Part shown: positions 1 through 64,000 of the stretch, one piece after another
How positions within the stretch are numbered: the first letter of the stretch is position 1
How the letters are laid out: each line of letters starts with the position of its first letter
NCBI GenBank assembly: GCA_021234155.1
Contig: JAJEKV010000064.1
Span: 1,426,001 to 1,490,000, forward strand
Reading direction: 5' to 3'
DNA length: 64,000 nucleotides
Source: Isoetes taiwanensis
Lineage: Eukaryota > Streptophyta > Lycopodiopsida > Isoetales > Isoetaceae
Program-made: the position numbers and the translations under genes
The notes under the pieces: generated by a model
The model's database searches: none
Seen by the model: the letters and a program-made list of their open reading frames with translations, nothing else
What the model was told of the DNA's origin: nothing

Positions 1-2
1 TA

Positions 3-546
3 GGTCTTGGTTACAAGGTTAATTTTGACACTGAAGGATGTATTATCTATCATGGAAATGAAAAAAAGTTTATTGCAAAAAGGGTTGGCAATCTCTTTCA
101 ACTGAATGACTTAGTTTGTAATGAAATAAATGCTATAGAAGTTTCAGATTTCAGCATATGGCATAGCAGGTTAGCCCATACTCATTTCAACAATATAAAA
201 AAATTAGTCAAAAAAGGATGGATACAACGTACTTCTGCAAAACTTGTATGTGAAGATTGTGCTCTAGGAAAATTGAATAGGTTGCCTTTTAAAAAATCTC
301 GAACAAGAGCTAGTGACATTTTGGAACTTGTGCATACAGATTTGTGTGGGCCTTTGAATGTCAAAAGGGAAGACAAACAAAAGGTATTTCATCTCTTTTA
401 TAGATGACTATTCCAGAAAGTGTAAATGCTATTGCTTGGAGAAGAAGTCACAAGCACTAAGTGCTTTTAAGAATTATGTAATGGAGATGGAGAGACAAAC
501 TGGAAAAAAGGTCAAATGTATACGATCTGACAGAGGTATGATATAA
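3..546 (+). pseudogene. Ty1/Copia pol fragment: GAG-pre-integrase and integrase N-terminal part
   Basis: One frame from base 3 to about 390 shows the Copia GAG-pre-integrase/zinc-binding region, with WHSRLAH followed by CEDCALGK (the HHCC pattern). The first integrase acidic residue follows in ELVHTDLCGP. A frameshift near 370-390 moves the reading to another frame that carries FIDDYSRK and the second acidic site IRSDRG, which is cut off at 546. In Copia elements this protein is the start of pol and inserts the cDNA into the host chromosome. The rest of pol resumes at about 3297, so this is the left half of an element split by the insertion described next. The element's 5' LTR and gag lie outside the window. 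The frameshift and the loss of sequence around the second catalytic site mean it is not functional. Confidence 0.9.
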
Positions 547-654
547 TTGTGGGGACAAAATATATCAAGAGAACATTAATATCACCATTTATATTCATGG
601 ATAAAATATTTTTACATTCAAAAGATAGGCATAGAAAATTGAAAGTTTTAAGTT

Positions 655-2200
655 TTATTCTTGGAGTCTTCTTATATATTCTGGGTTATCCTCCAAGAAT
701 TTCTTCACTTGGGCTGTGCCGACTGTTCGCCCTAAGTTCCTCAGGATGTTGGTGGTCGTGCCTCCTTGGAGTGCGGTCACCAAGTCTTCAACCCTTCTGT
801 CTGATGTATAGGCTGCGGTGACTGCCAACCTGCCCTATCACCTATAAGGGACCGCGAAGTCGAAGATGCTTAATGCTATTGTCCTCTTGACTAGGATGAC
901 ATGGTCGATGTTTGGGGTCATGCAAGCATGTCTTTTGAATCCTGAGAGAGCAATGAGCATAAAAACTCCTTCCCCACGTGGGCTGAATTGGCGGTGTATA
1001 ACCGCTATCCTTCCATCGATGAGAAAAGATAGATAGAACCTGAGGGTTTTGTTGTGCCCTGCCTCCTCGCCGGATCTGAATGCAGCCCTGTGTCTTCCGG
1101 AGTATTCATCGACCGGTACTTCTATCATTTCCCTGTAGTCGCTGAACATGGAAGATGCTAAGTTGATGCTGCCTTCGGCTGGTGCTGGTGCCGCTGCTGA
1201 GGTGCTGCGTAAGAGTGCACTCGTTGATTTCCCTTTAATTCCCATCCGTTCTTGGATTGCTAAGAACTCCTCCTCTGTGGATAACTCCTGCTGGGCCATC
1301 ATTTGCTGATGCCGGTGTAGGCTTCTATGTCTGTCGATGTTTGGCCAGTATACGTCCGGGCCTCCCTTATGCTGATGGAGAAGTCCTGTGTCTCCCGGTT
1401 GATGAAGTCATCAAGGTCCGGTTGCTGACGTAGGAGATGTAGGAGCTCTCTATCATGTAGCCCCTGTCCCTGCACTCTGGAAGGTTCTTGATGTCGTGGA
1501 GGCTCAGGTACGCCTCTTCTTGGATGATTACTGGGGTTAAGCTTGTGATGCCTAGCCCAAGTAGTGGAGTTGTTCGCGTGGTTCTCAGCCCCTCTTCAAA
1601 GCTCTGGAGCTCCTGCTCTGCTTGTTGCCTTTCTTGTGCCGGGTCGACGTCAATGATGTCTTCAATGTCCGACCCACGTCCTTCATCTTCCTCCTGCTCT
1701 TCCCTCTCGTAGTCCAGAAGCATCTGCTCTTCTTCTCCTTCTGCCATGGCCATAGGCTCAATGTCTAGGGGTTGGACAGATGGGTCCCCTATCTGGGTTT
1801 GGGCTCTATGGGATAAAAAAATGGCTACAGCTGCGGTATATGAGAAATATCTCCTCCTATTTACGGATACTGACATATAATTAGGCAAGTGGCTAGCCTT
1901 GTTTTCTAAGTACTTGTCTATCTTAGGGATGTCTTACAGAGCTGTACGAAGGGCCATGCTTGGGGCAAAGTATCCTATGCAAGGTGGGAGTTCTACTAGA
2001 GAGGGTCCTATCTTGGTATGGGATTCAGTCATGATGTCTTGGTAATAGGGGATGGCATTGATGGTTGCATCCACATCAATCTCCTTCTAAAAGATGGCGA
2101 AGACTGAGTTGATGTCGGCCTCGGCCACATGAGCAGTGGCACTGTACCATCGCCTAAATGCAGATGTTGCATGATATTAGAGCAGCTGGGGATGTCAAAC
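655..2200 (-). pseudogene. Decayed unknown gene with acidic central region
   Basis: Reading right to left, coding-like sequence starts near 2190 and passes through several frame changes and at least two in-frame stops. It continues through a 173-codon frame (1888-1367), a 154-codon frame (1302-838) and a final frame ending at the stop at 655. The middle contains a strongly acidic stretch (EEEQMLLDYEREEQEEDEG, around 1690-1740). The 1302-838 part reads like a folded domain, and the last ~55 codons again have normal amino-acid composition. The successive frames look like one former protein of roughly 500 residues. I do not recognise the family. A TATA box at 2283-2291 and a 204-bp repeat array lie immediately upstream, as would suit its promoter. 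A transposon protein or an old endogenous viral protein are both possible, but nothing seen decides between them. Confidence 0.5.
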
Positions 2201-2282
2201 AGATGGGGAACACCTTTGGGAGCTGGAAAATCGCCTTTGGAGTGAGGAGCAAATGGGTAGGGTGCAAATGAGGGTTCTGGTC

Positions 2283-2291
2283 CTATTTATA
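2283..2291 (-). promoter_or_regulatory. TATA box of the decayed gene in the insertion
   Basis: The minus strand reads TATAAATAG in an otherwise mixed context, about 90 bases upstream of the first coding-like sequence of the decayed gene. It sits between that gene and the 204-bp repeat array. It matches the plant TATA consensus and the spacing is reasonable. Inference only. Confidence 0.5.
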
Positions 2292-2340
2292 AACAAAACC
2301 CTAATTTTGGGAAATTTTAAGGTTGGGGAATATCTATGAT

Positions 2341-2962
2341 TCTAAGATGCTACTATGCAATTCATAGGCAAACTACGTTAAAGAGTGCATACTAAGGGTC
2401 CTATTGCAATAAACTTCATCTAATTTGGGGAAAATTGCGGCAAGTTAGGTCAATTTTAGTCTGACCACTCACACAGTGCGCGAGAGGCTAATCCGAAAAT
2501 CTCGGATTGGGTCCTGGCACACTCTGTGAGGGGTGGGGCCCTATTTGGGTCGAGGATGATTCAAAACATGCAAACTAAGGGTCAACTCCTGCTTGTCTCA
2601 TCGAGGTAGGTCGGATTGTGCCTTTACTTTCTTCATTTGGACAAGTCTTGGCATAGATCAGGGGTCGACCACTCAAACAGTGCGCGAGAGGCTAATCCGA
2701 AAATCTCGGATTGGGTCCTGGCGCACTCTGTGAGGGGTGGGACTCTATTTAGGTCTAGGATGGCTCAATTTCTACAATTTAAGGGTCAAATCCTACTTAT
2801 CTCAATGAGTTAGGTTGGATTGTGCTCTTACTTTCTGCATTTGGTCAAATCTTGGCAAAGATCAGCACTCGACCACTCACACAGTGCGCGAGAGGCTAAT
2901 CCGAAAATCTCGGATTGGGTCCTGGCGCACTCTGTGAGGGGTGGGGTCAAAATCACTGAGTT
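2341..2962. repeat. 204-bp tandem repeat, three units, each with a nested hairpin
   Basis: Units start at 2463, 2667 and 2871, exactly 204 bases apart, and a degenerate partial copy precedes the first. The first ~75 bases of each unit are nearly invariant and fold back on themselves. An inner stem pairs AATCCGA with TCGGATT around a five-base loop, and an outer stem pairs CACAGTGCGC with GCGCACTCTGTG. The rest of each unit is less conserved. The array sits directly upstream of the TATA box of the decayed minus-strand gene. It may be an enhancer-like or replication-related element of the insertion. Confidence 0.85.
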
Positions 2963-3296
2963 TTGGTCCAAATTTGGCAATTCCAAACGCAGATATCATT
3001 AATACAATCTAGATACTTACAATTTTGCACATTAACATGACAAAAACATAAATTTGTATTTACAAAAAGTCTGTATTTACAAATCTTCCTTTTTAATAAA
3101 CCTAGCTAATTTCATATCTTTAGGCATACAAGTTACTCTTTTTGCATGGAGGGCACATGCTAAAAAGTCTTCAAAATGTTGAAGTATCCTTTGTTCTGCT
3201 GCCTCGAGTAACATGTCATCTGTTACTCTCTTGGTGTTGTCAAATTCTTGCAAAATTTCGCGGGTGAGTCTCGCGAAGGCAGCTCGTGGGATCAGT

Positions 3297-5605
3297 GGGA
3301 TAAAAAGACAATTGACATGCAGGTATAGTCCACAACAAAATGGTGTTGCAGAAAGAAGAAATAGAACCTTAATGGATGCAGTTAGATCAATGATTAAGGG
3401 AAGTGGACTGCCTAATTATCTATGGGAGGAAGCACTCAAAACTGCTGTCATGATACAAAATAGACTGCCTTCTTCGAGCATTCAAGGTAATATTCTGGAA
3501 CTTATTTGGTCTGACAAATATCACAAACTTGATTATGATATGTTTAAGGTGTATGGATGCTTGGTGTATGCACATATACCCTCTGAATTAAGGAGGAAAC
3601 TAGATGATAAAGCTGAAATGGGATATCTGGTTGATTACGATGAGGAAAGCAAAGCCTTTATAATTTTCGTACCATCCACTAAGTCAATAACAGTGAGCAG
3701 AGATGTATTGTTTAATGAAGAAATTGTGTATAAAGATAGACGTGGTAAGAAAGCAGTGGAACAAAACATAAATAAAGGTCAAGAAAATCTTGAAAAACTT
3801 ATGAATGATGACCTAGATTCTGATGATGATATGGATGGAGAGAAAGAAAACAAAACAGAAAGCACAAAGCATGATGTGACAGCAGAACAGAAACAAAATG
3901 ATAATGATGCTATGGAGAAACAAGTCAAGGATAAGAGAAAGACTCAAGCTGAAAAATTATTAGAAGAAGCAATTATTGACAGAGAAGTCTATGGAAGAAA
4001 TATGTTTGGACGAAGTAAAAGAATTGAGGCACTAAGTCTGGACTATGATGAAATCTTGGCAATAGTAGATGATGAACACATTCCAAAAATAGTAATGGAG
4101 GCATTGAGTTGTCAAGATAAAGCAAAATGGGAAGAAGCTATGAAGGAGGAACTTGCATCATTTATAGAAACAGGAACTTATGAATTGGCTGAATGCCCAA
4201 CAGACCACAACATAATAGGTAGCAAGTGGATATTTAAAATAAAAGAAAGTGTGGATGGGACAAAGAAATATAAAGCTCGGGCTAGTAGCCCAAGGCTACA
4301 CTCAGAAGGAAGGAAAAGATTTTGAAGGTACATATTCACCTATTGTTAAACTTACAAGCATAAGCATGCTATTGGGTTTGGCTAATGCCTTAAATTTAGA
4401 GTTACATCACATGGATGGAAAAACAACATTTTTGAATATGCAAAACTAGATCAAACCATTTATATGAAGCAAGATCCAGGGTATGAGGAAGGCAAAAATA
4501 TGGTTTGAAAACTAAATAAGGCTGTTTATGGGCTGAAACAGGCACCAAGAGAATGGTACATGTGTATCAACAATTATCTCAAGGAACAAGGGTTTGAAAA
4601 ATTGCAGAATGATGGGAATATTTATAGATATAGAATTTGTGATAACTATTGCATCATAGCATTGTATGTAGATGATTGCATCATGATTGCTAATGATGCA
4701 AAGATTTTGGATGCATGCAAGAATATTTTGAAAGCCAGGTTTAAAATGACTGATTTAGGGGAATTAAAACATTTCCTAGGGATTGAAGTCATAAGAGATA
4801 GAGAGAAGAAATTTCTGAAATTAAATCAAAGCAAACATGTCAACTCAATTTATTAGATGCTAATCCAGTCAAGACTCCTGTGGTTCCTGGACACATACTT
4901 ACAGCAGAAAAAGAAATGACAGAAATAAAGGAGATGGAAAAGGTTCCATTTAGGGAGCTGGTTGGTTGTTTACTGTACTTAGCAAACAATAGCAGGCCAG
5001 ATATCTCATACATATAGTCAATATCTTGAGCAGAAAATGCAATAATCCTAGTAAAGAGCATTGGCTAAGTGCAAAAAGAATGTTGAAGTATCTTAAAGGC
5101 ACAACGAATCAAGGTATAACCTTTGACTCAGAAGATCTTAACATGTATGCCTACAGTGATGCAGATTGGGGAGGTGATTTAACCTTTCGAAAATCAACTT
5201 CAAGGTATGTAGTTTTTTTTGGCTGGAGGAGCAATCTCATGGAAATGTAAAAAGCAAAATGCAATAGCCATGTCCTCGGCTGAAGCTGAATATGCAGCAT
5301 CCTCTTTGTTAGCTAAAGAAATAGCCTGGCTAAGAAGATTATTAGCAGAATTGAAATGTGAACAAACAGGGCCTACATGTATATTTACTGACAGTCAAAG
5401 TTGTATTGCTATCACAAAAAATCTAGTAGACCATGAGAGAACAAAACACATTGAATTGAGCATGCACTTTATCAGAGATTTGGCTTCAAAGAATTACATC
5501 AAAATGGTATATGTTGGTACTTCCAATCAAGTGGCAGATATATTTACAAAGGCATTGCCTGAAGGGAAGTTCATACAATTCAGAGGTGATCTTAAAGTGA
5601 TGTAA
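3297..5605 (+). pseudogene. Ty1/Copia pol fragment: integrase C-terminus, reverse transcriptase, RNase H
   Basis: The left half of this element is at 3-546. The first frame (to 4325) carries the integrase end (YSPQQNGVAERRNRT, WEEALKTAVMIQNRLPS), an acidic linker, and the start of reverse transcriptase (WEEAMKEELASF, GSKWIFKIK). A frameshift near 4285 moves to KLGLVAQGYTQKEGKDF, then a stop follows near 4449 and another near 4508. The catalytic block ALYVDDCIMIAN is intact near 4665. After a further break at 4855, the RNase H part shows YSDADWGGDLTFRKS, a frameshift near 5215, and then SSAEAEYAAS and IFTDSQSCIAI, ending at 5605. At least four lesions make it non-functional. A polypurine tract and LTR follow directly. 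Confidence 0.93.
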
Positions 5606-5648
5606 TTAACAGTCCAGAAATAATTTTGAAGTCATCTGATTATGCAAT

Positions 5649-6301
5649 AAAGGAGGAATGTTGGAGGTGTAAGGTTATTGCATAATGGACTGTGAACTTG
5701 CTCGAGATTCTTTGGCTTAAAATACACAGGTTCTCTCAGTAGATCAACTTGACCTAGTGTTGTTACAGAAAATAAAGAAAGGTCAGTTGAAATATCATGG
5801 TTGTTGAAAATAACCTATGGTTTCAAAGGGATGGCCCTATTATATTATAAGGGTCGTTATTTCTATTGTTAAGATAACGAAATATTGGAAGGAACCATAT
5901 AAACTTAGAAAATAAAAAGGGGTGGCCGAACCGAGATGCATGATCATCTCCTTAACCGTCGGACAGTACAGATAAAGATCAGAGAAGACAGATTCGATCA
6001 GGCAGGTGGTTCATCGACCATTCTATTAACTTGGGTGAATCAATCAAACAAGGGAAATGCGATGAAATAAGATCATTGTTGAAGTTCAGTTCTCTGCTAC
6101 AGTGTTTCGATGGTTTAAAGGTTAAATATTTTCCTTACCATTGAAACCTTTGGATTTGTGACTTTGTTATGGTATGACTAAGGACTCGATGAAAATTCTC
6201 ATATGAATATCATTGAAAGATTGCATGTGAGTAAGTTTAAGATGTGCATTGAAGACTGTGTCTAAGTGAATCTAAGCTATAGAATTGTTATAATTCTAAC
6301 A
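5649..6301 (+). mobile_element. Polypurine tract and 3' LTR of the first Copia element
   Basis: An AAAGGAGGAA polypurine tract (about 5649-5658) precedes TGTTGGAGG at 5659, and the repeat closes with TTCTAACA at 6301. This gives an LTR of about 643 bp with TG...CA ends, and TGTTGGA nearly mirrors TCTAACA. A TATA-like ATATAAACTTAG lies near 5897 and would be its promoter. The opposite-strand Copia debris starts only two bases later, so no target duplication can be read. The 5' LTR lies left of the window, so insertion age cannot be estimated here. Confidence 0.8.
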
Positions 6302-6303
6302 TA

Positions 6304-7497
6304 CTATATGTGAACACCATAATGAAAAGTGCTCTTAAGATATCTCAAAACACGCTTAGCATTGTGCCAATGTTCTTTGTCAGGATTAATCACGAATTGG
6401 TCAAGAGTATTGGCAGCATAACTAATATCTGGTCTACTTGCATTTGCAAGATACATAAGAGCTCCTACAAGACTTGCATAAGGACACTTCTGCATTTCTA
6501 GCTGATCCTCATAAGTTACTAGACACTGTCTTTTCGACATTCTTGTTTTCGTGGAACCAACTAGCAATGGAGTAGATTGCTCTTTAACAGAAAGTAACCC
6601 AAATTTCTCAAGAAGTGTCTCAATGTACTTAGACTATGAGAGTTGGAGAAAACCTTTGTCTTTGTCTCATTTGACGTGAATATCTAAACACGAGTGTATT
6701 TCTCCCTATGTCAACCATCCCAAATGCAAAAGATAGTCTCCTCTTGACTGCTTGCAAGTATTTGAGGTTAGTAGATACCAAGATAGTATCATCCACATAA
6801 AGCGCAATCACTACAAAGTGTTCTTGATTCCTCTAAAGATACACATTGGAATCTGCAGAACTTGGTGGAAATCCATCAGAAATAAGATAAGAGTTCATTT
6901 TCACATACCAGGCTCTAGAATCTTGTCGTAGACCATATAAAGCCTTTCGCAAGCGGCAAACCAGTCTCTCATTACCACGTACTTCAAAACCTTCTAGTTG
7001 ACTCATGCAGATTTCTTCACTAAGATCTCCATTGAGAAACGCAGTTTCGACATCCATTTGATGTACAAACAAACTAAACTGAGCGGCAAATGCTAGAAAT
7101 ACTCTCGAACTAGTGAGACGAACAACAGATGAGAAAGTTTCCTCATAATCGATTATAGCCACTTGCGAATATCCTTTCGCAACTAGTCGTGCTTTGAACT
7201 TATCAAATGAGCCATCTGCTTTGTACTTGGAGCGAAAGATCCATTTACATTTAATTGGCTTTCATCCTTCAGGAATTTCAACAAGCTCCCAAGTACCTTT
7301 GTTTATAAGAGATTCAAACTCCGCTTCCATGGCCATGCGCCAATTTTCAATATAGCCTCTTTTAGTGTAACCGGATCTGCATTAGTGGCTAAAGCAGCAT
7401 GATATTCCAAGATCCATTTGGTGGGCTTCCATTGCCATCTTATCGGAGTCTCATCGTCAGGAACCCCAACGCAATAGAACTCGACTCCATGGGGCAT
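6304..7497 (-). pseudogene. Ty1/Copia reverse transcriptase-RNase H fragment
   Basis: Read from 7497 down, the frames show a pre-RT linker (WKPTKWILEYHAALA), then WPWKR, then the RT domain (IDYEETFSSVVRLTSS, HQMDVETAFLNGDLSEE, LRKALYGLRQDSRAWY). The catalytic MIALYVDDTILVS (near 6800) and the RT/RNase H boundary (PYASLVGALMYLANASRPDI, HWHNAKRVLRYLK) follow. Frames are interrupted near 7300, 7165, 6832 and 6628. The RNase H core and LTR are missing: the fragment is cut at 6304 by the neighbouring LTR and at about 7500 by subtilase-linked DNA. It resembles the Copia at 31701-35999 in its linker and RT motifs, so they probably belong to related families. Confidence 0.9.
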
Positions 7498-7639
7498 AAA
7501 TGGGCATAAATGTTATATGAAACGTAATTCCGCAGTGGAAGGGAAGTACGGTACGGTATATGTCATATATGGAATGTAATTCTGCCGTGGAGAGGAAAAA
7601 AGAAAGAAAAAAAAAAAAAGAGTAGTAGATCTACTAGCG

Positions 7640-7946
7640 AAGCACGATGCAGTCTTATGTCGAAAAAAGAAAGAGAAAAAAAAAAGAGGGTAGTAGATCT
7701 ACTAGCGAATCTACAGCGGAAGCTCTGGTCATTAAGGCGGCTATTGAACGGTTCCTAAGACTATGTTACATGATGCTTCTTATAAATGACGTGTTTAAAC
7801 GCCAAACGATGAATATAAAAGCCCAAGAATACTTGTCTTCTTCAGTTCATTCTTCAGTTCAAAAATGGATACTTCACTGGCTCACGCATCTCTGGCCATC
7901 CTTCTTGTTACGATGCTTTCCCTATCTAGCCCAGTTTCCGGACTTA
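7640..7946 (+). pseudogene. Truncated duplicate of subtilase promoter and signal-peptide exon
   Basis: This copy matches 9592-9870 almost base for base: the AGTAGATCTACTAGCGAA palindromic segment, the TATA region (AATATAAAAGCCC near 7815) and the start codon at 7866 followed by the first ~27 codons of the subtilase. It then breaks into Copia DNA at 7947. It cannot make a protease, but it carries the same presumed core promoter as the intact gene, so it could still start transcripts that run antisense through the adjacent Copia fragment. Confidence 0.88.
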
Positions 7947-7952
7947 ATGGTG

Positions 7953-8437
7953 CCTCCATTGAGAAACGCAGTTTTGAAACATTTGATGTATAAACAAACC
8001 AAACTGAGCGGCTAAATGCTAGAAATACTCTCGAACTAGTGAGACGAACAACAGATGAGAAAGTTTCCTCATAATCGATTCTAGCCACTTGCGAATATCC
8101 TTTTGCAACTAGTCGTGCTTTGAACTTATCAAATGAGCCATCTGCTTTGTACTTGGAGCGAAAGATCCATTTACATTTAATTGGCTTTCATCCTTCAGGA
8201 ATTTCAACATCCCAAGTACTTTTGTTTATAAGAGATTCAAACTCCGCTTCCATGGCCATGCGCCAATTTTCAGCTTGTGACGAAGACATAGCCTCTTTTA
8301 TTGTAACCGGATCTGCACTAGTGGCTAACGCAGCATGATATTCCAAGATCTATTTGGTGGGCTTCCATTGCCATCTTATCGGAGTCTCATCGTCAGGAAC
8401 CCCAACGTCATAGAACCCGACTCCATGGGGCATAAAT
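7953..8437 (-). pseudogene. Second copy of the Copia RT fragment
   Basis: This is the duplicate of 7026-7500. The minus-strand frame from 8088 again reads IDYEETFSSVVRLTSS, followed by a frameshifted copy of the QMDVETAFLNG block. The linker near 8290-8400 matches the region of the first copy that encodes WKPTKWILEYHAALA. Small indels differ between the two copies, so the duplication is not very recent. Confidence 0.85.
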
Positions 8438-8582
8438 GTAATTCCGCCGTGAAAGGGAAGTACGGTACAGAGTATGTCATATATGGAATGTAATTCTGCT
8501 GTGGAGAGGAAAAAAGAAAAAAGAAAGAAAAAAAAAAGAGAGTAGTAGATCTACTAGCGAAGCACGATGCACTGCAGTCTTA

Positions 8583-9579
8583 GGCCCTTTTTCCACGGCC
8601 CTTCTGTCTTAAAATCATTGAACTAGGATTGGGCCACATCAGCATATAAGACACCATGGCTTTTCCATGGTAATTTTTAAGACGTGTCGCATTTCAAGTC
8701 CGTACAATCATGGTGTCACATTTTCTTCCGGGGGAAAACCCCCGCCACAAAATGCGACAGGCAAACATGGCCAATCCCAGGGCTTTCTGGCCGTAGTTTT
8801 AGGATATCTTAGAAAAGGTACGCCACGAGGATGTTTATCGCCGGATTTGTGCCACAGCATGAAACGCCCTGAGATTGCAGAGGACCTGAAACGCCGGATT
8901 TGTCAAGAAATTGCAGACGCCCTGAAACGCCGGATTTGTCAAGAAATTGCGACGCCCGAGATTGCGAGAGGCGGGCCTCCGCTTTGGGCACAAAGGGGGC
9001 GACTTTCTTGCAGAGAAGATCCCGAGAGGCCCGAGATATTGTTGTTGCCTGTCCGCACTTAAATTGCGAAGAAGCAGAATATGGCCTCCGGAAGTAAGAT
9101 TTGAGCAAGTCACAGAACAAAAGGGCCGAAGTCTGGCCGAATTCTTACTTGATTATATTGTTGACCACACAGAGGAATTGCAGCATGGAAATCGGATAAG
9201 CTTTTTGTACCAATTCCTTGATAATCTGATTCAAGTTTTGAGCTCTGCTGCACATAAGAAAGCTGAAGACGATCTTATCCAAGCTGATGACTGCTGTTAG
9301 ATGACGGTTTACCAAAATAAGTTAGACTGCTGTTGATACTGCGATTCATCTTCAAAATCCAAGGGGAAGGCAGACACGAAATTGCAGAAGAAGCAGCATG
9401 TGGAAAAGCTCAAATATAAGACACGTCTCATATTCATATGACATGTCTTATATTTTAGCAATGGAAAAGTGATTTTTTTAGGGCGTGTCTTATTATGACG
9501 TGGAGGTGATGTGGAGCTTAAAACGGTGTCTTATAAAAATGTGACAGCCATAAAATACGACTGCTGTGGAAAAAGGGCC
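8583..9579. mobile_element. PIF/Harbinger-like non-autonomous element (997 bp) with TTA target duplication
   Basis: The ends are inverted repeats: GGCCCTTTTTCCAC at 8583 and GTGGAAAAAGGGCC ending at 9579. They are flanked by TTA on both sides (8580-8582, 9580-9582). The undisrupted duplicate at about 7650 has a single uninterrupted copy of the target (CAGTCTTATGTCG), which confirms the insertion. A second inverted pair lies inside the ends (ATAAGACACC near 8646, GGTGTCTTAT near 9523). Three-base TTA/TWA duplication and GGC-type ends are hallmarks of PIF/Harbinger. No transposase is present. The interior has a 36-bp direct duplication (near 8888 and 8924) and a coding-like stretch ending at 9300 (LAEFLLDYIVDHTEELQHG), possibly captured host sequence. 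High GC sets the interior apart from its neighbours. Confidence 0.85.
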
Positions 9580-9591
9580 TTAGTCGAAAAA

Positions 9592-9786
9592 AGAAAGAGG
9601 AAAAAAAGAGGGTAGTAGATCTACTAGCGAATCTACAGCGGAAGCTCTGGTCATTAAGGCGGCTATTGAACGGTTCCTAAGACTATGTTACATGATGCTT
9701 CTTATAAATGACGTGCTTAAACGCCAAACGATGAATATAAAGGCCCAAGAATACTTGTCTTCTTCAGTTCATTCTTCAGTTCAAAA
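9592..9786 (+). promoter_or_regulatory. Promoter region of the subtilase gene
   Basis: A TATA motif (AATATAAAGGCCC) lies near 9733-9745, about 45-50 bases before the start codon. Upstream are an ACGT core (AAATGACGTGC, near 9707) of the type bound by plant bZIP factors and the palindromic GTAGATCTAC near 9618. The same block is kept in the copies at 7690-7865, 52588-52713 and 52940-53100, which shows it moved with the gene in each duplication. Function is inferred from position. Confidence 0.6.
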
Positions 9787-12048
9787 ATGGATACTTCACT
9801 GGCTCACGCATCTCTGGCCATCCTTCTTGTTACGATGCTTTCCCTATCTAGCCCAGTTTCCGGACTTAATGATGTCTCTTCTTATATAGTCCTCATGGAT
9901 CAGACCAAAATGCCTGCAATTTTTAACCACTATGAAGAGTGGTACTCTAGTCTGACCACCAAATTAACCTATGTCTACAACAACAAATTCCAAGGCTTTT
10001 CGGGGCAGTTGACAGCGCTCCAAGTGGAAGCAGTACAGAAAATGAACGGATTTGTTGCCATATTTGGAGAAAAGGTGCATCAGTTGCATACAACACGCAC
10101 TCCAGAGTTTTTGTCTCTAAATTCAAGCGCTGGAATTTGGCCAGAGACAGACTATGGAAGCAACGTGATTATTGGGTTTCTGGACACAGGCATATGGCCA
10201 GAGAGTGCAAGTTTCAGAGACACAGGCATAGGCCCAGTACCTACAAAATGGAAAGGGGTATGCGAGGCAGGAGTTGGGTTCAATTCTTCTCACTGCAACA
10301 ACAAGCTAATAGGAGCAAGGTACTACTACAGGGGCTATTTGAGTTACTACGGTGCTCTAAATTGGAGCACAGAATATGCATCTGCAAGAGATAGCGACGG
10401 ACACGGTACTCACACTGCTTCAATTGCTGCAGGAAATTATGCTACAAATGCAAGCTTGTTTGGGCTTGCACAAGGCACTGCTAGAGGCACGGCCCCAAAA
10501 GCCAGAATTGCTGCTTACAAAGTTTGCTGGGAAGAAGGTTGCACCGATTCTGATATCATTGCAGCCATGGATCAGGCTGTGGCAGATGGAGTTGACGTTA
10601 TTTCTATGTCCTTAGGATCATCCTATGCCAGTAATTATCAGTCTGATCTAATTGCTATCGGCGCCTTCGCCGCCTCGAAAAATGGCGTATTCTTTTCGGC
10701 CTCTGCTGGAAATAATGGACCATACAGTTACTCTGTAGTTAATACTGCACCATGGATTACAACTGTTGGAGCTGGAACCATTGACAGGTCGTTTCCTGCC
10801 ACTGCTGTGCTTGGAAATGGACTTATTTTTAAAGGGCAATCTCTGTGCAGTGGAAAAGGTTTAGAAAATGCACAGGCGCCTCTTGTTTACTTGGGTTTCT
10901 GTGGTTCAGAAAGTGTGAACTCTAGTGTGGCAAGTGGTAAGATAGTTGTGTGTGACAGTTACTATTCAGCTTTACAAGGAATAAGGGTTTCAAAGGCAGG
11001 AGGAGTTGGCATGATTGTGGTGATGGATTACACCCTTGGCAATAGCACATTTCCTGAAAGCTATACCTTGCCTGCAGTTGCAATTACCTACACAGATGGT
11101 GTTGAGTTGAAGATGTATATTAACTCAACACAAGCTCCTACTTCAACTATCAAGCTGTATGGTACATTCCTCGGCGCTAAGCCCGCGCCGCAGGTGCCTT
11201 ACTTCTCTTCCAGGGGTCCTAACAGCATCAGCAAAGATGTGTTAAAACCTGATGTAATTGCACCTGGTTTTAACATCCTGGCCTCCTGGTCTGGCATTGC
11301 ATCACCATCAGGTCTGCTTGATGATCACAGAAGAGTTGAGTATAATATAATCTCAGGAACCTCCATGTCATGCCCTCATGTCAGTGGCATTGCTGCTCTG
11401 TTGAAAGCAGCCCATCCTTCCTGGAGCCCTGCTGCAATCAAATCTGCCATCATGACTACTTCCTACATATCTGATAACATTGGTGCCAATATTTCTGAGG
11501 CAACAACAGGCCAGTTTTCTAGCGTTTTTGCTTATGGATCAGGACATGTGGATCCTCAGAAAGCTCTAAATCCTGGACTTGTCTATGATCTAACAGAACA
11601 AGATTACATCAATTTCCTATGCAGTTACTATACCAGTCAAGACCTGCTAACCATTACTCAGAACTATTCTGTGTCATGTCCTGCAATAGTACCTCCAGCC
11701 CAAGAGTTCAACTACCCATCCTTTACTGCCGTCTTCAACTACAGCTTATTAAATTACAGTGGTGAAGTCTCCACCACATTTGGCAGAGTGGTGACCAATG
11801 TGGGAGATGCCAATTCCACTTATACTGCTAGTGTTGTAGCTCCGAGTGAATTGAATGTCACGGTTAGCCCTCCTTTGCTTGCATTCACAGAGCTAAATCA
11901 GACCTTGAGCTTTCGTGTCCTGGTGACTGCCCCTGCCTTGGTTGAATGGCACTCCGATTTTAAGAGTGTGGTATTGAGTTGGTCTGATGGGGTGCACACA
12001 GTCCAAAGCCCAATCACACTCTTGATTTCCTACTACTATTTTTCATGA
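9787..12048 (+). CDS. Subtilisin-like serine protease (plant SBT/S8A family), intronless, intact
   Basis: This 753-residue preproprotein has the usual plant subtilase layout and length. A signal peptide (residues 1 to about 26, ending SSPVSG) is followed by an I9 inhibitor prodomain (SYIVLMDQTKMP through HTTRTPEFLSL, ~32-112). The S8 catalytic domain has Asp133 (GFLDTGIWPES), His206 (DSDGHGTHTAS), oxyanion Asn309 (SASAGNNGP) and Ser526 (SGTSMSCPHVSG). A protease-associated insert lies around 355-460, and a C-terminal fibronectin-III-like domain around 650-750 (FGRVVTNVGDANSTYTASV). Many NxS/T sites fit a secreted glycoprotein. By family knowledge it would act in the apoplast or wall on peptide hormones or proteins; the substrate is unknown. 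The start is supported by the TATA box about 50 bases upstream and by a typical signal sequence. No stop or frameshift is seen and all catalytic residues are present. A decayed relative lies at 52931-54383. Confidence 0.97.
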   Translation: MDTSLAHASLAILLVTMLSLSSPVSGLNDVSSYIVLMDQTKMPAIFNHYEEWYSSLTTKLTYVYNNKFQGFSGQLTALQVEAVQKMNGFVAIFGEKVHQLHTTRTPEFLSLNSSAGIWPETDYGSNVIIGFLDTGIWPESASFRDTGIGPVPTKWKGVCEAGVGFNSSHCNNKLIGARYYYRGYLSYYGALNWSTEYASARDSDGHGTHTASIAAGNYATNASLFGLAQGTARGTAPKARIAAYKVCWEEGCTDSDIIAAMDQAVADGVDVISMSLGSSYASNYQSDLIAIGAFAASKNGVFFSASAGNNGPYSYSVVNTAPWITTVGAGTIDRSFPATAVLGNGLIFKGQSLCSGKGLENAQAPLVYLGFCGSESVNSSVASGKIVVCDSYYSALQGIRVSKAGGVGMIVVMDYTLGNSTFPESYTLPAVAITYTDGVELKMYINSTQAPTSTIKLYGTFLGAKPAPQVPYFSSRGPNSISKDVLKPDVIAPGFNILASWSGIASPSGLLDDHRRVEYNIISGTSMSCPHVSGIAALLKAAHPSWSPAAIKSAIMTTSYISDNIGANISEATTGQFSSVFAYGSGHVDPQKALNPGLVYDLTEQDYINFLCSYYTSQDLLTITQNYSVSCPAIVPPAQEFNYPSFTAVFNYSLLNYSGEVSTTFGRVVTNVGDANSTYTASVVAPSELNVTVSPPLLAFTELNQTLSFRVLVTAPALVEWHSDFKSVVLSWSDGVHTVQSPITLLISYYYFS

Positions 12049-12588
12049 TATGATCTAGTAATGTACCCAGCGTTGCTGGGCTATAATACAGTTATTGGGT
12101 TCAATGTTGTAAGATTCGTCCATCATTACTGGTGTGCAATTTGGGCTTAATTTTTGTGTAGTGTTTTATATCATGGAGACCCGATGCATTTCAAACGCTC
12201 CAGGCGTACCTATAAACTTCTTGCTTTTACAGTAGAACAGATAGTTACAATGCCCAACGATCGATGGGCATAGCTTGGGACTTCCATATGGTAGTGTGGA
12301 ACTTTCCATGTTTAATTTCTAGATTCATTAAAGTGATGATTTTTGTAAGTTTATTGATCCATTCTCCTCAACATTTAGCTAAGATTAGAATATGATTATT
12401 GTCTATAATGTGTCTATTCAAATGACAATTTCTCTAAAGTTTATTGATCCATTCTCCACAATTAGAAATGCAATGTAACTGAAGCATTATAGTTATAAGA
12501 TAGTTGGCTAGGAGTCACGATGGAACATTTGGCCTCCATTATTTCATTGCTAAGTGTAAGGGCATGTGATTGCATAACCCTTATAAAA
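12049..12588. other. 3' flank of the subtilase gene, no further gene
   Basis: A short hairpin (CCCAGCGTTGCTGGG, near 12067) lies just after the stop codon and probably falls in the 3' untranslated region. Two similar 25-base blocks (AAGTTTATTGATCCATTCTC near 12348 and 12438) form a short direct repeat. I see no coding potential. Confidence 0.5.
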
Positions 12589-13023
12589 CAATTTGTGATT
12601 GCAACAAACAACCCATGCTCTCCTTAACATAACTTGCTATGTGACGATGGGTGCACTATAAGAAACTCAATGGAGAGAGTTAAAGAGGGCACTTTTGATC
12701 TACATTAGGTTTCCCAATGACAATTTAGGGCTTCCGAGTGGTTGCTTTTTTTGCAAAATGCTGCCGTCTGTTGGATTTTCAGTGAGCCAAGCCGAGATTA
12801 GAAGGAGGTGAACGCATCTGGAGATCGGATTTTCTAAATTCTCTCTGGGTTGCTAAGTCGTGTGGGCAGTGAATTGCCTGAGCCGCCCTGGTCTGCTACG
12901 TGGTGTTGGAAGGCACCTTCTTCTCAATTCGGCTCCCAATTTCAGCTGCCTGATGTTAAGAAGATTGTTGCATTTATATGTAGTGGTTTTGGCGATGCTT
13001 CTCTTGCTGATTCTTTTGCAACC
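12589..13023. repeat. 435-bp dispersed repeat, copy 1
   Basis: This segment is about 97% identical to 26938-27376, with roughly a dozen differences by eye. It begins AATTTGTGATTGCAACAAA and runs to TTCTTTTGCAACCA, after which this copy continues into AGCAGCAACGCAAACGC. No TG...CA ends, target duplication or protein similarity is visible. It may be part of a larger repeat, since the second copy is cut at its end by an LTR. The two copies flank the CACTA-bounded interval as direct repeats. Confidence 0.85.
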
Positions 13024-13197
13024 AGCAGCAACGCAAACGCAAGTACGTTTTGGAGCTTGTGTTTTCAGAATTTAGGACTTGCCATGAATTGATAGGACTG
13101 CTGAACAAAGGCGAGAAGGATCTGGATTATGGCATAGCGATGGTTTGTATTGGGCTAGGGTGCAGGTCTTGGGGATCCATTGTTTGAGAGCTTGATC

Positions 13198-13745
13198 CAC
13201 TACAAGAGGATAGGGTTTTTGTGTCAACCCCTGCGTCACTACCTTCTAAGGTTTGTCAGATTTGTGTCAGAAGCTTGAAAGTGACACAAATTAATTTGAT
13301 TGCGTCAGAACTTGTGTCAATACAATTGTGTCAATAACAACGTCATTCTTATGGCACATGTGTGTCAAAATTTAGGAATTTTTTCGTTAGCTTTTATAAT
13401 GATGATTACATCGTTTATTGCAACAAGATTGTGACATAATTTAAGTCAATGTAGCAATAGGTTTGTTTCCACTATAACATCGTTAGTTCTACAGTTTTGG
13501 GTCGATTTTGTTACGCATTTGTGGCACATTTTGTGATAGTTTCTTGTCACCTTTTGTAGAACTTTTGCATCATTTTGTAGTATCATATATAATGGCAATT
13601 TTACGTCAACTTTTTGTTATAGATTGTGGCACTTATATCTTGTGATTGTGTCAAAAAAGTGTCAATGTAGTGACATTGTTAAGTAGAAATACATAGATAT
13701 CTTGACACAAAAAGGGCTAAGTGACACAAAAGTGCCACTAACTAA
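13198..13745. repeat. Left CACTA subterminal repeat region
   Basis: About 550 bases carry many degenerate copies of TGTGTCA, TGTGGCA and GCGTCA in both orientations (for example near 13222, 13267, 13315, 13330, 13362). In CACTA elements such motifs near the ends bind the regulatory transposon protein. The density drops sharply after 13745. Confidence 0.6.
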
Positions 13746-14574
13746 TATGAGGGAAACAACCTTGCAAATAAACATTTTATCTTCTTTTTTATTTTGGGAG
13801 AGCTTTGATATGTGTGCCAAGGAACGCCGCATGTAACGCCGCATGCGGCGTTCCCTTCATCTTGCGGCCTCTGCAGGATCGAAGTTCCCCTGGAACCAGT
13901 TGACGAAATTAAGTGCAAGTTTGAAATGGCCCGCCAGCATTCAATGAGAAAGTCTAGAACAAAGGAAGAATCCAGATGGCTTGGTTCTATACGAAATTTA
14001 TGCTGAGCTTTCTCCAACGTCTCATTCGGCGCCTATCTCATTTGTTTGATTCGGTGCCCATCTCATTTGGCACTCAGCTTTGTCGGCTTGGAAACGTGAG
14101 TAGAGAACCGTGGATCTGCAGTATACACGCCTTTGGAATGACTTTGATGGTGGCTTTGCTCAGATTTTTGTTCGATCTTCCTTCTAGAGCCGAGCTTGGA
14201 AGGTTTCTCATTGCTTTCATTTGATCATTTGTGCTTGAGTTGGGTCAGATATTGCTAGAAAACTAACGGTAACATTTTTTTCTTAGGATTTCCAGGATTC
14301 AAAGCTTCCGATTTGTTCTTCTCTTGCTTCGCAAAATACGAAATAATCAAATCACTATGCATGTTCTCATGATTTTAATTGGTAAGATTGCATCGGTTCG
14401 AAATGACTGCTTTTGGTCATGTTGCTTATTTGAAAAATATTTTGGCATAAGTTGGAGTTGCTGCAGCTTGGCATCCAAATTTACATCCGATTGAAAGCTA
14501 CCCAATACAATATCGACATCCAGTTCACACATCCAAATATAGAATATCCGCGAAAATTATGCCTTGTGAAATTA

Positions 14575-15262
14575 CGTAATATGTTTATGCCTCTTCTCTT
14601 TCTTAGTGTTGGAGTAAATCTTTATCTTCTTTACAAGAAAATGTGCATGTAAAAAAGACTGCACCGGTTTGCATGTTGTAGATAATTCCATTCGGGAAGA
14701 TTATTTTCGATGAGGTCTCAATTACACTTTCGAATATACATGTCAATAATATCATGTAGCATACCCAAGCATTTCGATAAGCCATGCACATCAAAATGCG
14801 GGGAGATGCAATTGAAACATAGCTCTGGCGGCGATTCGAAAAAATATGAGGAAGTCTCAGATTCTTCATCATCGAACGTAATCCAAGAAGAAAATCCAAA
14901 TTTTATTTGTGGCCAAATCCACGTGCCTTTGCTTTGAGGGGATTCCGTTGTTGTATTGAGGGGATGTATTTTGCTAATGTTTGTTATAAGAGTGAATGTC
15001 TTTAAATATTATTTGAATTAAAATTTTGTTTTGCTTCCTCAATTGCATATTGCTTTCCGATTTTGCGGGGTTGCGACCTTATTACTTACACTCGACCCGG
15101 AGGTTGTTGTTGAAGAGAGGTATATCTTTATTGTGGTAATATTCTTATACCTCTTCTCTTTCTTGAATGTTGGAGTAAATCTTTATATTCAGTTTGCCAT
15201 TTTTATCTTAAGTTTGCATGTAAATAGGGTGTACCAGGTTTGCTGTTGTAGATAATTCCATT
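14575..15262. repeat. Direct repeat pair of ~125 bp
   Basis: The blocks at about 14575-14700 and 15140-15262 share CCTCTTCTCTTTCTT, TGTTGGAGTAAATCTTTAT and TTGTAGATAATTCCATT in the same order, with diverged spacers. Between them (14785-14936) is a short exon-like frame with a serine/acidic run (EEVSDSSSSNVIQEENPNF) ending at a stop codon. I cannot assign it to a gene. Confidence 0.6.
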
Positions 15263-18200
15263 TGTAGCACAAGCGGGGGAAGAGGGATTTAGATTCATAA
15301 TATGGCCCCTTCCATCTTTAGCTCATGTCTATATCCGGTTCTTTTGCAATGGAACCAATTTATTGCTATGTAACTTAAATCTATGTGCACTTTTTTGAAG
15401 TTGAAACATGTGAATGGAAGGACGCGTGCACAATTAGATTTATATGTTCATGCTTTCTTATTGACTCGGATCCGCATCGTAACCTAAATCTAGCTCACGT
15501 AAGTATGAATTAACCGTAGACTTACGATATTTTTAAAGGAGAATAAACCACGGCATCGATGTACCGAAGTAATGCGATGAATGGATTCGGCCACTCTACT
15601 TACTCTATCAAAAAGTTATATTTGAATCATGAGGATGGAGGGTGGTCGCGAGCGAACCTCTAAATTTAGCTAGCCACACTCCCATTTACATGCTTCTATT
15701 ATAATCTTTAGTGTCCTGAAATTTTCTAAATTTAAAACACATATTGTCCGCAAATCTCCTCGCAATGGATACAACTGCATGAACCCCGCGCATTGTGAGC
15801 ATCGATTTTGTAATATGGGCAAGCAAAAGATGGTAAGCATTTTTTCTCTTCGCTTATGATGCTAGCTATATAGAATGCCAAGGTTCATTCTTTGTTATTC
15901 TGTTTGTAGATCCTTGCAAGAGTTGTCTAACATAACAGATTCAAAATGTGGATTTGACATGGGTCTATGAGCTTGATCAATGATTCTTACTACCAACTGG
16001 AGCACTTTCTCTAGCGAGGCTACTTTGATCGTTGAAATTTCTGCACTACAAGCACCGCTAGGTATTTACTGATTCAATAACCATCTTAGTTTAAATTATC
16101 ATTTCATACTTTTGTTGTATAGGAGGATTAAAATCTTTGGAGCAAAGGGCTTTCTAACAAGCATTGTTGTTTCATCTCTGCAGAACACCACGCTAGCAAC
16201 TATAGCATTTGAAGATATGTCGCAAGCAAGTGTTTCAAGCAACGCCATGCCCCTTGAATTTCTATGCATAAATGAAACATGTGTTTTGTTTTCAAATGAA
16301 ATAGGTTTTTCTCAGGTGCCCATGTCCAAGACATTGAATCAACATATTTTTTCCTAGATTCTTTGTCCTCATAACCAAACATTAGGAGGGTAAGTTTGTT
16401 TGCTTCTTTATTTTCTATGCTTTCTCGATACAAATTTTTGCGGGGGTGTAGGAATCACTTGGCTTAGTTCCACATTCGTATAGAGAAGTCATAGAGCCAA
16501 GTTTCATGCAAGAATAAGTTTTAGGAACTTCATTGTGAACATAGTGGTTGTTATATTTCTCCATGTGTTGGGAATTTAAGATTTCGATTTGCGAGCCACA
16601 GTTCTGGGTGGAGAGATCTTCTAAGGTAATGAATGTTCCAACAACATTTCTTTTTGAGTGGCAACATCTTTTTGTTAATCCTCTATGCCCCTTATGGATC
16701 TTTCTATTTTTTTTTTTTTTCAAGAGCTTAGCTCCTTTTATAATTAAACTTGCAAACGATTGTTAAGCATTTTGGCATGATTACATGCTAGATATTTATT
16801 TTGCTTGCGGGTTTCTACCTTGGTACTTGTCGAGCATTACAACCGGGAGGGCTAATCAGTAGCAATATTAAATACAACATTGAGTCCAATGTAAGATGAG
16901 CTGATTCCTTTTTGTACTTTTTTGTCCTTCATTTGGCTACTTGCAGAGAAAAAACTGCATGTGAATCATGCTAGATATTTATCTAAATGTGGATCATGTG
17001 TATATCTGCACTTTTGTCGAGACTTAGATTGCACAACAAAGTTATTGCATTTTCAAAGTGGGTTGCAGTAGTACGATAAAGGTATCTCCATATGGCACAT
17101 TTCAAAAGAGCATATATAACATAGCTTTGCAATAGCTATTGTAGCTATAACTTTTATTCTCTTATTTATGGGCAAACCTGATATACACTACATAGAAGGT
17201 TGCCCAATTAGATGCATCTATTTCTACCTAGGCACTCAGATATACACGTACCATAGCCTACACGGATCCAGAGTGTCAACAATGCCCATGTGATGGCAAA
17301 ACAAGATGTGAAGGCAAAGATGAAGATGCTCACCTTCATCTTTCTCTAGATCTCGATCCTATATATCTATGTCGGGTTGTAGACATGGTAAGCACCATCC
17401 AATATTTCTTCTCTTTCTTTTCCTTCCCTTTTCAAGTTTGTCCGCAATGAGTCATGTAATTAGCAAGCAAAGGCGTAAAAAGTCACCGCAAATCGAAAAA
17501 CCTATCGATGCCATTGGTAGAAAATGCTTGATTACATGATCAGAAAAAAAAAATAGCTACTAATATGAATCTGGCGGAAATGGCAAGATGCGATTTGGAT
17601 AGTAAAAACACAGGATCTTTTTGCAAACCCTGAGCTGATTTTTATGAAGAAAGATGCATTATGATGCAACCGGATCCCGGAAGAAAATGCTTGAGTTGAA
17701 AATTATGATGTTCCTTAGCACCGCAATTTATGTACTTTGTTCCTACCGACCGAGATCTTCTTTTAAAATTGAATGTGAACGTCCCCGCTTTTGCGGTTCA
17801 CGCTACAAGACAATTTAATGTTTACGGCTTTAATGCAATCGTGAACATGAATTGTTTTTACATTTTACATAAATTGATGTAATGAATTTAGCTATTAAAC
17901 TACTTCAAGAATGCAACAATTTGGATGCCGTAAGTTTTGTATCTACAATTGAGATTTATGAATTGACACATAGATGAATATATTTTTCCAAAATTGGATG
18001 TAAAACATAAAAGGCCCAAACTTTAAAGACTAACTAGCATGAGTTGAGATGAAATTCAAAGTCAGTAGTCATACACACTTAAACATCAAAAGATTTATCA
18101 CCCAATACAATAACAACAATTGCATCAAAATTTGTCACATCTACAAACTTCTATATTATACTGTGGTGCTGCTACTGTATATGCTGTTGATATCCTACAC

Positions 18201-18630
18201 TTATTATTTTTTAACTTTCTTTCCATGTCTCAATATTTATAAACGTGTTCTTTATGCCCGGTTGTGTGCATTTTTCCTGTTTGCATTTTACCAGATTCAG
18301 CATCTCCTGACGTTTATTGACATGTCAGCCTCACAAGTGAGCTTCACATCAAGCCGACAGACGTTCCTAGAGTGTTTGGGATAGGTTCTTCATGATGTGG
18401 ATCCATTGAGGCTGACGAACATAATCTCTATTCAGTATTTGTGTGTAGACCCAATATATTTATGTAAGACTTTGTTTGAACTTCATGGTATGTGTACATT
18501 TTAAAGATAAAGTTCGTTCTCCATCTATATGTGTCTATTGCACCTAAACATATATTGCCTTAAATGCATTGCACATTTTTCATGATATAACCATGACTAA
18601 CGCACATTGATGCCTTCACACGTCCACGAC
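15263..18630. other. AT-rich non-coding stretch, probably Helitron or CACTA interior
   Basis: No frame here has convincing composition or motif. The longest frames (for example 18049-18384) are leucine/tyrosine-rich products of AT-rich DNA. It ends at the Helitron-type terminus at 18634-18663, so part of it may be Helitron body, but I could not locate the matching 5' end. Confidence 0.4.
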
Positions 18631-18633
18631 CAA

Positions 18634-18663
18634 TGCCCGGCATCGCCGGGCACACGTTTCTAG
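18634..18663 (+). mobile_element. Helitron 3' terminus
   Basis: A GC-rich perfect stem (TGCCCGGC, loop ATC, GCCGGGCA) at 18634-18652 is followed seven bases later by CTAG at 18660-18663 and then T. This is the plant Helitron 3' signature: a hairpin a few bases before CTRR, with insertion before T. A nearly identical hairpin and CTAG lie at 59576-59603, so the two belong to one family. Confidence 0.7.
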
Positions 18664-18792
18664 TAGTTTTTAATTAGACTATCATGGTTTTAATGGTACT
18701 ATATAAACAATATAACCAATATTTGTTACAGGTGCTCCCAAGGGCATAGCCGGAATCGGGCCCTTGACGGACGTTCATGAGCACGGGGGTAC

Positions 18793-20112
18793 TGTTGGTC
18801 ACGGTTGCCGGGCAGTTGTGATTTAATGGGCCATATTGACTGTAACCAGTCTATGGTGACGGGAAGCGGAATAAGGGGTAGTAATGGCTAGCGGCGGGTA
18901 ATGGTCCGCTAGGGGGCACTAATATTACTAAATATTAGTGCGGGAGGAGCTAACAGAGTTTGCCGAGGCAGAAGACCTATATGGTTGCATGGTTAACATT
19001 ATTATGTTAATGTTAATGTTAATGTAACTTGTATAGGCATTAGGGGCCAATGTTATTAACATGAAAGATAAATATGTTAGCTATGGTTTTAATAAACCAT
19101 TAAAGAGACACGTGGCAGCAAAGGATTCGATGGGTCATAGAAATCTGATATTGATCAGAGGAGACGAATTCGTGAAGGAATCCAGCTGCCAGATCGATGG
19201 GAGTTGTAGAGAACGGATTTAGATCAAATAAAAGCCTAATCTGGCCGGTTTTGGGCATATAGGACTGATAATTAACTCCAGAGCTTGTATTATAAAGCTG
19301 GGAGGAAGTATTGGTTGAGGGCACAAATTTGCATCAGAAGAATAGGAGAGCCGATTCTGCTATAAGACTTGGCTAATTGATTCAAGAGCTAGGCCTTGAG
19401 CTCGGATTTGGATTCCAAGGTCGTAGGGTGTGGCTCAAGGCGATTATTCTTGCCGGGGCCGTTAAGCTTGGCCAGCCGGTAACCATTCATCCAGGGAGAA
19501 TTCTCTGGAAGGATCCAGTCTGTGTGGGTGGTTTTGCATAGTAGCAAGCTATCGTGGTCAGTGAGGGGGATCTAGGATCCAAGGTGTGGGCGGTTCTTAC
19601 CGGCGTAGCAACGCGGGCAAGGGTTTTCCTTTGGAAAATTTTTGTCTTTATGAATTAATGGTATCGAGCCTAATGGTGAATCACACACCCGATATCTTGC
19701 CGCTAGACCAATTGGCCGGTTTGCACGACGTGCATCCGGCGAGAAGGCGGCATAATACCGCTTTCCGAGGACATTCATCCGGAAGATGAACCGCCCGAAG
19801 TTCGATTTGGACGAAATTGCACCCTCGATGTCTTTGCTCCATTAGCGGTGACCTATGGGTGCTTTGTCCATGCAAATGCTTTGCAAGTCTGCGACTAATC
19901 GCGGTTTTGGTGATGCCGAGAACGCCCGGGAGCAAGTCTTGAAAGGTCCCGTAAGTATGAACTTACCTGACAATGATGAAGTTCTTGTCAACCGATCGTA
20001 TAGGGAACTAAACGAAATAAGAACTGAACAAGCCAAGTTCAGGGATACCCTAGGGTTGATGCAAGAAAACTTGCAGAAGTGGCACAAGGCCCCCAAAAAT
20101 GAACTTGTATAA
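18793..20112 (+). mobile_element. Possible truncated LTR retrotransposon (LTR, PBS-like site, gag-like frame)
   Basis: A TGTTGG start near 18793 is followed by ~860 bases without coding, then TGGTATCGAGCC near 19659, close to the usual plant methionyl-tRNA primer site TGGTATCAGAGCC. An 85-codon frame (19855-20112) follows, with a charged, coiled-coil-like stretch (SYRELNEIRTEQAKFRDTL). The LTR end lacks a clear CA and no pol is present. It fits the 5' part of a non-autonomous or truncated element, but the call is weak. The spacer also holds a short inverted repeat (CACTAATA...TATTAGTG, near 18917). Confidence 0.35.
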
Positions 20113-21640
20113 AAAATTAGCATGAAAACCAGTATGTATGTGGTTTTCTTAGACGATAATCCACCATGTAAAAAAAAACCATGTGTCCTTCCTAGTTTTA
20201 CAAAACCCATAATTTGATTTACGAATTTCCGTTCGACTATGTCGTGGACCGCAACCTCCTTCTAAAGGAATTTGATTTAGCCAGACAGAGCAGTTATAGT
20301 ATAGCAAAATACCTGGGTAAGGCTTTACCTCAGTAAGTTTTTTCGTCTACCAATGGATACATTTAATCTATGGCTAGAAAAATTAAAAACCTTTGGAAAA
20401 TAAGCTATCGCTCTTTATTTGCATTGAGCTTCGATGGTTCGACGATATGCTCCTTGCCGGAGGTTAGCATCCCAAGGTCTGCAGATTGGGTCACAGAAGA
20501 AAGGCCGCCTGGTAGCTTTTTAACTCACCTCACAATTATGTTTAATATGAAGAAGCTCGTGGCCAATGAAAGGCATGTGTAGCTCAAGGTAAAGGCCCCC
20601 AACTCTGCCAGATTGTTGCCAAGGCTCCACTCTGTTTGCTTGTCTGCCTATCTGCCTGCGTGACTTTTATTTAAATGTAGGTACATATTTCCAAATTCTT
20701 GCTTAAAATACCAATGACGGATCTGAATCTCCATCAGGCTATCTTTCTTGGCCATGCACGAGGTGTGAAGATGGACTTTCAGCATTAGTAGATCTGCTAC
20801 CCCCTTGAGATAAGTATCCCTCTACTGATCGTGAGTAGATGATCCATCCAACACTGCAGAAAATTCATTCAAGCCATTTTCATTTATTGTGCAGAAAATC
20901 TAATTACCTGGTCCATGTCCCTGTTTTCCAGCCCTTTGTACATAGTTGCAACAACACAAATCAGTTCAGGTCACATGACATTAAGGGCTACATTAATTGG
21001 AGTCTCATCTAGTGATGAAAGGTTTGTGTTATAGATTGCCCAGATTGTACAAACAATGTAGGCTCTACAATAGTTCCAGTCGATTCTTGAGTTTCTTCCT
21101 TTTGTGCAGTCCATTAAATTAAAGATAGGGTTATTGTTTTCATCCCAAGTTCATCCCATTTCGTGATGGCATGAGCATGGTGAAAAGGCAAAGATGAGTG
21201 ATGGTGTGGCAAAATACGAAGGGGTGGAAATATGAAGAATTTGCCTAGCCAACTTTGCAATTTTTTAGAATAAGCATATTTCACCGTGGTGACTTGGCAT
21301 TTCATTGGATGATGTGGCATGTCACATGACGTCTAAGCATTTTATGCACTTTTCATAGAAATTGATACCGAAGGAGCCGCCAATCTTCGGATATGAAGGT
21401 TCAGAAGCCACCAAGTTAGATGGTTGGGGTTTCCAAATTCCTCCTCGCTAATGATCTATAGAATTTAGCCAAAGTTAAAGATAAAAATTGGCTTTAGATA
21501 GATAATGATAACGTCGCAACAACAAAGCTTGAATCCCTGATAACAACGGAGAAACCCTGCTTCTTCCGGCATGACTCTGCAGTGAAGAGCATAAGACGGT
21601 CTGTAGGTGTTTGGATCCTTCTGTGATACAGATGAAAGGA
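20113..21640. other. Unassigned stretch inside the CACTA interval
   Basis: There are short frames only, none with recognisable motifs or splice-supported structure. Base composition is ordinary. I see nothing beyond scattered AT-rich tracts. Confidence 0.4.
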
Positions 21641-21649
21641 GGGACATAT

Positions 21650-21790
21650 TGCCTTCAGAGTTTCTGGATAATCTGTGTCTTCAAAGGCTGGTTGATCAGG
21701 TGAGCCAAGGGCATAGGATTCTTGTTGGGGTTCGATTCCCCAAGCCCTGGTCTGGTTCAAGTCTGAGTTCTATCAGGATCAGAAATTAAA
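21650..21790 (+). repeat. Possible tRNA-derived SINE head
   Basis: A good RNA polymerase III B-box with a closed T-arm (TGGGG TTCGATT CCCCA, near 21732-21749) follows GGTTGATCAGGTGAGCC (A-box-like) and GGGCATAGGATTCTTG. This spacing and these phrases are common in plant SINEs. No complete cloverleaf with a proper acceptor stem can be drawn, so it is not called a tRNA gene. The tail was not found. Confidence 0.4.
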
Positions 21791-22609
21791 CTAGATTGTG
21801 AAGGTTCAGATAAGTTGTTACAAGAATACTCTTTTGATTGCAGAAACATTATACAGTAATCTGTTCTGTTGCTTTCATACTATATTGTACAAAAGCGAGA
21901 ATATAGTTTTATCCAATTACTATTTTATGCAATAGTCTGTGCCTTAATAATGCCCCCTTAAAATTCGGGTCAACAGGGGCCGGTTTGACCTTCAAAAGAC
22001 CCGCTTTGAATGCTCTGGATTCATGGATGGGGAATATGCTGCCAAATGTGCCCTTATCCAATGGCCGAGAAGCCATAATACAAGCTTTAGCCATAATCTA
22101 ATCTATACAAGAATATCAATGTATATTTGATTTACTTCAAGGAGGGAAATTTAAACAATTTTTCCGTTTTAAAATTCTTACCCTTTCCCTCTTCTCTTCT
22201 GACGATGCGATGGCGCCGGAGCTCTTCAGCTCACAACTAGGCGATTGGTAAGGCCTGTATTTCGTTTCACATCTGTGCAGTCAGTATTTTATTTTGTATA
22301 TATCCTGCCGACTTTGAAGATTAAGCTCCCAGCCCCGCACAGAAGCAATCGGAACTGGTTCCAGCTGCAAACTATGAAAGCCACTCTGATAGCCGCTGCT
22401 GTCGGTTATGGGGAGCCCATTTATTTTGCTCCATTCCTCTACAAACAACAGATACGCTACCTTTTCAGGTCGTTCTTGAATCATTTGTCTTTATATCCCC
22501 GGCAGAGCAGAGAAGATGATGTTATCCTGGATTTTGCAGGTCCTAGTTTGAAATACTATTTTATTTGTTGCTTTCGTATGCAGGTTAGATCAAAATCTGT
22601 GTTTTAAGG

Positions 22610-22864
22610 TGTCGGCATTGTAAAATGTTGGCACCGATATGAGAATCTTGGCACTGCCTTAAAGAAAGCAAAAGGTGTAAGGTATATATTTGAGTCGTTT
22701 CTGCTTGGATATATCTTTGAGTCGTTTACCTAATGAGACTTTGCTTGTGCAGGTTGACTGTGATGAACACGAAAATCTTTGCACTAAGTCTGGGGTTTCT
22801 GCTTTTTCCACCATTAAGTGGTTTCCCAAGGGTACTGCAGGTGAGTTCACAAGTCAGTTGACAG
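22610..22864 (+). pseudogene. Protein disulfide isomerase (PDI) gene fragment
   Basis: The first piece (22610-22673) reads CRHCKMLAP in one frame and YENLGTALKKAKG in the next. It aligns to the thioredoxin active-site helix of PDI (CGHCKKLAPEYEKLG in the family), with the first Gly of CGHC changed to Arg and a frameshift. After an intron-like spacer ending in GTGCAG, the second piece (22753 to about 22840) reads VDCDEHENLCTKSGV and TIKWFPKG, the next conserved thioredoxin-fold block of plant PDIL2-type proteins. The exon order and intron position resemble a genuine gene rather than a processed copy. No first exon with signal peptide or ER-retention end is visible. It is probably a captured or relic fragment. 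Confidence 0.8.
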
Positions 22865-22879
22865 GTGAGTTCTCACCTA

Positions 22880-23835
22880 GGTAAATGTATCTGCAGTTAT
22901 CATCTTCATTAGTTGAATTCTGCTTGTCATAAAGTAGCTTTTCTCAAATGTTAATAAAGCTGGCTCCTGATTTAGGAGACACATTTGTGTTTGCTGTCCA
23001 GCCAGACACAAGGTAGAATCTTCATAGAGATGAGACTGTGCAATGCCCCATCCAGGTAAATAAGTGATGTGCCACCTATAAATTGCTGTGCTTGGCATAC
23101 ATATCATGGATGGCATTGCAGCAAGAATGCTAACTTAAGTAGCACTATCTATCTCTTGGCATGCCTGTTGCATGTGGCTACAGATTACATGCTGAGAATA
23201 GAACCCAATCCTGAAAGAGCATGAGAGCAAATTCTGGTTATCCATGTTGTCAAAAATCATTCGTGCATGATTTATGCTACCATATCTTCTATATGCAGTG
23301 TCGAGGATGGTGCCAACAATGACCTCTAGTCATATCCACCATCAAGCATCCGAGCATGAATCATTTTAGTTTCTGCTAGGGCTGCAAGACTAGCAAATAC
23401 ATTTAAACTCAAAAGACAAGCAGATATCGTCGGGCTGCAACCCCTTTTTGTTGGACTTTAGTCTCATGGTATTGATCGAAGACCACTTGGGCATCATGAA
23501 GCCATCCACACTTACCATACATGATAATCATTGCAGAACTAATAATGGCAGTCCATGATAAGTGCCTTTAAAGCATCCTACCAAATAATTGTGTTGATCC
23601 TGTCAGATATCCACTCATGGACTACCACCTCAGCGTGAAGTTTCTTTCCCTGCCCTATGAAAGTCAAGCATACACTTAGAATCATTGTATGTGCAAACTT
23701 ATCTGTGCTGAGACCCTTTCTGCTGCATTTGCTCAAAAATCTTGAAAGCTGTTGGCAATGTGCACCAGTACTGAATTTACAAGTTCTAGACACACAAATG
23801 CAGGGTTCACAAACTTTATTAATCTTGTTTAGCAT
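22880..23835 (-). pseudogene. Pentatricopeptide-repeat (PPR) protein pseudogene
   Basis: Reading from 23835 down, successive PPR blocks appear in different frames: GQGKKLHAEVVVHEW near 23650, then SAMIIMYGKCGWLHDAQVVF near 23490-23550, then GSINHARMIFDNMDNQN near 23250, and finally AIHDMYAKHSNL near 23090. These correspond to the repeated G-K-xx-H / MYGKCG / DAxxVFD phrases of plant PLS-type PPR proteins, which act in organelle RNA editing and splicing. Several frameshifts and stops make it dead. It is intronless, like most plant PPR genes, and lies antisense to the PDI fragment next to it. Confidence 0.8.
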
Positions 23836-24152
23836 TGGTCTGACCAGAGGTAGATAACTATTCTAATTTCACGTAGCAAAGACATGTATCTTCTAGGCTA
23901 TAGTCACGTTGGTCCCAGCCATGGTAGACATGCTATAATGCAGTTGTAATTTTCTAACTTTTTCTTGGAGGCAAAAGCCTTTGGCACAGCAAGACAAAGG
24001 TATTTATATTTTTCTGTGGCTCGCTTATCAAACTCTATAGTCTCGATGATCTATGCTACTTTCAGCAACTGCACAGTCCTGCGCAGTACTGTCATACAAG
24101 CTTCCATATATATGTGAACCCCATCCATCTGTAAGTCCATATGCCATAATGT

Positions 24153-24280
24153 CTGAGAAACTTTGATTGTAGACATTTGTTGGAGGCCAGCTCAAAATCC
24201 TTTGATTTATTCTATTCTGAGAAACTTTGATTGTAGACATTTGTTGGAGGCCAGCTCAAAATCCTTTGATTTATTCTATT
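24153..24280. repeat. 64-bp perfect tandem duplication
   Basis: The unit starting CTGAGAAACTTTGATTG at 24153 is repeated from 24217 to 24280 without visible difference. It lies in non-coding DNA upstream of the exon at 24356. Confidence 0.9.
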
Positions 24281-24355
24281 GCTTGTAAAATGTAAAGGTT
24301 ATGTGAAAATCCCCTTTTTTTATATGTATTTTGATCACTTTCTTTGATGTTATAG

Positions 24356-25238
24356 TTCAATGATTGGGGAACGTTTCCAATTGATGGTCTTGTACGGAAA
24401 ATAAAAGACGAGGGTGGATATACAGTATGGAAGAAGAAAATGATTGCAAAAGGTTATGAAGTATGCAAGGTATACAGAAAATGATAATCTGCATGTGAAT
24501 CAACATTTTATTGCTTGAAAAATTATATGCTTATGGTATTTTTTGTGTTGCAGCATACGTCAAAAAACCTAGCCCTGGGATTGTGTTTAAGAAGAAGATA
24601 AAGCAAGAGGATGGAGTAAACTTGAAGAACCAAGAACCTACTTATCTTAATTTTGACGAGGTTAGCAATTTTATTGGAAATTTTAAGATGCCTCTCTATT
24701 TACATTTAATTGTTAACTAGAATAGTCTTGGAGCAGTGATTTCACCTTTTTACTATATTCTTCAATAGTGGCATCCATCTCATTCCGAACATGATGCTGG
24801 TCTATCTTACAGCAAGAAAGTAATTCAGTCATTTGTTATATAGTCAAAAACAGATGTGGCCAAGCTTCAACCTTCTCTCATGCTCATGTTAATCTATAAG
24901 GCTTAAAGACTTAAATTCAAAAATATAGAGGAGGCATATAACTTGATTGAAATACTTCCTTGTTGGATGCAGTAATAATGGCCTTTCCATAAGTAATGGA
25001 AGGCTAGTCCATAATCTAATCAGTAAATATGGCCTTACTGATATTGTGATTTTAAGCAGCTCACTTAGAATCTGTGTTAAATCCAAAAATATAGAGGCAT
25101 ATAACTTGTTTGAAATAGGTGCATAATTTGAGAATTGACCAAGTTCTTTTCTTTTCTAAACAGGTTAGCGAAGATGAAGAACGCAATCAGCCCAATGATG
25201 AAGGTCCATCTCCTACCAACGACGATAATCTGGAATGA
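24356..25238 (+). pseudogene. 3' exons of an unrecognised gene
   Basis: Three exon-like blocks have good plant splice signals. The first, 24356-24469 (after TTATAG, before GTATAC), encodes NDWGTFPIDGLVRKIKDEGG and GYTVWKKKMIAKGYEVCK. The second, 24554-24660 (after TTGCAG, before GTTAGC), encodes AYVKKPSPGIVFKKKIKQED. The third, 25164-25238 (after AAACAG), encodes VSEDEERNQPNDEG and a stop. The last two join in phase, with an acidic, probably disordered C-terminus. The first joins out of phase by one base, so either the donor is misread or the gene is frameshifted. I do not recognise the protein. It lies inside the CACTA interval and could be either a regulatory protein of the element or captured host sequence. 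Confidence 0.5.
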
Positions 25239-25689
25239 AAATAATCCATGGTAGAGTGTTGTTTCAAACTGAAAACTATTGGATTTATTTTGATCAATGT
25301 TAGAAGTACTCTAAATGTAAAACGATCTTCCATTTGACCATAATTTCCTTATTTTGTCAAGTAATTTGATCACAATTAATCTTCTTATCACTGATGCAGT
25401 TACTTCCTTTTCATTTTTTCTTCCTTTGTTCATTGTGCATGATGCAACTATAGACTAAAATGAAACCAATCTGGGATGAACACAAGAAAAAGCATCTCAA
25501 ATACAAATTTGCCTCGCCTCCCCCCACCAAAAAATAAAAATAAAAAATCTATTAATGAAAAGATAAAATGACAAAAAATAAAGGTGGAATTGCCACAAAA
25601 AGACATAACGTGAAGGTATGATGGACACAAATTTGGCAATGGTCTCATTATAAAATTGACATGCATATGTTACAAAAAGACTTAAACTT

Positions 25690-26328
25690 TGACACAATTT
25701 TGTTACTCAACTATTATAAAAAGAACACTAGTTTGTCATAACAAAAAGATATACAACGTGTAATAAGAGTTGTAAATCTGACGCAAAGGATGTCAACCTA
25801 TGCAAGCTACGTGCACCAATATGGTGTAACATGTTAGTTGCATAATCGAGACTAATATGATATAAATATGACGCAGTTGTCGACAAACTTGAATATAAGT
25901 TTTGACATAAATATGCCATGCTATTGTTACAAATGTAGTCACTGTGTTAAGACTAATCTGATAAAAAATAGGACACAAACATTGAATTACTTAGACATAA
26001 GCTCGACACAAACATGGCATGCAATTGCCACAAATGCAGTCATTGTGTCGAAACTAATATGATACAAAATATGACGTAATTATTGAATAACTTGGATACA
26101 AGATCGACGCAAACGTGCTATGTAATTGCCACAAATGTAGTCATTATGTCATTTTTGCGTTATGTAGCCGTGACGGAATACTTGACGCAAAAGTTGACGT
26201 CCATGCGACATCAAAGTATAGTACTTTTAGCGTCATTATCGTGACATTTAACAGGCCTTTGAGAATACGCATAGCGTCACTTTATTTGACGCTATACCCG
26301 ACAAAAAATGCCCTATTATGTTGTAGTG
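25690..26328. repeat. Right CACTA subterminal repeat region with ~115-bp tandem units
   Basis: Three to four degenerate units share AATATGACGCA, the run GTTGTCGACAAACTT or its variants, GCCACAAATGTAGTCATT and ACTAATATGATA, with starts near 25865, 25970, 26062 and 26112. GACACAA/TGACGC motifs are dense. The region mirrors the composition of the left end on the opposite strand and finishes at TTGTAGTG (26321-26328). Confidence 0.65.
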
Positions 26329-26346
26329 TTGGTCTACAGAAGAGAT

Positions 26347-26441
26347 GTATATAAAAGCTAAGTGGGAGATGAATAAATTATTGCCAATGCCCTGAGACAT
26401 ATATAAAAGCGAGGTGGGAGATGAATAAATTATTGCCAATT
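26347..26441. repeat. ~50-bp tandem duplication
   Basis: ATATAAAAGC..GTGGGAGATGAATAAATTATTGCCAAT occurs twice back to back just outside the right CACTA end. It holds TATA-like sequence, but no gene follows within a convincing distance. Confidence 0.8.
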
Positions 26442-26639
26442 ATTACCAAGCTTTTGAACAATTCTCAAGTGCTGGCCCTCCACGCCATCTCTCCGTTTTG
26501 CCTCTAGATCTGAATCAAGGATAAAACGGACAAAGCCTTGCCATGGCAATGCAATGGTATCACCACTCCCTTGGATTCGGGGATCCACTTATCTACTAAT
26601 TCATCCAGCATGTTCCTCTTTCCTTCATTACATTTGCAG

Positions 26640-26910
26640 CCAATACTATGTTGTTCTTGGACTTCTAGATATTGCTACAACTTATTACCAGATCTGATCT
26701 ATCTAAGCCAATACCATGTTGATCCGAAGCAATCACATTGTTCTTAAACTACCTCCTTCACTATCTTGCTGGAACAACTCTTTATGGATTATTTTATCGG
26801 AGCAAAGACACTCCTTTCTTGGACATATTCTTTCATGATGACTGGGAAGGGAATGCAGATGATCAAAAATCCGCTTCTGAATTTATGTTCACATTTGAAA
26901 TGCACCAACT
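26640..26910 (+). pseudogene. Ty1/Copia RNase H fragment
   Basis: The frame from 26738 reads YLAGTTLYGLFYRSKDTP followed by DDWEGNADDQKSASEF. It aligns to the Copia block YLKGT..YGL.Y..DADWAGD..DRKSTSG. Just before it, a frameshifted YHVDPKQSHCS matches the preceding Copia P..HW segment. The SDAD catalytic region is degraded to HDDWEG. This is an isolated remnant about 270 bases long with no LTR attached. Confidence 0.75.
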
Positions 26911-26937
26911 CCACCTGCAACTCATAGTGCATCTATT

Positions 26938-27376
26938 CACAATTTGTGATTGCAACAAAAAAAACCATGCTCTCCTTAACATAACTTGCTATGTGACGAT
27001 GGGTGCACTATAAGAAACTCAATGGAGAGAGTTAAAGAGGGCACTTTTGATCTACATTAGGTTTCCCAATGACAATTTAGGGCTTCCGAGTGGTTGCTTT
27101 TTTTGCAAAATGCTGCCATCCGTTGGATTTTCAGTGAGCCAAGCCGAGATTAGAAGGACGTGAACGCATCTGGAGATCGGATTTTCTAAATTCTCTCTGG
27201 GTTGCTAAATCGTGTGGGAGCGAATTGCTTGAGCCGCCCTGGTCTGCTACATGGTGTGGGAAGGCACCTTCTTCTCAAATTCGGCTCCCAATTTCGGCTG
27301 CCTGATGTTAAGAAGATTGTTGCATTTATATGTAGTGGTTTTGGCGATGCGTCTCTTGCTGATTCTTTTGCAACCA
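26938..27376. repeat. 435-bp dispersed repeat, copy 2
   Basis: Partner of 12589-13023 in direct orientation. It stops at TTTTGCAACCA, where the TG of the next LTR begins at 27377, whereas copy 1 continues. The LTR element therefore inserted into this repeat. Confidence 0.85.
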
Positions 27377-27892
27377 TGTAACGAACCTAGTGGCTTACTT
27401 TATCTCAGTATAAGATGGTGTAGATCGTCTAACGACCTTGTTGATATGCGTCCATGGGTTATGCTAGTAGTGGCATTTAAAACTATAGAAATACATTAGC
27501 AAATGTTATATAAGCAGAAGGGGTTAGATTATTGAGTATTGGACTTGTAAAATATGATAAGCATGCATTAGATTGCATGCATGTACATGCACATGCACAT
27601 GCATGCATGTGATTGCATGCACAACACTTGTCTAGCATGCATATGCATTGAGATTTACTGTTGTATATATATATTGGATGTGAACAAAAGAGAGGGTGTC
27701 TTAGTTTGGTGAAGGATCTTGTTTATTATTATCCTCAACCTATTCTCTAGAGAAGGAGAGGCTGGCCAAATTGTAGAACAGTAGCAGAAACCAGAAGGAG
27801 TTGCAGATGGGAAGGTGACGAGGAAATAGAAGCAAAGAGGCAGACCCAGTCGATAGGAACCAGAATCAATCCGAGAAACTGAGGTGGGGATC

Positions 27893-27967
27893 TGATGCGT
27901 GCTTGGGGATCTGATGCGTGCGTGGGGATCTGACGCGTGCTTGGGGATTTGATGAGTGCTTGGTTTG
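27893..27967. repeat. ~19-bp tandem repeat, four copies
   Basis: GGGGATCTGATGCGTGCTT is repeated four times with small changes (GCGTGCGT, GACGCGTG, GATGAGTG). It lies inside the LTR about 230 bases past the TATA-like site. Confidence 0.9.
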
Positions 27968-28224
27968 TTGTATTGGTTGGTTATGCTTCCAGTAGAACTG
28001 GCGGCTATGGCGAACCCAATCGGCGGTTTCGGCTAGAATAGATCTTCAATTTGGTTCTATGATGCCACCAAGAGTCTTCCTTATGAATTTCGGTCTGTTC
28101 TACCTCCATCTTGGCCAGTTTTGATCTTGTTTCCAATCTGGCAGTATCCCTGTGCGAAAGAGAGCCTCTAATATGTCTTTTTGGTTTTCAAATATTGTTC
28201 TTTATAATTGTTTTGCCCTTTAAG

Positions 28225-28305
28225 TTCATTGAAAGCCTTGTAGGTTAATTGGTTAATAGTTGAGCCTTTCAGGCTACAGACCCAAGTTCGAATCTAGACT
28301 CAAGC
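28225..28305 (+). repeat. Possible tRNA-like SINE remnant in the LTR
   Basis: TGTAGGTTAATTGG (A-box-like) and AAGTTCGAATC (B-box-like) are separated by about 40 bases, with GAGCC..GGCT able to pair between them. Both the T-arm and acceptor pairing are poor, so this is a weak call of tRNA-derived sequence, not a tRNA gene. Confidence 0.3.
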
Positions 28306-28734
28306 ATATGTTTTTGCACAAGTATTCCTTTTTGAACTTAGGGATATTAGGGCTAGGAATATGCTATGGCCTATCTAGTAGAGATTCTGAGTGGTAGTCC
28401 ATCTCATGAGTTTAGACCTCAGGATGAAGTAGAATATGTGAATTGTCTCTAGGGCATTAGTGTAATTATGGTATTACCTGGAAGTTATGGTTGCTTATAT
28501 GTTAACAAAATCATGTTCTTGCTTTGAGATGTGGCGATGAGATGTTATCACTGGGTTATGAAATATCTTGGTATGAACCTCATTCTATTGTATTGCATTG
28601 CTATGTGGTTGTTCTTGAAAGTAAGATGCATGAGGATTCTATGATATCTCGTGTTTGATCAACGTATAAGGATATTAATGATATTCTATCTTGTAAAGTC
28701 ATGATAAATGATGTTGCATCTTGCATTGCAAACG

Positions 28735-28870
28735 GACCATCTTCGGAGGGGTGGAATGGCCGTGAGACTCCGCATCTGTGCTAGATGGCTAGACGGATGG
28801 CATGTTGCATTTACAGCCCACCTTCGGAGGGGTGGGGTGGCCATGTAACTCCGCATCCGGCCAGATGGCC
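28735..28870. repeat. ~75-bp imperfect tandem duplication
   Basis: CTTCGGAGGGGTGG..TGGCC....ACTCCGCATC..GATGGC occurs at about 28740 and 28812. It is GC-rich relative to the flanks and lies inside the LTR. Confidence 0.75.
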
Positions 28871-29471
28871 TGTTGGATGAGTTGAACCCTGTACGTACAG
28901 ATGGAGAGAGTGGTCTCCTTGGGGTCGCAACCCAAGGATTACGCTTGGCATATGTGCATACATACAGAAGATTGATGTGAATGTAAACATGCCTGTAGTA
29001 TGAGTTCTAACTAATGCAGGGGCATAGTGGAGCAGGTAAATCTATTGTCTTCTTATCTTGGATGTTATATGTTAGATTGCTTTGTGGTTGATGTTGTGAA
29101 TGCTCCCGAAATGTTTCCTCCCCACTTAGCCCTTGTGGACTAACCCCCTTGTATTGTCTGTGTATGTTTAAGAGGGTACGTCTTGAGCTGAGGATGCGGT
29201 ATTCAGAGGGAGAAACTGGGCATGAAGTTGCGCGAGCAGAGCGTTTTCCCGAGTCATCCTCAGTGACCTATAAGGAGGAGAATTCGGAGTGACTTGTTAA
29301 GCTATAGGAGTTGTAGTATGCCAAGACTCAGAGGAGTTTGGTCTTGTATATAATTATCTGATCAATGGGACTATACTTTATTGAGCAAGTATACGAGTAT
29401 CTTGGATGTTTAACTTAGATGTTAAACGTGTCGGTGCAACGGCCTAGGCCAAGGGGCTAGGTCCGTTTCAG

Positions 29472-29484
29472 TTGGTATCAGAGC
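29472..29484 (+). promoter_or_regulatory. Retrotransposon primer-binding site (initiator Met-tRNA type)
   Basis: TTGGTATCAGAGCC follows the LTR end after one base. It is complementary to the 3' end of plant initiator methionyl-tRNA and is the standard priming site for minus-strand synthesis. Confidence 0.8.
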
Positions 29485-29485
29485 C

Positions 29486-31103
29486 AAAAGTTCTGACACC
29501 TTCGGGCCCTGGGAATTAGGGGCTAAGAGTTCAAGAGATTCTACTATAAAGTAGAATGGTTTGGTGATTGGTAAATGCACTAGCCAAGATGAGTTAAGAT
29601 GAACAAGAAATGAGCATAAGTCTAAGGGATTGATAGTATCTTAAGTTTTGATTATTATTCTGTGCTATATAAGCTAGAAAAGCTAATGAGAATGCAGTTC
29701 ATCAAGGAGCTAAACTTGGTCGAAAGTTACCGAAAATAGGATGAAATGTTAAGACGGATGTTTTCATGCAAGGCATGGACAGCGGACCATGATAATTGTG
29801 AAGGTATGTTCCTACAAATTTCTATAATTGGTAGATTGTCTAATGGTGGACCACGTTGCCGCGTTATTTTAAAGTAGACCATGTGTAGGGAGTTGTAGTG
29901 CTTTAGCAAAATCAATGCTAGGGTTGTGAGGGCCCATGAACAGTGCTTAAAGAGGTAAACTCGAGGGTTTAGGAAGTTGTAACTATGCTGAGTAGGTTCT
30001 TTTTGTGAGAAGTCACAGTAAACTATGTTCATAATCTTTTAGGGTCCCTTGAAATTACTTGTGCGAGTTGTATAGCTATAAGATACACAGATGGGGGATG
30101 TGATTATGTTTTTATTTGTCACTCTTGGATTTGGCCACCCAAGGTGTGTCATATGAATACATACCTAGTCCGACCTGAGTATCTCTCTTGCCATGCTGGG
30201 CTTAGTATTTTATAGTGCACTATTTATCCTTGGTAGGAAAAAGTGGATTAACCATATAATGCAGATGTTTGCTACGTCAGCTTGAACATGTGTAGTAAAT
30301 AATTATACGAATTTCATTATAAGTTTAGTTCCAAACTTTATACATGCTAGTGGCAAGGTTGATGCACTTAGATGTATTTAGAGTATGTGGTAGATTAAGT
30401 TGGAACTGCACCAATTTGGACGAAAATAGTAGAGCTTAAGCCATATGTAGGTTAATGAGGAAGTTCTTGTATAATAAGCACAATTTCATTATAATGGGAA
30501 AATTTTTAGTAAACTGGAATTTTTTTATTATGGGGGTTGTATAGACCTTATGCAGGGGTTGTATACACGTGTACAGTACCCTGTATCATAGACCTTATGC
30601 AGGGGTTGTATACACGTGTACAGTACCCTGTATCATAGACCTTATGCAGGGGTTTAGGACACGTGCAGTACCCGTGTATCATACATACATGAATATTTAG
30701 AGAACATAATAACACGGTATCATATACCAACTTCCAAACACAATAGAGACCAGAAGTATGAACTATGTATGTCCCTATTAACCTTCCCCGTGTTCCTAAC
30801 CCCTTCCCCTTCCCCTTTCCCTGCCTGCAGGTCTAACCCATGCATCCGGGTTAGGAGTCAAGAGCTCACGCTCCTCCCAACTGATTCTTCCCACCATATG
30901 GGGTACCTAGTCATTAGAAAAAGTAATTCCACAGGATGATACTCACGGAAGAAGAGCGGACACAACTCCACAAAACCGTTGTACTTTCGTTGTAGTACAC
31001 CCCTAATAAGGCCATACATCCGTCCCTTACAAATTTCATGAATGAACTCGATATATATACATCCGAGAGAGTGTGCTAAATATCCAAAGACGAAGAAGAG
31101 GCC
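29486..31103. other. Internal region after the large LTR, no gag or pol recognised
   Basis: This stretch follows the primer-binding site where gag would be expected, yet all frames are short and none shows a zinc knuckle, protease or RT motif. It suits a large non-autonomous (LARD-like) element or a truncated one. It includes the 47-bp repeats listed next and a C-rich run near 30785-30825. Confidence 0.45.
30540..30715. repeat. 47-bp tandem repeat, three copies
   Basis: The unit TAGACCTTATGCAGGGGTTG..ACAGTACCCTGTATCA occurs at 30543 and 30590 almost perfectly, and again from 30637 with small deletions. Each unit contains the palindromic TACACGTGTA, a G-box-like ACGTG core. Confidence 0.92.
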
Positions 31104-31466
31104 TCAATTCTTTGTAGCATCTCGTCCGGATAAGGAGGGGGGTTCAAGAATTCCCCTCATTGCAAGTCTCCTATAACATTCGGATGGATTAATTTCCATC
31201 GGTGGCTCATGACCACAATCAAATCGCTCTAGAATGAAGTTGATCAACTCCATTGTAAGCTCCTTGGTGGGGCTGCGGGCACAACCTCCACTCAAAGAAA
31301 TGGTCCCATAGCTCATCCATTCCAGGCCGCCTGAGAATGCCCAGGGCATGCTTGCGTGCCTTCGAGTAGCCCAGGGAGGATTGGGTCCAATCATTTGCAA
31401 AAGCAAGCAAGGATCACCGACGGAGCAAGGAACACGGAGCAGAGCAAGTAGCAAGTTCAAGAGCAA
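31104..31466 (-). CDS. Unrecognised ORF fragment, frameshifted
   Basis: A 120-codon frame ends at 31104 with a plausible C-terminal half (LINFILERFDCGHEPPMEIN). Its N-terminal half is better read in the overlapping frame (31410-31219: WTQSSLGYSKARKHALGILR, MDELWDHFFEWRLCPQPHQ). That suggests one coding region with a frameshift near 31265. No family is recognised. Its 5' end runs into the AGCAAG-rich repeat, which may have been part of the same transcription unit before the Copia inserted. Confidence 0.35.
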   Translation of the reverse strand: MLLNLLLALLRVPCSVGDPCLLLQMIGPNPPWATRRHASMPWAFSGGLEWMSYGTISLSGGCARSPTKELTMELINFILERFDCGHEPPMEINPSECYRRLAMRGILEPPSLSGRDATKN

Positions 31467-31700
31467 GCAACAAGATCAAGTAGCAAGGAGCACGGGAATG
31501 AAGTAGCAAGGAACAAGGATCAAGATCAAGTAGCAAGATGCAATGAACAAGGAAGATCAAGTAGCAAGAAGATCAAGGAACAAGGAAGATCAAGGAGCAA
31601 GAAGCAAGGATCAAGATCAAGTAGCAAGGAACAAGATCAAGTAGCAAGATCAAGAGCAAGGAACAAGATCAAGTAGCAAGAAGATCAAGGAACAAGGAAG
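31400..31700. repeat. AGCAAG/GATCAAG short-period satellite, left part
   Basis: Degenerate repeats of GATCAAGTAGCAAGGAACAA (period roughly 12-24) run up to the Copia insertion at 31701 and resume at 36005. Before insertion this was a single array of about 560 bases. Only purine-rich words on this strand are used. Confidence 0.9.
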
Positions 31701-31892
31701 TGTTAGAAATATGAGACACACACAACTTTTCCCACAAGACAAGACAAAATTTTATTCATATGAGATACATATTTATACATCAATATGAGCCACTATTGGA
31801 CTAGTGCCACAATAGGTGCTATATGTGACATACATGCCATACATGGCAAAAGGTAAAGGTGCACGTCTCCTATAGAAAGGAGATTCCAAACA
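31701..31892 (-). repeat. 3' LTR of the young Copia (192 bp)
   Basis: It runs from TGTTAGAAATATGAG to GATTCCAAACA on the + strand. For the minus-strand element this is the downstream LTR. The adjacent CCCTCCCTGC (31893-31902) is, on the minus strand, the purine tract GCAGGGAGGG that primes plus-strand synthesis. Confidence 0.95.
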
Positions 31893-32180
31893 CCCTCCCT
31901 GCAACTTTAGCCTTTTGAACAAAATAATTGTATCTCATATTTAAAGATACCTCCAACCATCCCTCCCTGCATCTTTAATCTAGTGCTTGGATCAAAAAAA
32001 CCTTTTGTGGGTTAAAAGGAAATAACCCAAGCACTTTCAGAACAACTCAAGTAACAACAAAAGATTCAACAATTCCAAGAGCTGCTTTGCACATCTCTTG
32101 CTTCAAGTCCTAATGCTTTGGTGAAGATGTCGAAACCATTGGCCGACGTTGGACAATATTTAAGCATAATAGTCTTCTTT

Positions 32181-35100
32181 TCATACTTCCAATTTGATAT
32201 AATGATAATGTAGCTCAATATGTTTAGATTTAGAATGAAAAACCTCATCCTTTGTTAATGCAATTGTACTTTGATTATCACACATGAGTAGAGTAGGCCC
32301 CACCTGAGTCTGATGAAAACAATCCATCAACCGTCGCAACCAAACCAATTCTCTACTAGCAATTGATGCAAAGAACATACTCGCCCGTGTAGTGAAAAAG
32401 AAACACATCGTTGCTTTTTGCTCATCCAAGAAACTAAGGATTTCCCAACAAAAAAACAACTCCCACTAGTAGAACGAAAAGTGTCAGGACAACCACCCCA
32501 ATCAGCATCTGTATAGCCTAACAAAGTCAATACATCAACATCATTCTGCTTTGTGTACAATAAACCACAAGTAGAAGTGCCTTTCAAGTATCTCAAAACC
32601 CTTTTAGCAGCAATCCAATGAACCTGTCCAGGATTAGTCATGAATTGACCAAGAGTATTAGCAAAGATAACTAATATCGTATGGTAGCATTGGCCAAATA
32701 CATCAACGCACCAACCAAACTAGCATAAGGACATTTTTTCATTTGCAATCTTTTCTTCATCGATTAAAGGACTTTGTTTTTGAGAAAGTTTGGAGTATCT
32801 GGAACTAACAACAAGAGGAGTACTTTGTGATTTTGCTTCACTCAAATCACCATTCAAGAAGGCTGTCTTTACATCCATTTGATGTATATGAAGATCATCT
32901 TTGCATTGCAAAAGGCTAACAACACTTTCAAAACTTGTAAGACGTAAACCGGAGAAAAGGTTTCCTCATAATCTACACCTTCAACTTGTGAGAAACCTTT
33001 GACAACAAGGCGAGCTTTGAATTTATCAAAAGAACCATCAGCTTTAATCTTGGTCTTAAAAATCCACTTACATTGAATGGGCTTTCGTGCTGCAGGTAAT
33101 TCCACAAGTTCCCATGTACCTTTATTGATCAAGGACTCATATTCAGCCTCCATGGCCATTTTCCATGATTCTCGCTTTGATCCGAACCGAGAGCATCGAC
33201 CTTGTAAATTGGATCGCCAGTCATAGCCAAAGCAGAATAATAATCTAAGATCCGTTGCGTCGGCTTCCAAGCTCGACGTGCAACAATAGCATCATCATGA
33301 GGAACCTCATGAATAACTTCATCATCATGAGCACCCTCATGAATAACTTCATCAAGACCATCATGATCTTCCTCATCATAATCACTATCATTAGCAAAAT
33401 CATAAGCAAGTTCAGGAACATCAAGAGCTTCAGCAGGATCAAAAATCGGATTATGTGCATCAAGGATAGCAGGAGCAATGAGAGGAGTAGTAGGCAGCAT
33501 AGGAACATCAGTAAAAAGATTATCATCTGAAAAAGGGAATTCAGCAAGTATTTCACTTTCATGTTGACTATTAGATTTGAAGCGTAACATAGAAAGCTCA
33601 TCAAAAGTAGCATCACGACTAATGATAACTTTTCGAGAAACAGGATCCCAAAAACGATATGCTTTAGCATTAGAAGCATATCCAAGGAAAATAGCTTTAG
33701 AGCAACAGGGATCAATCTTTTTTCTTTTTTCGGTTGGAATATGAACATAAGCGGTTACAACCAAAAACACGCAAATTAGCAACATTGGGTTTACGACCAA
33801 ACCAGGCTTCAAACGGAGTTTTGCCTTTCAAAGCAGAAGTAATCAAGCGATTTTGCACATACACAGCAGTGGCAACAGCTTCTGCCCAAAAACACTTATC
33901 CAAACCCGGAATGAATAAGCATACAACGCACAAAGATTCATGATTGTCGCGATTCTTCCTTTCAAAGAACACCATTACGTTTGGGGAGAATAAGGCGCGG
34001 TATATTCATGAAAAATACCTGATTCTGCACAAACTTTGTCAAAAGCCAAAGATTTAAACTCACCACCATTATCAGTGCGCAATCTTTGAATCATGGTTCC
34101 AGTTTGAACCTCAACCAATTTCTTAAAGGTACAAAAGATGGATAGGACATCAGATTTTTTGGAAAGAAAGTACACAAAGGTATAGCAAGTATAATCATCA
34201 ATGAAAAGAAGAAAGTATATGGCTTTACCAATGGAAACACAAAATGGGCCACAAAGATCGGAATGTACAAGTTCTAAGAAATGCGAGGGTAGGATGTCCA
34301 TCTCCAGAGAATGGATGGCGATGCTGCTTACCAAGAGCACAAGCCTCACAAACACCCAATACACCATGGGTTGACAAATTGAGACCATCCACAAGTTCAT
34401 CACAGCTCATGTCCAAAAGAGCTTGAAAGTTAGCATGACCAAAGCGTCGATGCCACAAAGTACCGATATCATCACCACGAGATATCACAACATTAGCAAA
34501 CTCATCATTCAGTTGAAGAGCATAAAGATTGCCTTGGCGAAAAGCAGTGGCAAAAACAAGACCATCTTTCACAAAACGGCAAACACGGTTATCAAACTGA
34601 ACAAGGAAGCCAATATCAGTAAGACGAGCAAGAGAAAGGAGATTGTGGGAAAGGTCCGGCACATGTAGAACCCCATGCAAAAGCCGCACACCAGAAGATG
34701 TGCCAATTTGAAGAGTACCAATGCCTTTGACAGCAAGGGGTCTATTGTCACCAAGATAGACAAATTTCTTAGCAAGAAGAGGACGATATTGAGTCAACCA
34801 ATGCTTGTGATGAGTCATGTGTTGAGTGGCAGCAGAATCTACAAGCATAGAATCATTAGCTTTAACCATTTCAAGCGCATCATGGACACAATGTCCCTCA
34901 TCTCGCATGCCAAGAAGAAGTTTATGCTCAGTAGCAAATTTTTTATAATAACATTCTTCTTCAGGATGGCCAGACTTTTTACAATATTCGCAAACAATAG
35001 AGCGACCACGACCATAGCCACGGCCACGGCCGCGTCCACACCCACGACCAGAACGACCAGCATGCTCATCAGCATAATTATCCTGATCATCATCACGAGA

Positions 35101-35810
35101 TCGTTTAGAACGAACCACAAGAGCTGTTTCTGTCTGATCTTTAAAATATTTTTGAAGTTTGGTAGCTTCATCTTTCAATGAAATATGAACACGATCTAGA
35201 GTGAGGTTGGCTTTATTGAGCAAAACGGTACGAACAACCTTGAATTCTTCTGGCAAAGTTTCTAGAAGTGCAACAATTTGTTGTTGAGGTGGCATGACCT
35301 CACCAGCAATAGACAAGCCATCTACAAGAGTTTTAAACTTATCAAAGTGAAGGTCAAAAGATTCTGTGAGGCTATAACGAAGATTTGCAATATCATTGCG
35401 AAGACTATAAATCTCATAGACAGTCTTTTGCTCATAAACTTTGTCAAGGTAACTCCAAACCTCAGCAGAGGTTTTGAGATCCCTAACATCCATCAGAATG
35501 GATTCTTTGAGTGCATAATGTATCAAAGAACGTGCCGCTTTATCTTTTTCTTCCCAGTCAGCTAAAAGCTTGACCCAAGTATCGTATTCAGCTCCACTGG
35601 TAGCAAGAGCACCAGCACTAGTCAATGGTTGTTTAGGAACACGGATTTTACCCGTGACGTAATCAAAAAGTTTGTCACTCTCCAACACCAACTCCAACAT
35701 AAGCTTCAAAACAGGGAAGCCAGATCCAGAAAAGACGTAAAGTGTCTTTGTCCCGGAGAGCCCGCGAAAAGTAACAACAGAAGAGCTTGGCTCTGATACC
35801 ATGTTAGAAA
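32181..35810 (-). pseudogene. Copia gag-pol polyprotein with deleted reverse transcriptase
   Basis: Read from the Met near 35800, gag comes first (start MVSEPSSSVVTFRG). A CCHC zinc knuckle (CEYCKKSGHPEEEC, near 34960) is followed by the protease region (LVDSAATQHMTHHKHW) and GAG-pre-integrase (WHRRFGHANFQALL, CEACALGKQHRHPF). Integrase follows (VHSDLCGPF, RLRTDNGGEF), then the RT start (WIFKTKIKADGSFDKFKARL, HQMDVKTAFLNGDLSE). At about 32838 the frame jumps directly to the RT/RNase H linker (AKSQSTPLVVSS). The ~150 residues holding YVDD are gone. RNase H (GYTDADWGGCPDTFRSTSG, LLMCDNQSTIALT) ends the sequence. Frame changes near 34390, 33975, 33800, 33270 and 32640 add to the damage. Confidence 0.93.
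35789..35801 (-). promoter_or_regulatory. Primer-binding site of the young Copia
   Basis: On the minus strand TGGTATCAGAGCC begins directly after the 5' LTR, complementary to the 3' end of initiator Met-tRNA. It also overlaps the start of the polyprotein (the ATG of MVSEPSS lies within ATGGTATCAGAGCC). Confidence 0.9.
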
Positions 35811-35999
35811 TATGAGACACACACAACTTTTCCCACAAGACAAGACAAAATTTTATTCATATGAGATACATATTTATACATCAATATGAGCCACTATTGG
35901 ACTAGTGCCACAATAGGCAAGAGTGCTATATGTGACATACATGCCATACATGGCAAAAGGTAAAGGTGCACGTCTCCTATAGAAAGGAGATTCCAAACA
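35802..35999 (-). repeat. 5' LTR of the young Copia (198 bp)
   Basis: Identical to the other LTR except for an extra CAAGAG near 35917. On the minus strand it would carry the promoter. Short LTRs of about 200 bp are usual for small Copia families. Confidence 0.95.
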
Positions 36000-36004
36000 G
36001 GAAG

Positions 36005-36262
36005 ATCAAGGAGCAAGAATCAAGGAACAAGATCAAGTAGCAAGATCAAGAGCAAGGAACAAGATCAAGTAGCAAGGAGCACGGGAATGAAGTAGCAAGG
36101 ATTCCGAACAAGGATCAAGATCAACTGTAGCAAGAAGCAATGAACAAGGAAGATCAAGTAGCAAGAAGATCATGGAACAAGGAAGATCAAGTAGCAAGAA
36201 GATCAAGGAACAAGGAAGATGAAGGAGCAAGAAGCAAGGATCAAGATCAAGTAGCAAGGTGA
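36005..36262. repeat. AGCAAG/GATCAAG satellite, right part
   Basis: Continuation of the array interrupted at 31701, with the same GATCAAGTAGCAAG words. See the left part. Confidence 0.9.
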
Positions 36263-36299
36263 AAAGTGAGAAGTGAAAGCAAGGTAAAAGAATTTATAG

Positions 36300-36425
36300 C
36301 TACGAATCCAATAATGTTGAAGTATAATACCAATAATGTTGAAGTATAATACCAATAATGCTGAGGTATAATACCAATAATGCTCACGATAATAATAATA
36401 ATAATGCTGAAGTATTATACCAATA
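36300..36425. repeat. ~22-bp tandem repeat, about five copies
   Basis: CCAATAATGTTGAAGTATAATA repeats from about 36309, drifting to GCTGAGGT and GCTCACGATAATAATAAT before TGCTGAAGTATTATACC. It is AT-rich and contains a short AAT microsatellite. Confidence 0.9.
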
Positions 36426-36943
36426 ATTCTACAACGACTATAAAAGCAGCTCCATTCTGGTAGAAGTCATTCATCTCCCATGGCTTATAATATCTATGAG
36501 TATGAAGATCGGTTTGAGACCATTCTTTGCTCCATGAGCTACAATGATATTGTTCGGTGCATACATAAAAGCAGTTAAAATTTGGATCCCTACTTGCAAT
36601 CCAAAGGCGATGGTCCCGAGTGTCATTGCCCCGGCCTTACTCGTGTTGTGATCCATCTTCTTTGGCTTCCCCGAACGTCGTGCCTATGAGCTGAATGCGA
36701 TCCGTTAGCGAGGATTGAAGATGAGTGAATCATCGACTCTATAATGCCATCAATAATATGTGCATCTAAATTATATGTATGCCATCAATAATGTGTGCAT
36801 CGATATAATGATGTGTATTAAACACCTATTATAAAAGATGTAAGGATGTTAGTATAAGCATAATGAAAGCTAATTGATGTATCGACAATGTATTAATTGT
36901 CCAAAATGCTTAAGTATTATAGCAAAAGAAATTACATACATAA
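36426..36943. other. Spacer between satellite repeats and the DUF7869-like gene
   Basis: A 61-codon minus frame (36656-36471) with two hydrophobic runs is present, but nothing supports it as a gene. The rest is AT-rich with repeated ATGTGTGCATC/ATCAATAATATGTGC words (36748-36800). It probably holds the 3' end of the leftward gene. Confidence 0.35.
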
Positions 36944-39900
36944 TTATCGAGAACATGACTGAGATTGAGAGCTTTTAGCTAATGCTATGTCCCCCCACAT
37001 GTCAACAATGTATTTTGGAATCAAGCAGTCTTGGGTCTTTTTGCCATTTGCATCCCATGCATAATGTATGGCATCTAACTTCTCATACCTTGATGGATCT
37101 GATGGATTGGGTCGCCAACGTTTAGTTAAGCAACCTGTATAGTCACGACCAACAGGCATCCACCATGATACATAAATGTGACCATAATTGGTAGACTCTG
37201 GATCTAGGATGGCATCTTCTTCTGTAAAGCCCAACTACGTTGGAGTTTCATCGTCTCCAGGTCGGACTAAAACAAACATACCTTTCGTAACATGTGCATG
37301 AGGATCGAACTCATCCATAGGCAACACCGGACGCCCATCTGGCTGGCCCACAATGTCGTAGGCAAAGGTCTTACAAGCCGCAGCGGCTTCATCGACCTCT
37401 GGAGTAAATGCAGCTTGTAGAGGTTCTTGCCTTGTACGCAACCAAAAGTTATCATTTTGAGGTTGTCCTGGAGATACATCTTCCAAACACACAAGAATCT
37501 CGTTCCAGTAATCCATAGTTGCTTTGTACTGTCGTGCAAACACATATCTTCTTGATTTTTGCAGAAGGAATTCCATAATGCTATGTACTTGCGATCTTTG
37601 TCTCGCCAAAGCCGAGATCTTTCAATGTCTTCCTTGGAGGAATATTTTTAGGCACCCCCGTTGGTAACGTTGGCTCACCATTTTCATCCTCCTTCCACAT
37701 TCTTATTCCTTTTTCTAGAATCCACTCTTTATGGGTTGGCCGCATCTTATATTGCATAATGGGCCATTTCCCATCCATTTTAAATCGAATAGCAATGGGC
37801 CTCGGTATGGCTGTTAGGCGTTGGCCTTTATCGGGGATATATCCCTTGACAAAGCCTTTCAATCGGAACTTCATCCACAAAATATGGAATAGGAGACTTT
37901 GCATTGCACTTGCTAAACAAGTAAAAGCAACTTCGAGCAAAGTTAGAGCATCCGATGAACTCATTAACGTCGAAAAGTTCTCAAACAATGCATCAATATC
38001 GTCATGAGTATGCCCAACCATCATGAAGCCAACCTGAATCTCATCGAATACCTTAAGCCATGTCAAATAAGAGAGGTAGGAGAACACATATCTATTTTTA
38101 TTTTGACCCGATGCATTATCCAACTGTAAGTAGAGATTTCGAGGAAGAGGATTGAAGCCTTCTAAGTTGGCACTAGAAGATGAAGGCATCTTCTCTTGTG
38201 TCTGCGCTAGCTTATGCTGCAGTGGTCGAGTATCTTTTAGGGCTTGCATCAATTTGCAATCTGTAGTTCTGCTTCCACACAGATCACCACACTTGTCTTC
38301 TTCCGGCAACTCAAGATAGTGTAGGATCCTAGAAAGTGATCCAACATGAAAGTTTGCATCATCCTTCCAAAGATCAAGAGAGAAATGGCCATAAGCCCGT
38401 CCACCATGACCATGTGTCAATGCTCCTGTCAAGCTGCTCTTCAAGCGATCTCCTCTCCAAACAGACTTTGCGAGATGGTGACTTCTTGGTGTCAGTGTTT
38501 TGACCTGATCCATCTTATCATGTATTATGCAAAGGTGACTTTCTGGCGAACGATGTGATAATGCACGCCAATGCCAATATTGACTCCTACAGGAACGTTG
38601 TTCCAACATATGTGCCCGCCGTTGAATTGAAAGGTTGCGCCTCTCCCTTGTATCTTTTGTTCTTTCCAATTTCTGCTTGATGACTGCACATATGTTACAC
38701 TTGGAGAATGCTGTATTTTTTGCTATGCTGACGTCTGGAAACTCTTTCTTCTAAATATTGTAAAAAGAGGGCAAGGTTACACTCTGTCCTGTCAATTCTT
38801 CCACCACGGCACCCACTTCCTTATGTATGCTCTTCTTATTAAGAATGGAAGGAAGTTTGCGAACATTCTCCCTTATATCATCCTTTCCTTTTTTGCTTCT
38901 ATGTGGAATGCTCTCCGCATTCTCACTAATGAAGGTATCAAGCACACTTTCTGTAGCTAGTGTCACAGATCTAGGCTTCTTAGAGCCTGTATTACCATGC
39001 TCCGCCCGTTTTCCACCTAACTCGAACCTCTTCCTCCAACTATAAAACGTAGACTGAGCAACTCCTAAAGCCACGTGCCATGCGAATTGATAGCACTCCA
39101 CTCCAGAGACCACTACTTTCGCCTCCGACTGCCCTGTATAAGTTACACTCAACACATAAAAAACAAGCGTAATCCTGGCAGATTGAGAATAAAATTCTTT
39201 TCTTAAGGCACATACTTGCTCGCCTCGGGTTTTTTTGACACATTAGCCCCTTGCAACATGTTGATTTTAGAGCACTCTTGATTGACTTGGAAGCGCACAT
39301 CCTCTCCTCCTTGCTATCCCCCTTTGGTTCCCTCCTGACCCTCTTCACATATGTATATTTCCTTTTCCTCTTGAATTGCTTCTCAACATCAGCTTCCAAG
39401 CACTCAACTTCTAAGTCATCCTGTTCGAGAGTAGCTCGAGCTTGTAAATGTTGTGAAACTGTCCTACCATCATGAAGCAAAACATCATAGGTCTCCCAGG
39501 TTACTAGACTGTTAGCTATAGGCCTCTCAGCACAAGCATGACATGACCTGATATTTTGGTTTCCCGTTGGATCTATTATGTTACCCACTGAAAGCCCGAC
39601 CTTTAATACACCCAAGAACTCATCGTCTTTAGCATCCTGAGGATCACTAAAGACTATATTCGCCTCCGAATATTTAGATCCAATGCAGGAGTGAAGAATG
39701 TAGCATGGCAAACCTAGTAGATCTGCTGCGGGAGTAGTAGATCGTCTCATCTTCAGGCTTAAACAACTTTGAGACCAAGGCGGGCAGCTAGATTCTCATG
39801 ACCTCAATCTCCTCTACTATCTCGTCTTCTTCATTTGTTGCTGTGTTGCTTGGTTCACCACAGTGAGCAGTGAAACTGATGTCCGGCGGGCTACTGACAG

Positions 39901-40217
39901 ATGGTGGACTACTAGATGAATCCTCTTCTAAAGAGGGCAAATTGAGGGATCTCGAAGACGTATCTTCACTTGAGGGGCACTCATTTTGTTTTACATCCCT
40001 CTTAGGCCACTGAATGAATGTGTCTACTGCTTCACCAAAGTTATCTGCCCCTTCGCAGGGGACTGGAAGCTCGGTCGATGGGATCACGGACTCCGTGACC
40101 TCAATAGCTACATTTGAAGGATCTATTTCCTTCCCATGAAGAGTGGTTCTATTCAAAATATGTCCCCGGGCAACAATTGTCCTTCCGACGAATAGGTTGT
40201 ACAAGGGAAAATTGAAC
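36944..40217 (-). pseudogene. DUF8039-DUF7869-like transposon-type protein gene, mildly decayed
   Basis: The first visible exon (from 40217, after GAAACAG) reads VGRTIVARGHILNRTTLHG and ELPVPCEGADNFGEAV, then DTFIQWPKRDV. This is the DUF8039-type domain seen in plant transposon proteins, followed by a Ser/acidic linker. The next exon (39750-39230) is Lys/Arg-rich with several Cys. A third (39155 to about 38765) has an HTH-like block: AWHVALGVAQSTFYSWRKRF. The long frame 38669-37581 holds the DUF7869 core, with LYLQLDNASGQNKNRYVFSY and VGHTHDDIDALFENF. A further frame (37609-37235) continues to LVRPGDDETPT and stops at a TAG (37235-37237) where homologous proteins have Trp. Reading resumes as LGFTEEDAILDP to 36944. 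DUF7869 is widely regarded as RNase H-fold-like, and transposase function is my inference. One frame change plus one nonsense codon suggest recent decay. Confidence 0.75.
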
Positions 40218-40290
40218 CTGTTTCAATCAAGCAAGACGACACTTTTTAGAACATATGAATTAGACGAAAAATAAGCAATAAATACGCAAA

Positions 40291-40645
40291 AATGGCGCCA
40301 TTTAGTACAAAAGAAAAATTTTTGGTCTAAATTTGGAGCTAAATGGCGCCATGGCGCCATTTGGTCGTATCGGTGAACACTTGGATCAAATGGCGCCATG
40401 GCGCCATTTGATCCAAATTCAAACCTATGGCACATTCATTGGTGTGAATTTGGAACAAATGGCGCCATGGCGCCATTTCATCCAAGTGCCAAATTTGGAG
40501 CCAAATGGCGCCATGGCTCCATTTGGCTCCAAATTTACACCATTTCAACCGTGCCCACCATTTTCAACCGAATGGCGCTATGGCGCCATTTAGACCAACA
40601 CCATTTTAAGGGTGTATTTGGAATAGAATGGCGCCCTGTGACATG
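40291..40645. repeat. GGCGCC palindrome cluster, left
   Basis: The core is two GGCGCC sites around a shared CCATGG, with AAAT and ATTT outside: a 22-base perfect palindrome. Full copies start at 40341, 40388 and 40457. One-base variants start at 40503 and 40570, a half-site lies at 40291 and a broken copy at 40626. At 40381-40416 the symmetry extends to 36 bases without mismatch, flanked by TTGGATC and GATCCAA. Spacing is 46-69 bases. The cluster lies directly upstream of the leftward gene's first visible exon. Confidence 0.95.
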
Positions 40646-40954
40646 GGGCGATTTGGCTTAGCTCCATCACAAAATCTACACGACGTTCCTATGTTATGCA
40701 TTCTTGCTCCCATTGATGTATGTGTCAATAAGAGCAGGCATGCATAACATGGGAACCCCATGCCAACTTTGCAATTGAAACCAAGTTTCTTAGTGTCCTA
40801 GCAGCATTAATGTCAGCATTTGGACACGCTATACACATGGCAGCAATAGAACAGAATTCATACCAGAAATAGTGGACTTACTTGATATTAGATAGATCCA
40901 TAGTGGTATGTCCTGGAGCAGTAGATGGAACAGGAAAATCAAGCTGATCCCAGC

Positions 40955-41105
40955 AGATAAATTCGCAGAAGAATGCGCCAAGAAGAATTCGCCAAGAAGA
41001 AAGCGCCAAGAAGGATTCGCCAAGAAGAAAGCGCCAAGAAGAATTCGCCAAGAAGAAAGCGCCAAGAATCACCTGGGATTTCTGTGAGCGCCAAGAAGAA
41101 AGCGC
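40955..41105. repeat. 17-bp GCGCCAAGAAGAA(AG/TT) tandem repeat
   Basis: GCGCCAAGAAGAAA and its partner TTCGCCAAGAAG alternate about eight to nine times. The purine-rich unit again contains GCGCC. Long frames crossing it on the minus strand are repeat artefacts. Confidence 0.9.
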
Positions 41106-41976
41106 CTGACAGCACGCATGCGCCTTGCAAAGTTTCTGCCTAGGCGCCTGAGAAAAGAAGCGCGCCTTATGCGAGCGGCAGCTGAGACGAGCAGGCGGAT
41201 TCGAAAGCGCCTGAATCGTGCACGAAAATGTCTGCGTCGTGGCATGGTCGCATTAAGTGGGAGCACGGCGACAAAGAGGGAGCTTTAAATGCAAAGTACA
41301 ATTTTAAAAGCGGACGATTCAAATTTGGACGGATGGCATCAAATTTCAATTCTGGGGAGAATTTTGACTTTTATGTTAATTCGCGGTGGTAGGGAATTTT
41401 GAATTTTATGTTCAAATTTGGTAGTGATTAGAGCCGGAAATATTGAATTTCAAAATTCAAATTTAGGCGGGCATGGGCGCTGGACATACGATGCATGGCG
41501 GGCATGGGCGCTGGACCGCCACCTGGCATGGGGCGGGCATGGGGTGCTGGGCCGGGCATGGCGCTGGGCGACCCGCAGGCCCTAGTTGGCGCTTTGTGTG
41601 TATTAAGCGGATAGCCAGCGGCCAAAGTTTGTTATGCCTAATTGTTTTTATGAAGTTTCTCATTCGGTTTTTTCGTTTTCGATTCCAGCTCCTAGCGCCT
41701 CGACCTTAAGCGCCCGGCGCCCGGCCTAAGTCGCCAGACACCTAAGCGCCCAGCGCCTAAAGCAACCTTCTTCGTCCTTTGTTTTCAGTGTTTTCTGGCA
41801 CCATTTCCCCACAGTTCAGCGCCTCAACACATCTAGCGACACACCAGCTTTCGGACCAAATTCAAGGCGCTCGAAATGGAAATCGACAATTCTAGAGCTC
41901 CTCAGAATGTGGAGACAGCTGCTAGCGCACCTCAAGGGACATGTATGTCATCTACTTGCATTGTTTTGTTTGGGCT
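41106..41976. other. GCGCC-rich spacer between the divergent genes
   Basis: No gene is seen. GCGCC/GGCGC occurs far above expectation, notably at 41100-41230 and 41690-41760 (AGCGCCCGGCGCCCGG), separated by an AT-rich block near 41290-41460. GCGGGCATGGGCGCTGGA is duplicated near 41468 and 41498. This may be the 5' region of one or both genes. The exon-like ATGGAAATCGACAATTC near 41875 ends in a possible splice context, so the rightward gene may start here. Confidence 0.5.
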
Positions 41977-42320
41977 AAATGGCGCCACCGCGCTATTTAG
42001 ATGCTGGTAGCCACTTTAGGGTCTTAATAGTTGACAAATGGTTGGATGCCTGAGCGCACTTTAGGAGTCTATTAGCTTACTTTAGGATGCCTGGTAGCTT
42101 ACTCTAGAGGGTCTTTTGCTACCAAATGGCGCCGCGCCATTTGATGTCTATTAGCTTACCATAGGGCCTTGTTGTTGGCAAATGGCGCCATGGCGCCATT
42201 TGATGTCTATTAGCTTACCATAGGGCCTTGTTCTTGGCAAATGGCGCCATGGCGCTATTCCATGTCTATTAGCATACATTTGGGACTTGTTGTTGGCAAA
42301 TGGCACCATGGCGCAATTTT
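41977..42320. repeat. GGCGCC palindromes in a ~58-bp tandem array
   Basis: Palindromes start at 41977 (variant), 42124 (shortened), 42180, 42239 and 42298. They are joined by TGATGTCTATTAGCTTACCAT-type spacers with period 56-59. The copy at 42180 is perfect; the others carry one to three changes, mostly inside one GGCGCC. Confidence 0.93.
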
Positions 42321-42870
42321 TATCTGCGTCCAGTCCATAAACACTAATGGAGTCATTCGCATATGTATTGCTCCTACGAATCGCAGGTGCCTCTACCCAG
42401 TCAGAGCCACTCTCCTTCCAACCATCTTCCGCGAATATTGCGAAGGGGAGGGGCTCGTCTTGGAGTGGAAACCTCGCGACTTACGCAGGAAATGCATTCG
42501 AACTACTTCCATGTGATGCACTGAACTCGGATGCAAATGGCGCCATTTGCAGGTCAGTGGAAATTACAGTGCACTTTGTTAAAACGGACGACTAAGCAAA
42601 TGGCGCCATGGCGCCATTTGCATCTGAGTTCAGTTCCGAGGTAGCTTGCTTCTCATTGTGTTGCGTTCTGTAGTGCTCTCTCCTATGAGTCGCAGGTGCC
42701 TCCACCCAGTCAGAGCCACTCTCCTTCGAACCATCTTCCTCGAATATTGCGAAGGGGAGGGGCTCGGAAGCTGGAGGCCTGGAACGACCAAACGCTGAGG
42801 ATATGCATCTGAACTGCTTCCATGTGCTTATGCATCGACTCAGATGCAAATAAATGCCACGGCGCCATTT
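42298..42870. repeat. ~270-300-bp duplicated block bounded by GGCGCC palindromes
   Basis: Two direct copies (42298-42597 and 42598 to about 42870) share TCGCAGGTGCCTC, CAGTCAGAGCCACTCTCCTT and CGAATATTGCGAAGGGGAGG. Both end near AT(C/G)CAAAT followed by a palindrome or its remnant. A half palindrome is at 42536, a full one at 42598 and a damaged one at 42850. Confidence 0.85.
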
Positions 42871-42951
42871 ACCTACCACAACCGATTATGCACGCTTGTT
42901 GTTAAAACCATTTACTGATGCCTCTTTGTTACTGATGCCCCTTTGTTGCAG

Positions 42952-43631
42952 CTATGTTACGTCCGGAAACACAATTTCAATCCGACCAGACTATCATGCT
43001 GATAGACAGGTACTGGTGCATGGAAGTAATGCGGGTGAGCCCCTCTACTCTACAGGGCTCGAAGGAGATCTGCGAGAAGAGAGCTCTGCCTCCTTATAAA
43101 GGAGACGACCCGAATCGGCCCAGGCATTTACCGGCCGGTATCTTGATCCACATGAAGATGGTTGCCAAGAGCGGTCGCGAAGATTGGATCCGGGTGGTCT
43201 GTGGGGATACTATGCGTGAGAGAATAATTGTCTACTATGTGGACTGGAAGTTTTATGATCCGGATTTGTAATGTCTCGCTAGCATTGCAAATGTAGCTGG
43301 TTCCGCGAAGAAGCAAGGCTGGGCGCTGCCATCGTACAACAGCTTTGAAGAAGCTGACATCAAAGGCCCACAAGAAATCTTGAGGGGCTTTATGATTCTT
43401 CGCAATCGTATGAACGAGTCAAAAAACTCGCCTTCATTCGCTGAAGGCTTTAGCCCGCCAGGTTACTACCCGCCATTGTGGACACGACCGGCTAAAAACA
43501 GCTTAGCAAGAAGAAGACAAGACAAACTAAGGAGACACCGCAAATTTAAAAAGACTCCTCATCTTTCTATCGAGGATGTGTCCGTGAAACCCACTTTTAA
43601 GGAAAGGCGGCGGGGCAAGCGGAAAAGTTAA
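42952..43631 (+). CDS. N-terminal exon of the ParB/methyltransferase-like gene
   Basis: One frame is open except for a TAA at 43269-43271. Before it: IDRYWCMEVMRVSPSTLQG and LIHMKMVAKSGREDWIRVV, ending VYYVDWKFYDPDL. After it in the same frame: QGWALPSYNSFEEADIKG, ending in a basic stretch (RRRQDKLRRHRKFKK). The composition looks like a real globular domain, but I do not know the family. The quality of sequence on both sides of the stop indicates a recent nonsense mutation or recoding. Confidence 0.55.
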
Positions 43632-43762
43632 GAGAAAGGATCACAAAGATCCTGAGAAGGAAAAGAAGGAAAAGAAGGAAAAGGAAAAGAAGGAAGAGAA
43701 GGAAGAGAAAGAAAAGAAGGAAAAGAAGGAAAAGAAAAAGGAAAGGAAAGACAAGGATAGGG

Positions 43763-44455
43763 ATGGCAAGGGGCAGAAGGAAGGAAAGGCGAGACAGGAA
43801 AAGGAGGGAAAGGAAGTGGAGACAGAGGAAATGGATGGGAAAAAGAAGAAGAAACACAGGCTGGAGCACCAAGAAGGATAGGACACCTAAAAAGCAAAGA
43901 AGGCAGACTCAGGCTCCTAGTCCTGCTGGAAGTCCAAGAAGTGGTGGTGAAGCTCCAAGCCCATCGCATAGCCAGGATCCTGCGGACACACCGGCCAAAA
44001 GGGTCACCATTCAGAAGCCAGAGCGCAAGCTTACCTTAAGAATTGCTCAGCACTTGCTAGAGGTGCCTGCAAATCTTAAGGTCGAAAGGTCAGAAGAGGA
44101 AAAGACGGCAGAGAATACACTGCAAAAAATTTACGATCACCGGCATCTGTTTCCTCTGGGTGTCACATTTATAAAAAAGATAGACGTGTTCAAACTATAT
44201 CAAGGGCCAGCAAATCTGACATCTAGACCAAGGAATATGGAGCACGTCAAAACGTTAGTGGAGTCCTTTCAGAGAGACCCACATCCAGTGTTCACTCCCG
44301 CTGATGTGATTCCATTCAATCCCCTCACAAACAAACTGGTCCCTTGGAAAACCGAGGATGACCTCATGGGGATGCACTATTATATAGTGAATGGCAATCA
44401 TTCAGTTATGGCTGCTCAGCTTGTATGTAGAAGACTCGGCACAGCAAAGTCCTAA
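43763..44455 (+). CDS. ParB/sulfiredoxin-like domain segment
   Basis: After basic and Pro/Ser-rich sequence (TQAPSPAGSPRSGG), the domain reads DVFKLYQGPANLTSRPRN, then VKTLVESFQRDPHP, then MHYYIVNGNHSVMAAQLVC. The final GNHSVMAAQL matches the GNH/GxHR helix that ends ParB-fold domains, where the preceding block specifies arguments to be kept. In bacteria this domain binds DNA or cuts it, and is often fused to DNA methyltransferases. The upstream purine-only stretch (43630-43860) encodes Lys/Glu repeats in a shifted frame. Confidence 0.6.
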   Translation: MARGRRKERRDRKRRERKWRQRKWMGKRRRNTGWSTKKDRTPKKQRRQTQAPSPAGSPRSGGEAPSPSHSQDPADTPAKRVTIQKPERKLTLRIAQHLLEVPANLKVERSEEEKTAENTLQKIYDHRHLFPLGVTFIKKIDVFKLYQGPANLTSRPRNMEHVKTLVESFQRDPHPVFTPADVIPFNPLTNKLVPWKTEDDLMGMHYYIVNGNHSVMAAQLVCRRLGTAKS

Positions 44456-44693
44456 GAGCAAATGTCAAAGATTTATCTTCAACGGAATTGCCGAGTGTTT
44501 GCTTGCAGCTCAGTTGTGAAGTCAATGATATCACTGCGAAGACTATTTTCAAAGAGCCCTTCATTGATAACATAACCCACCAAGGCGGCAATATATGCTC
44601 TATCGCGGGGAAGCCCGATCCATCGGGACGCTTGGCGATCCACGCCGAGAACCATACAAGGTACATACTGTTGTAATTGTTGGCAAGATTAGC

Positions 44694-44775
44694 AAATGGC
44701 GCCGTGGCGCCATTTGCTCATTAAATGGTGCCGCAGCGCCATTTCTTCACTAAGTGGCGCTGCGGCGCCTTTTGC
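44694..44775. repeat. GGCGCC palindromes inside an intron of the ParB/methyltransferase-like gene
   Basis: Three copies at 44694 (one central change, GTGG for ATGG), 44724 and 44754 are spaced exactly 30 bases apart with TTGCTCATTA-type linkers. They sit between a plausible donor (ACAAG/GTACAT, 44660) and acceptor (TTTCCAG, 44816). Confidence 0.9.
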
Positions 44776-44875
44776 TCATTAAATGTCATTGAAGGCTAAC
44801 TTCTTGTTGTTTCCAGCATTATCTGGCTTTGGCTGAAGTTACCATGCGTGATAAGCATCCAAAAGATTTCAACGG

Positions 44876-45424
44876 TGGGTCTTCATGCGGAGGATATTTT
44901 TTCGCTTATTCATGTCCCTATGGAACTTGTGGAAATCTGGCAAGCTAAAAGACAACAAGGGACAAACTATTACCTGTAACTGGGCAAAAGAATCTGACTA
45001 CTTCAGTCAAACCTACCTGAGGTGCATGAGGGGACTCGACTACGAAGACTGTCGTGTTCTGTTCCAGGAAGTGCTGGATGAGAAGACCTTCGTCAAGGTC
45101 ACCAATGATTATACATGTAAGCAATTCTTCAAGGCAAGGGCAAAGACACTAAGATCCATATCTTTCTTGAAGAAGGAGATTTTTGAATATGTGAAGGATA
45201 ATTTTCCGAGGAAGTTCAAATCCTTCACTGATCTCAGTACTGCCGTGCCGGGCTTCGAGGATACCGACCTGATTGCCATGGCCACCTTGCATAGTAAGTG
45301 GGTTGAAACTGGAGTGACCAAGGAAGGCGTTTTCGGTAACGTGCCACCTGCCTTGGCAAGATTCATACGCAATCTTTGTCTTGCGAGAGAGGATCTTGAA
45401 GACTTCGTTCGCGAGTTGAACTAA
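44876..45424 (+). CDS. Helical middle region of the ParB/methyltransferase-like gene
   Basis: An open frame reads SDYFSQTYLRCMRGLDYEDC, VTNDYTCKQFFKARAKTLRS, FLKKEIFEYVKDNFPRKFKS and ALARFIRNLCLAREDLEDFV. It is predicted mostly alpha-helical and no motif is recognised. In ParB-methyltransferase fusions the region between the two domains is also helical. It ends at a stop where a one-base shift would continue into the methyltransferase-like part. Confidence 0.55.
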   Translation, partial: WVFMRRIFFRLFMSLWNLWKSGKLKDNKGQTITCNWAKESDYFSQTYLRCMRGLDYEDCRVLFQEVLDEKTFVKVTNDYTCKQFFKARAKTLRSISFLKKEIFEYVKDNFPRKFKSFTDLSTAVPGFEDTDLIAMATLHSKWVETGVTKEGVFGNVPPALARFIRNLCLAREDLEDFVRELN

Positions 45425-46410
45425 CAGACAGCAGGGGGCAAGTTAGATGCACTCCTGTACCAGTATCCTTGATTGTCCTGGACACTAGAGGCATAATTCC
45501 AATGTGGGACAAAACCACACTATCTAATTTCTTTAATACAGCTGTAAAGAACACCACAGCTGATTCTTTCTGGATAGTGGTCTTTGCAAGGCCGGAGCAT
45601 AACTTTTTGATTTCATCTGTGTTGGATGATCTGGATTCCAGATCCAGAGTTTTTATTGGCATGTATGAGGACGAATACAAGAATCCGCCTGCCCCAGGAG
45701 TTCAGGAGGTCCATGCTCTAGTGTACGCCACAAAGATTCAGGCCACTGCAGGTCATCCTGTCGATGCAATTGACCTCAGATTCCCGTTTGCCGATCATCC
45801 TCAAGAACTGCCTGGCTTTCCTGTGCCTAACGAAGAAGACGAAGACGGGGAGACTGAGGCTATGGCGGAAAAGCTCGCAAATGCCAGTCCAGTGCGGTAG
45901 GCAAGGCTTGCCGGGGACATAATCATGAGAAACCACCGGGCCTGCCACATGCTCCTACCTCGTCTGAGAAAAATGGTACCGCCGAGAACAGGGGTGTTTG
46001 ATTACTTCTCTTGTGGTTCGTTTGGCCGGGCTTCATTGATGAATAAGAGATTTTGCATTGTGTTCGAAAGTGAACCGGTTAAGCAGCAGTGCCTACAGGG
46101 CATTCTTGGTAGGCTTGACTGCCTACTGAATCCTATCATCGCAGCAGTTCCTATGACAGAGAGACAAGGTGCTGTTGTTGAAGAAGCTGTAGATCCACCA
46201 AATCCAGAGATGCCTGAAGCTCCACCCGATGTGGACTATGATGTGATCAAGAACGCACAATTCGATCTGGACATTCTTAATGATCCCAATTTCACTGCCA
46301 CAGCGTTCGAGAGCTTTCAGGGAGATCCTATGGTTGCTTCTTCTAGCCATGGCCCTGGCAATGCAGAACCTGATCCTGATGTGGAACCTGATCCTGATGC
46401 AGAACCCTGA
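45425..46410 (+). CDS. Degenerate permuted DNA-methyltransferase-like region
   Basis: The first frame reads PVPVSLIVLDTRGIIPMW where beta-class N4/N6 methyltransferases have VDLIVxDPPYxxxxW. It continues SFWIVVFARPEHNFLISSVL and VFIGMYEDEYKNPP, then VQEVHALVYATK, matching the order of strands after the catalytic motif. A second frame from 45925 reads LLPRLRKMVPPRTGVFDYFS, then CGSFGRASLMNKRFCIVFES, then EPVKQQCLQGILGRL. This fits the AdoMet-binding FxGxG motif and the following (R)xxxxxE segment. DPPY is replaced by DTRG and FxGSG by FSCGS, so catalysis is doubtful. Assignment rests on motif order and spacing, not a search. The C-terminus is acidic with a short EPDPD repeat. Confidence 0.5.
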
Positions 46411-46930
46411 ATTTTGTGTGAATATAATGTAAATTGTACAATAATACTCTTGTAAACAGACTCTCTCTTCCGAGTCCTTGCCTGTTGTGGCAAATTTTTT
46501 GATATGCAAATCTATGAATTTGGAAATTTTAACTAATTTTGTAATGTTATGTTTCTCTAGCTTCATTATATGCACTGTTAGTATTTTTAATGGCGCCAAT
46601 AAATGACACTTTAGATGCATTTTTTTTTTTTAAATGGCGCCATAATTGCTCAAAAAATTGGCATTAAATGAACTAAAAAGGATTTTCGTTCCTAATTGGA
46701 ATCACGAAATTTCTCATTTTAATGAAATTGTGCTTATTTTCGTCCATCCCCTCTCTGTTTATTCCGGATTTGGAACTTCGATTTTGTTAGGCAGCCAAAG
46801 GTTTGCGGAAGTTTTCAAGCATGATCTTTTAGTTCTGAGCAGTTCAATCATCCAAGAATGTATCAGACTGTGTTGCTTACTTGAAGTCTCTCTTTACAAG
46901 CCATATGACAGTTTAGATCTTGGCGCAGTG
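46411..46930. other. 3' region of the methyltransferase-like gene with GGCGCC half-sites
   Basis: AATATAATG..ACAATAATA sequence after the stop suits a 3' untranslated end. Half palindromes TAATGGCGCCAATAAA (46589) and AAATGGCGCCATAATT (46633) mark what may be the right edge of the palindrome-bearing unit. The 95-codon frame at 46646-46933 has no supporting motif. Confidence 0.5.
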
Positions 46931-47820
46931 TAAGTGGATCTTTGTCTGCCTATTGTGCTTGGTTGATTCTTGGAGCACTCGTGCTGTCTGCCGCCCATCC
47001 CAGCTTAGGGGAAGACGATCTTCTATCTAACTTGTTCAGTTTGTACAGATTAGATAGGGAAAGATAGCAAATAAGTAGACCTCGGGCGGGAGACCAGGTT
47101 TGTTTTGCAGTTGGAAGGAGCGTTGGAAGTTGTGGCCTATGCTAGGATCTGGGATGTGTTTTTGGGGGATATGGCGAGACCACCCCTTTGGGGCAGGCTT
47201 GGGAGATGTCCTTCATAGCGGGAAGACAGAGCACCTCTTATAGTATCGCTATGTTGTGGATTACAGAGCCTAGTTAACGTGCGGGATGGAGCTGGCTTTC
47301 CTGGCCTTTCAGGCACTTTGCATTTTCAAGGGGACAAGCCTCAAGTGGTTGCATCTTCAGGAAGTATTGTGTTATCTGTCCTTTATGTGTGATAGAAACT
47401 TTATGTGTGATAGAATTTCTTCTTGGCATCTCAATTTGACACCCCTTTCGAGGGATGAATGAGATGTCCCAAACAGGTGGAAAGATCCAGGGGCTGTTTC
47501 CTTAGTATCAGTTATTCTTTAGAAGAGGTGTAGGTTTGTGCCAGAGTACTCATCTTTGAGGAAAAAGGGATGGGCCTCCGTTAGTATGAAGAATAACATA
47601 GAAGAAGTAGAGCTACCTTTGCTCAAGTACTAAGTTTGTGCATCTTATCCACCCCTCTTCTTGTGTATGGTTCGAATACTTCCTATCTAGCCTATTATGA
47701 GGCATGTAATAAGGTCTTGTACCATTTCTTTATCAATAAAATATAAATATCTTGCCTCCCAAAACAAAAGAGGGAAAAATAACACATCACATCGCAGAGT
47801 GTAACTCAATTATGTTACAT
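46931..47820. other. Unassigned stretch ending in a 3'-UTR-like tail
   Basis: No coding frame is seen. The end, TTTCTTTATCAATAAAATAT near 47730-47750 and then a short A-rich run near 47762, looks like the polyadenylation region of a transcript or a non-LTR retroelement tail. TTTATGTGTGATAGAA is duplicated near 47382-47415. Confidence 0.35.
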
Positions 47821-47835
47821 TAGCTTTTCAAAAGG

Positions 47836-48067
47836 AGTTTGGAGAAATATCCCTGAGGAAGATGATGAGGTGGACTCAGCACAATGTCTGCATACATTGC
47901 GTGCCTCTATGACGGAGATATACCCTGGCAATGCACTAGAGGTGATACTTGATGTTGAAGAAGAAGATGTCATTGTGGATGAGACAATTAATGTCGACGG
48001 AATGCTGTTAACACTTGAAGAAAGAGATGAACTTATACAAGACGTGAATTCTAATGAGGTATTCTAG
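47836..48067 (+). CDS. Isolated acidic exon of an unknown gene
   Basis: After a plausible acceptor (TTACATTAG), a frame reads NIPEEDDEVDSAQCLHTLRA, then ALEVILDVEEEDVIVDETIN and MLLTLEERDELIQDVNSNEV to a stop at 48067. The upstream part is only open in one frame as far as the splice-like site. The composition is strongly acidic and looks like real protein, but I know no family. A C-rich tract (48078-48113) follows. Probably the last exon of a fragmented gene. Confidence 0.4.
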
Positions 48068-48185
48068 AATTAACCCCTCCCCTCCTCCTCCCCCATCCAC
48101 CCCCACCCCTTCCCCCTTTTTTTTCTTGTTCTTAAAGTTCGTCTTTTGGTTTTTATTTTCATTTGACAAAACCTTGATCCCAATA

Positions 48186-49310
48186 TCGGGCTAGGCTCAT
48201 GGTCGGTCACTTCGTGTGGGCCGGGTATGGGTCCGACACTTCCTGTGTCAATGGTGTCGCCCTGACTCTCAAAAGTTGCAATTGTCGGCTTGACTCTTAT
48301 TTTAGGGAGTTCAGTCGGGTACGGACGTGTGTCGCCACGATCCTCTAGTTGCTCATGGAGCCACCGCACTTCGGGAGGGGGATGCAACCCTTTCTAGCTC
48401 ATCGGACCGGGGAGATGCAACCCGGAGTAGTCTCGTTGGATGATACCATGGGATTACGTCTCCGACAGGTTACAGTCACGACAGAGCCTGATTTAGCCTA
48501 TCTGCAAAGTATGCACAGGAGGGGCGGATGGAGTGGTCAACCCTAGCCATTGTCTATTGCCAGCCCAAGTCATTGCCATAACTCGGTCTGTTCTATCTGA
48601 AGGCCCCCAGCCGTCAGTCGACTCCCCCTTGAGTCTGAGCCCTGGGTAGGAGCCTCTATTTGATGTATTTGATGCATTTGTTGTATTGTTATATTCGATG
48701 ACATGGATGGATGGATTATCACTATCCTATGGGGTAGTTTATTGTTGTTATGTTATTGCTAATGCTTATGTTTATATGTTTTGCTTGATATAGGGACCCC
48801 TAGAGGACGGGACAGAATGACACCTCTGTATCCTCTACTCGATAGTCTGGCCACCCTAGACACGAATTAGACAGAGGGCCCATACGACACGTAGCCGTTG
48901 GATGGGGAAGGTCCTTCGTTGTATACCACGGGCTGTCGTATATAGCACAAGGAGCGTCACACTGCCCCTCCTGTGCATACCTTGCAGATGGGCTAAATCG
49001 GGCTCTGGTGCGACTCTAGCCTTCCGGATATGCAATCTCATGGCATCACCCATCGAGACTACTCCAGGTTGCATCTCCCCGGTCCGTTGAGGCAGGAAGG
49101 GTTCTATCTCCTCTTCCCTGGGTCTAGAGGTTCCACGAGCGGCTAGAGAATCGTGGCGACACATGATTCGTCTCCGACTTAACCTCCCAACACAAGAGCC
49201 AGGCCATCACCTGCAGCTCTTGAGAGGCAGGGCAACACCATCGCCCCAGGAGGTGTCGGACCCATGCCCGGCCCACTCGAAGTGACCGGTCATAAGCCTA
49301 GCCCTATGGG
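48186..49310. repeat. ~1.1-kb foldback: 350-bp inverted repeat arms around a ~400-bp spacer
   Basis: The arm at about 48186-48545 matches the reverse complement of about 48948-49310 at roughly 75-80% identity by eye. Landmarks in both include GGGCCGGG(T/C)ATGGGTCCGA, GTGTCGCCACGAT, GACCGGGGAGATGCAACC and ATGCACAGGAGGGGC. The GC-rich arms contrast with the T-rich spacer (48640-48800). No protein is encoded. It could be a foldback transposon or two opposed copies of one repeat, and its transcript could form a long imperfect hairpin. Confidence 0.8.
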
Positions 49311-49604
49311 GTTTCCAGTAGCCACCCTCAGCAAGGACTCTCCCTCCGTCTCGCCTCTAGCCCCGTTATGTGGAGCTGAGTCATACCATAGCTCCCATAG
49401 CCTGGTGGGTTCCTATGCACAGGCCGCATAATAATAAGAACTAAAGGGTCTAACTAGGAGCATTACTAAATAATGGCTACTAGGTCTCTGTCCCCCCTTC
49501 CCAATACAAGAGGAGCAAACATGATCAACCAACATCACATATCCCCATAACGTAATCATAATGAGAAGAACATCTAAATCTAATCATACATATCTAACTT
49601 ATAG
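49311..49604. other. Spacer without features
   Basis: Non-coding, between the foldback and the hairpin array. Nothing recognised. Confidence 0.4.
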
Positions 49605-49840
49605 TTAGGGTTCCTTGATTAGGGTTCAAGATGTTGACTAAGTGTTCTAGGAAGGCTTTACTAGGGGTTCAAGATGTTGACTAAGTGTTCTAGGAAGGCT
49701 TTACTAGTGTCTCTAGTAAAGCCTTCCTAGAACACTTAGTCAACATCTTGAACCCTAATCAAGGAACCCCCTACGTGTCTCTAGTAAAGCCTTCCTAGAA
49801 CACTTAGTCAACATCTTGAACCCTAATCAAGGAACCCTAA
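49605..49840. repeat. Near-perfect hairpin array: two forward and two reversed units
   Basis: Two forward units (GGGTTCAAGATGTTGACTAA... to ...GGCTTTACTAG, 49605-49707) are followed by TGTCT and two reverse-complement units (49713-49840). The inner arms pair without mismatch over about 45 bases around the five-base loop. The outer arms add TTAGGGTTCCTTGATTAGGG and its complement. The perfect symmetry shows it is young or maintained. A transcript would make a long double-stranded stem. Confidence 0.95.
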
Positions 49841-50441
49841 TGTTCAAAATGGCATACAATCACTAGACGGTTTAAGACAACTTTGATTGCGAAGACACAC
49901 CCTCAATAATAATACAATAAATATCATAACAAAATGTAGTAATGTCTCCACATTGAAGGACAATGGCTGTAAGTTAAGTTGACACTAGCCAAAAGTTTAT
50001 ACAGTAAGAGCCAGAAGAACAGAACAGAAAAATTGTATTCGAGTCCATTAGCATTTTATTCAATGTATTTTCAGTGGAATTGAAAGGCAGTTCCTATAGA
50101 AACTTTATCTACTCCCTCCATGACTCCAGTGAACTATATGCTCATACCTGGCATGGGGTTAAATACTGGTATATTGGGCGACATATAACAGCTCGCTTAC
50201 ATGCGAAAGAAATTATCTACAAACTTTGGAATTATCCATGAGAAAAATTAATATTTATCCAAACCACGGAACCCAAGCTCCAGAGCAGTGTTGGACACAT
50301 CCTTGCATCCATATTCCCACCCCCTGACCTTTACCACAAGAAAACCATAATCGCAAGCAACAACCCTTATCCTCTTAAATATGTGAAAAATTAACCCTTC
50401 CTTCAAGATCATCATCATTATCATGATCATGATCATCATAC
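49841..50441. other. Spacer before the kinase fragment
   Basis: AT-rich, no gene seen. A short ATGATCATGATCATC microsatellite (50405-50440) lies at the intron side of the kinase exon. Confidence 0.4.
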
Positions 50442-52319
<1,878 letters not shown>

Positions 52320-52585
52320 CTATTTGCCCTGCAACTGACTGATTGCTTGCTTGCCAAAATGCTGATGAGTGAAACCCATTGCTTGCTTGATGCCGCGGGC
52401 TGCTTGCTTGCTTGATGCCGTGCCAGTTACCCGGTTGGAAATATTCGTGATCTAGAAGGCACGAGACCGCCAGTTTATAGGCAACAAAGGGTTTGGAGTA
52501 GTCACCAGCATATTCTAGCATATACCTAGGATATGCCACAAACCCGCATAAGCAAGGGTTTGCCCCCCCTAGGGGCAACCCAAAA

Positions 52586-52713
52586 AGAGAGTAGTAGATC
52601 TACTACAGCGGAAGCTCTGGTCATTAAGGCGGATATTGAACGGTGACTATGTTAAATGATGTTTCTTATAAATGACGTGCTTAAACGCCGAACGATGAAT
52701 ATAAAGGCCCAAG
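52586..52713 (+). pseudogene. Partial copy of the subtilase promoter block
   Basis: Matches 9610-9745 (GTAGATCTACT, CAGCGGAAGCTCTGGTCATT, AATGACGTGCTTAAACGCC, AATATAAAGGCCCAAG) with a deletion. It stops where a MITE follows and the block then starts again at 52937. The promoter was thus partly duplicated here as well. Confidence 0.85.
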
Positions 52714-52930
52714 CAGGGTTCAAAAAATACCTGGATAAACCCTTTGTTTGTCTGGTCCACTTTAGAAATTGCTGGTCGAAATTTTTGGATGCTGGAAAAA
52801 ATCCGATAGAAAAAAACATAATTTAATGTAAAATCTGGTATATTTGTATCTTGTTATGAATATACCCTGTGCCTATTGTATATAGCCGGAAAATTTATCT
52901 GGTGAAGGCTGCGGAGTTTTTTGAACCCTG
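52714..52930. mobile_element. hAT-type MITE (217 bp)
   Basis: Ends CAGGGTTCAAAAAA (52714) and TTTTTTGAACCCTG (to 52930) are perfect inverted repeats. Flanking sequence AGGCCCAAG on the left and AGGCCCAG on the right is an 8-9-base target duplication with one base lost. CAGGG-type ends with ~8-bp duplication are typical of hAT elements. The interior is AT-rich without coding. Confidence 0.85.
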
Positions 52931-52936
52931 AGGCCC

Positions 52937-54383
52937 AGTATTAGATCTACTAGCAAATCTACAGCGGAAGCTCTGGTCATTAAGGCGGCTATTGAACGGT
53001 TCCTAAGACTATGTTACATGATGCTTCTTATAAACGACGTTCTTAATCGCCAAATGATGAATATAAAGGCCCAAGAATACTTGCCTTCTTCAGTTCAAAA
53101 ATGGATACTTCACTGGCTCACGCATCTCTGGCCATCCTTCTTGTTACGACGCTTTCCCTATCTAGTCGGACTTACTGATGTCTCTTCTTATATAGTCCTC
53201 ATGGATCAGACCAAAATGGGAAGACCGTATATATCATCCGGGATGTGGTTAATCCGGACACCCGTTATCAGCCATTGTGGTTAATCCGGACCTGCGCAGT
53301 TTGAAGCCCAAAAACCAACTGTTTTTGCCCTTTTTTTGATCGATTCTGCTCTATTTCGCCTTAAATCTCTTCCTCTCTTCATCAATCTAACATAAAAGGG
53401 GCATACAAAACGATTGGCATGCTTTTTAAAGCGGATCAAACCGCCCACCGAGCGGCAAAGAGTGATCCCGATCAAAATTTCCCCCCCCCCGCGATTCTCA
53501 CGCTTGGTTTTTGTCCGGATTAACCACTTTTTGTCCGGATTAACCATTTGGCTGATATCGGATGTCCGGATTAACCACCACGGCTGATATCGGATGTCCG
53601 GATTAACCACTCAGGCGTCTGGGATGTCCGGATTAACCACTCTGTTTTGTCCGGGATTAACCACATCCCTGATGATATATCACGGAGTTCCGCACAAAAT
53701 GCCTGCAATTTTTAACCACTATGAAGAGTGGTACTCTAGTCGACCACCAAATTAACTTATGTCTACAACAACAAATTCCAAGGCTTTTTTAGGCGAAATG
53801 ACGGCTCTCAAGTGGAAGCAATCTGACAGAAAATGAACGGATTTGTTGCCATATTTGGAGAAAGGTGCATCGATTGCATACAACACGCGCTCTCGAGTTG
53901 TTATCTCTAAATTCAAAGCCACCGGAATTTGGCGAGAGATGGACTATGGAAGCAACGTGATTATTGGGTTTACGGATACGGGCATATGGCGAGAGTGCAA
54001 GCTTGAGACACGGGCATAGGAACGGTACCTACAAAATGGAAAGGGGTATGCGAGGCAGGAGTTGGGTTCAATTCTTCTCATTGCAACGAAGCAAGGTACT
54101 ACTACAGGGGCTATTTGAGTAACTACGGTGCTCTAAATTGGAGCACAGAGTATGATTCTGCAAGAGATAGCCCGGGACACGGTACTCACACTGCGTCAAT
54201 TGCTGCGGGAAATTATGCTACAAATGCAAGCTTGTTTGATCTTGCACAAGGCACTGCTAGAGGCATGGCCCCAAACGCCAGAATTGCTGCTTACAAACTT
54301 TGCTGGGAAGAAGGTTGCGCCGATTCTGATATCATTGCAGCCATGGATCAGGCTGTGGCAGATGGAGTTGACATTATTTCTAT
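52937..54383 (+). pseudogene. Subtilase pseudogene, truncated and interrupted by a MITE
   Basis: Promoter and start codon (53101) match the intact gene at 9787. A short deletion removes part of the signal-peptide end, and a 477-bp insertion splits the prodomain at codon ~42. The remainder (53696-54383) follows the intact gene through the Asp and His regions (GTACCTACAAAATGG, GGACACGGTACTCACACTGC) with many one- and two-base indels. The His block is still readable (GHGTHTASIAAGNYATNASL, near 54175-54235) although SDG is SPG. It ends abruptly at 54383 before the oxyanion Asn and Ser regions, so no active enzyme is possible. Confidence 0.93.
53219..53695. mobile_element. MITE-like insertion with TCCGGATTAACCAC repeats (477 bp)
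   Basis: Inserted in the pseudogene with AAAATG on both sides (53213-53218 and 53696-53701). The ends are imperfect inverted repeats sharing ATATATCATC(C/A)GGGATG and TGGTTAATCC. Inside, TGTCCGGATTAACCAC-type motifs occur about seven times toward the right end and inverted twice at the left, a dense subterminal array. No coding capacity. Superfamily is uncertain. Confidence 0.75.
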
Positions 54384-55637
54384 CTATCTTGTTAAATTGG
54401 GATTTTCCGTTATGGTGGAAAAGTTTTTTGGTTTTTTTTTTGGTGTGATTTCCTAAGATTGTTAAGGTTTTGGTGGTCGGAAAATATTAGCGTTCTTTCA
54501 AAAATCGAGCACATTTTTTTCGTATGTCTTTGAGCAGGGGTTTTTTGGGACCGATCTATTATATCGGCATGCATGCCACGAATGCTGAAGACTGTAGGAG
54601 CGGCTTTGGTTGATTTTTATCCTATTCCATGCCTTGCCCTGTGTTGTGGATTCCAGATTGTAGCCACATATGCATCTGAGCGACATCCTCAATTGCATTC
54701 CGGAGCATGAGCCTGCGATAATCTGTAGTTTATTGTCACTCTTGCCAAAACCTGGTTATGGCATCTGATCTTGCAAATATCTCCTCTGCTTTGGTGGCTC
54801 GGAGTTTCATTCGGTTTTCAGAACTACTGTATTTGTTTCTTGGTTTGAGGCACGGTTTCTTGACTGCATAAGATTATCCTATCCCTATCTTCTTGCAAGA
54901 TTTTATAGCTTCGGAAGGTAAAACTTCTGAGGCTAGTTCCTGGTTGTGATTTTCGCCGGTTGAATTTCTAGCAGATTATACATGTTGAAGATGGCATAGG
55001 TCAGAAGAATAAATGATGTTTCGAATTTGTAAGTATTTTATCTATTTTATCTGATGGATTTGTATAGATCGCTTTCTATTAATGAGGGAAGGGTAACGGC
55101 CATGGTGCAAAGCATACCACGGAAGTTTTCTTCACCACTGGAGTCTTCTTCTGAGGTAAGGCAACAAATTGTTGGAGCTCCGTAAACATTTAAATCTTCA
55201 TATTTTAAAACTTTGCCTGGCAAATCGTTTCTGTATAGTAGTATTTATAATCTATGACAAGTACGTCTTGATTTCTTTTGTTGGCCTGATTTTCTTTTCC
55301 ATTCTAGCTAATATCGAGGTGCTATCTGCATATTGCGGCACATTAGAAGCAAATAAATCACTTCCATTGAGCTATAAAAAAACCTACTTCTGCTGGTCGT
55401 GTTTGGATCACTATCTTAATAAAGAGCTTAGATGCATGCAGTTCCATGATCTAGGATTATGAATCAAGTTTTCTATGTCTACGGCCCTTAGCCGAATCTC
55501 CTTAACAGGGAATTCAGAGGCATTATGGCAACAAGCTGTAGACCAGATCGTTATGAATACTTGCCTGCTACTCTGCCACTGCTCTTAGTTGTAATGATCT
55601 CCGGTTCAGCAAAAACAGCAATGTACCTTTTGTAAAT
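54384..55637. other. Unassigned stretch with one exon-like block
   Basis: Mostly non-coding. A block at about 55083-55155 reads INEGRVTAMVQSIPRKFSSP and ends LESSSE before GTAAGG. It resembles a 5' coding exon (transit-peptide-like Ser/basic composition after an internal Met), but no continuing exon was identified. Confidence 0.35.
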
Positions 55638-55645
55638 GCTAGAGG

Positions 55646-56220
55646 CAGGGAAAAAATTAGCGGCTAATATTAGCCAAATGGCGATTTTTTGGACTTTTTT
55701 GGAAAAAGTACGGCTAAACTATAAAGGAGGAAATTTTTGGAAAAAAGAAAAAAATCGCCAAATATTTTCACAGTTGACCTCCCTTACACCAAGGTTTAGC
55801 CAAACATAAGAAAGAAGGAGAGGAAAAATTCTTCCACTTTAGCCAAACGTTCGAAAGTTTTCCTATGTATTTAGGGATAGACTAGCCATACTTTTTAATA
55901 GCTAATGTAAAATATGAGATTATTCATGAGATTATGGAATAGGGGTTGCTAATACTATATTAGATGGACAGTTTTTTGTTCTCCAACTAGTAGATTTCTA
56001 CTATTAATATGTTCGTACAATAAAAAGTTTGGCATAGCATAAATGTTTGGCTAAAGTTTATATAAAGGTTCAAAGAAAAAATAGCCAAACATTCAAAACT
56101 AGTAAAGGAAAATTATTCAACTTTAGCCAAACATTCGAAAGTTTTCCTATGTATTTTGGGTTAAATTAGCCAAAGTTGTTCTAGCTAATCTAAAATATGA
56201 CTTTAGTAATTTTTTCCCTG
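55646..56220. mobile_element. hAT-type non-autonomous element (575 bp), perfect 8-bp target duplication
   Basis: GCTAGAGG precedes (55638-55645) and follows (56221-56228) the element exactly. The ends CAGGGAAAAAATTA and TAATTTTTTCCCTG are perfect 14-base inverted repeats. The interior repeats TTAGCCAAA(C/T) and its complement many times. Eight-base duplication and CAGGG ends identify hAT. No transposase. Confidence 0.95.
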
Positions 56221-56228
56221 GCTAGAGG

Positions 56229-57415
56229 CAAATCAATTTAGGTAAGACTTTTACTTGAGGCAATGCAACAGTCTCTTGATGGTGATGAACAATGCCCTAT
56301 CCATAAGCAGATAGGATCAGAGCTGGAGACTTCTTGGAACTCCTATTTCTAAGGCATTCACATCTTACATTTAAAAGAAAAATGTACAGATCTACCAAAT
56401 TCACTGGATCTACCGAATTCACTAGATACTCTTGCTTAGCCTTCAGACCTGCACCTGCAGTAATCGTAAGTCTAAATCACTCCTGCAGTAGACAGTCTTT
56501 TGTGAAACATTGTTGAATCCATGATTGTTATTGCTGGACAGTTACCATGAGCCATAATTTTCTTCAAGTTCATTGTTTGTACTTTTCTTCACGTGCAGGT
56601 AATTTTCTGGTGTAATTTTTTGGTTCATAGCTCCAGTTCTCATCGGTTCATAGCTCCGGTTCTCATCTAGGCCAATATGACTTTTCTGTTGTGTCAAATG
56701 GGAAATGTAAGTTAATTATCCCATTACCTTGCATATAGTTAAAGTTTTAGAAATTTAGAAGCATTTTCCATGCTAAATATTTTGCTAGGCAAGTACACAA
56801 TTCTTTTAGATATCTGAAATCACTTGCTTGGAATCTCTTCAATATCCTTAAGTGCAGTTATAAAATGTTTTCAAAGGGTATGCATGCTCCGTTGAGCTTG
56901 CACTGCTGGGAAGATGTAGGTTTAGATTGAAGCATCTCATGAACTATTGAACAACCTGAGAAGGAACAACTGGGAAACACCTAAGTTCAGCTGGCGGAAC
57001 ATTTTTTATATGATTTGGGGTTTTTGGATTTCCAGGGCATACTAGATGATGCCACATAGAATATGCATGGATTTCAGTGGGATCTATAAGGATGTTTTTA
57101 GAGGATTTGCAGGCCACGCGGTGATTGTTGCTTTATCCTCATTTTCTTTGATAACTGGTTTTTTCTGAATTTGCATGGCAGGGATTTTTCACTGTCTAAG
57201 AAAAAATAGAGTTTTCAGTTTTTTTCAACAGGTTTTACCCCACATGTGCTCCGCATCAGACTCTATATGTAGACAAGTCAGGCATGGCCTGCCAGACTTA
57301 TGGTATAAAAAATGGCAAAATTATATGGGGGTCAACTAATTGTTTTCTTCCTCAGCCATACTAGCTCTCCACGAATTGGATGAATGAAGCAGAAAGAATT
57401 AAAGAAGCTGAGGTA
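56229..57415. other. Unassigned stretch
   Basis: No coding region supported. GGTTCATAGCTCC..TTCTCATC is duplicated near 56620-56670. Otherwise ordinary intergenic DNA or intron. Confidence 0.35.
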
Positions 57416-57419
57416 AATT

Positions 57420-57700
57420 AAGGTGGTCCACATGAATTGTGACATTTTCATTTACTAGAGAACATGATTATGTTATAGCTGATGTTCAGTTAAGCAAGTC
57501 CACATGAATTGTAACACTCATTTGCCCACATTAACTGTGTTCAGTTAAGCAAGTCCACATGAATTGTAACACATCTACCCACATTAACTGTGACATTCAT
57601 GGTAACATTTTTTCATCTGAATTGTGACATGCATGTGCCCACACATGGACAGTCTCATTTAGGTGACACATGAACTGTGACATTGGCAATGTTTCTTCAT
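57420..57700. repeat. Degenerate tandem repeat around CCACATGAATTGTGACA
   Basis: CACATGAATTGT(G/A)ACA and CCCACATTAACTGTG words occur about eight times with irregular spacing. One segment (GTTCAGTTAAGCAAGTCCAC, near 57485 and 57539) is duplicated exactly. Confidence 0.8.
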
Positions 57701-58097
57701 TGGGTATATCGTGCATAAACAAGCATGTGAACTAGACATGAACCCTATGTGCAAATGCGGTAAATTTGCTGTATATAAGCTGCTGAAATGCAGAATATTC
57801 ATTTTCAAAGTGGCGTTGGATCTTGATTCTAATTATTATCAATGGAGCAAGTCACAGATGTGCATAAATATTAATAGACAGTTCCAAGTATAATTTAAGA
57901 GGTATTTATTTCTGAAGGGCGCCAACATATTTGTCAGAAATATCTTATTCCATAAGTGCTACAATTGTATGAAGCTAGGAACATGTGTTTGAATCAGGTG
58001 CGATGACAAAGAATGCACATCTATATAGGAGGATCACTATAGTGCACCATGATCCAATTGATTAGACAAAAATAGATAAGATTCTCCAATAGTAGAT
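57701..58097. other. Unassigned stretch
   Basis: Nothing recognised. The 60-codon frame at 57711-57893 has no supporting feature. Confidence 0.35.
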
Positions 58098-58288
58098 CAG
58101 GCCATAATTATTATATCAATCTAAACCACTAAAGTTGAAAAGAATAGACATTCTTAACCATTAAACCTTGATCCACAATCGGGGCTTTAGACCAGGCCAT
58201 AATTTATTATATCAATCTAAACCACTGAAGTTGAAAAAAATAGACCTATTCGTAACCATTAAACCTTGATCCACTATTGGGGCTTTCA
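58098..58288. repeat. ~95-bp tandem duplication
   Basis: CAGGCCATAAT..TTATATCAATCTAAACCACT to ATCCAC(A)AT(C/T)GGGGCTTT occurs at 58098 and 58193 with a few differences. A related 28-base duplication (CTTATAGGATGGGATGTC) lies at 58530 and 58567. Confidence 0.9.
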
Positions 58289-58806
58289 ATGAGTTCTTTC
58301 TATTTTTAGATGGTAATACATATCTACATTTTTTGAACAAAAATTTGCAAAATTTTGCAAAATACCTAGAACCATGATCTTTTTAGCTATGCAACTTAAT
58401 TCACAAAAATCCCCCAAAAAAAAAAAAAAAAAAGGGAAGGTGGTGAATACGAGATCTCTTTAAAACTATAGGTTTATAGGTTTTAAACCAAAATGTTCAA
58501 TTTGTATAAACCACAATGTCCAATTGTATAGGCTTATAGGATGGGATGTCGACGTAAAACTATAGGCTTATAGGATGGGATGTCAAAGCATAAACCAAAA
58601 TGTCCAATAGTAAACTATTGCTTGCACCACCATCTGTTTACCTAGAGATCAGTATACAAACCTTTTCATTGTAACATTTAGGCTAAGCACCGTCAAATCA
58701 ACACAAGTTCTTTCCAACATGCACCAATGCATGTGCTCAACCAAATCCCAATAAGCATTGTACGTGCATATACGAAAATAATATCATGAAAAACCAACCT
58801 TCTCTT
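58289..58806. other. AT-rich spacer with homopolymer tract
   Basis: Contains a run of 19 A after CCCCCC (near 58410-58434) and short duplicated words. No gene. Confidence 0.4.
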
Positions 58807-59603
58807 TCTATACTAGAGAATATCTAATAACAAAGTTCATACATCTTCATCCACAAACAACTATTATGTGGCACTATCCCATCTTATAAACCCTCAGACT
58901 TTAAATAAAAAAGTTCACTACACATAGCCCAATCCCATTTTATAAACCATCAACTTAAAATATAAGGTTCACTACACATAGCCCAACGTTCTCTCTCCAT
59001 ATTACATACTATCTAATATTATGTTATGGCAAATTCTAACTCTCAAACGGAATCAAAAGTTTCCAACATCTAATTTGTCCATTTTGTTTGGCATCACATA
59101 ATAGTATCCAACTAAATAGCTCACATTAGCTCTATAAGTTATTGACCTCCTCCTCCTCATCATTAGCTAATATCACATTGTCACATCCATGTTCAACTTT
59201 AACAATTGATGGTCTATTTACAATCTACTTCCACTCACTTATAGTACATGCATAGAAATATTTTTTGGTGCCACTACATTTAAGTTCAAAAGGCTATAAC
59301 TTCAGGACAACCACCATGCTTACAGAAAAAGAACTACCAACATCCAATTTACTTGAGCCCGGCCATGCCAGGCAATGTTATTGTAGTCTTTTAAATCCAC
59401 TTTTAGGCTATATGGTTTGATTCACACACTACTTACGCCATCATAAAGCTATACAGAACTGCATGTGAGCAAAGAAAGAGCCTTGGAATTTTTAAAAGCA
59501 AATCTCTTCCCCATCTAGCAATTTCTAAATGGTGAGATCACTTTACTTATCGACATCTTTTCAAATTGTTACTAAGCCCGGCAACGCCGGGCACCATAAC
59601 TAG
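58807..59603 (+). mobile_element. Helitron-like non-autonomous element
   Basis: The 3' end is clear: GCCCGGC-AAC-GCCGGGC hairpin (59576-59592), seven bases, CTAG (59600-59603), then T. A candidate 5' end TCTATACTA is at 58807, matching plant Helitron starts, but it is preceded by T rather than the expected A, so the left boundary is provisional. The interior has two copies of CACTACACATAGCCCAA and no coding. A second, degenerate hairpin (AGCCCGGCCATGCCAGGC, near 59357) may be an older end. Confidence 0.55.
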
Positions 59604-59808
59604 TGTCCTTAGGATCATCTTATTATTGAGAAACGAGAGTTGCAAAGCACATAGACACAAAGAAGACGAGAGTTTCTATTCATTGTCAAAACGAAATACA
59701 AATAGACGGGTCCCTTAAAGTTAGGAACAACTACTAAATGCTCCAACAAAATCTATCTACTCTCAACGGGTAGTAAAACGTCAGTCATCTTATTGTCATA
59801 TCCCAACA
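59604..59808 (-). mobile_element. Copia-type 3' LTR with polypurine tract (minus strand)
   Basis: On the minus strand it starts TGTTGGGATATG at 59808 and ends CTAAGGACA at 59604, giving 205 bp. It is preceded by the purine tract TTGAGGGGAG, the common GGGGAGTGTTGGGATATG junction of plant Copia elements. Its left edge touches the Helitron CTAG end directly. No second LTR was found to the right, so the element is partial or its other end is diverged. Confidence 0.6.
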
Positions 59809-59929
59809 CTCCCCTCAAGAAGATGATCTAGAAGAAGTCGAAACTCAACAAAACTTTCTCGCATTTGCCAATACTGGTTTTGACCGGTTTCTATGAGAGA
59901 GCTTTGTGACGACTCCCCCTTAGCCAATT

Positions 59930-60255
59930 TAAATGAACTCCACTTCTGACGCACTCCCCCTCAGCCAATTCAAAATGAACTCCACTTCTAGTCTGCCTAC
60001 ATGAATATGGAACAGAGTCTTTGAGAAGATATGATGCACCAAGCTTAGTAAGTACCAACTCTCCCCTTGCATGATGAAGCAGAACGATCTTACGGTTATA
60101 ATGAACTCCACTTCGGCGACGCCCCCTCGACCAACTCAAAATGAACTCCACTCCTATGTCTACCTACATGAATACGGAGCAGAGTCTTTTTGAAGATATG
60201 ATGCATCAAGCTTAGCAAGTACCAACTCTCCCCTTTCATGATGAAGCAGGAACGA
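59930..60255. repeat. ~166-bp tandem duplication
   Basis: AAAATGAACTCCACT(T/C)CTA through AGATATGATGCA(C/T)CAAGC and ACCAACTCTCCCCTT occurs at 59972 and 60138. A shorter AAATGAACTCCACTTCTGAC also lies at 59930. The repeat extends into the 3' end of the minus-strand ORF, so that ORF's last ~45 codons are repeat-derived. Confidence 0.85.
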
Positions 60256-60809
60256 TGCGCATGCCAGATAACTCTCCAAATAACTTCAATGTGCATGCCA
60301 ATTCCTAAGCGATTGTAACCAAACTGCTTCCACCAAATGCTGGTTATGTGCTGCTCCATATGCAATGGACCTTGGAAAGGACCATCACGTTTAACAATAC
60401 CTTGTTGGTCTCTCTCAGCAGATAATATTCCTGCTGTAATCTTAAGCATATGGTCCTCCTTTTCCTCTATTTCATGATGCATGATACTATGGTACCTGTA
60501 CCTGTTGCTATCTTCTCCCCCTTGCATCTTGAAATATAACACTAATGGCATACTCTCCTGTTCTGGACTGTTAAAGCCAGTTATACAATGTTTCCAACAC
60601 CCTTTGCTACAATCATCATGAGCAAAAACTTCCACGCTCACCACACCACTGCAATGTGCCATCCGGCTATAACGTCCCCACCAAGGTGATTCAATGTCCA
60701 TCCTGAACAACAGCTTGGAATGACTCCCGTCCTGCATGGTGTAAGCTGGCGCCACATCTGTTCCTGCTGTTGTACCTCTAGCTCGAAGATCCATGTAGGA
60801 CCTCACCAT
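60096..60809 (-). CDS. Hypothetical protein, 237 codons, in a retroelement context
   Basis: A single frame without stops. Its first ~190 residues have natural composition: LLFRMDIESPWWGRYSRMAH, SVEVFAHDDCSKGCWKHCIT, YHSIMHHEIEEKEDHMLKIT. His, Trp and Met are frequent. The last ~45 come from the tandem duplication. A TATA-like TTATATAA lies about 20 bases upstream on this strand (60833-60840). It sits behind a Copia-type LTR and polypurine tract on the same strand, so it may be a captured host gene or the only coding part of a non-autonomous element. I recognise no family. Confidence 0.4.
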   Translation of the reverse strand: MVRSYMDLRARGTTAGTDVAPAYTMQDGSHSKLLFRMDIESPWWGRYSRMAHCSGVVSVEVFAHDDCSKGCWKHCITGFNSPEQESMPLVLYFKMQGGEDSNRYRYHSIMHHEIEEKEDHMLKITAGILSAERDQQGIVKRDGPFQGPLHMEQHITSIWWKQFGYNRLGIGMHIEVIWRVIWHAHRSCFIMKGESWYLLSLMHHIFKKTLLRIHVGRHRSGVHFELVEGASPKWSSL

Positions 60810-60840
60810 TGAGGAAGTTATCTACTCTTTCTTATATAAT

Positions 60841-62395
60841 CTATTCACACCAAGATTCGATTCTTCGATTCCCGAGTGGGGAAAAAAATAGGGGAAAAAA
60901 AAAACTGCAAAATTCTCCCCAGCTGACAGCGGAGCATTGCCTTAGCTCTCCGGTGCCATATCTCCGGTGCCATAGCCGCTCGCTGCTATGATTCCATACG
61001 TCAGGCCAGCCTGCGGAGTTTCGGTGGTGAGACGGCGCCGCTTTTTCCTCACTCTAGTGCACACACAGTGCCGGTTGATCCTACAGTTGATCCTACAGAG
61101 AAGATGCTCTGTCTTTCTCGGATATGGTATGCTTGAGGGATTTAGTTCAATCCTTTTTTTTCCAGCAAGTCCTTTGATGCTCTGTTTGCAAGGGTTTGGC
61201 GAAATTAACAGGGGACAATGCAAGTTAAGGGTTTATTTTTAGATTTTGATGGGGCAAAATAATGCATGCTAGGAGATCTTGGAAAAAAAAACTGAATTCC
61301 GGATTGCCGGATAGGAGATGCTGTGGTTTTTATTTGCTTCTGTTGGTAAGGCACAAAAATCTGTTTCTTTTAATTATTTATTGGCAAACGCTAAGGCAAC
61401 CCATAATGATTTAGGAACAGAGCAATCATGCGTATCTAGAGCAGGCCCAGGTTGCAGGTGATTCAAAATTATGTTGAGGATCCTGAAGCTTGAGTTAGGT
61501 CTTGGGCCTTTGGTACAACCGGCCAGGTAGAACACTCTAGAAGGTTTATGGACCTAAAACGCAGAAATTTCATGCTGTCTAATCCGCTAAGCTATATTGT
61601 TGCTGCATGGAGCTCTTTGTGCCATTGGGCACCTTCAACTGATCACTTGCAGGTTAGCTTTGCGTTTTGATAACTAGTTTCTTGCTCATAGTAAATCCTT
61701 AATGTGTTTGTAAATCCATGGTGATAAGCTTTATTGTAATTTGTGTCTGCTGTAGGTCAGGCATTGGATTGCGTTTGAAATGGTTTATGCATGTGTATTA
61801 ATTCGCTGTGCTTTTCTGCTATTTCAGGTCGATTGACACTTTCAGATGGGAGCATTTACAGAGATGTTGTACCCAAGAGTGCCTCTACTGGTAGATTATG
61901 AGTCTGAAACCCTATCATGTGCAAAATTCTTTATGTAAGATGTGCTTGATGGAAAATGCTGGGATGTGCTGCTAAACATGCAAAAAAACTATTGCATCTT
62001 TCAAAAGCTAACAAGAACCTTCCCTTTGAGATGAAGTTTTCTCTGTGAGTTGTTTTTATTCTTTTAAAATGTGCTTTAAAACCGTGCTCTTACAGGGTTT
62101 TGATACGAGCTAACAAGCCATGGATCCTCACTTGAATTAGGTTAGCTTTAAAACCTGTCCCCATTGGTATCTATATTTTATATCTCATGATTCGCATGTG
62201 TACTATAGTGTTTTGATCTTGTTGTAAAATTTGTCTTACCTTTATGCATGCTTTGTGAGAAAATTCCAAGCCCAAATGAATAGTCTACGATAGATTGTCC
62301 GGTGGTGTCGGATCTGCCGACTGTGCAGTTCACTATCTGAAGTTAACACATTTGAGCTTACGCCCGTGGTTGTTTATTATTTCGTGGCTGCCCTC
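60841..62395. other. Unassigned stretch, possibly upstream exons or introns of the ferrochelatase-like gene
   Basis: A basic frame at 60988-61075 (MIPYVRPACGVSVVRRRRF) resembles a plastid transit peptide, but it is not linked to downstream exons by clear splicing. GTTGATCCTACA is duplicated at 61075. The remainder shows T-rich intron-like sequence and no conserved motif. Confidence 0.3.
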
Positions 62396-62863
62396 GGTTC
62401 AAGTATATAATATTGTTTTGTGCTACACGACATTTGCAAGTTAGAGAAGGAAAACAAGTTCATTGTGTGGGTGAATTCATTGGCCTGGATTCATTGCTCA
62501 TAGGTTGAGGCAGAAGAACATGGTATTGACCTCCAAATTACTGAGGTTCGAACTGCTAGAAAGTCATAACAGGAGTGAGGCCCCTTTTTACACTGACTTG
62601 AATGTTTGTCAGATAACAATCTGTGATCCGGTTCAAGTATATAATATTCTTTTGTGCTACACGACATTCGCAAGTTAGAGAAGGAAAACAAGTTCATTGT
62701 GTGGGTGAATTCATTGGCCTGGATTCATTGCTCATAGGTTGAGGCAGAAGAACATGGTATTGACCTCCAAATTACTGAGGTTCGAACTGCTAGAAAGTCA
62801 TAACAGGAGTGAGGTCCCTTTTTACACTGACTTGAATGTTTGTCAGATAACAATCTGTGATTT
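62396..62863. repeat. 234-bp tandem duplication
   Basis: GGTTCAAGTATATAATATT to CAGATAACAATCTGTGAT occurs at 62396-62629 and 62630-62863 with only about four differences, so it is recent. Non-coding. Confidence 0.95.
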
Positions 62864-63205
62864 TTAGCCTGCCTTAGATTATATTAGATGAGAATTAAGT
62901 ATCTGCTACTTGGGGTGAAGCACTAGATAAAAAATGTGTTGTTCCTTATTCAACTTTTTTTTTCCTCTCATGCAATGCAATTTGTGAAGAACAGAAAAAT
63001 GGATAGGAGACTGTTTGTTTTCAATAGGTTTTATGGGAACAAATGTTTCAGTCCAGCAGCTATTCCATCAACATAATCTATCAATGCATTGCAGATTGTC
63101 TTTAACACTGTGATGTGTACACAAGTTGTTTCACTTCTATATTTTGTTTGTTTTGCAAAATGTGCAACCAGCTTCTGCTCTCAGTTCATATCTACCTTCT
63201 TACAG
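62864..63205. other. Intron-like spacer
   Basis: T-rich sequence ending in CCTTCTTACAG, an acceptor-like site before the first ferrochelatase-like block. Confidence 0.4.
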
Positions 63206-63791
63206 AAGACGAAAGCCGCAGGTCCCAAGGTAAAGCTCCAGTTTCTAGGTGTAGCTTGGGAAAGAAAATACTATCCGATTGTTTTGCCGCATTGAATATA
63301 CACGCATTCCTCTTGCCCATTTTATCTGCAAATCTAGGGCTGTGTTTAAGGAGTTCCCCGCCTATGCTATGGGAGTTGGCAGTCCTCTTTCTTTCAAATC
63401 TTTATCCTGTGCTTTGTATAATATTTAATTGCTCTTATTATTTACCAAACTACAGGCTGCTGCACTAGGGCGAGCTCTTCAAATGAAAGATTTGCATGCA
63501 TATGTCTATGTTGCCATGCGGTATTGGCATCCATTTACAGAAGAAGCTCTTGAACAGGTGCACACTAAGTTGTGCATGTTTTGTTACCACTGCTTAAGAA
63601 TGATCTAATTTATCAGATTCTCCAGTTCTTTGAACTTTAGAAGTGATGGCAGATTTTTGTGGCTGCTTAATGGTTTAGTTCTGTTTGGTTCAATATAGGA
63701 AGGACAAATACCCTTCGCAGATGCCACATATGGGCGGGCTATATCGACGTTAATTTTGAACGAGCTTAACAGTTTTGAAAGTGCAAATGAG
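63206..63791 (+). pseudogene. Ferrochelatase-like gene fragment, cut by the window end
   Basis: Three or four blocks follow the ferrochelatase order. The first is KAAGPK (63206-63229, between TTACAG and GTAAAG). Next come KEFPAYAMGVGSPL (63350 to about 63400) and [20 protein letters not shown] with [12 protein letters not shown] (63456-63557, between CTACAG and GTGCAC). The last is FADATYGRAISTLILNEL (63699-63791, before GTATAT). Family proteins have RAPKSKEGYAAIGGGSPL, then VYVGMRYWxPFTEEA, then LYPQYSIST. The enzyme inserts ferrous iron into protoporphyrin IX in plastids or mitochondria. The [11 protein letters not shown] block is near-perfect, but GGG is GVG and LYPQxSIST is eroded to TYGRAIST. 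It is either a diverged paralogue or an early pseudogene. The remaining exons lie beyond the window. Confidence 0.65.
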
Positions 63792-64000
63792 GTATATAGG
63801 CCTTTGTTGTGTCCCTTTTTTATGTAGTTCTATCTATCATGCACTGTTTGCATTAGCATTGTGTCAATATATTTATGAAATTAAGGTCCAGATAACTTTG
63901 CTTTCTTTGGATTAGATAGAACATGTTTGGAACATGCACTATTTGCATTAGCATTGTGTGAATATATTTAAGAACTTAGGTCCATGTAACTTTGCTGTCT
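63792..64000. other. Intron-like end of window with a ~75-bp duplication
   Basis: ATGCACT(G/A)TTTGCATTAGCATTGTGT to AACTTTGCT(T/G)TCT occurs at about 63838 and 63934, in T-rich non-coding sequence. Confidence 0.6.

Follow-up and report, generated by a model that had tools for sequence, protein, structure and literature searches.

Does the genome of the quillwort Isoetes taiwanensis encode a protein joining a ParB-like domain to a permuted DNA-methyltransferase-like domain and, if so, which element carries the gene and what might its product do? The question was raised by the initial annotation of a 64,000-nucleotide stretch of DNA (the window, analysed at its full length), where five peptides, DVFKLYQGPANLTSRP, YYIVNGNHSVMAAQL, VSLIVLDTRGIIPMW, WIVVFARPEHN and VFDYFSCGSFGRASL, had been read in this order from a rightward gene. 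All five are present, rightward and in the same order, distributed over several frames rather than one, with WIVVFARPEHN just after VSLIVLDTRGIIPMW. The exon-2 frame of the gene was searched in the genome (1,658,258,908 bases in 1110 contigs; the published assembly is given as 1658.30 Mb, with 204 scaffolds and 909 contigs, in the accessible text of PMC8566536). The search returned 140 matches and at least 137 scored places (place counts are lower bounds), one of which is the window itself. The alignments of the other copies, 52-99% identical to the window frame, cover the query wholly or in part, and long open frames are found in many of these copies. With at least that many places in the genome, the frame is far from chance.

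The gene lies within a DNA transposon, placed at 30476..46735 by homology edges and terminal inverted repeats. The left boundary, 30473-30476, is the point where homology starts with four other copies given extra flank, and on the right the match stops at 46735-46739 in 16 of 20 loci, compared over 10-kb stretches per locus. The termini are near-identical inverted repeats starting with AAGCACAATTTCATTA, namely AAGCACAATTTCATTATAATG on the left (30476..30496, plus strand) and AAGCACAATTTCATTAAAATG, in minus-strand reading, on the right (46715..46735). The last 20 nt of the right end carry at most one mismatch in all 16 ends compared (the window and 15 of the 20 loci, the other five being left out). 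Complete copies measure about 11.3-11.7 kb (n=3); the window copy is longer owing to the insertion of a Copia LTR retrotransposon (31684..36004, minus strand), identified by Pfam matches to gag_2, Pol_BBD, gag_pre-integrs and SH3_retrovirus, and absent from four aligned copies. The Copia domains fall in separate frames.

Target duplications of 4 bp (AGTC, GAAT and TTTA) were found in all three complete, uninverted copies, for which both flanks were read. Copy E22 (L022 and L032) was left out of this count: its left and right parts have opposite orientations, as after an internal inversion. The window copy keeps both inverted ends, although its flanks (TAAT at 30472-30475, ATTT at 46736-46739) differ and no target duplication is seen, perhaps as a result of recombination between copies. 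Inverted ends, duplicated targets and copy number bear out the initial attribution of the gene to a plant mobile element. The same genome also holds a diverged subfamily, 41-43% identical in exon 3.

Elsewhere in the window, a plant subtilase gene occupies 9721-12048 (plus strand), as one uninterrupted frame of 775 codons with Peptidase_S8, fn3_6, I9 and PA matches, and a second Copia fragment is found at 3183-4322 (plus strand), with a match to SH3_retrovirus and weak ones to integrase and RVT_2. At 48378-49111, two arms of 148 nt, separated by 438 nt, form an inverted pair with 83% complementarity, possibly a small inverted-repeat element, and nested direct and inverted repeats (43-63 nt, 100% identical) build a compact palindromic cluster at 49605-49840.

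The transposon is composed of two divergent genes, the left one on the minus strand and the ParB/methyltransferase-like one on the plus strand. The left gene (37581..39795), a presumed transposase spread over several frames, contains the Pfam domain DUF7869 (E 2.9e-34); in copy L030 a weak helix-turn-helix match is also seen (HTH_29, E 0.0018, short of the Pfam cut-off). Sola1 transposons produce a 4-bp target site duplication, the length observed in the three complete uninverted copies. The host element is presumably a two-gene DNA transposon resembling Sola1. Sola1 transposons as such are listed for the moss Physcomitrella and for Capsicum in the accessible text of PMC9033089. In Ectocarpus, the 21.5-kb transposon Sola1-1_Ec32, described by Dinatale et al. 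2025 (accessible text of PMC12477816), carries opposite its transposase a second gene, coding for 1104 aa with ParB-like and N4/N6 methyltransferase domains. Green- and red-algal ParB-methyltransferase accessory genes are cited in the same text, where accessory proteins are proposed to act on the transposon that encodes them, by binding and modifying it.

The structure of the quillwort gene was established by comparison with copy L009, which has three exons, two GT-AG introns and an uninterrupted product of 1127 aa. In the window, exon 1 is placed at 41876..41942, exon 2 at 42952..44660 and exon 3 at 44817..46410, all on the plus strand; the end of the span originally proposed (42952..46410) is confirmed, and its start is moved upstream, to exon 1. 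A pattern allowing up to 8 mismatches, scanned over 24 loci (four of them left flanks), located exon 1 in 11 of the 20 gene-spanning ones. Exon 2 covers an N-terminal domain, a Lys/Glu-rich linker and the ParB-like region; exon 3 covers a helical region followed by the methyltransferase-like domain. With somewhat better than even confidence, the whole product is read as starting in an N-terminal domain and a basic linker, continuing with a domain that resembles the ParB/sulfiredoxin fold and a helical region, and ending in a domain resembling permuted amino-methyltransferases. Decay is evident in the window copy: stops at 43269-43271 and 45898-45900 break it, and tblastn with the L009 product finds it in seven pieces in three frames, the exon-2 frames being among those broken.

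Among open copies the protein is clearly under purifying selection. Pairwise dN/dS ranges over 0.12-0.46 for exon 3 (20 computable of 36 pairs from 9 loci) and over 0.08-0.39 for the ParB-like region (24 of 36 pairs, 9 loci), synonymous sites being saturated in the remaining pairs of both regions, and the values being biased downward by the choice of copies with open frames.

The relationship of the C-terminal segment to known methyltransferases was analysed by profile comparison. HHalign against 15 beta-class enzymes (E. coli YhdJ, 13 phage enzymes and M.PhiCh1-I) gave a score of 44.6 (P 1.9e-5, Prob 77.5) over 66 columns, running from the Q of motif X across motifs I and II. The controls, consisting of column shuffles and reversal rather than of unrelated families as decoys, remained lower: 300 shuffles reached a maximum of 24.7 (mean 15.5, sd 2.8), and the reversed alignment scored 18.6. 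Against a 121-member ParB-methyltransferase set the score was 35.3 (P 0.00099; shuffle maximum 28.7). The AdoMet motif I-like peptide VFDYFSCGSFGRASL (45994..46038, plus strand) falls within the strongest profile match. At the level of sequence profiles, a relation of the C-terminal segment to beta-class (permuted) methyltransferases is supported.

A more sceptical reading takes both the ParB and the methyltransferase resemblances as superficial, the product being an unrelated DNA-binding accessory protein of a plant transposon (TnpA-like). Single-sequence searches of the methyltransferase-like part gave nothing significant, no match at E 10 or less was found among word-sharing candidates from about 5.8 billion proteins, no Pfam family reaches its cut-off (even at E up to 10, PF01555 was matched by none of 15 members), and the predicted structure models are poor. 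The reading is nevertheless improbable: the C-terminal profile score exceeds all 300 shuffles, a published ParB-methyltransferase gene occupies the same position in an algal transposon (accessible text of PMC12477816), and two further libraries rank DNA methyltransferases best, below significance, on the same motif-I stretch. In the first, PHROG 3008 ('DNA methyltransferase') is the commonest match (9 of 15 members, best E 0.017); in the second, the top PDB profile match is the beta-class enzyme M.RsrI (E 0.61).

The catalytic part is less well defined. The stretch expected to hold motif IV, VSLIVLDTRGIIPMW (45463..45507, plus strand), where DPPY or SPPW would stand, reaches only P 0.12 when profiles of this part alone are compared. 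In a low-confidence model, the predicted secondary structure agrees with motif IV preceding motif I and with beta-alpha-beta strands lying between the two. In Foldseek searches with a template-free model of exon 3, permuted amino-methyltransferases account for 42 of the best 50 of 560 matches, many of which are the same protein. The catalytic assignment is based on the order of the motifs, on secondary structure as predicted and on fold matches short of significance. Of the methyltransferase domain initially annotated, then, the 3' segment is upheld by its profile score against shuffles, and the catalytic stretch is undetected on its own.

The suggestion that the DPPY-like motif is degenerate holds for every copy read. 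The stretch has mostly the form S-L-I-x-L-D-T/A/L-R-x-x-x-P-M/V-W, so that a DPPY-type motif is missing and mostly D-T/A/L-R stands in its place. No D/N/S-P-P-aromatic was found in 41 pattern matches from 28 of 37 loci scanned (26 clear motif-IV stretches and about 14 chance-like ones, some loci overlapping). It may be asked whether the protein has kept N4C or N6A methyltransferase activity by way of an unusual catalytic motif, marking its own transposon DNA. In that case x-P-M-W could stand as S-P-P-W does; a 15-row alignment shows no variation at the P and W of x-P-(M/V)-W or at the R before them, the gene is under purifying selection, and in the accessible text of PMC12477816 the Ectocarpus relative is predicted to be active by the authors, self-marking being suggested there too. 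Besides the missing D/N/S-P-P-aromatic, however, the P is absent from one copy (L012, ITSMW), the low-confidence model has strand beta-4 ending on the D of D-A-R-Q, a position five residues ahead of TPVW, and motif I seems to have a changed glycine pattern and is gapped in the alignment. An active enzyme of this kind is regarded as possible but unlikely.

The ParB-like region extends over about 44117-44660 (plus strand), within exon 2, and includes a signature stretch, DVFKLYQG...YYIVNGNHSVMAAQL, at 44183..44422 (plus strand), whose family membership is non-significant; the two peptides quoted lie at 44183-44230 (DVFKLYQGPANLTSRP) and 44378-44422 (YYIVNGNHSVMAAQL). None of the Pfam, PHROG and PDB sequence searches for a ParB domain was significant, none of 12 members matched Pfam PF02195 with the E limit set at 10, and profile comparison gave P 0.08-0.33. 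The own ParB_N match of M.PhiCh1-I falls just under the PF02195 cut-off. With a template-free model of the region, Foldseek ranks ParB chains 1-3, among weak matches. The ParB domain of the initial annotation is accordingly not confirmed by family searches; it is favoured by predicted secondary structure and by the rank order of weak fold matches, and is not proven.

As in Sola1-1_Ec32, the quillwort gene lies opposite the transposase in a giant DNA transposon and shows both domains, ParB-like and methyltransferase-like; length (1104 aa in Sola1-1_Ec32, 1127 aa in L009) and layout are close, a likeness drawn from the published description. The Ectocarpus gene belongs to a brown alga and is predicted to be active, whereas the present one belongs to a vascular plant and lacks the DPPY-type motif. 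M.PhiCh1-I, whose Pfam content is N6_N4_Mtase plus a ParB_N match just below cut-off, and other archaeal and viral ParB-methyltransferases share the domain order, and their motif X-I-II segment is alignable; the quillwort gene differs from them by the loss of DPPY, by an extra N-terminal domain, a linker, a helical region and introns, and by being carried by a eukaryotic transposon. The bdelloid N4CMT is likewise a prokaryote-type amino-methyltransferase connected with transposons in a eukaryote but, in the accessible text of PMC8885841, it is a host gene with an intact SPPY, acting on transposons, whereas the gene described here is transposon-encoded. No land-plant case of a ParB-methyltransferase fusion was found in the literature searched, with subscription papers mostly outside reach.

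These comparisons bear on the origin of the gene. Domestication of a prokaryote-type module by a plant mobile element had been proposed initially; given the algal accessory genes reported, capture by such an element is not the simplest history, and an old transposon gene is. The domain reading of the initial annotation is good; its implied novelty for eukaryotic transposons is not, a ParB-methyltransferase accessory gene being already described in the brown-algal Sola1 element, with green- and red-algal cases cited (accessible text of PMC12477816). Recent capture by the transposon of a host plant methyltransferase gene or of a giant-virus gene could be envisaged from the prokaryote-type domains, and from M.PhiCh1-I, many of whose relatives in archaea, viruses and metagenomes have both. 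It is nonetheless very improbable: searches with a few short peptide patterns found no relative in viral contigs and no exon 3 relative in prokaryote genomes, the brown alga has the same layout (PMC12477816, accessible text), and the divergence of copies sharing one genome, down to 41-43% identity in exon 3, points to long residence.

A candidate target of the protein is found within the transposon itself. When a maximum of three mismatches is allowed, the window contains 13 occurrences of the palindrome AAATGGCGC-N4-GCGCCATTT, against 0.03 expected; none of 100 shuffles gives as many. All 13 fall within 40341-44773: five form a cluster between the two genes (40341..40591), five lie in intron 1 (41977..42619) and three in intron 2 (44694..44773), all given on the plus strand. 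Within this window, the array is confined to the transposon. The plain core GGCGCC is less specific, with 26 of its 33 window occurrences inside the transposon. Similar palindromes, with varied centres, are found in copy L023 and in the diverged subfamily, including loci with no more than 41-44% identity in exon 3; their retention while the coding sequence diverged suggests candidate binding sites, and the ParB/methyltransferase-like protein would be the one to bind them.

The interpretation preferred, held at slightly above even, is that of a transposon accessory gene resembling the Sola1 type and coding for a self-binding protein, with methylation activity probably lost or unorthodox. The protein would bind the DNA of its own transposon, with the intergenic and intronic AAATGGCGC palindromes as the most likely sites; once bound, it might shield the transposon from silencing, or help the transposase to pair the ends. 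VANC-type proteins, the anti-silencing factors of plant Mutator-like elements, bind their own element in a sequence-specific way, and offer a parallel for this possible role, no relation in sequence or domains being expected. A narrower version, in which a catalytically dead ParB-methyltransferase acts as a sequence-specific binder of the AAATGGCGC palindrome and guards a plant transposon from silencing, is a minority expectation; if true, it would represent a pseudo-methyltransferase anti-silencing factor in land plants.

What is new here is the lycophyte host, the loss of the DPPY-type motif and a palindrome array as a defined candidate binding site. The range of ParB-methyltransferase transposon proteins, reported from algae, now probably takes in a vascular plant, in which open copies are under selection. 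The question whether a transposon writes marks on its own DNA or only mimics the writing can be put to the test in a system with a single protein, a single palindrome and long-read methylation data.
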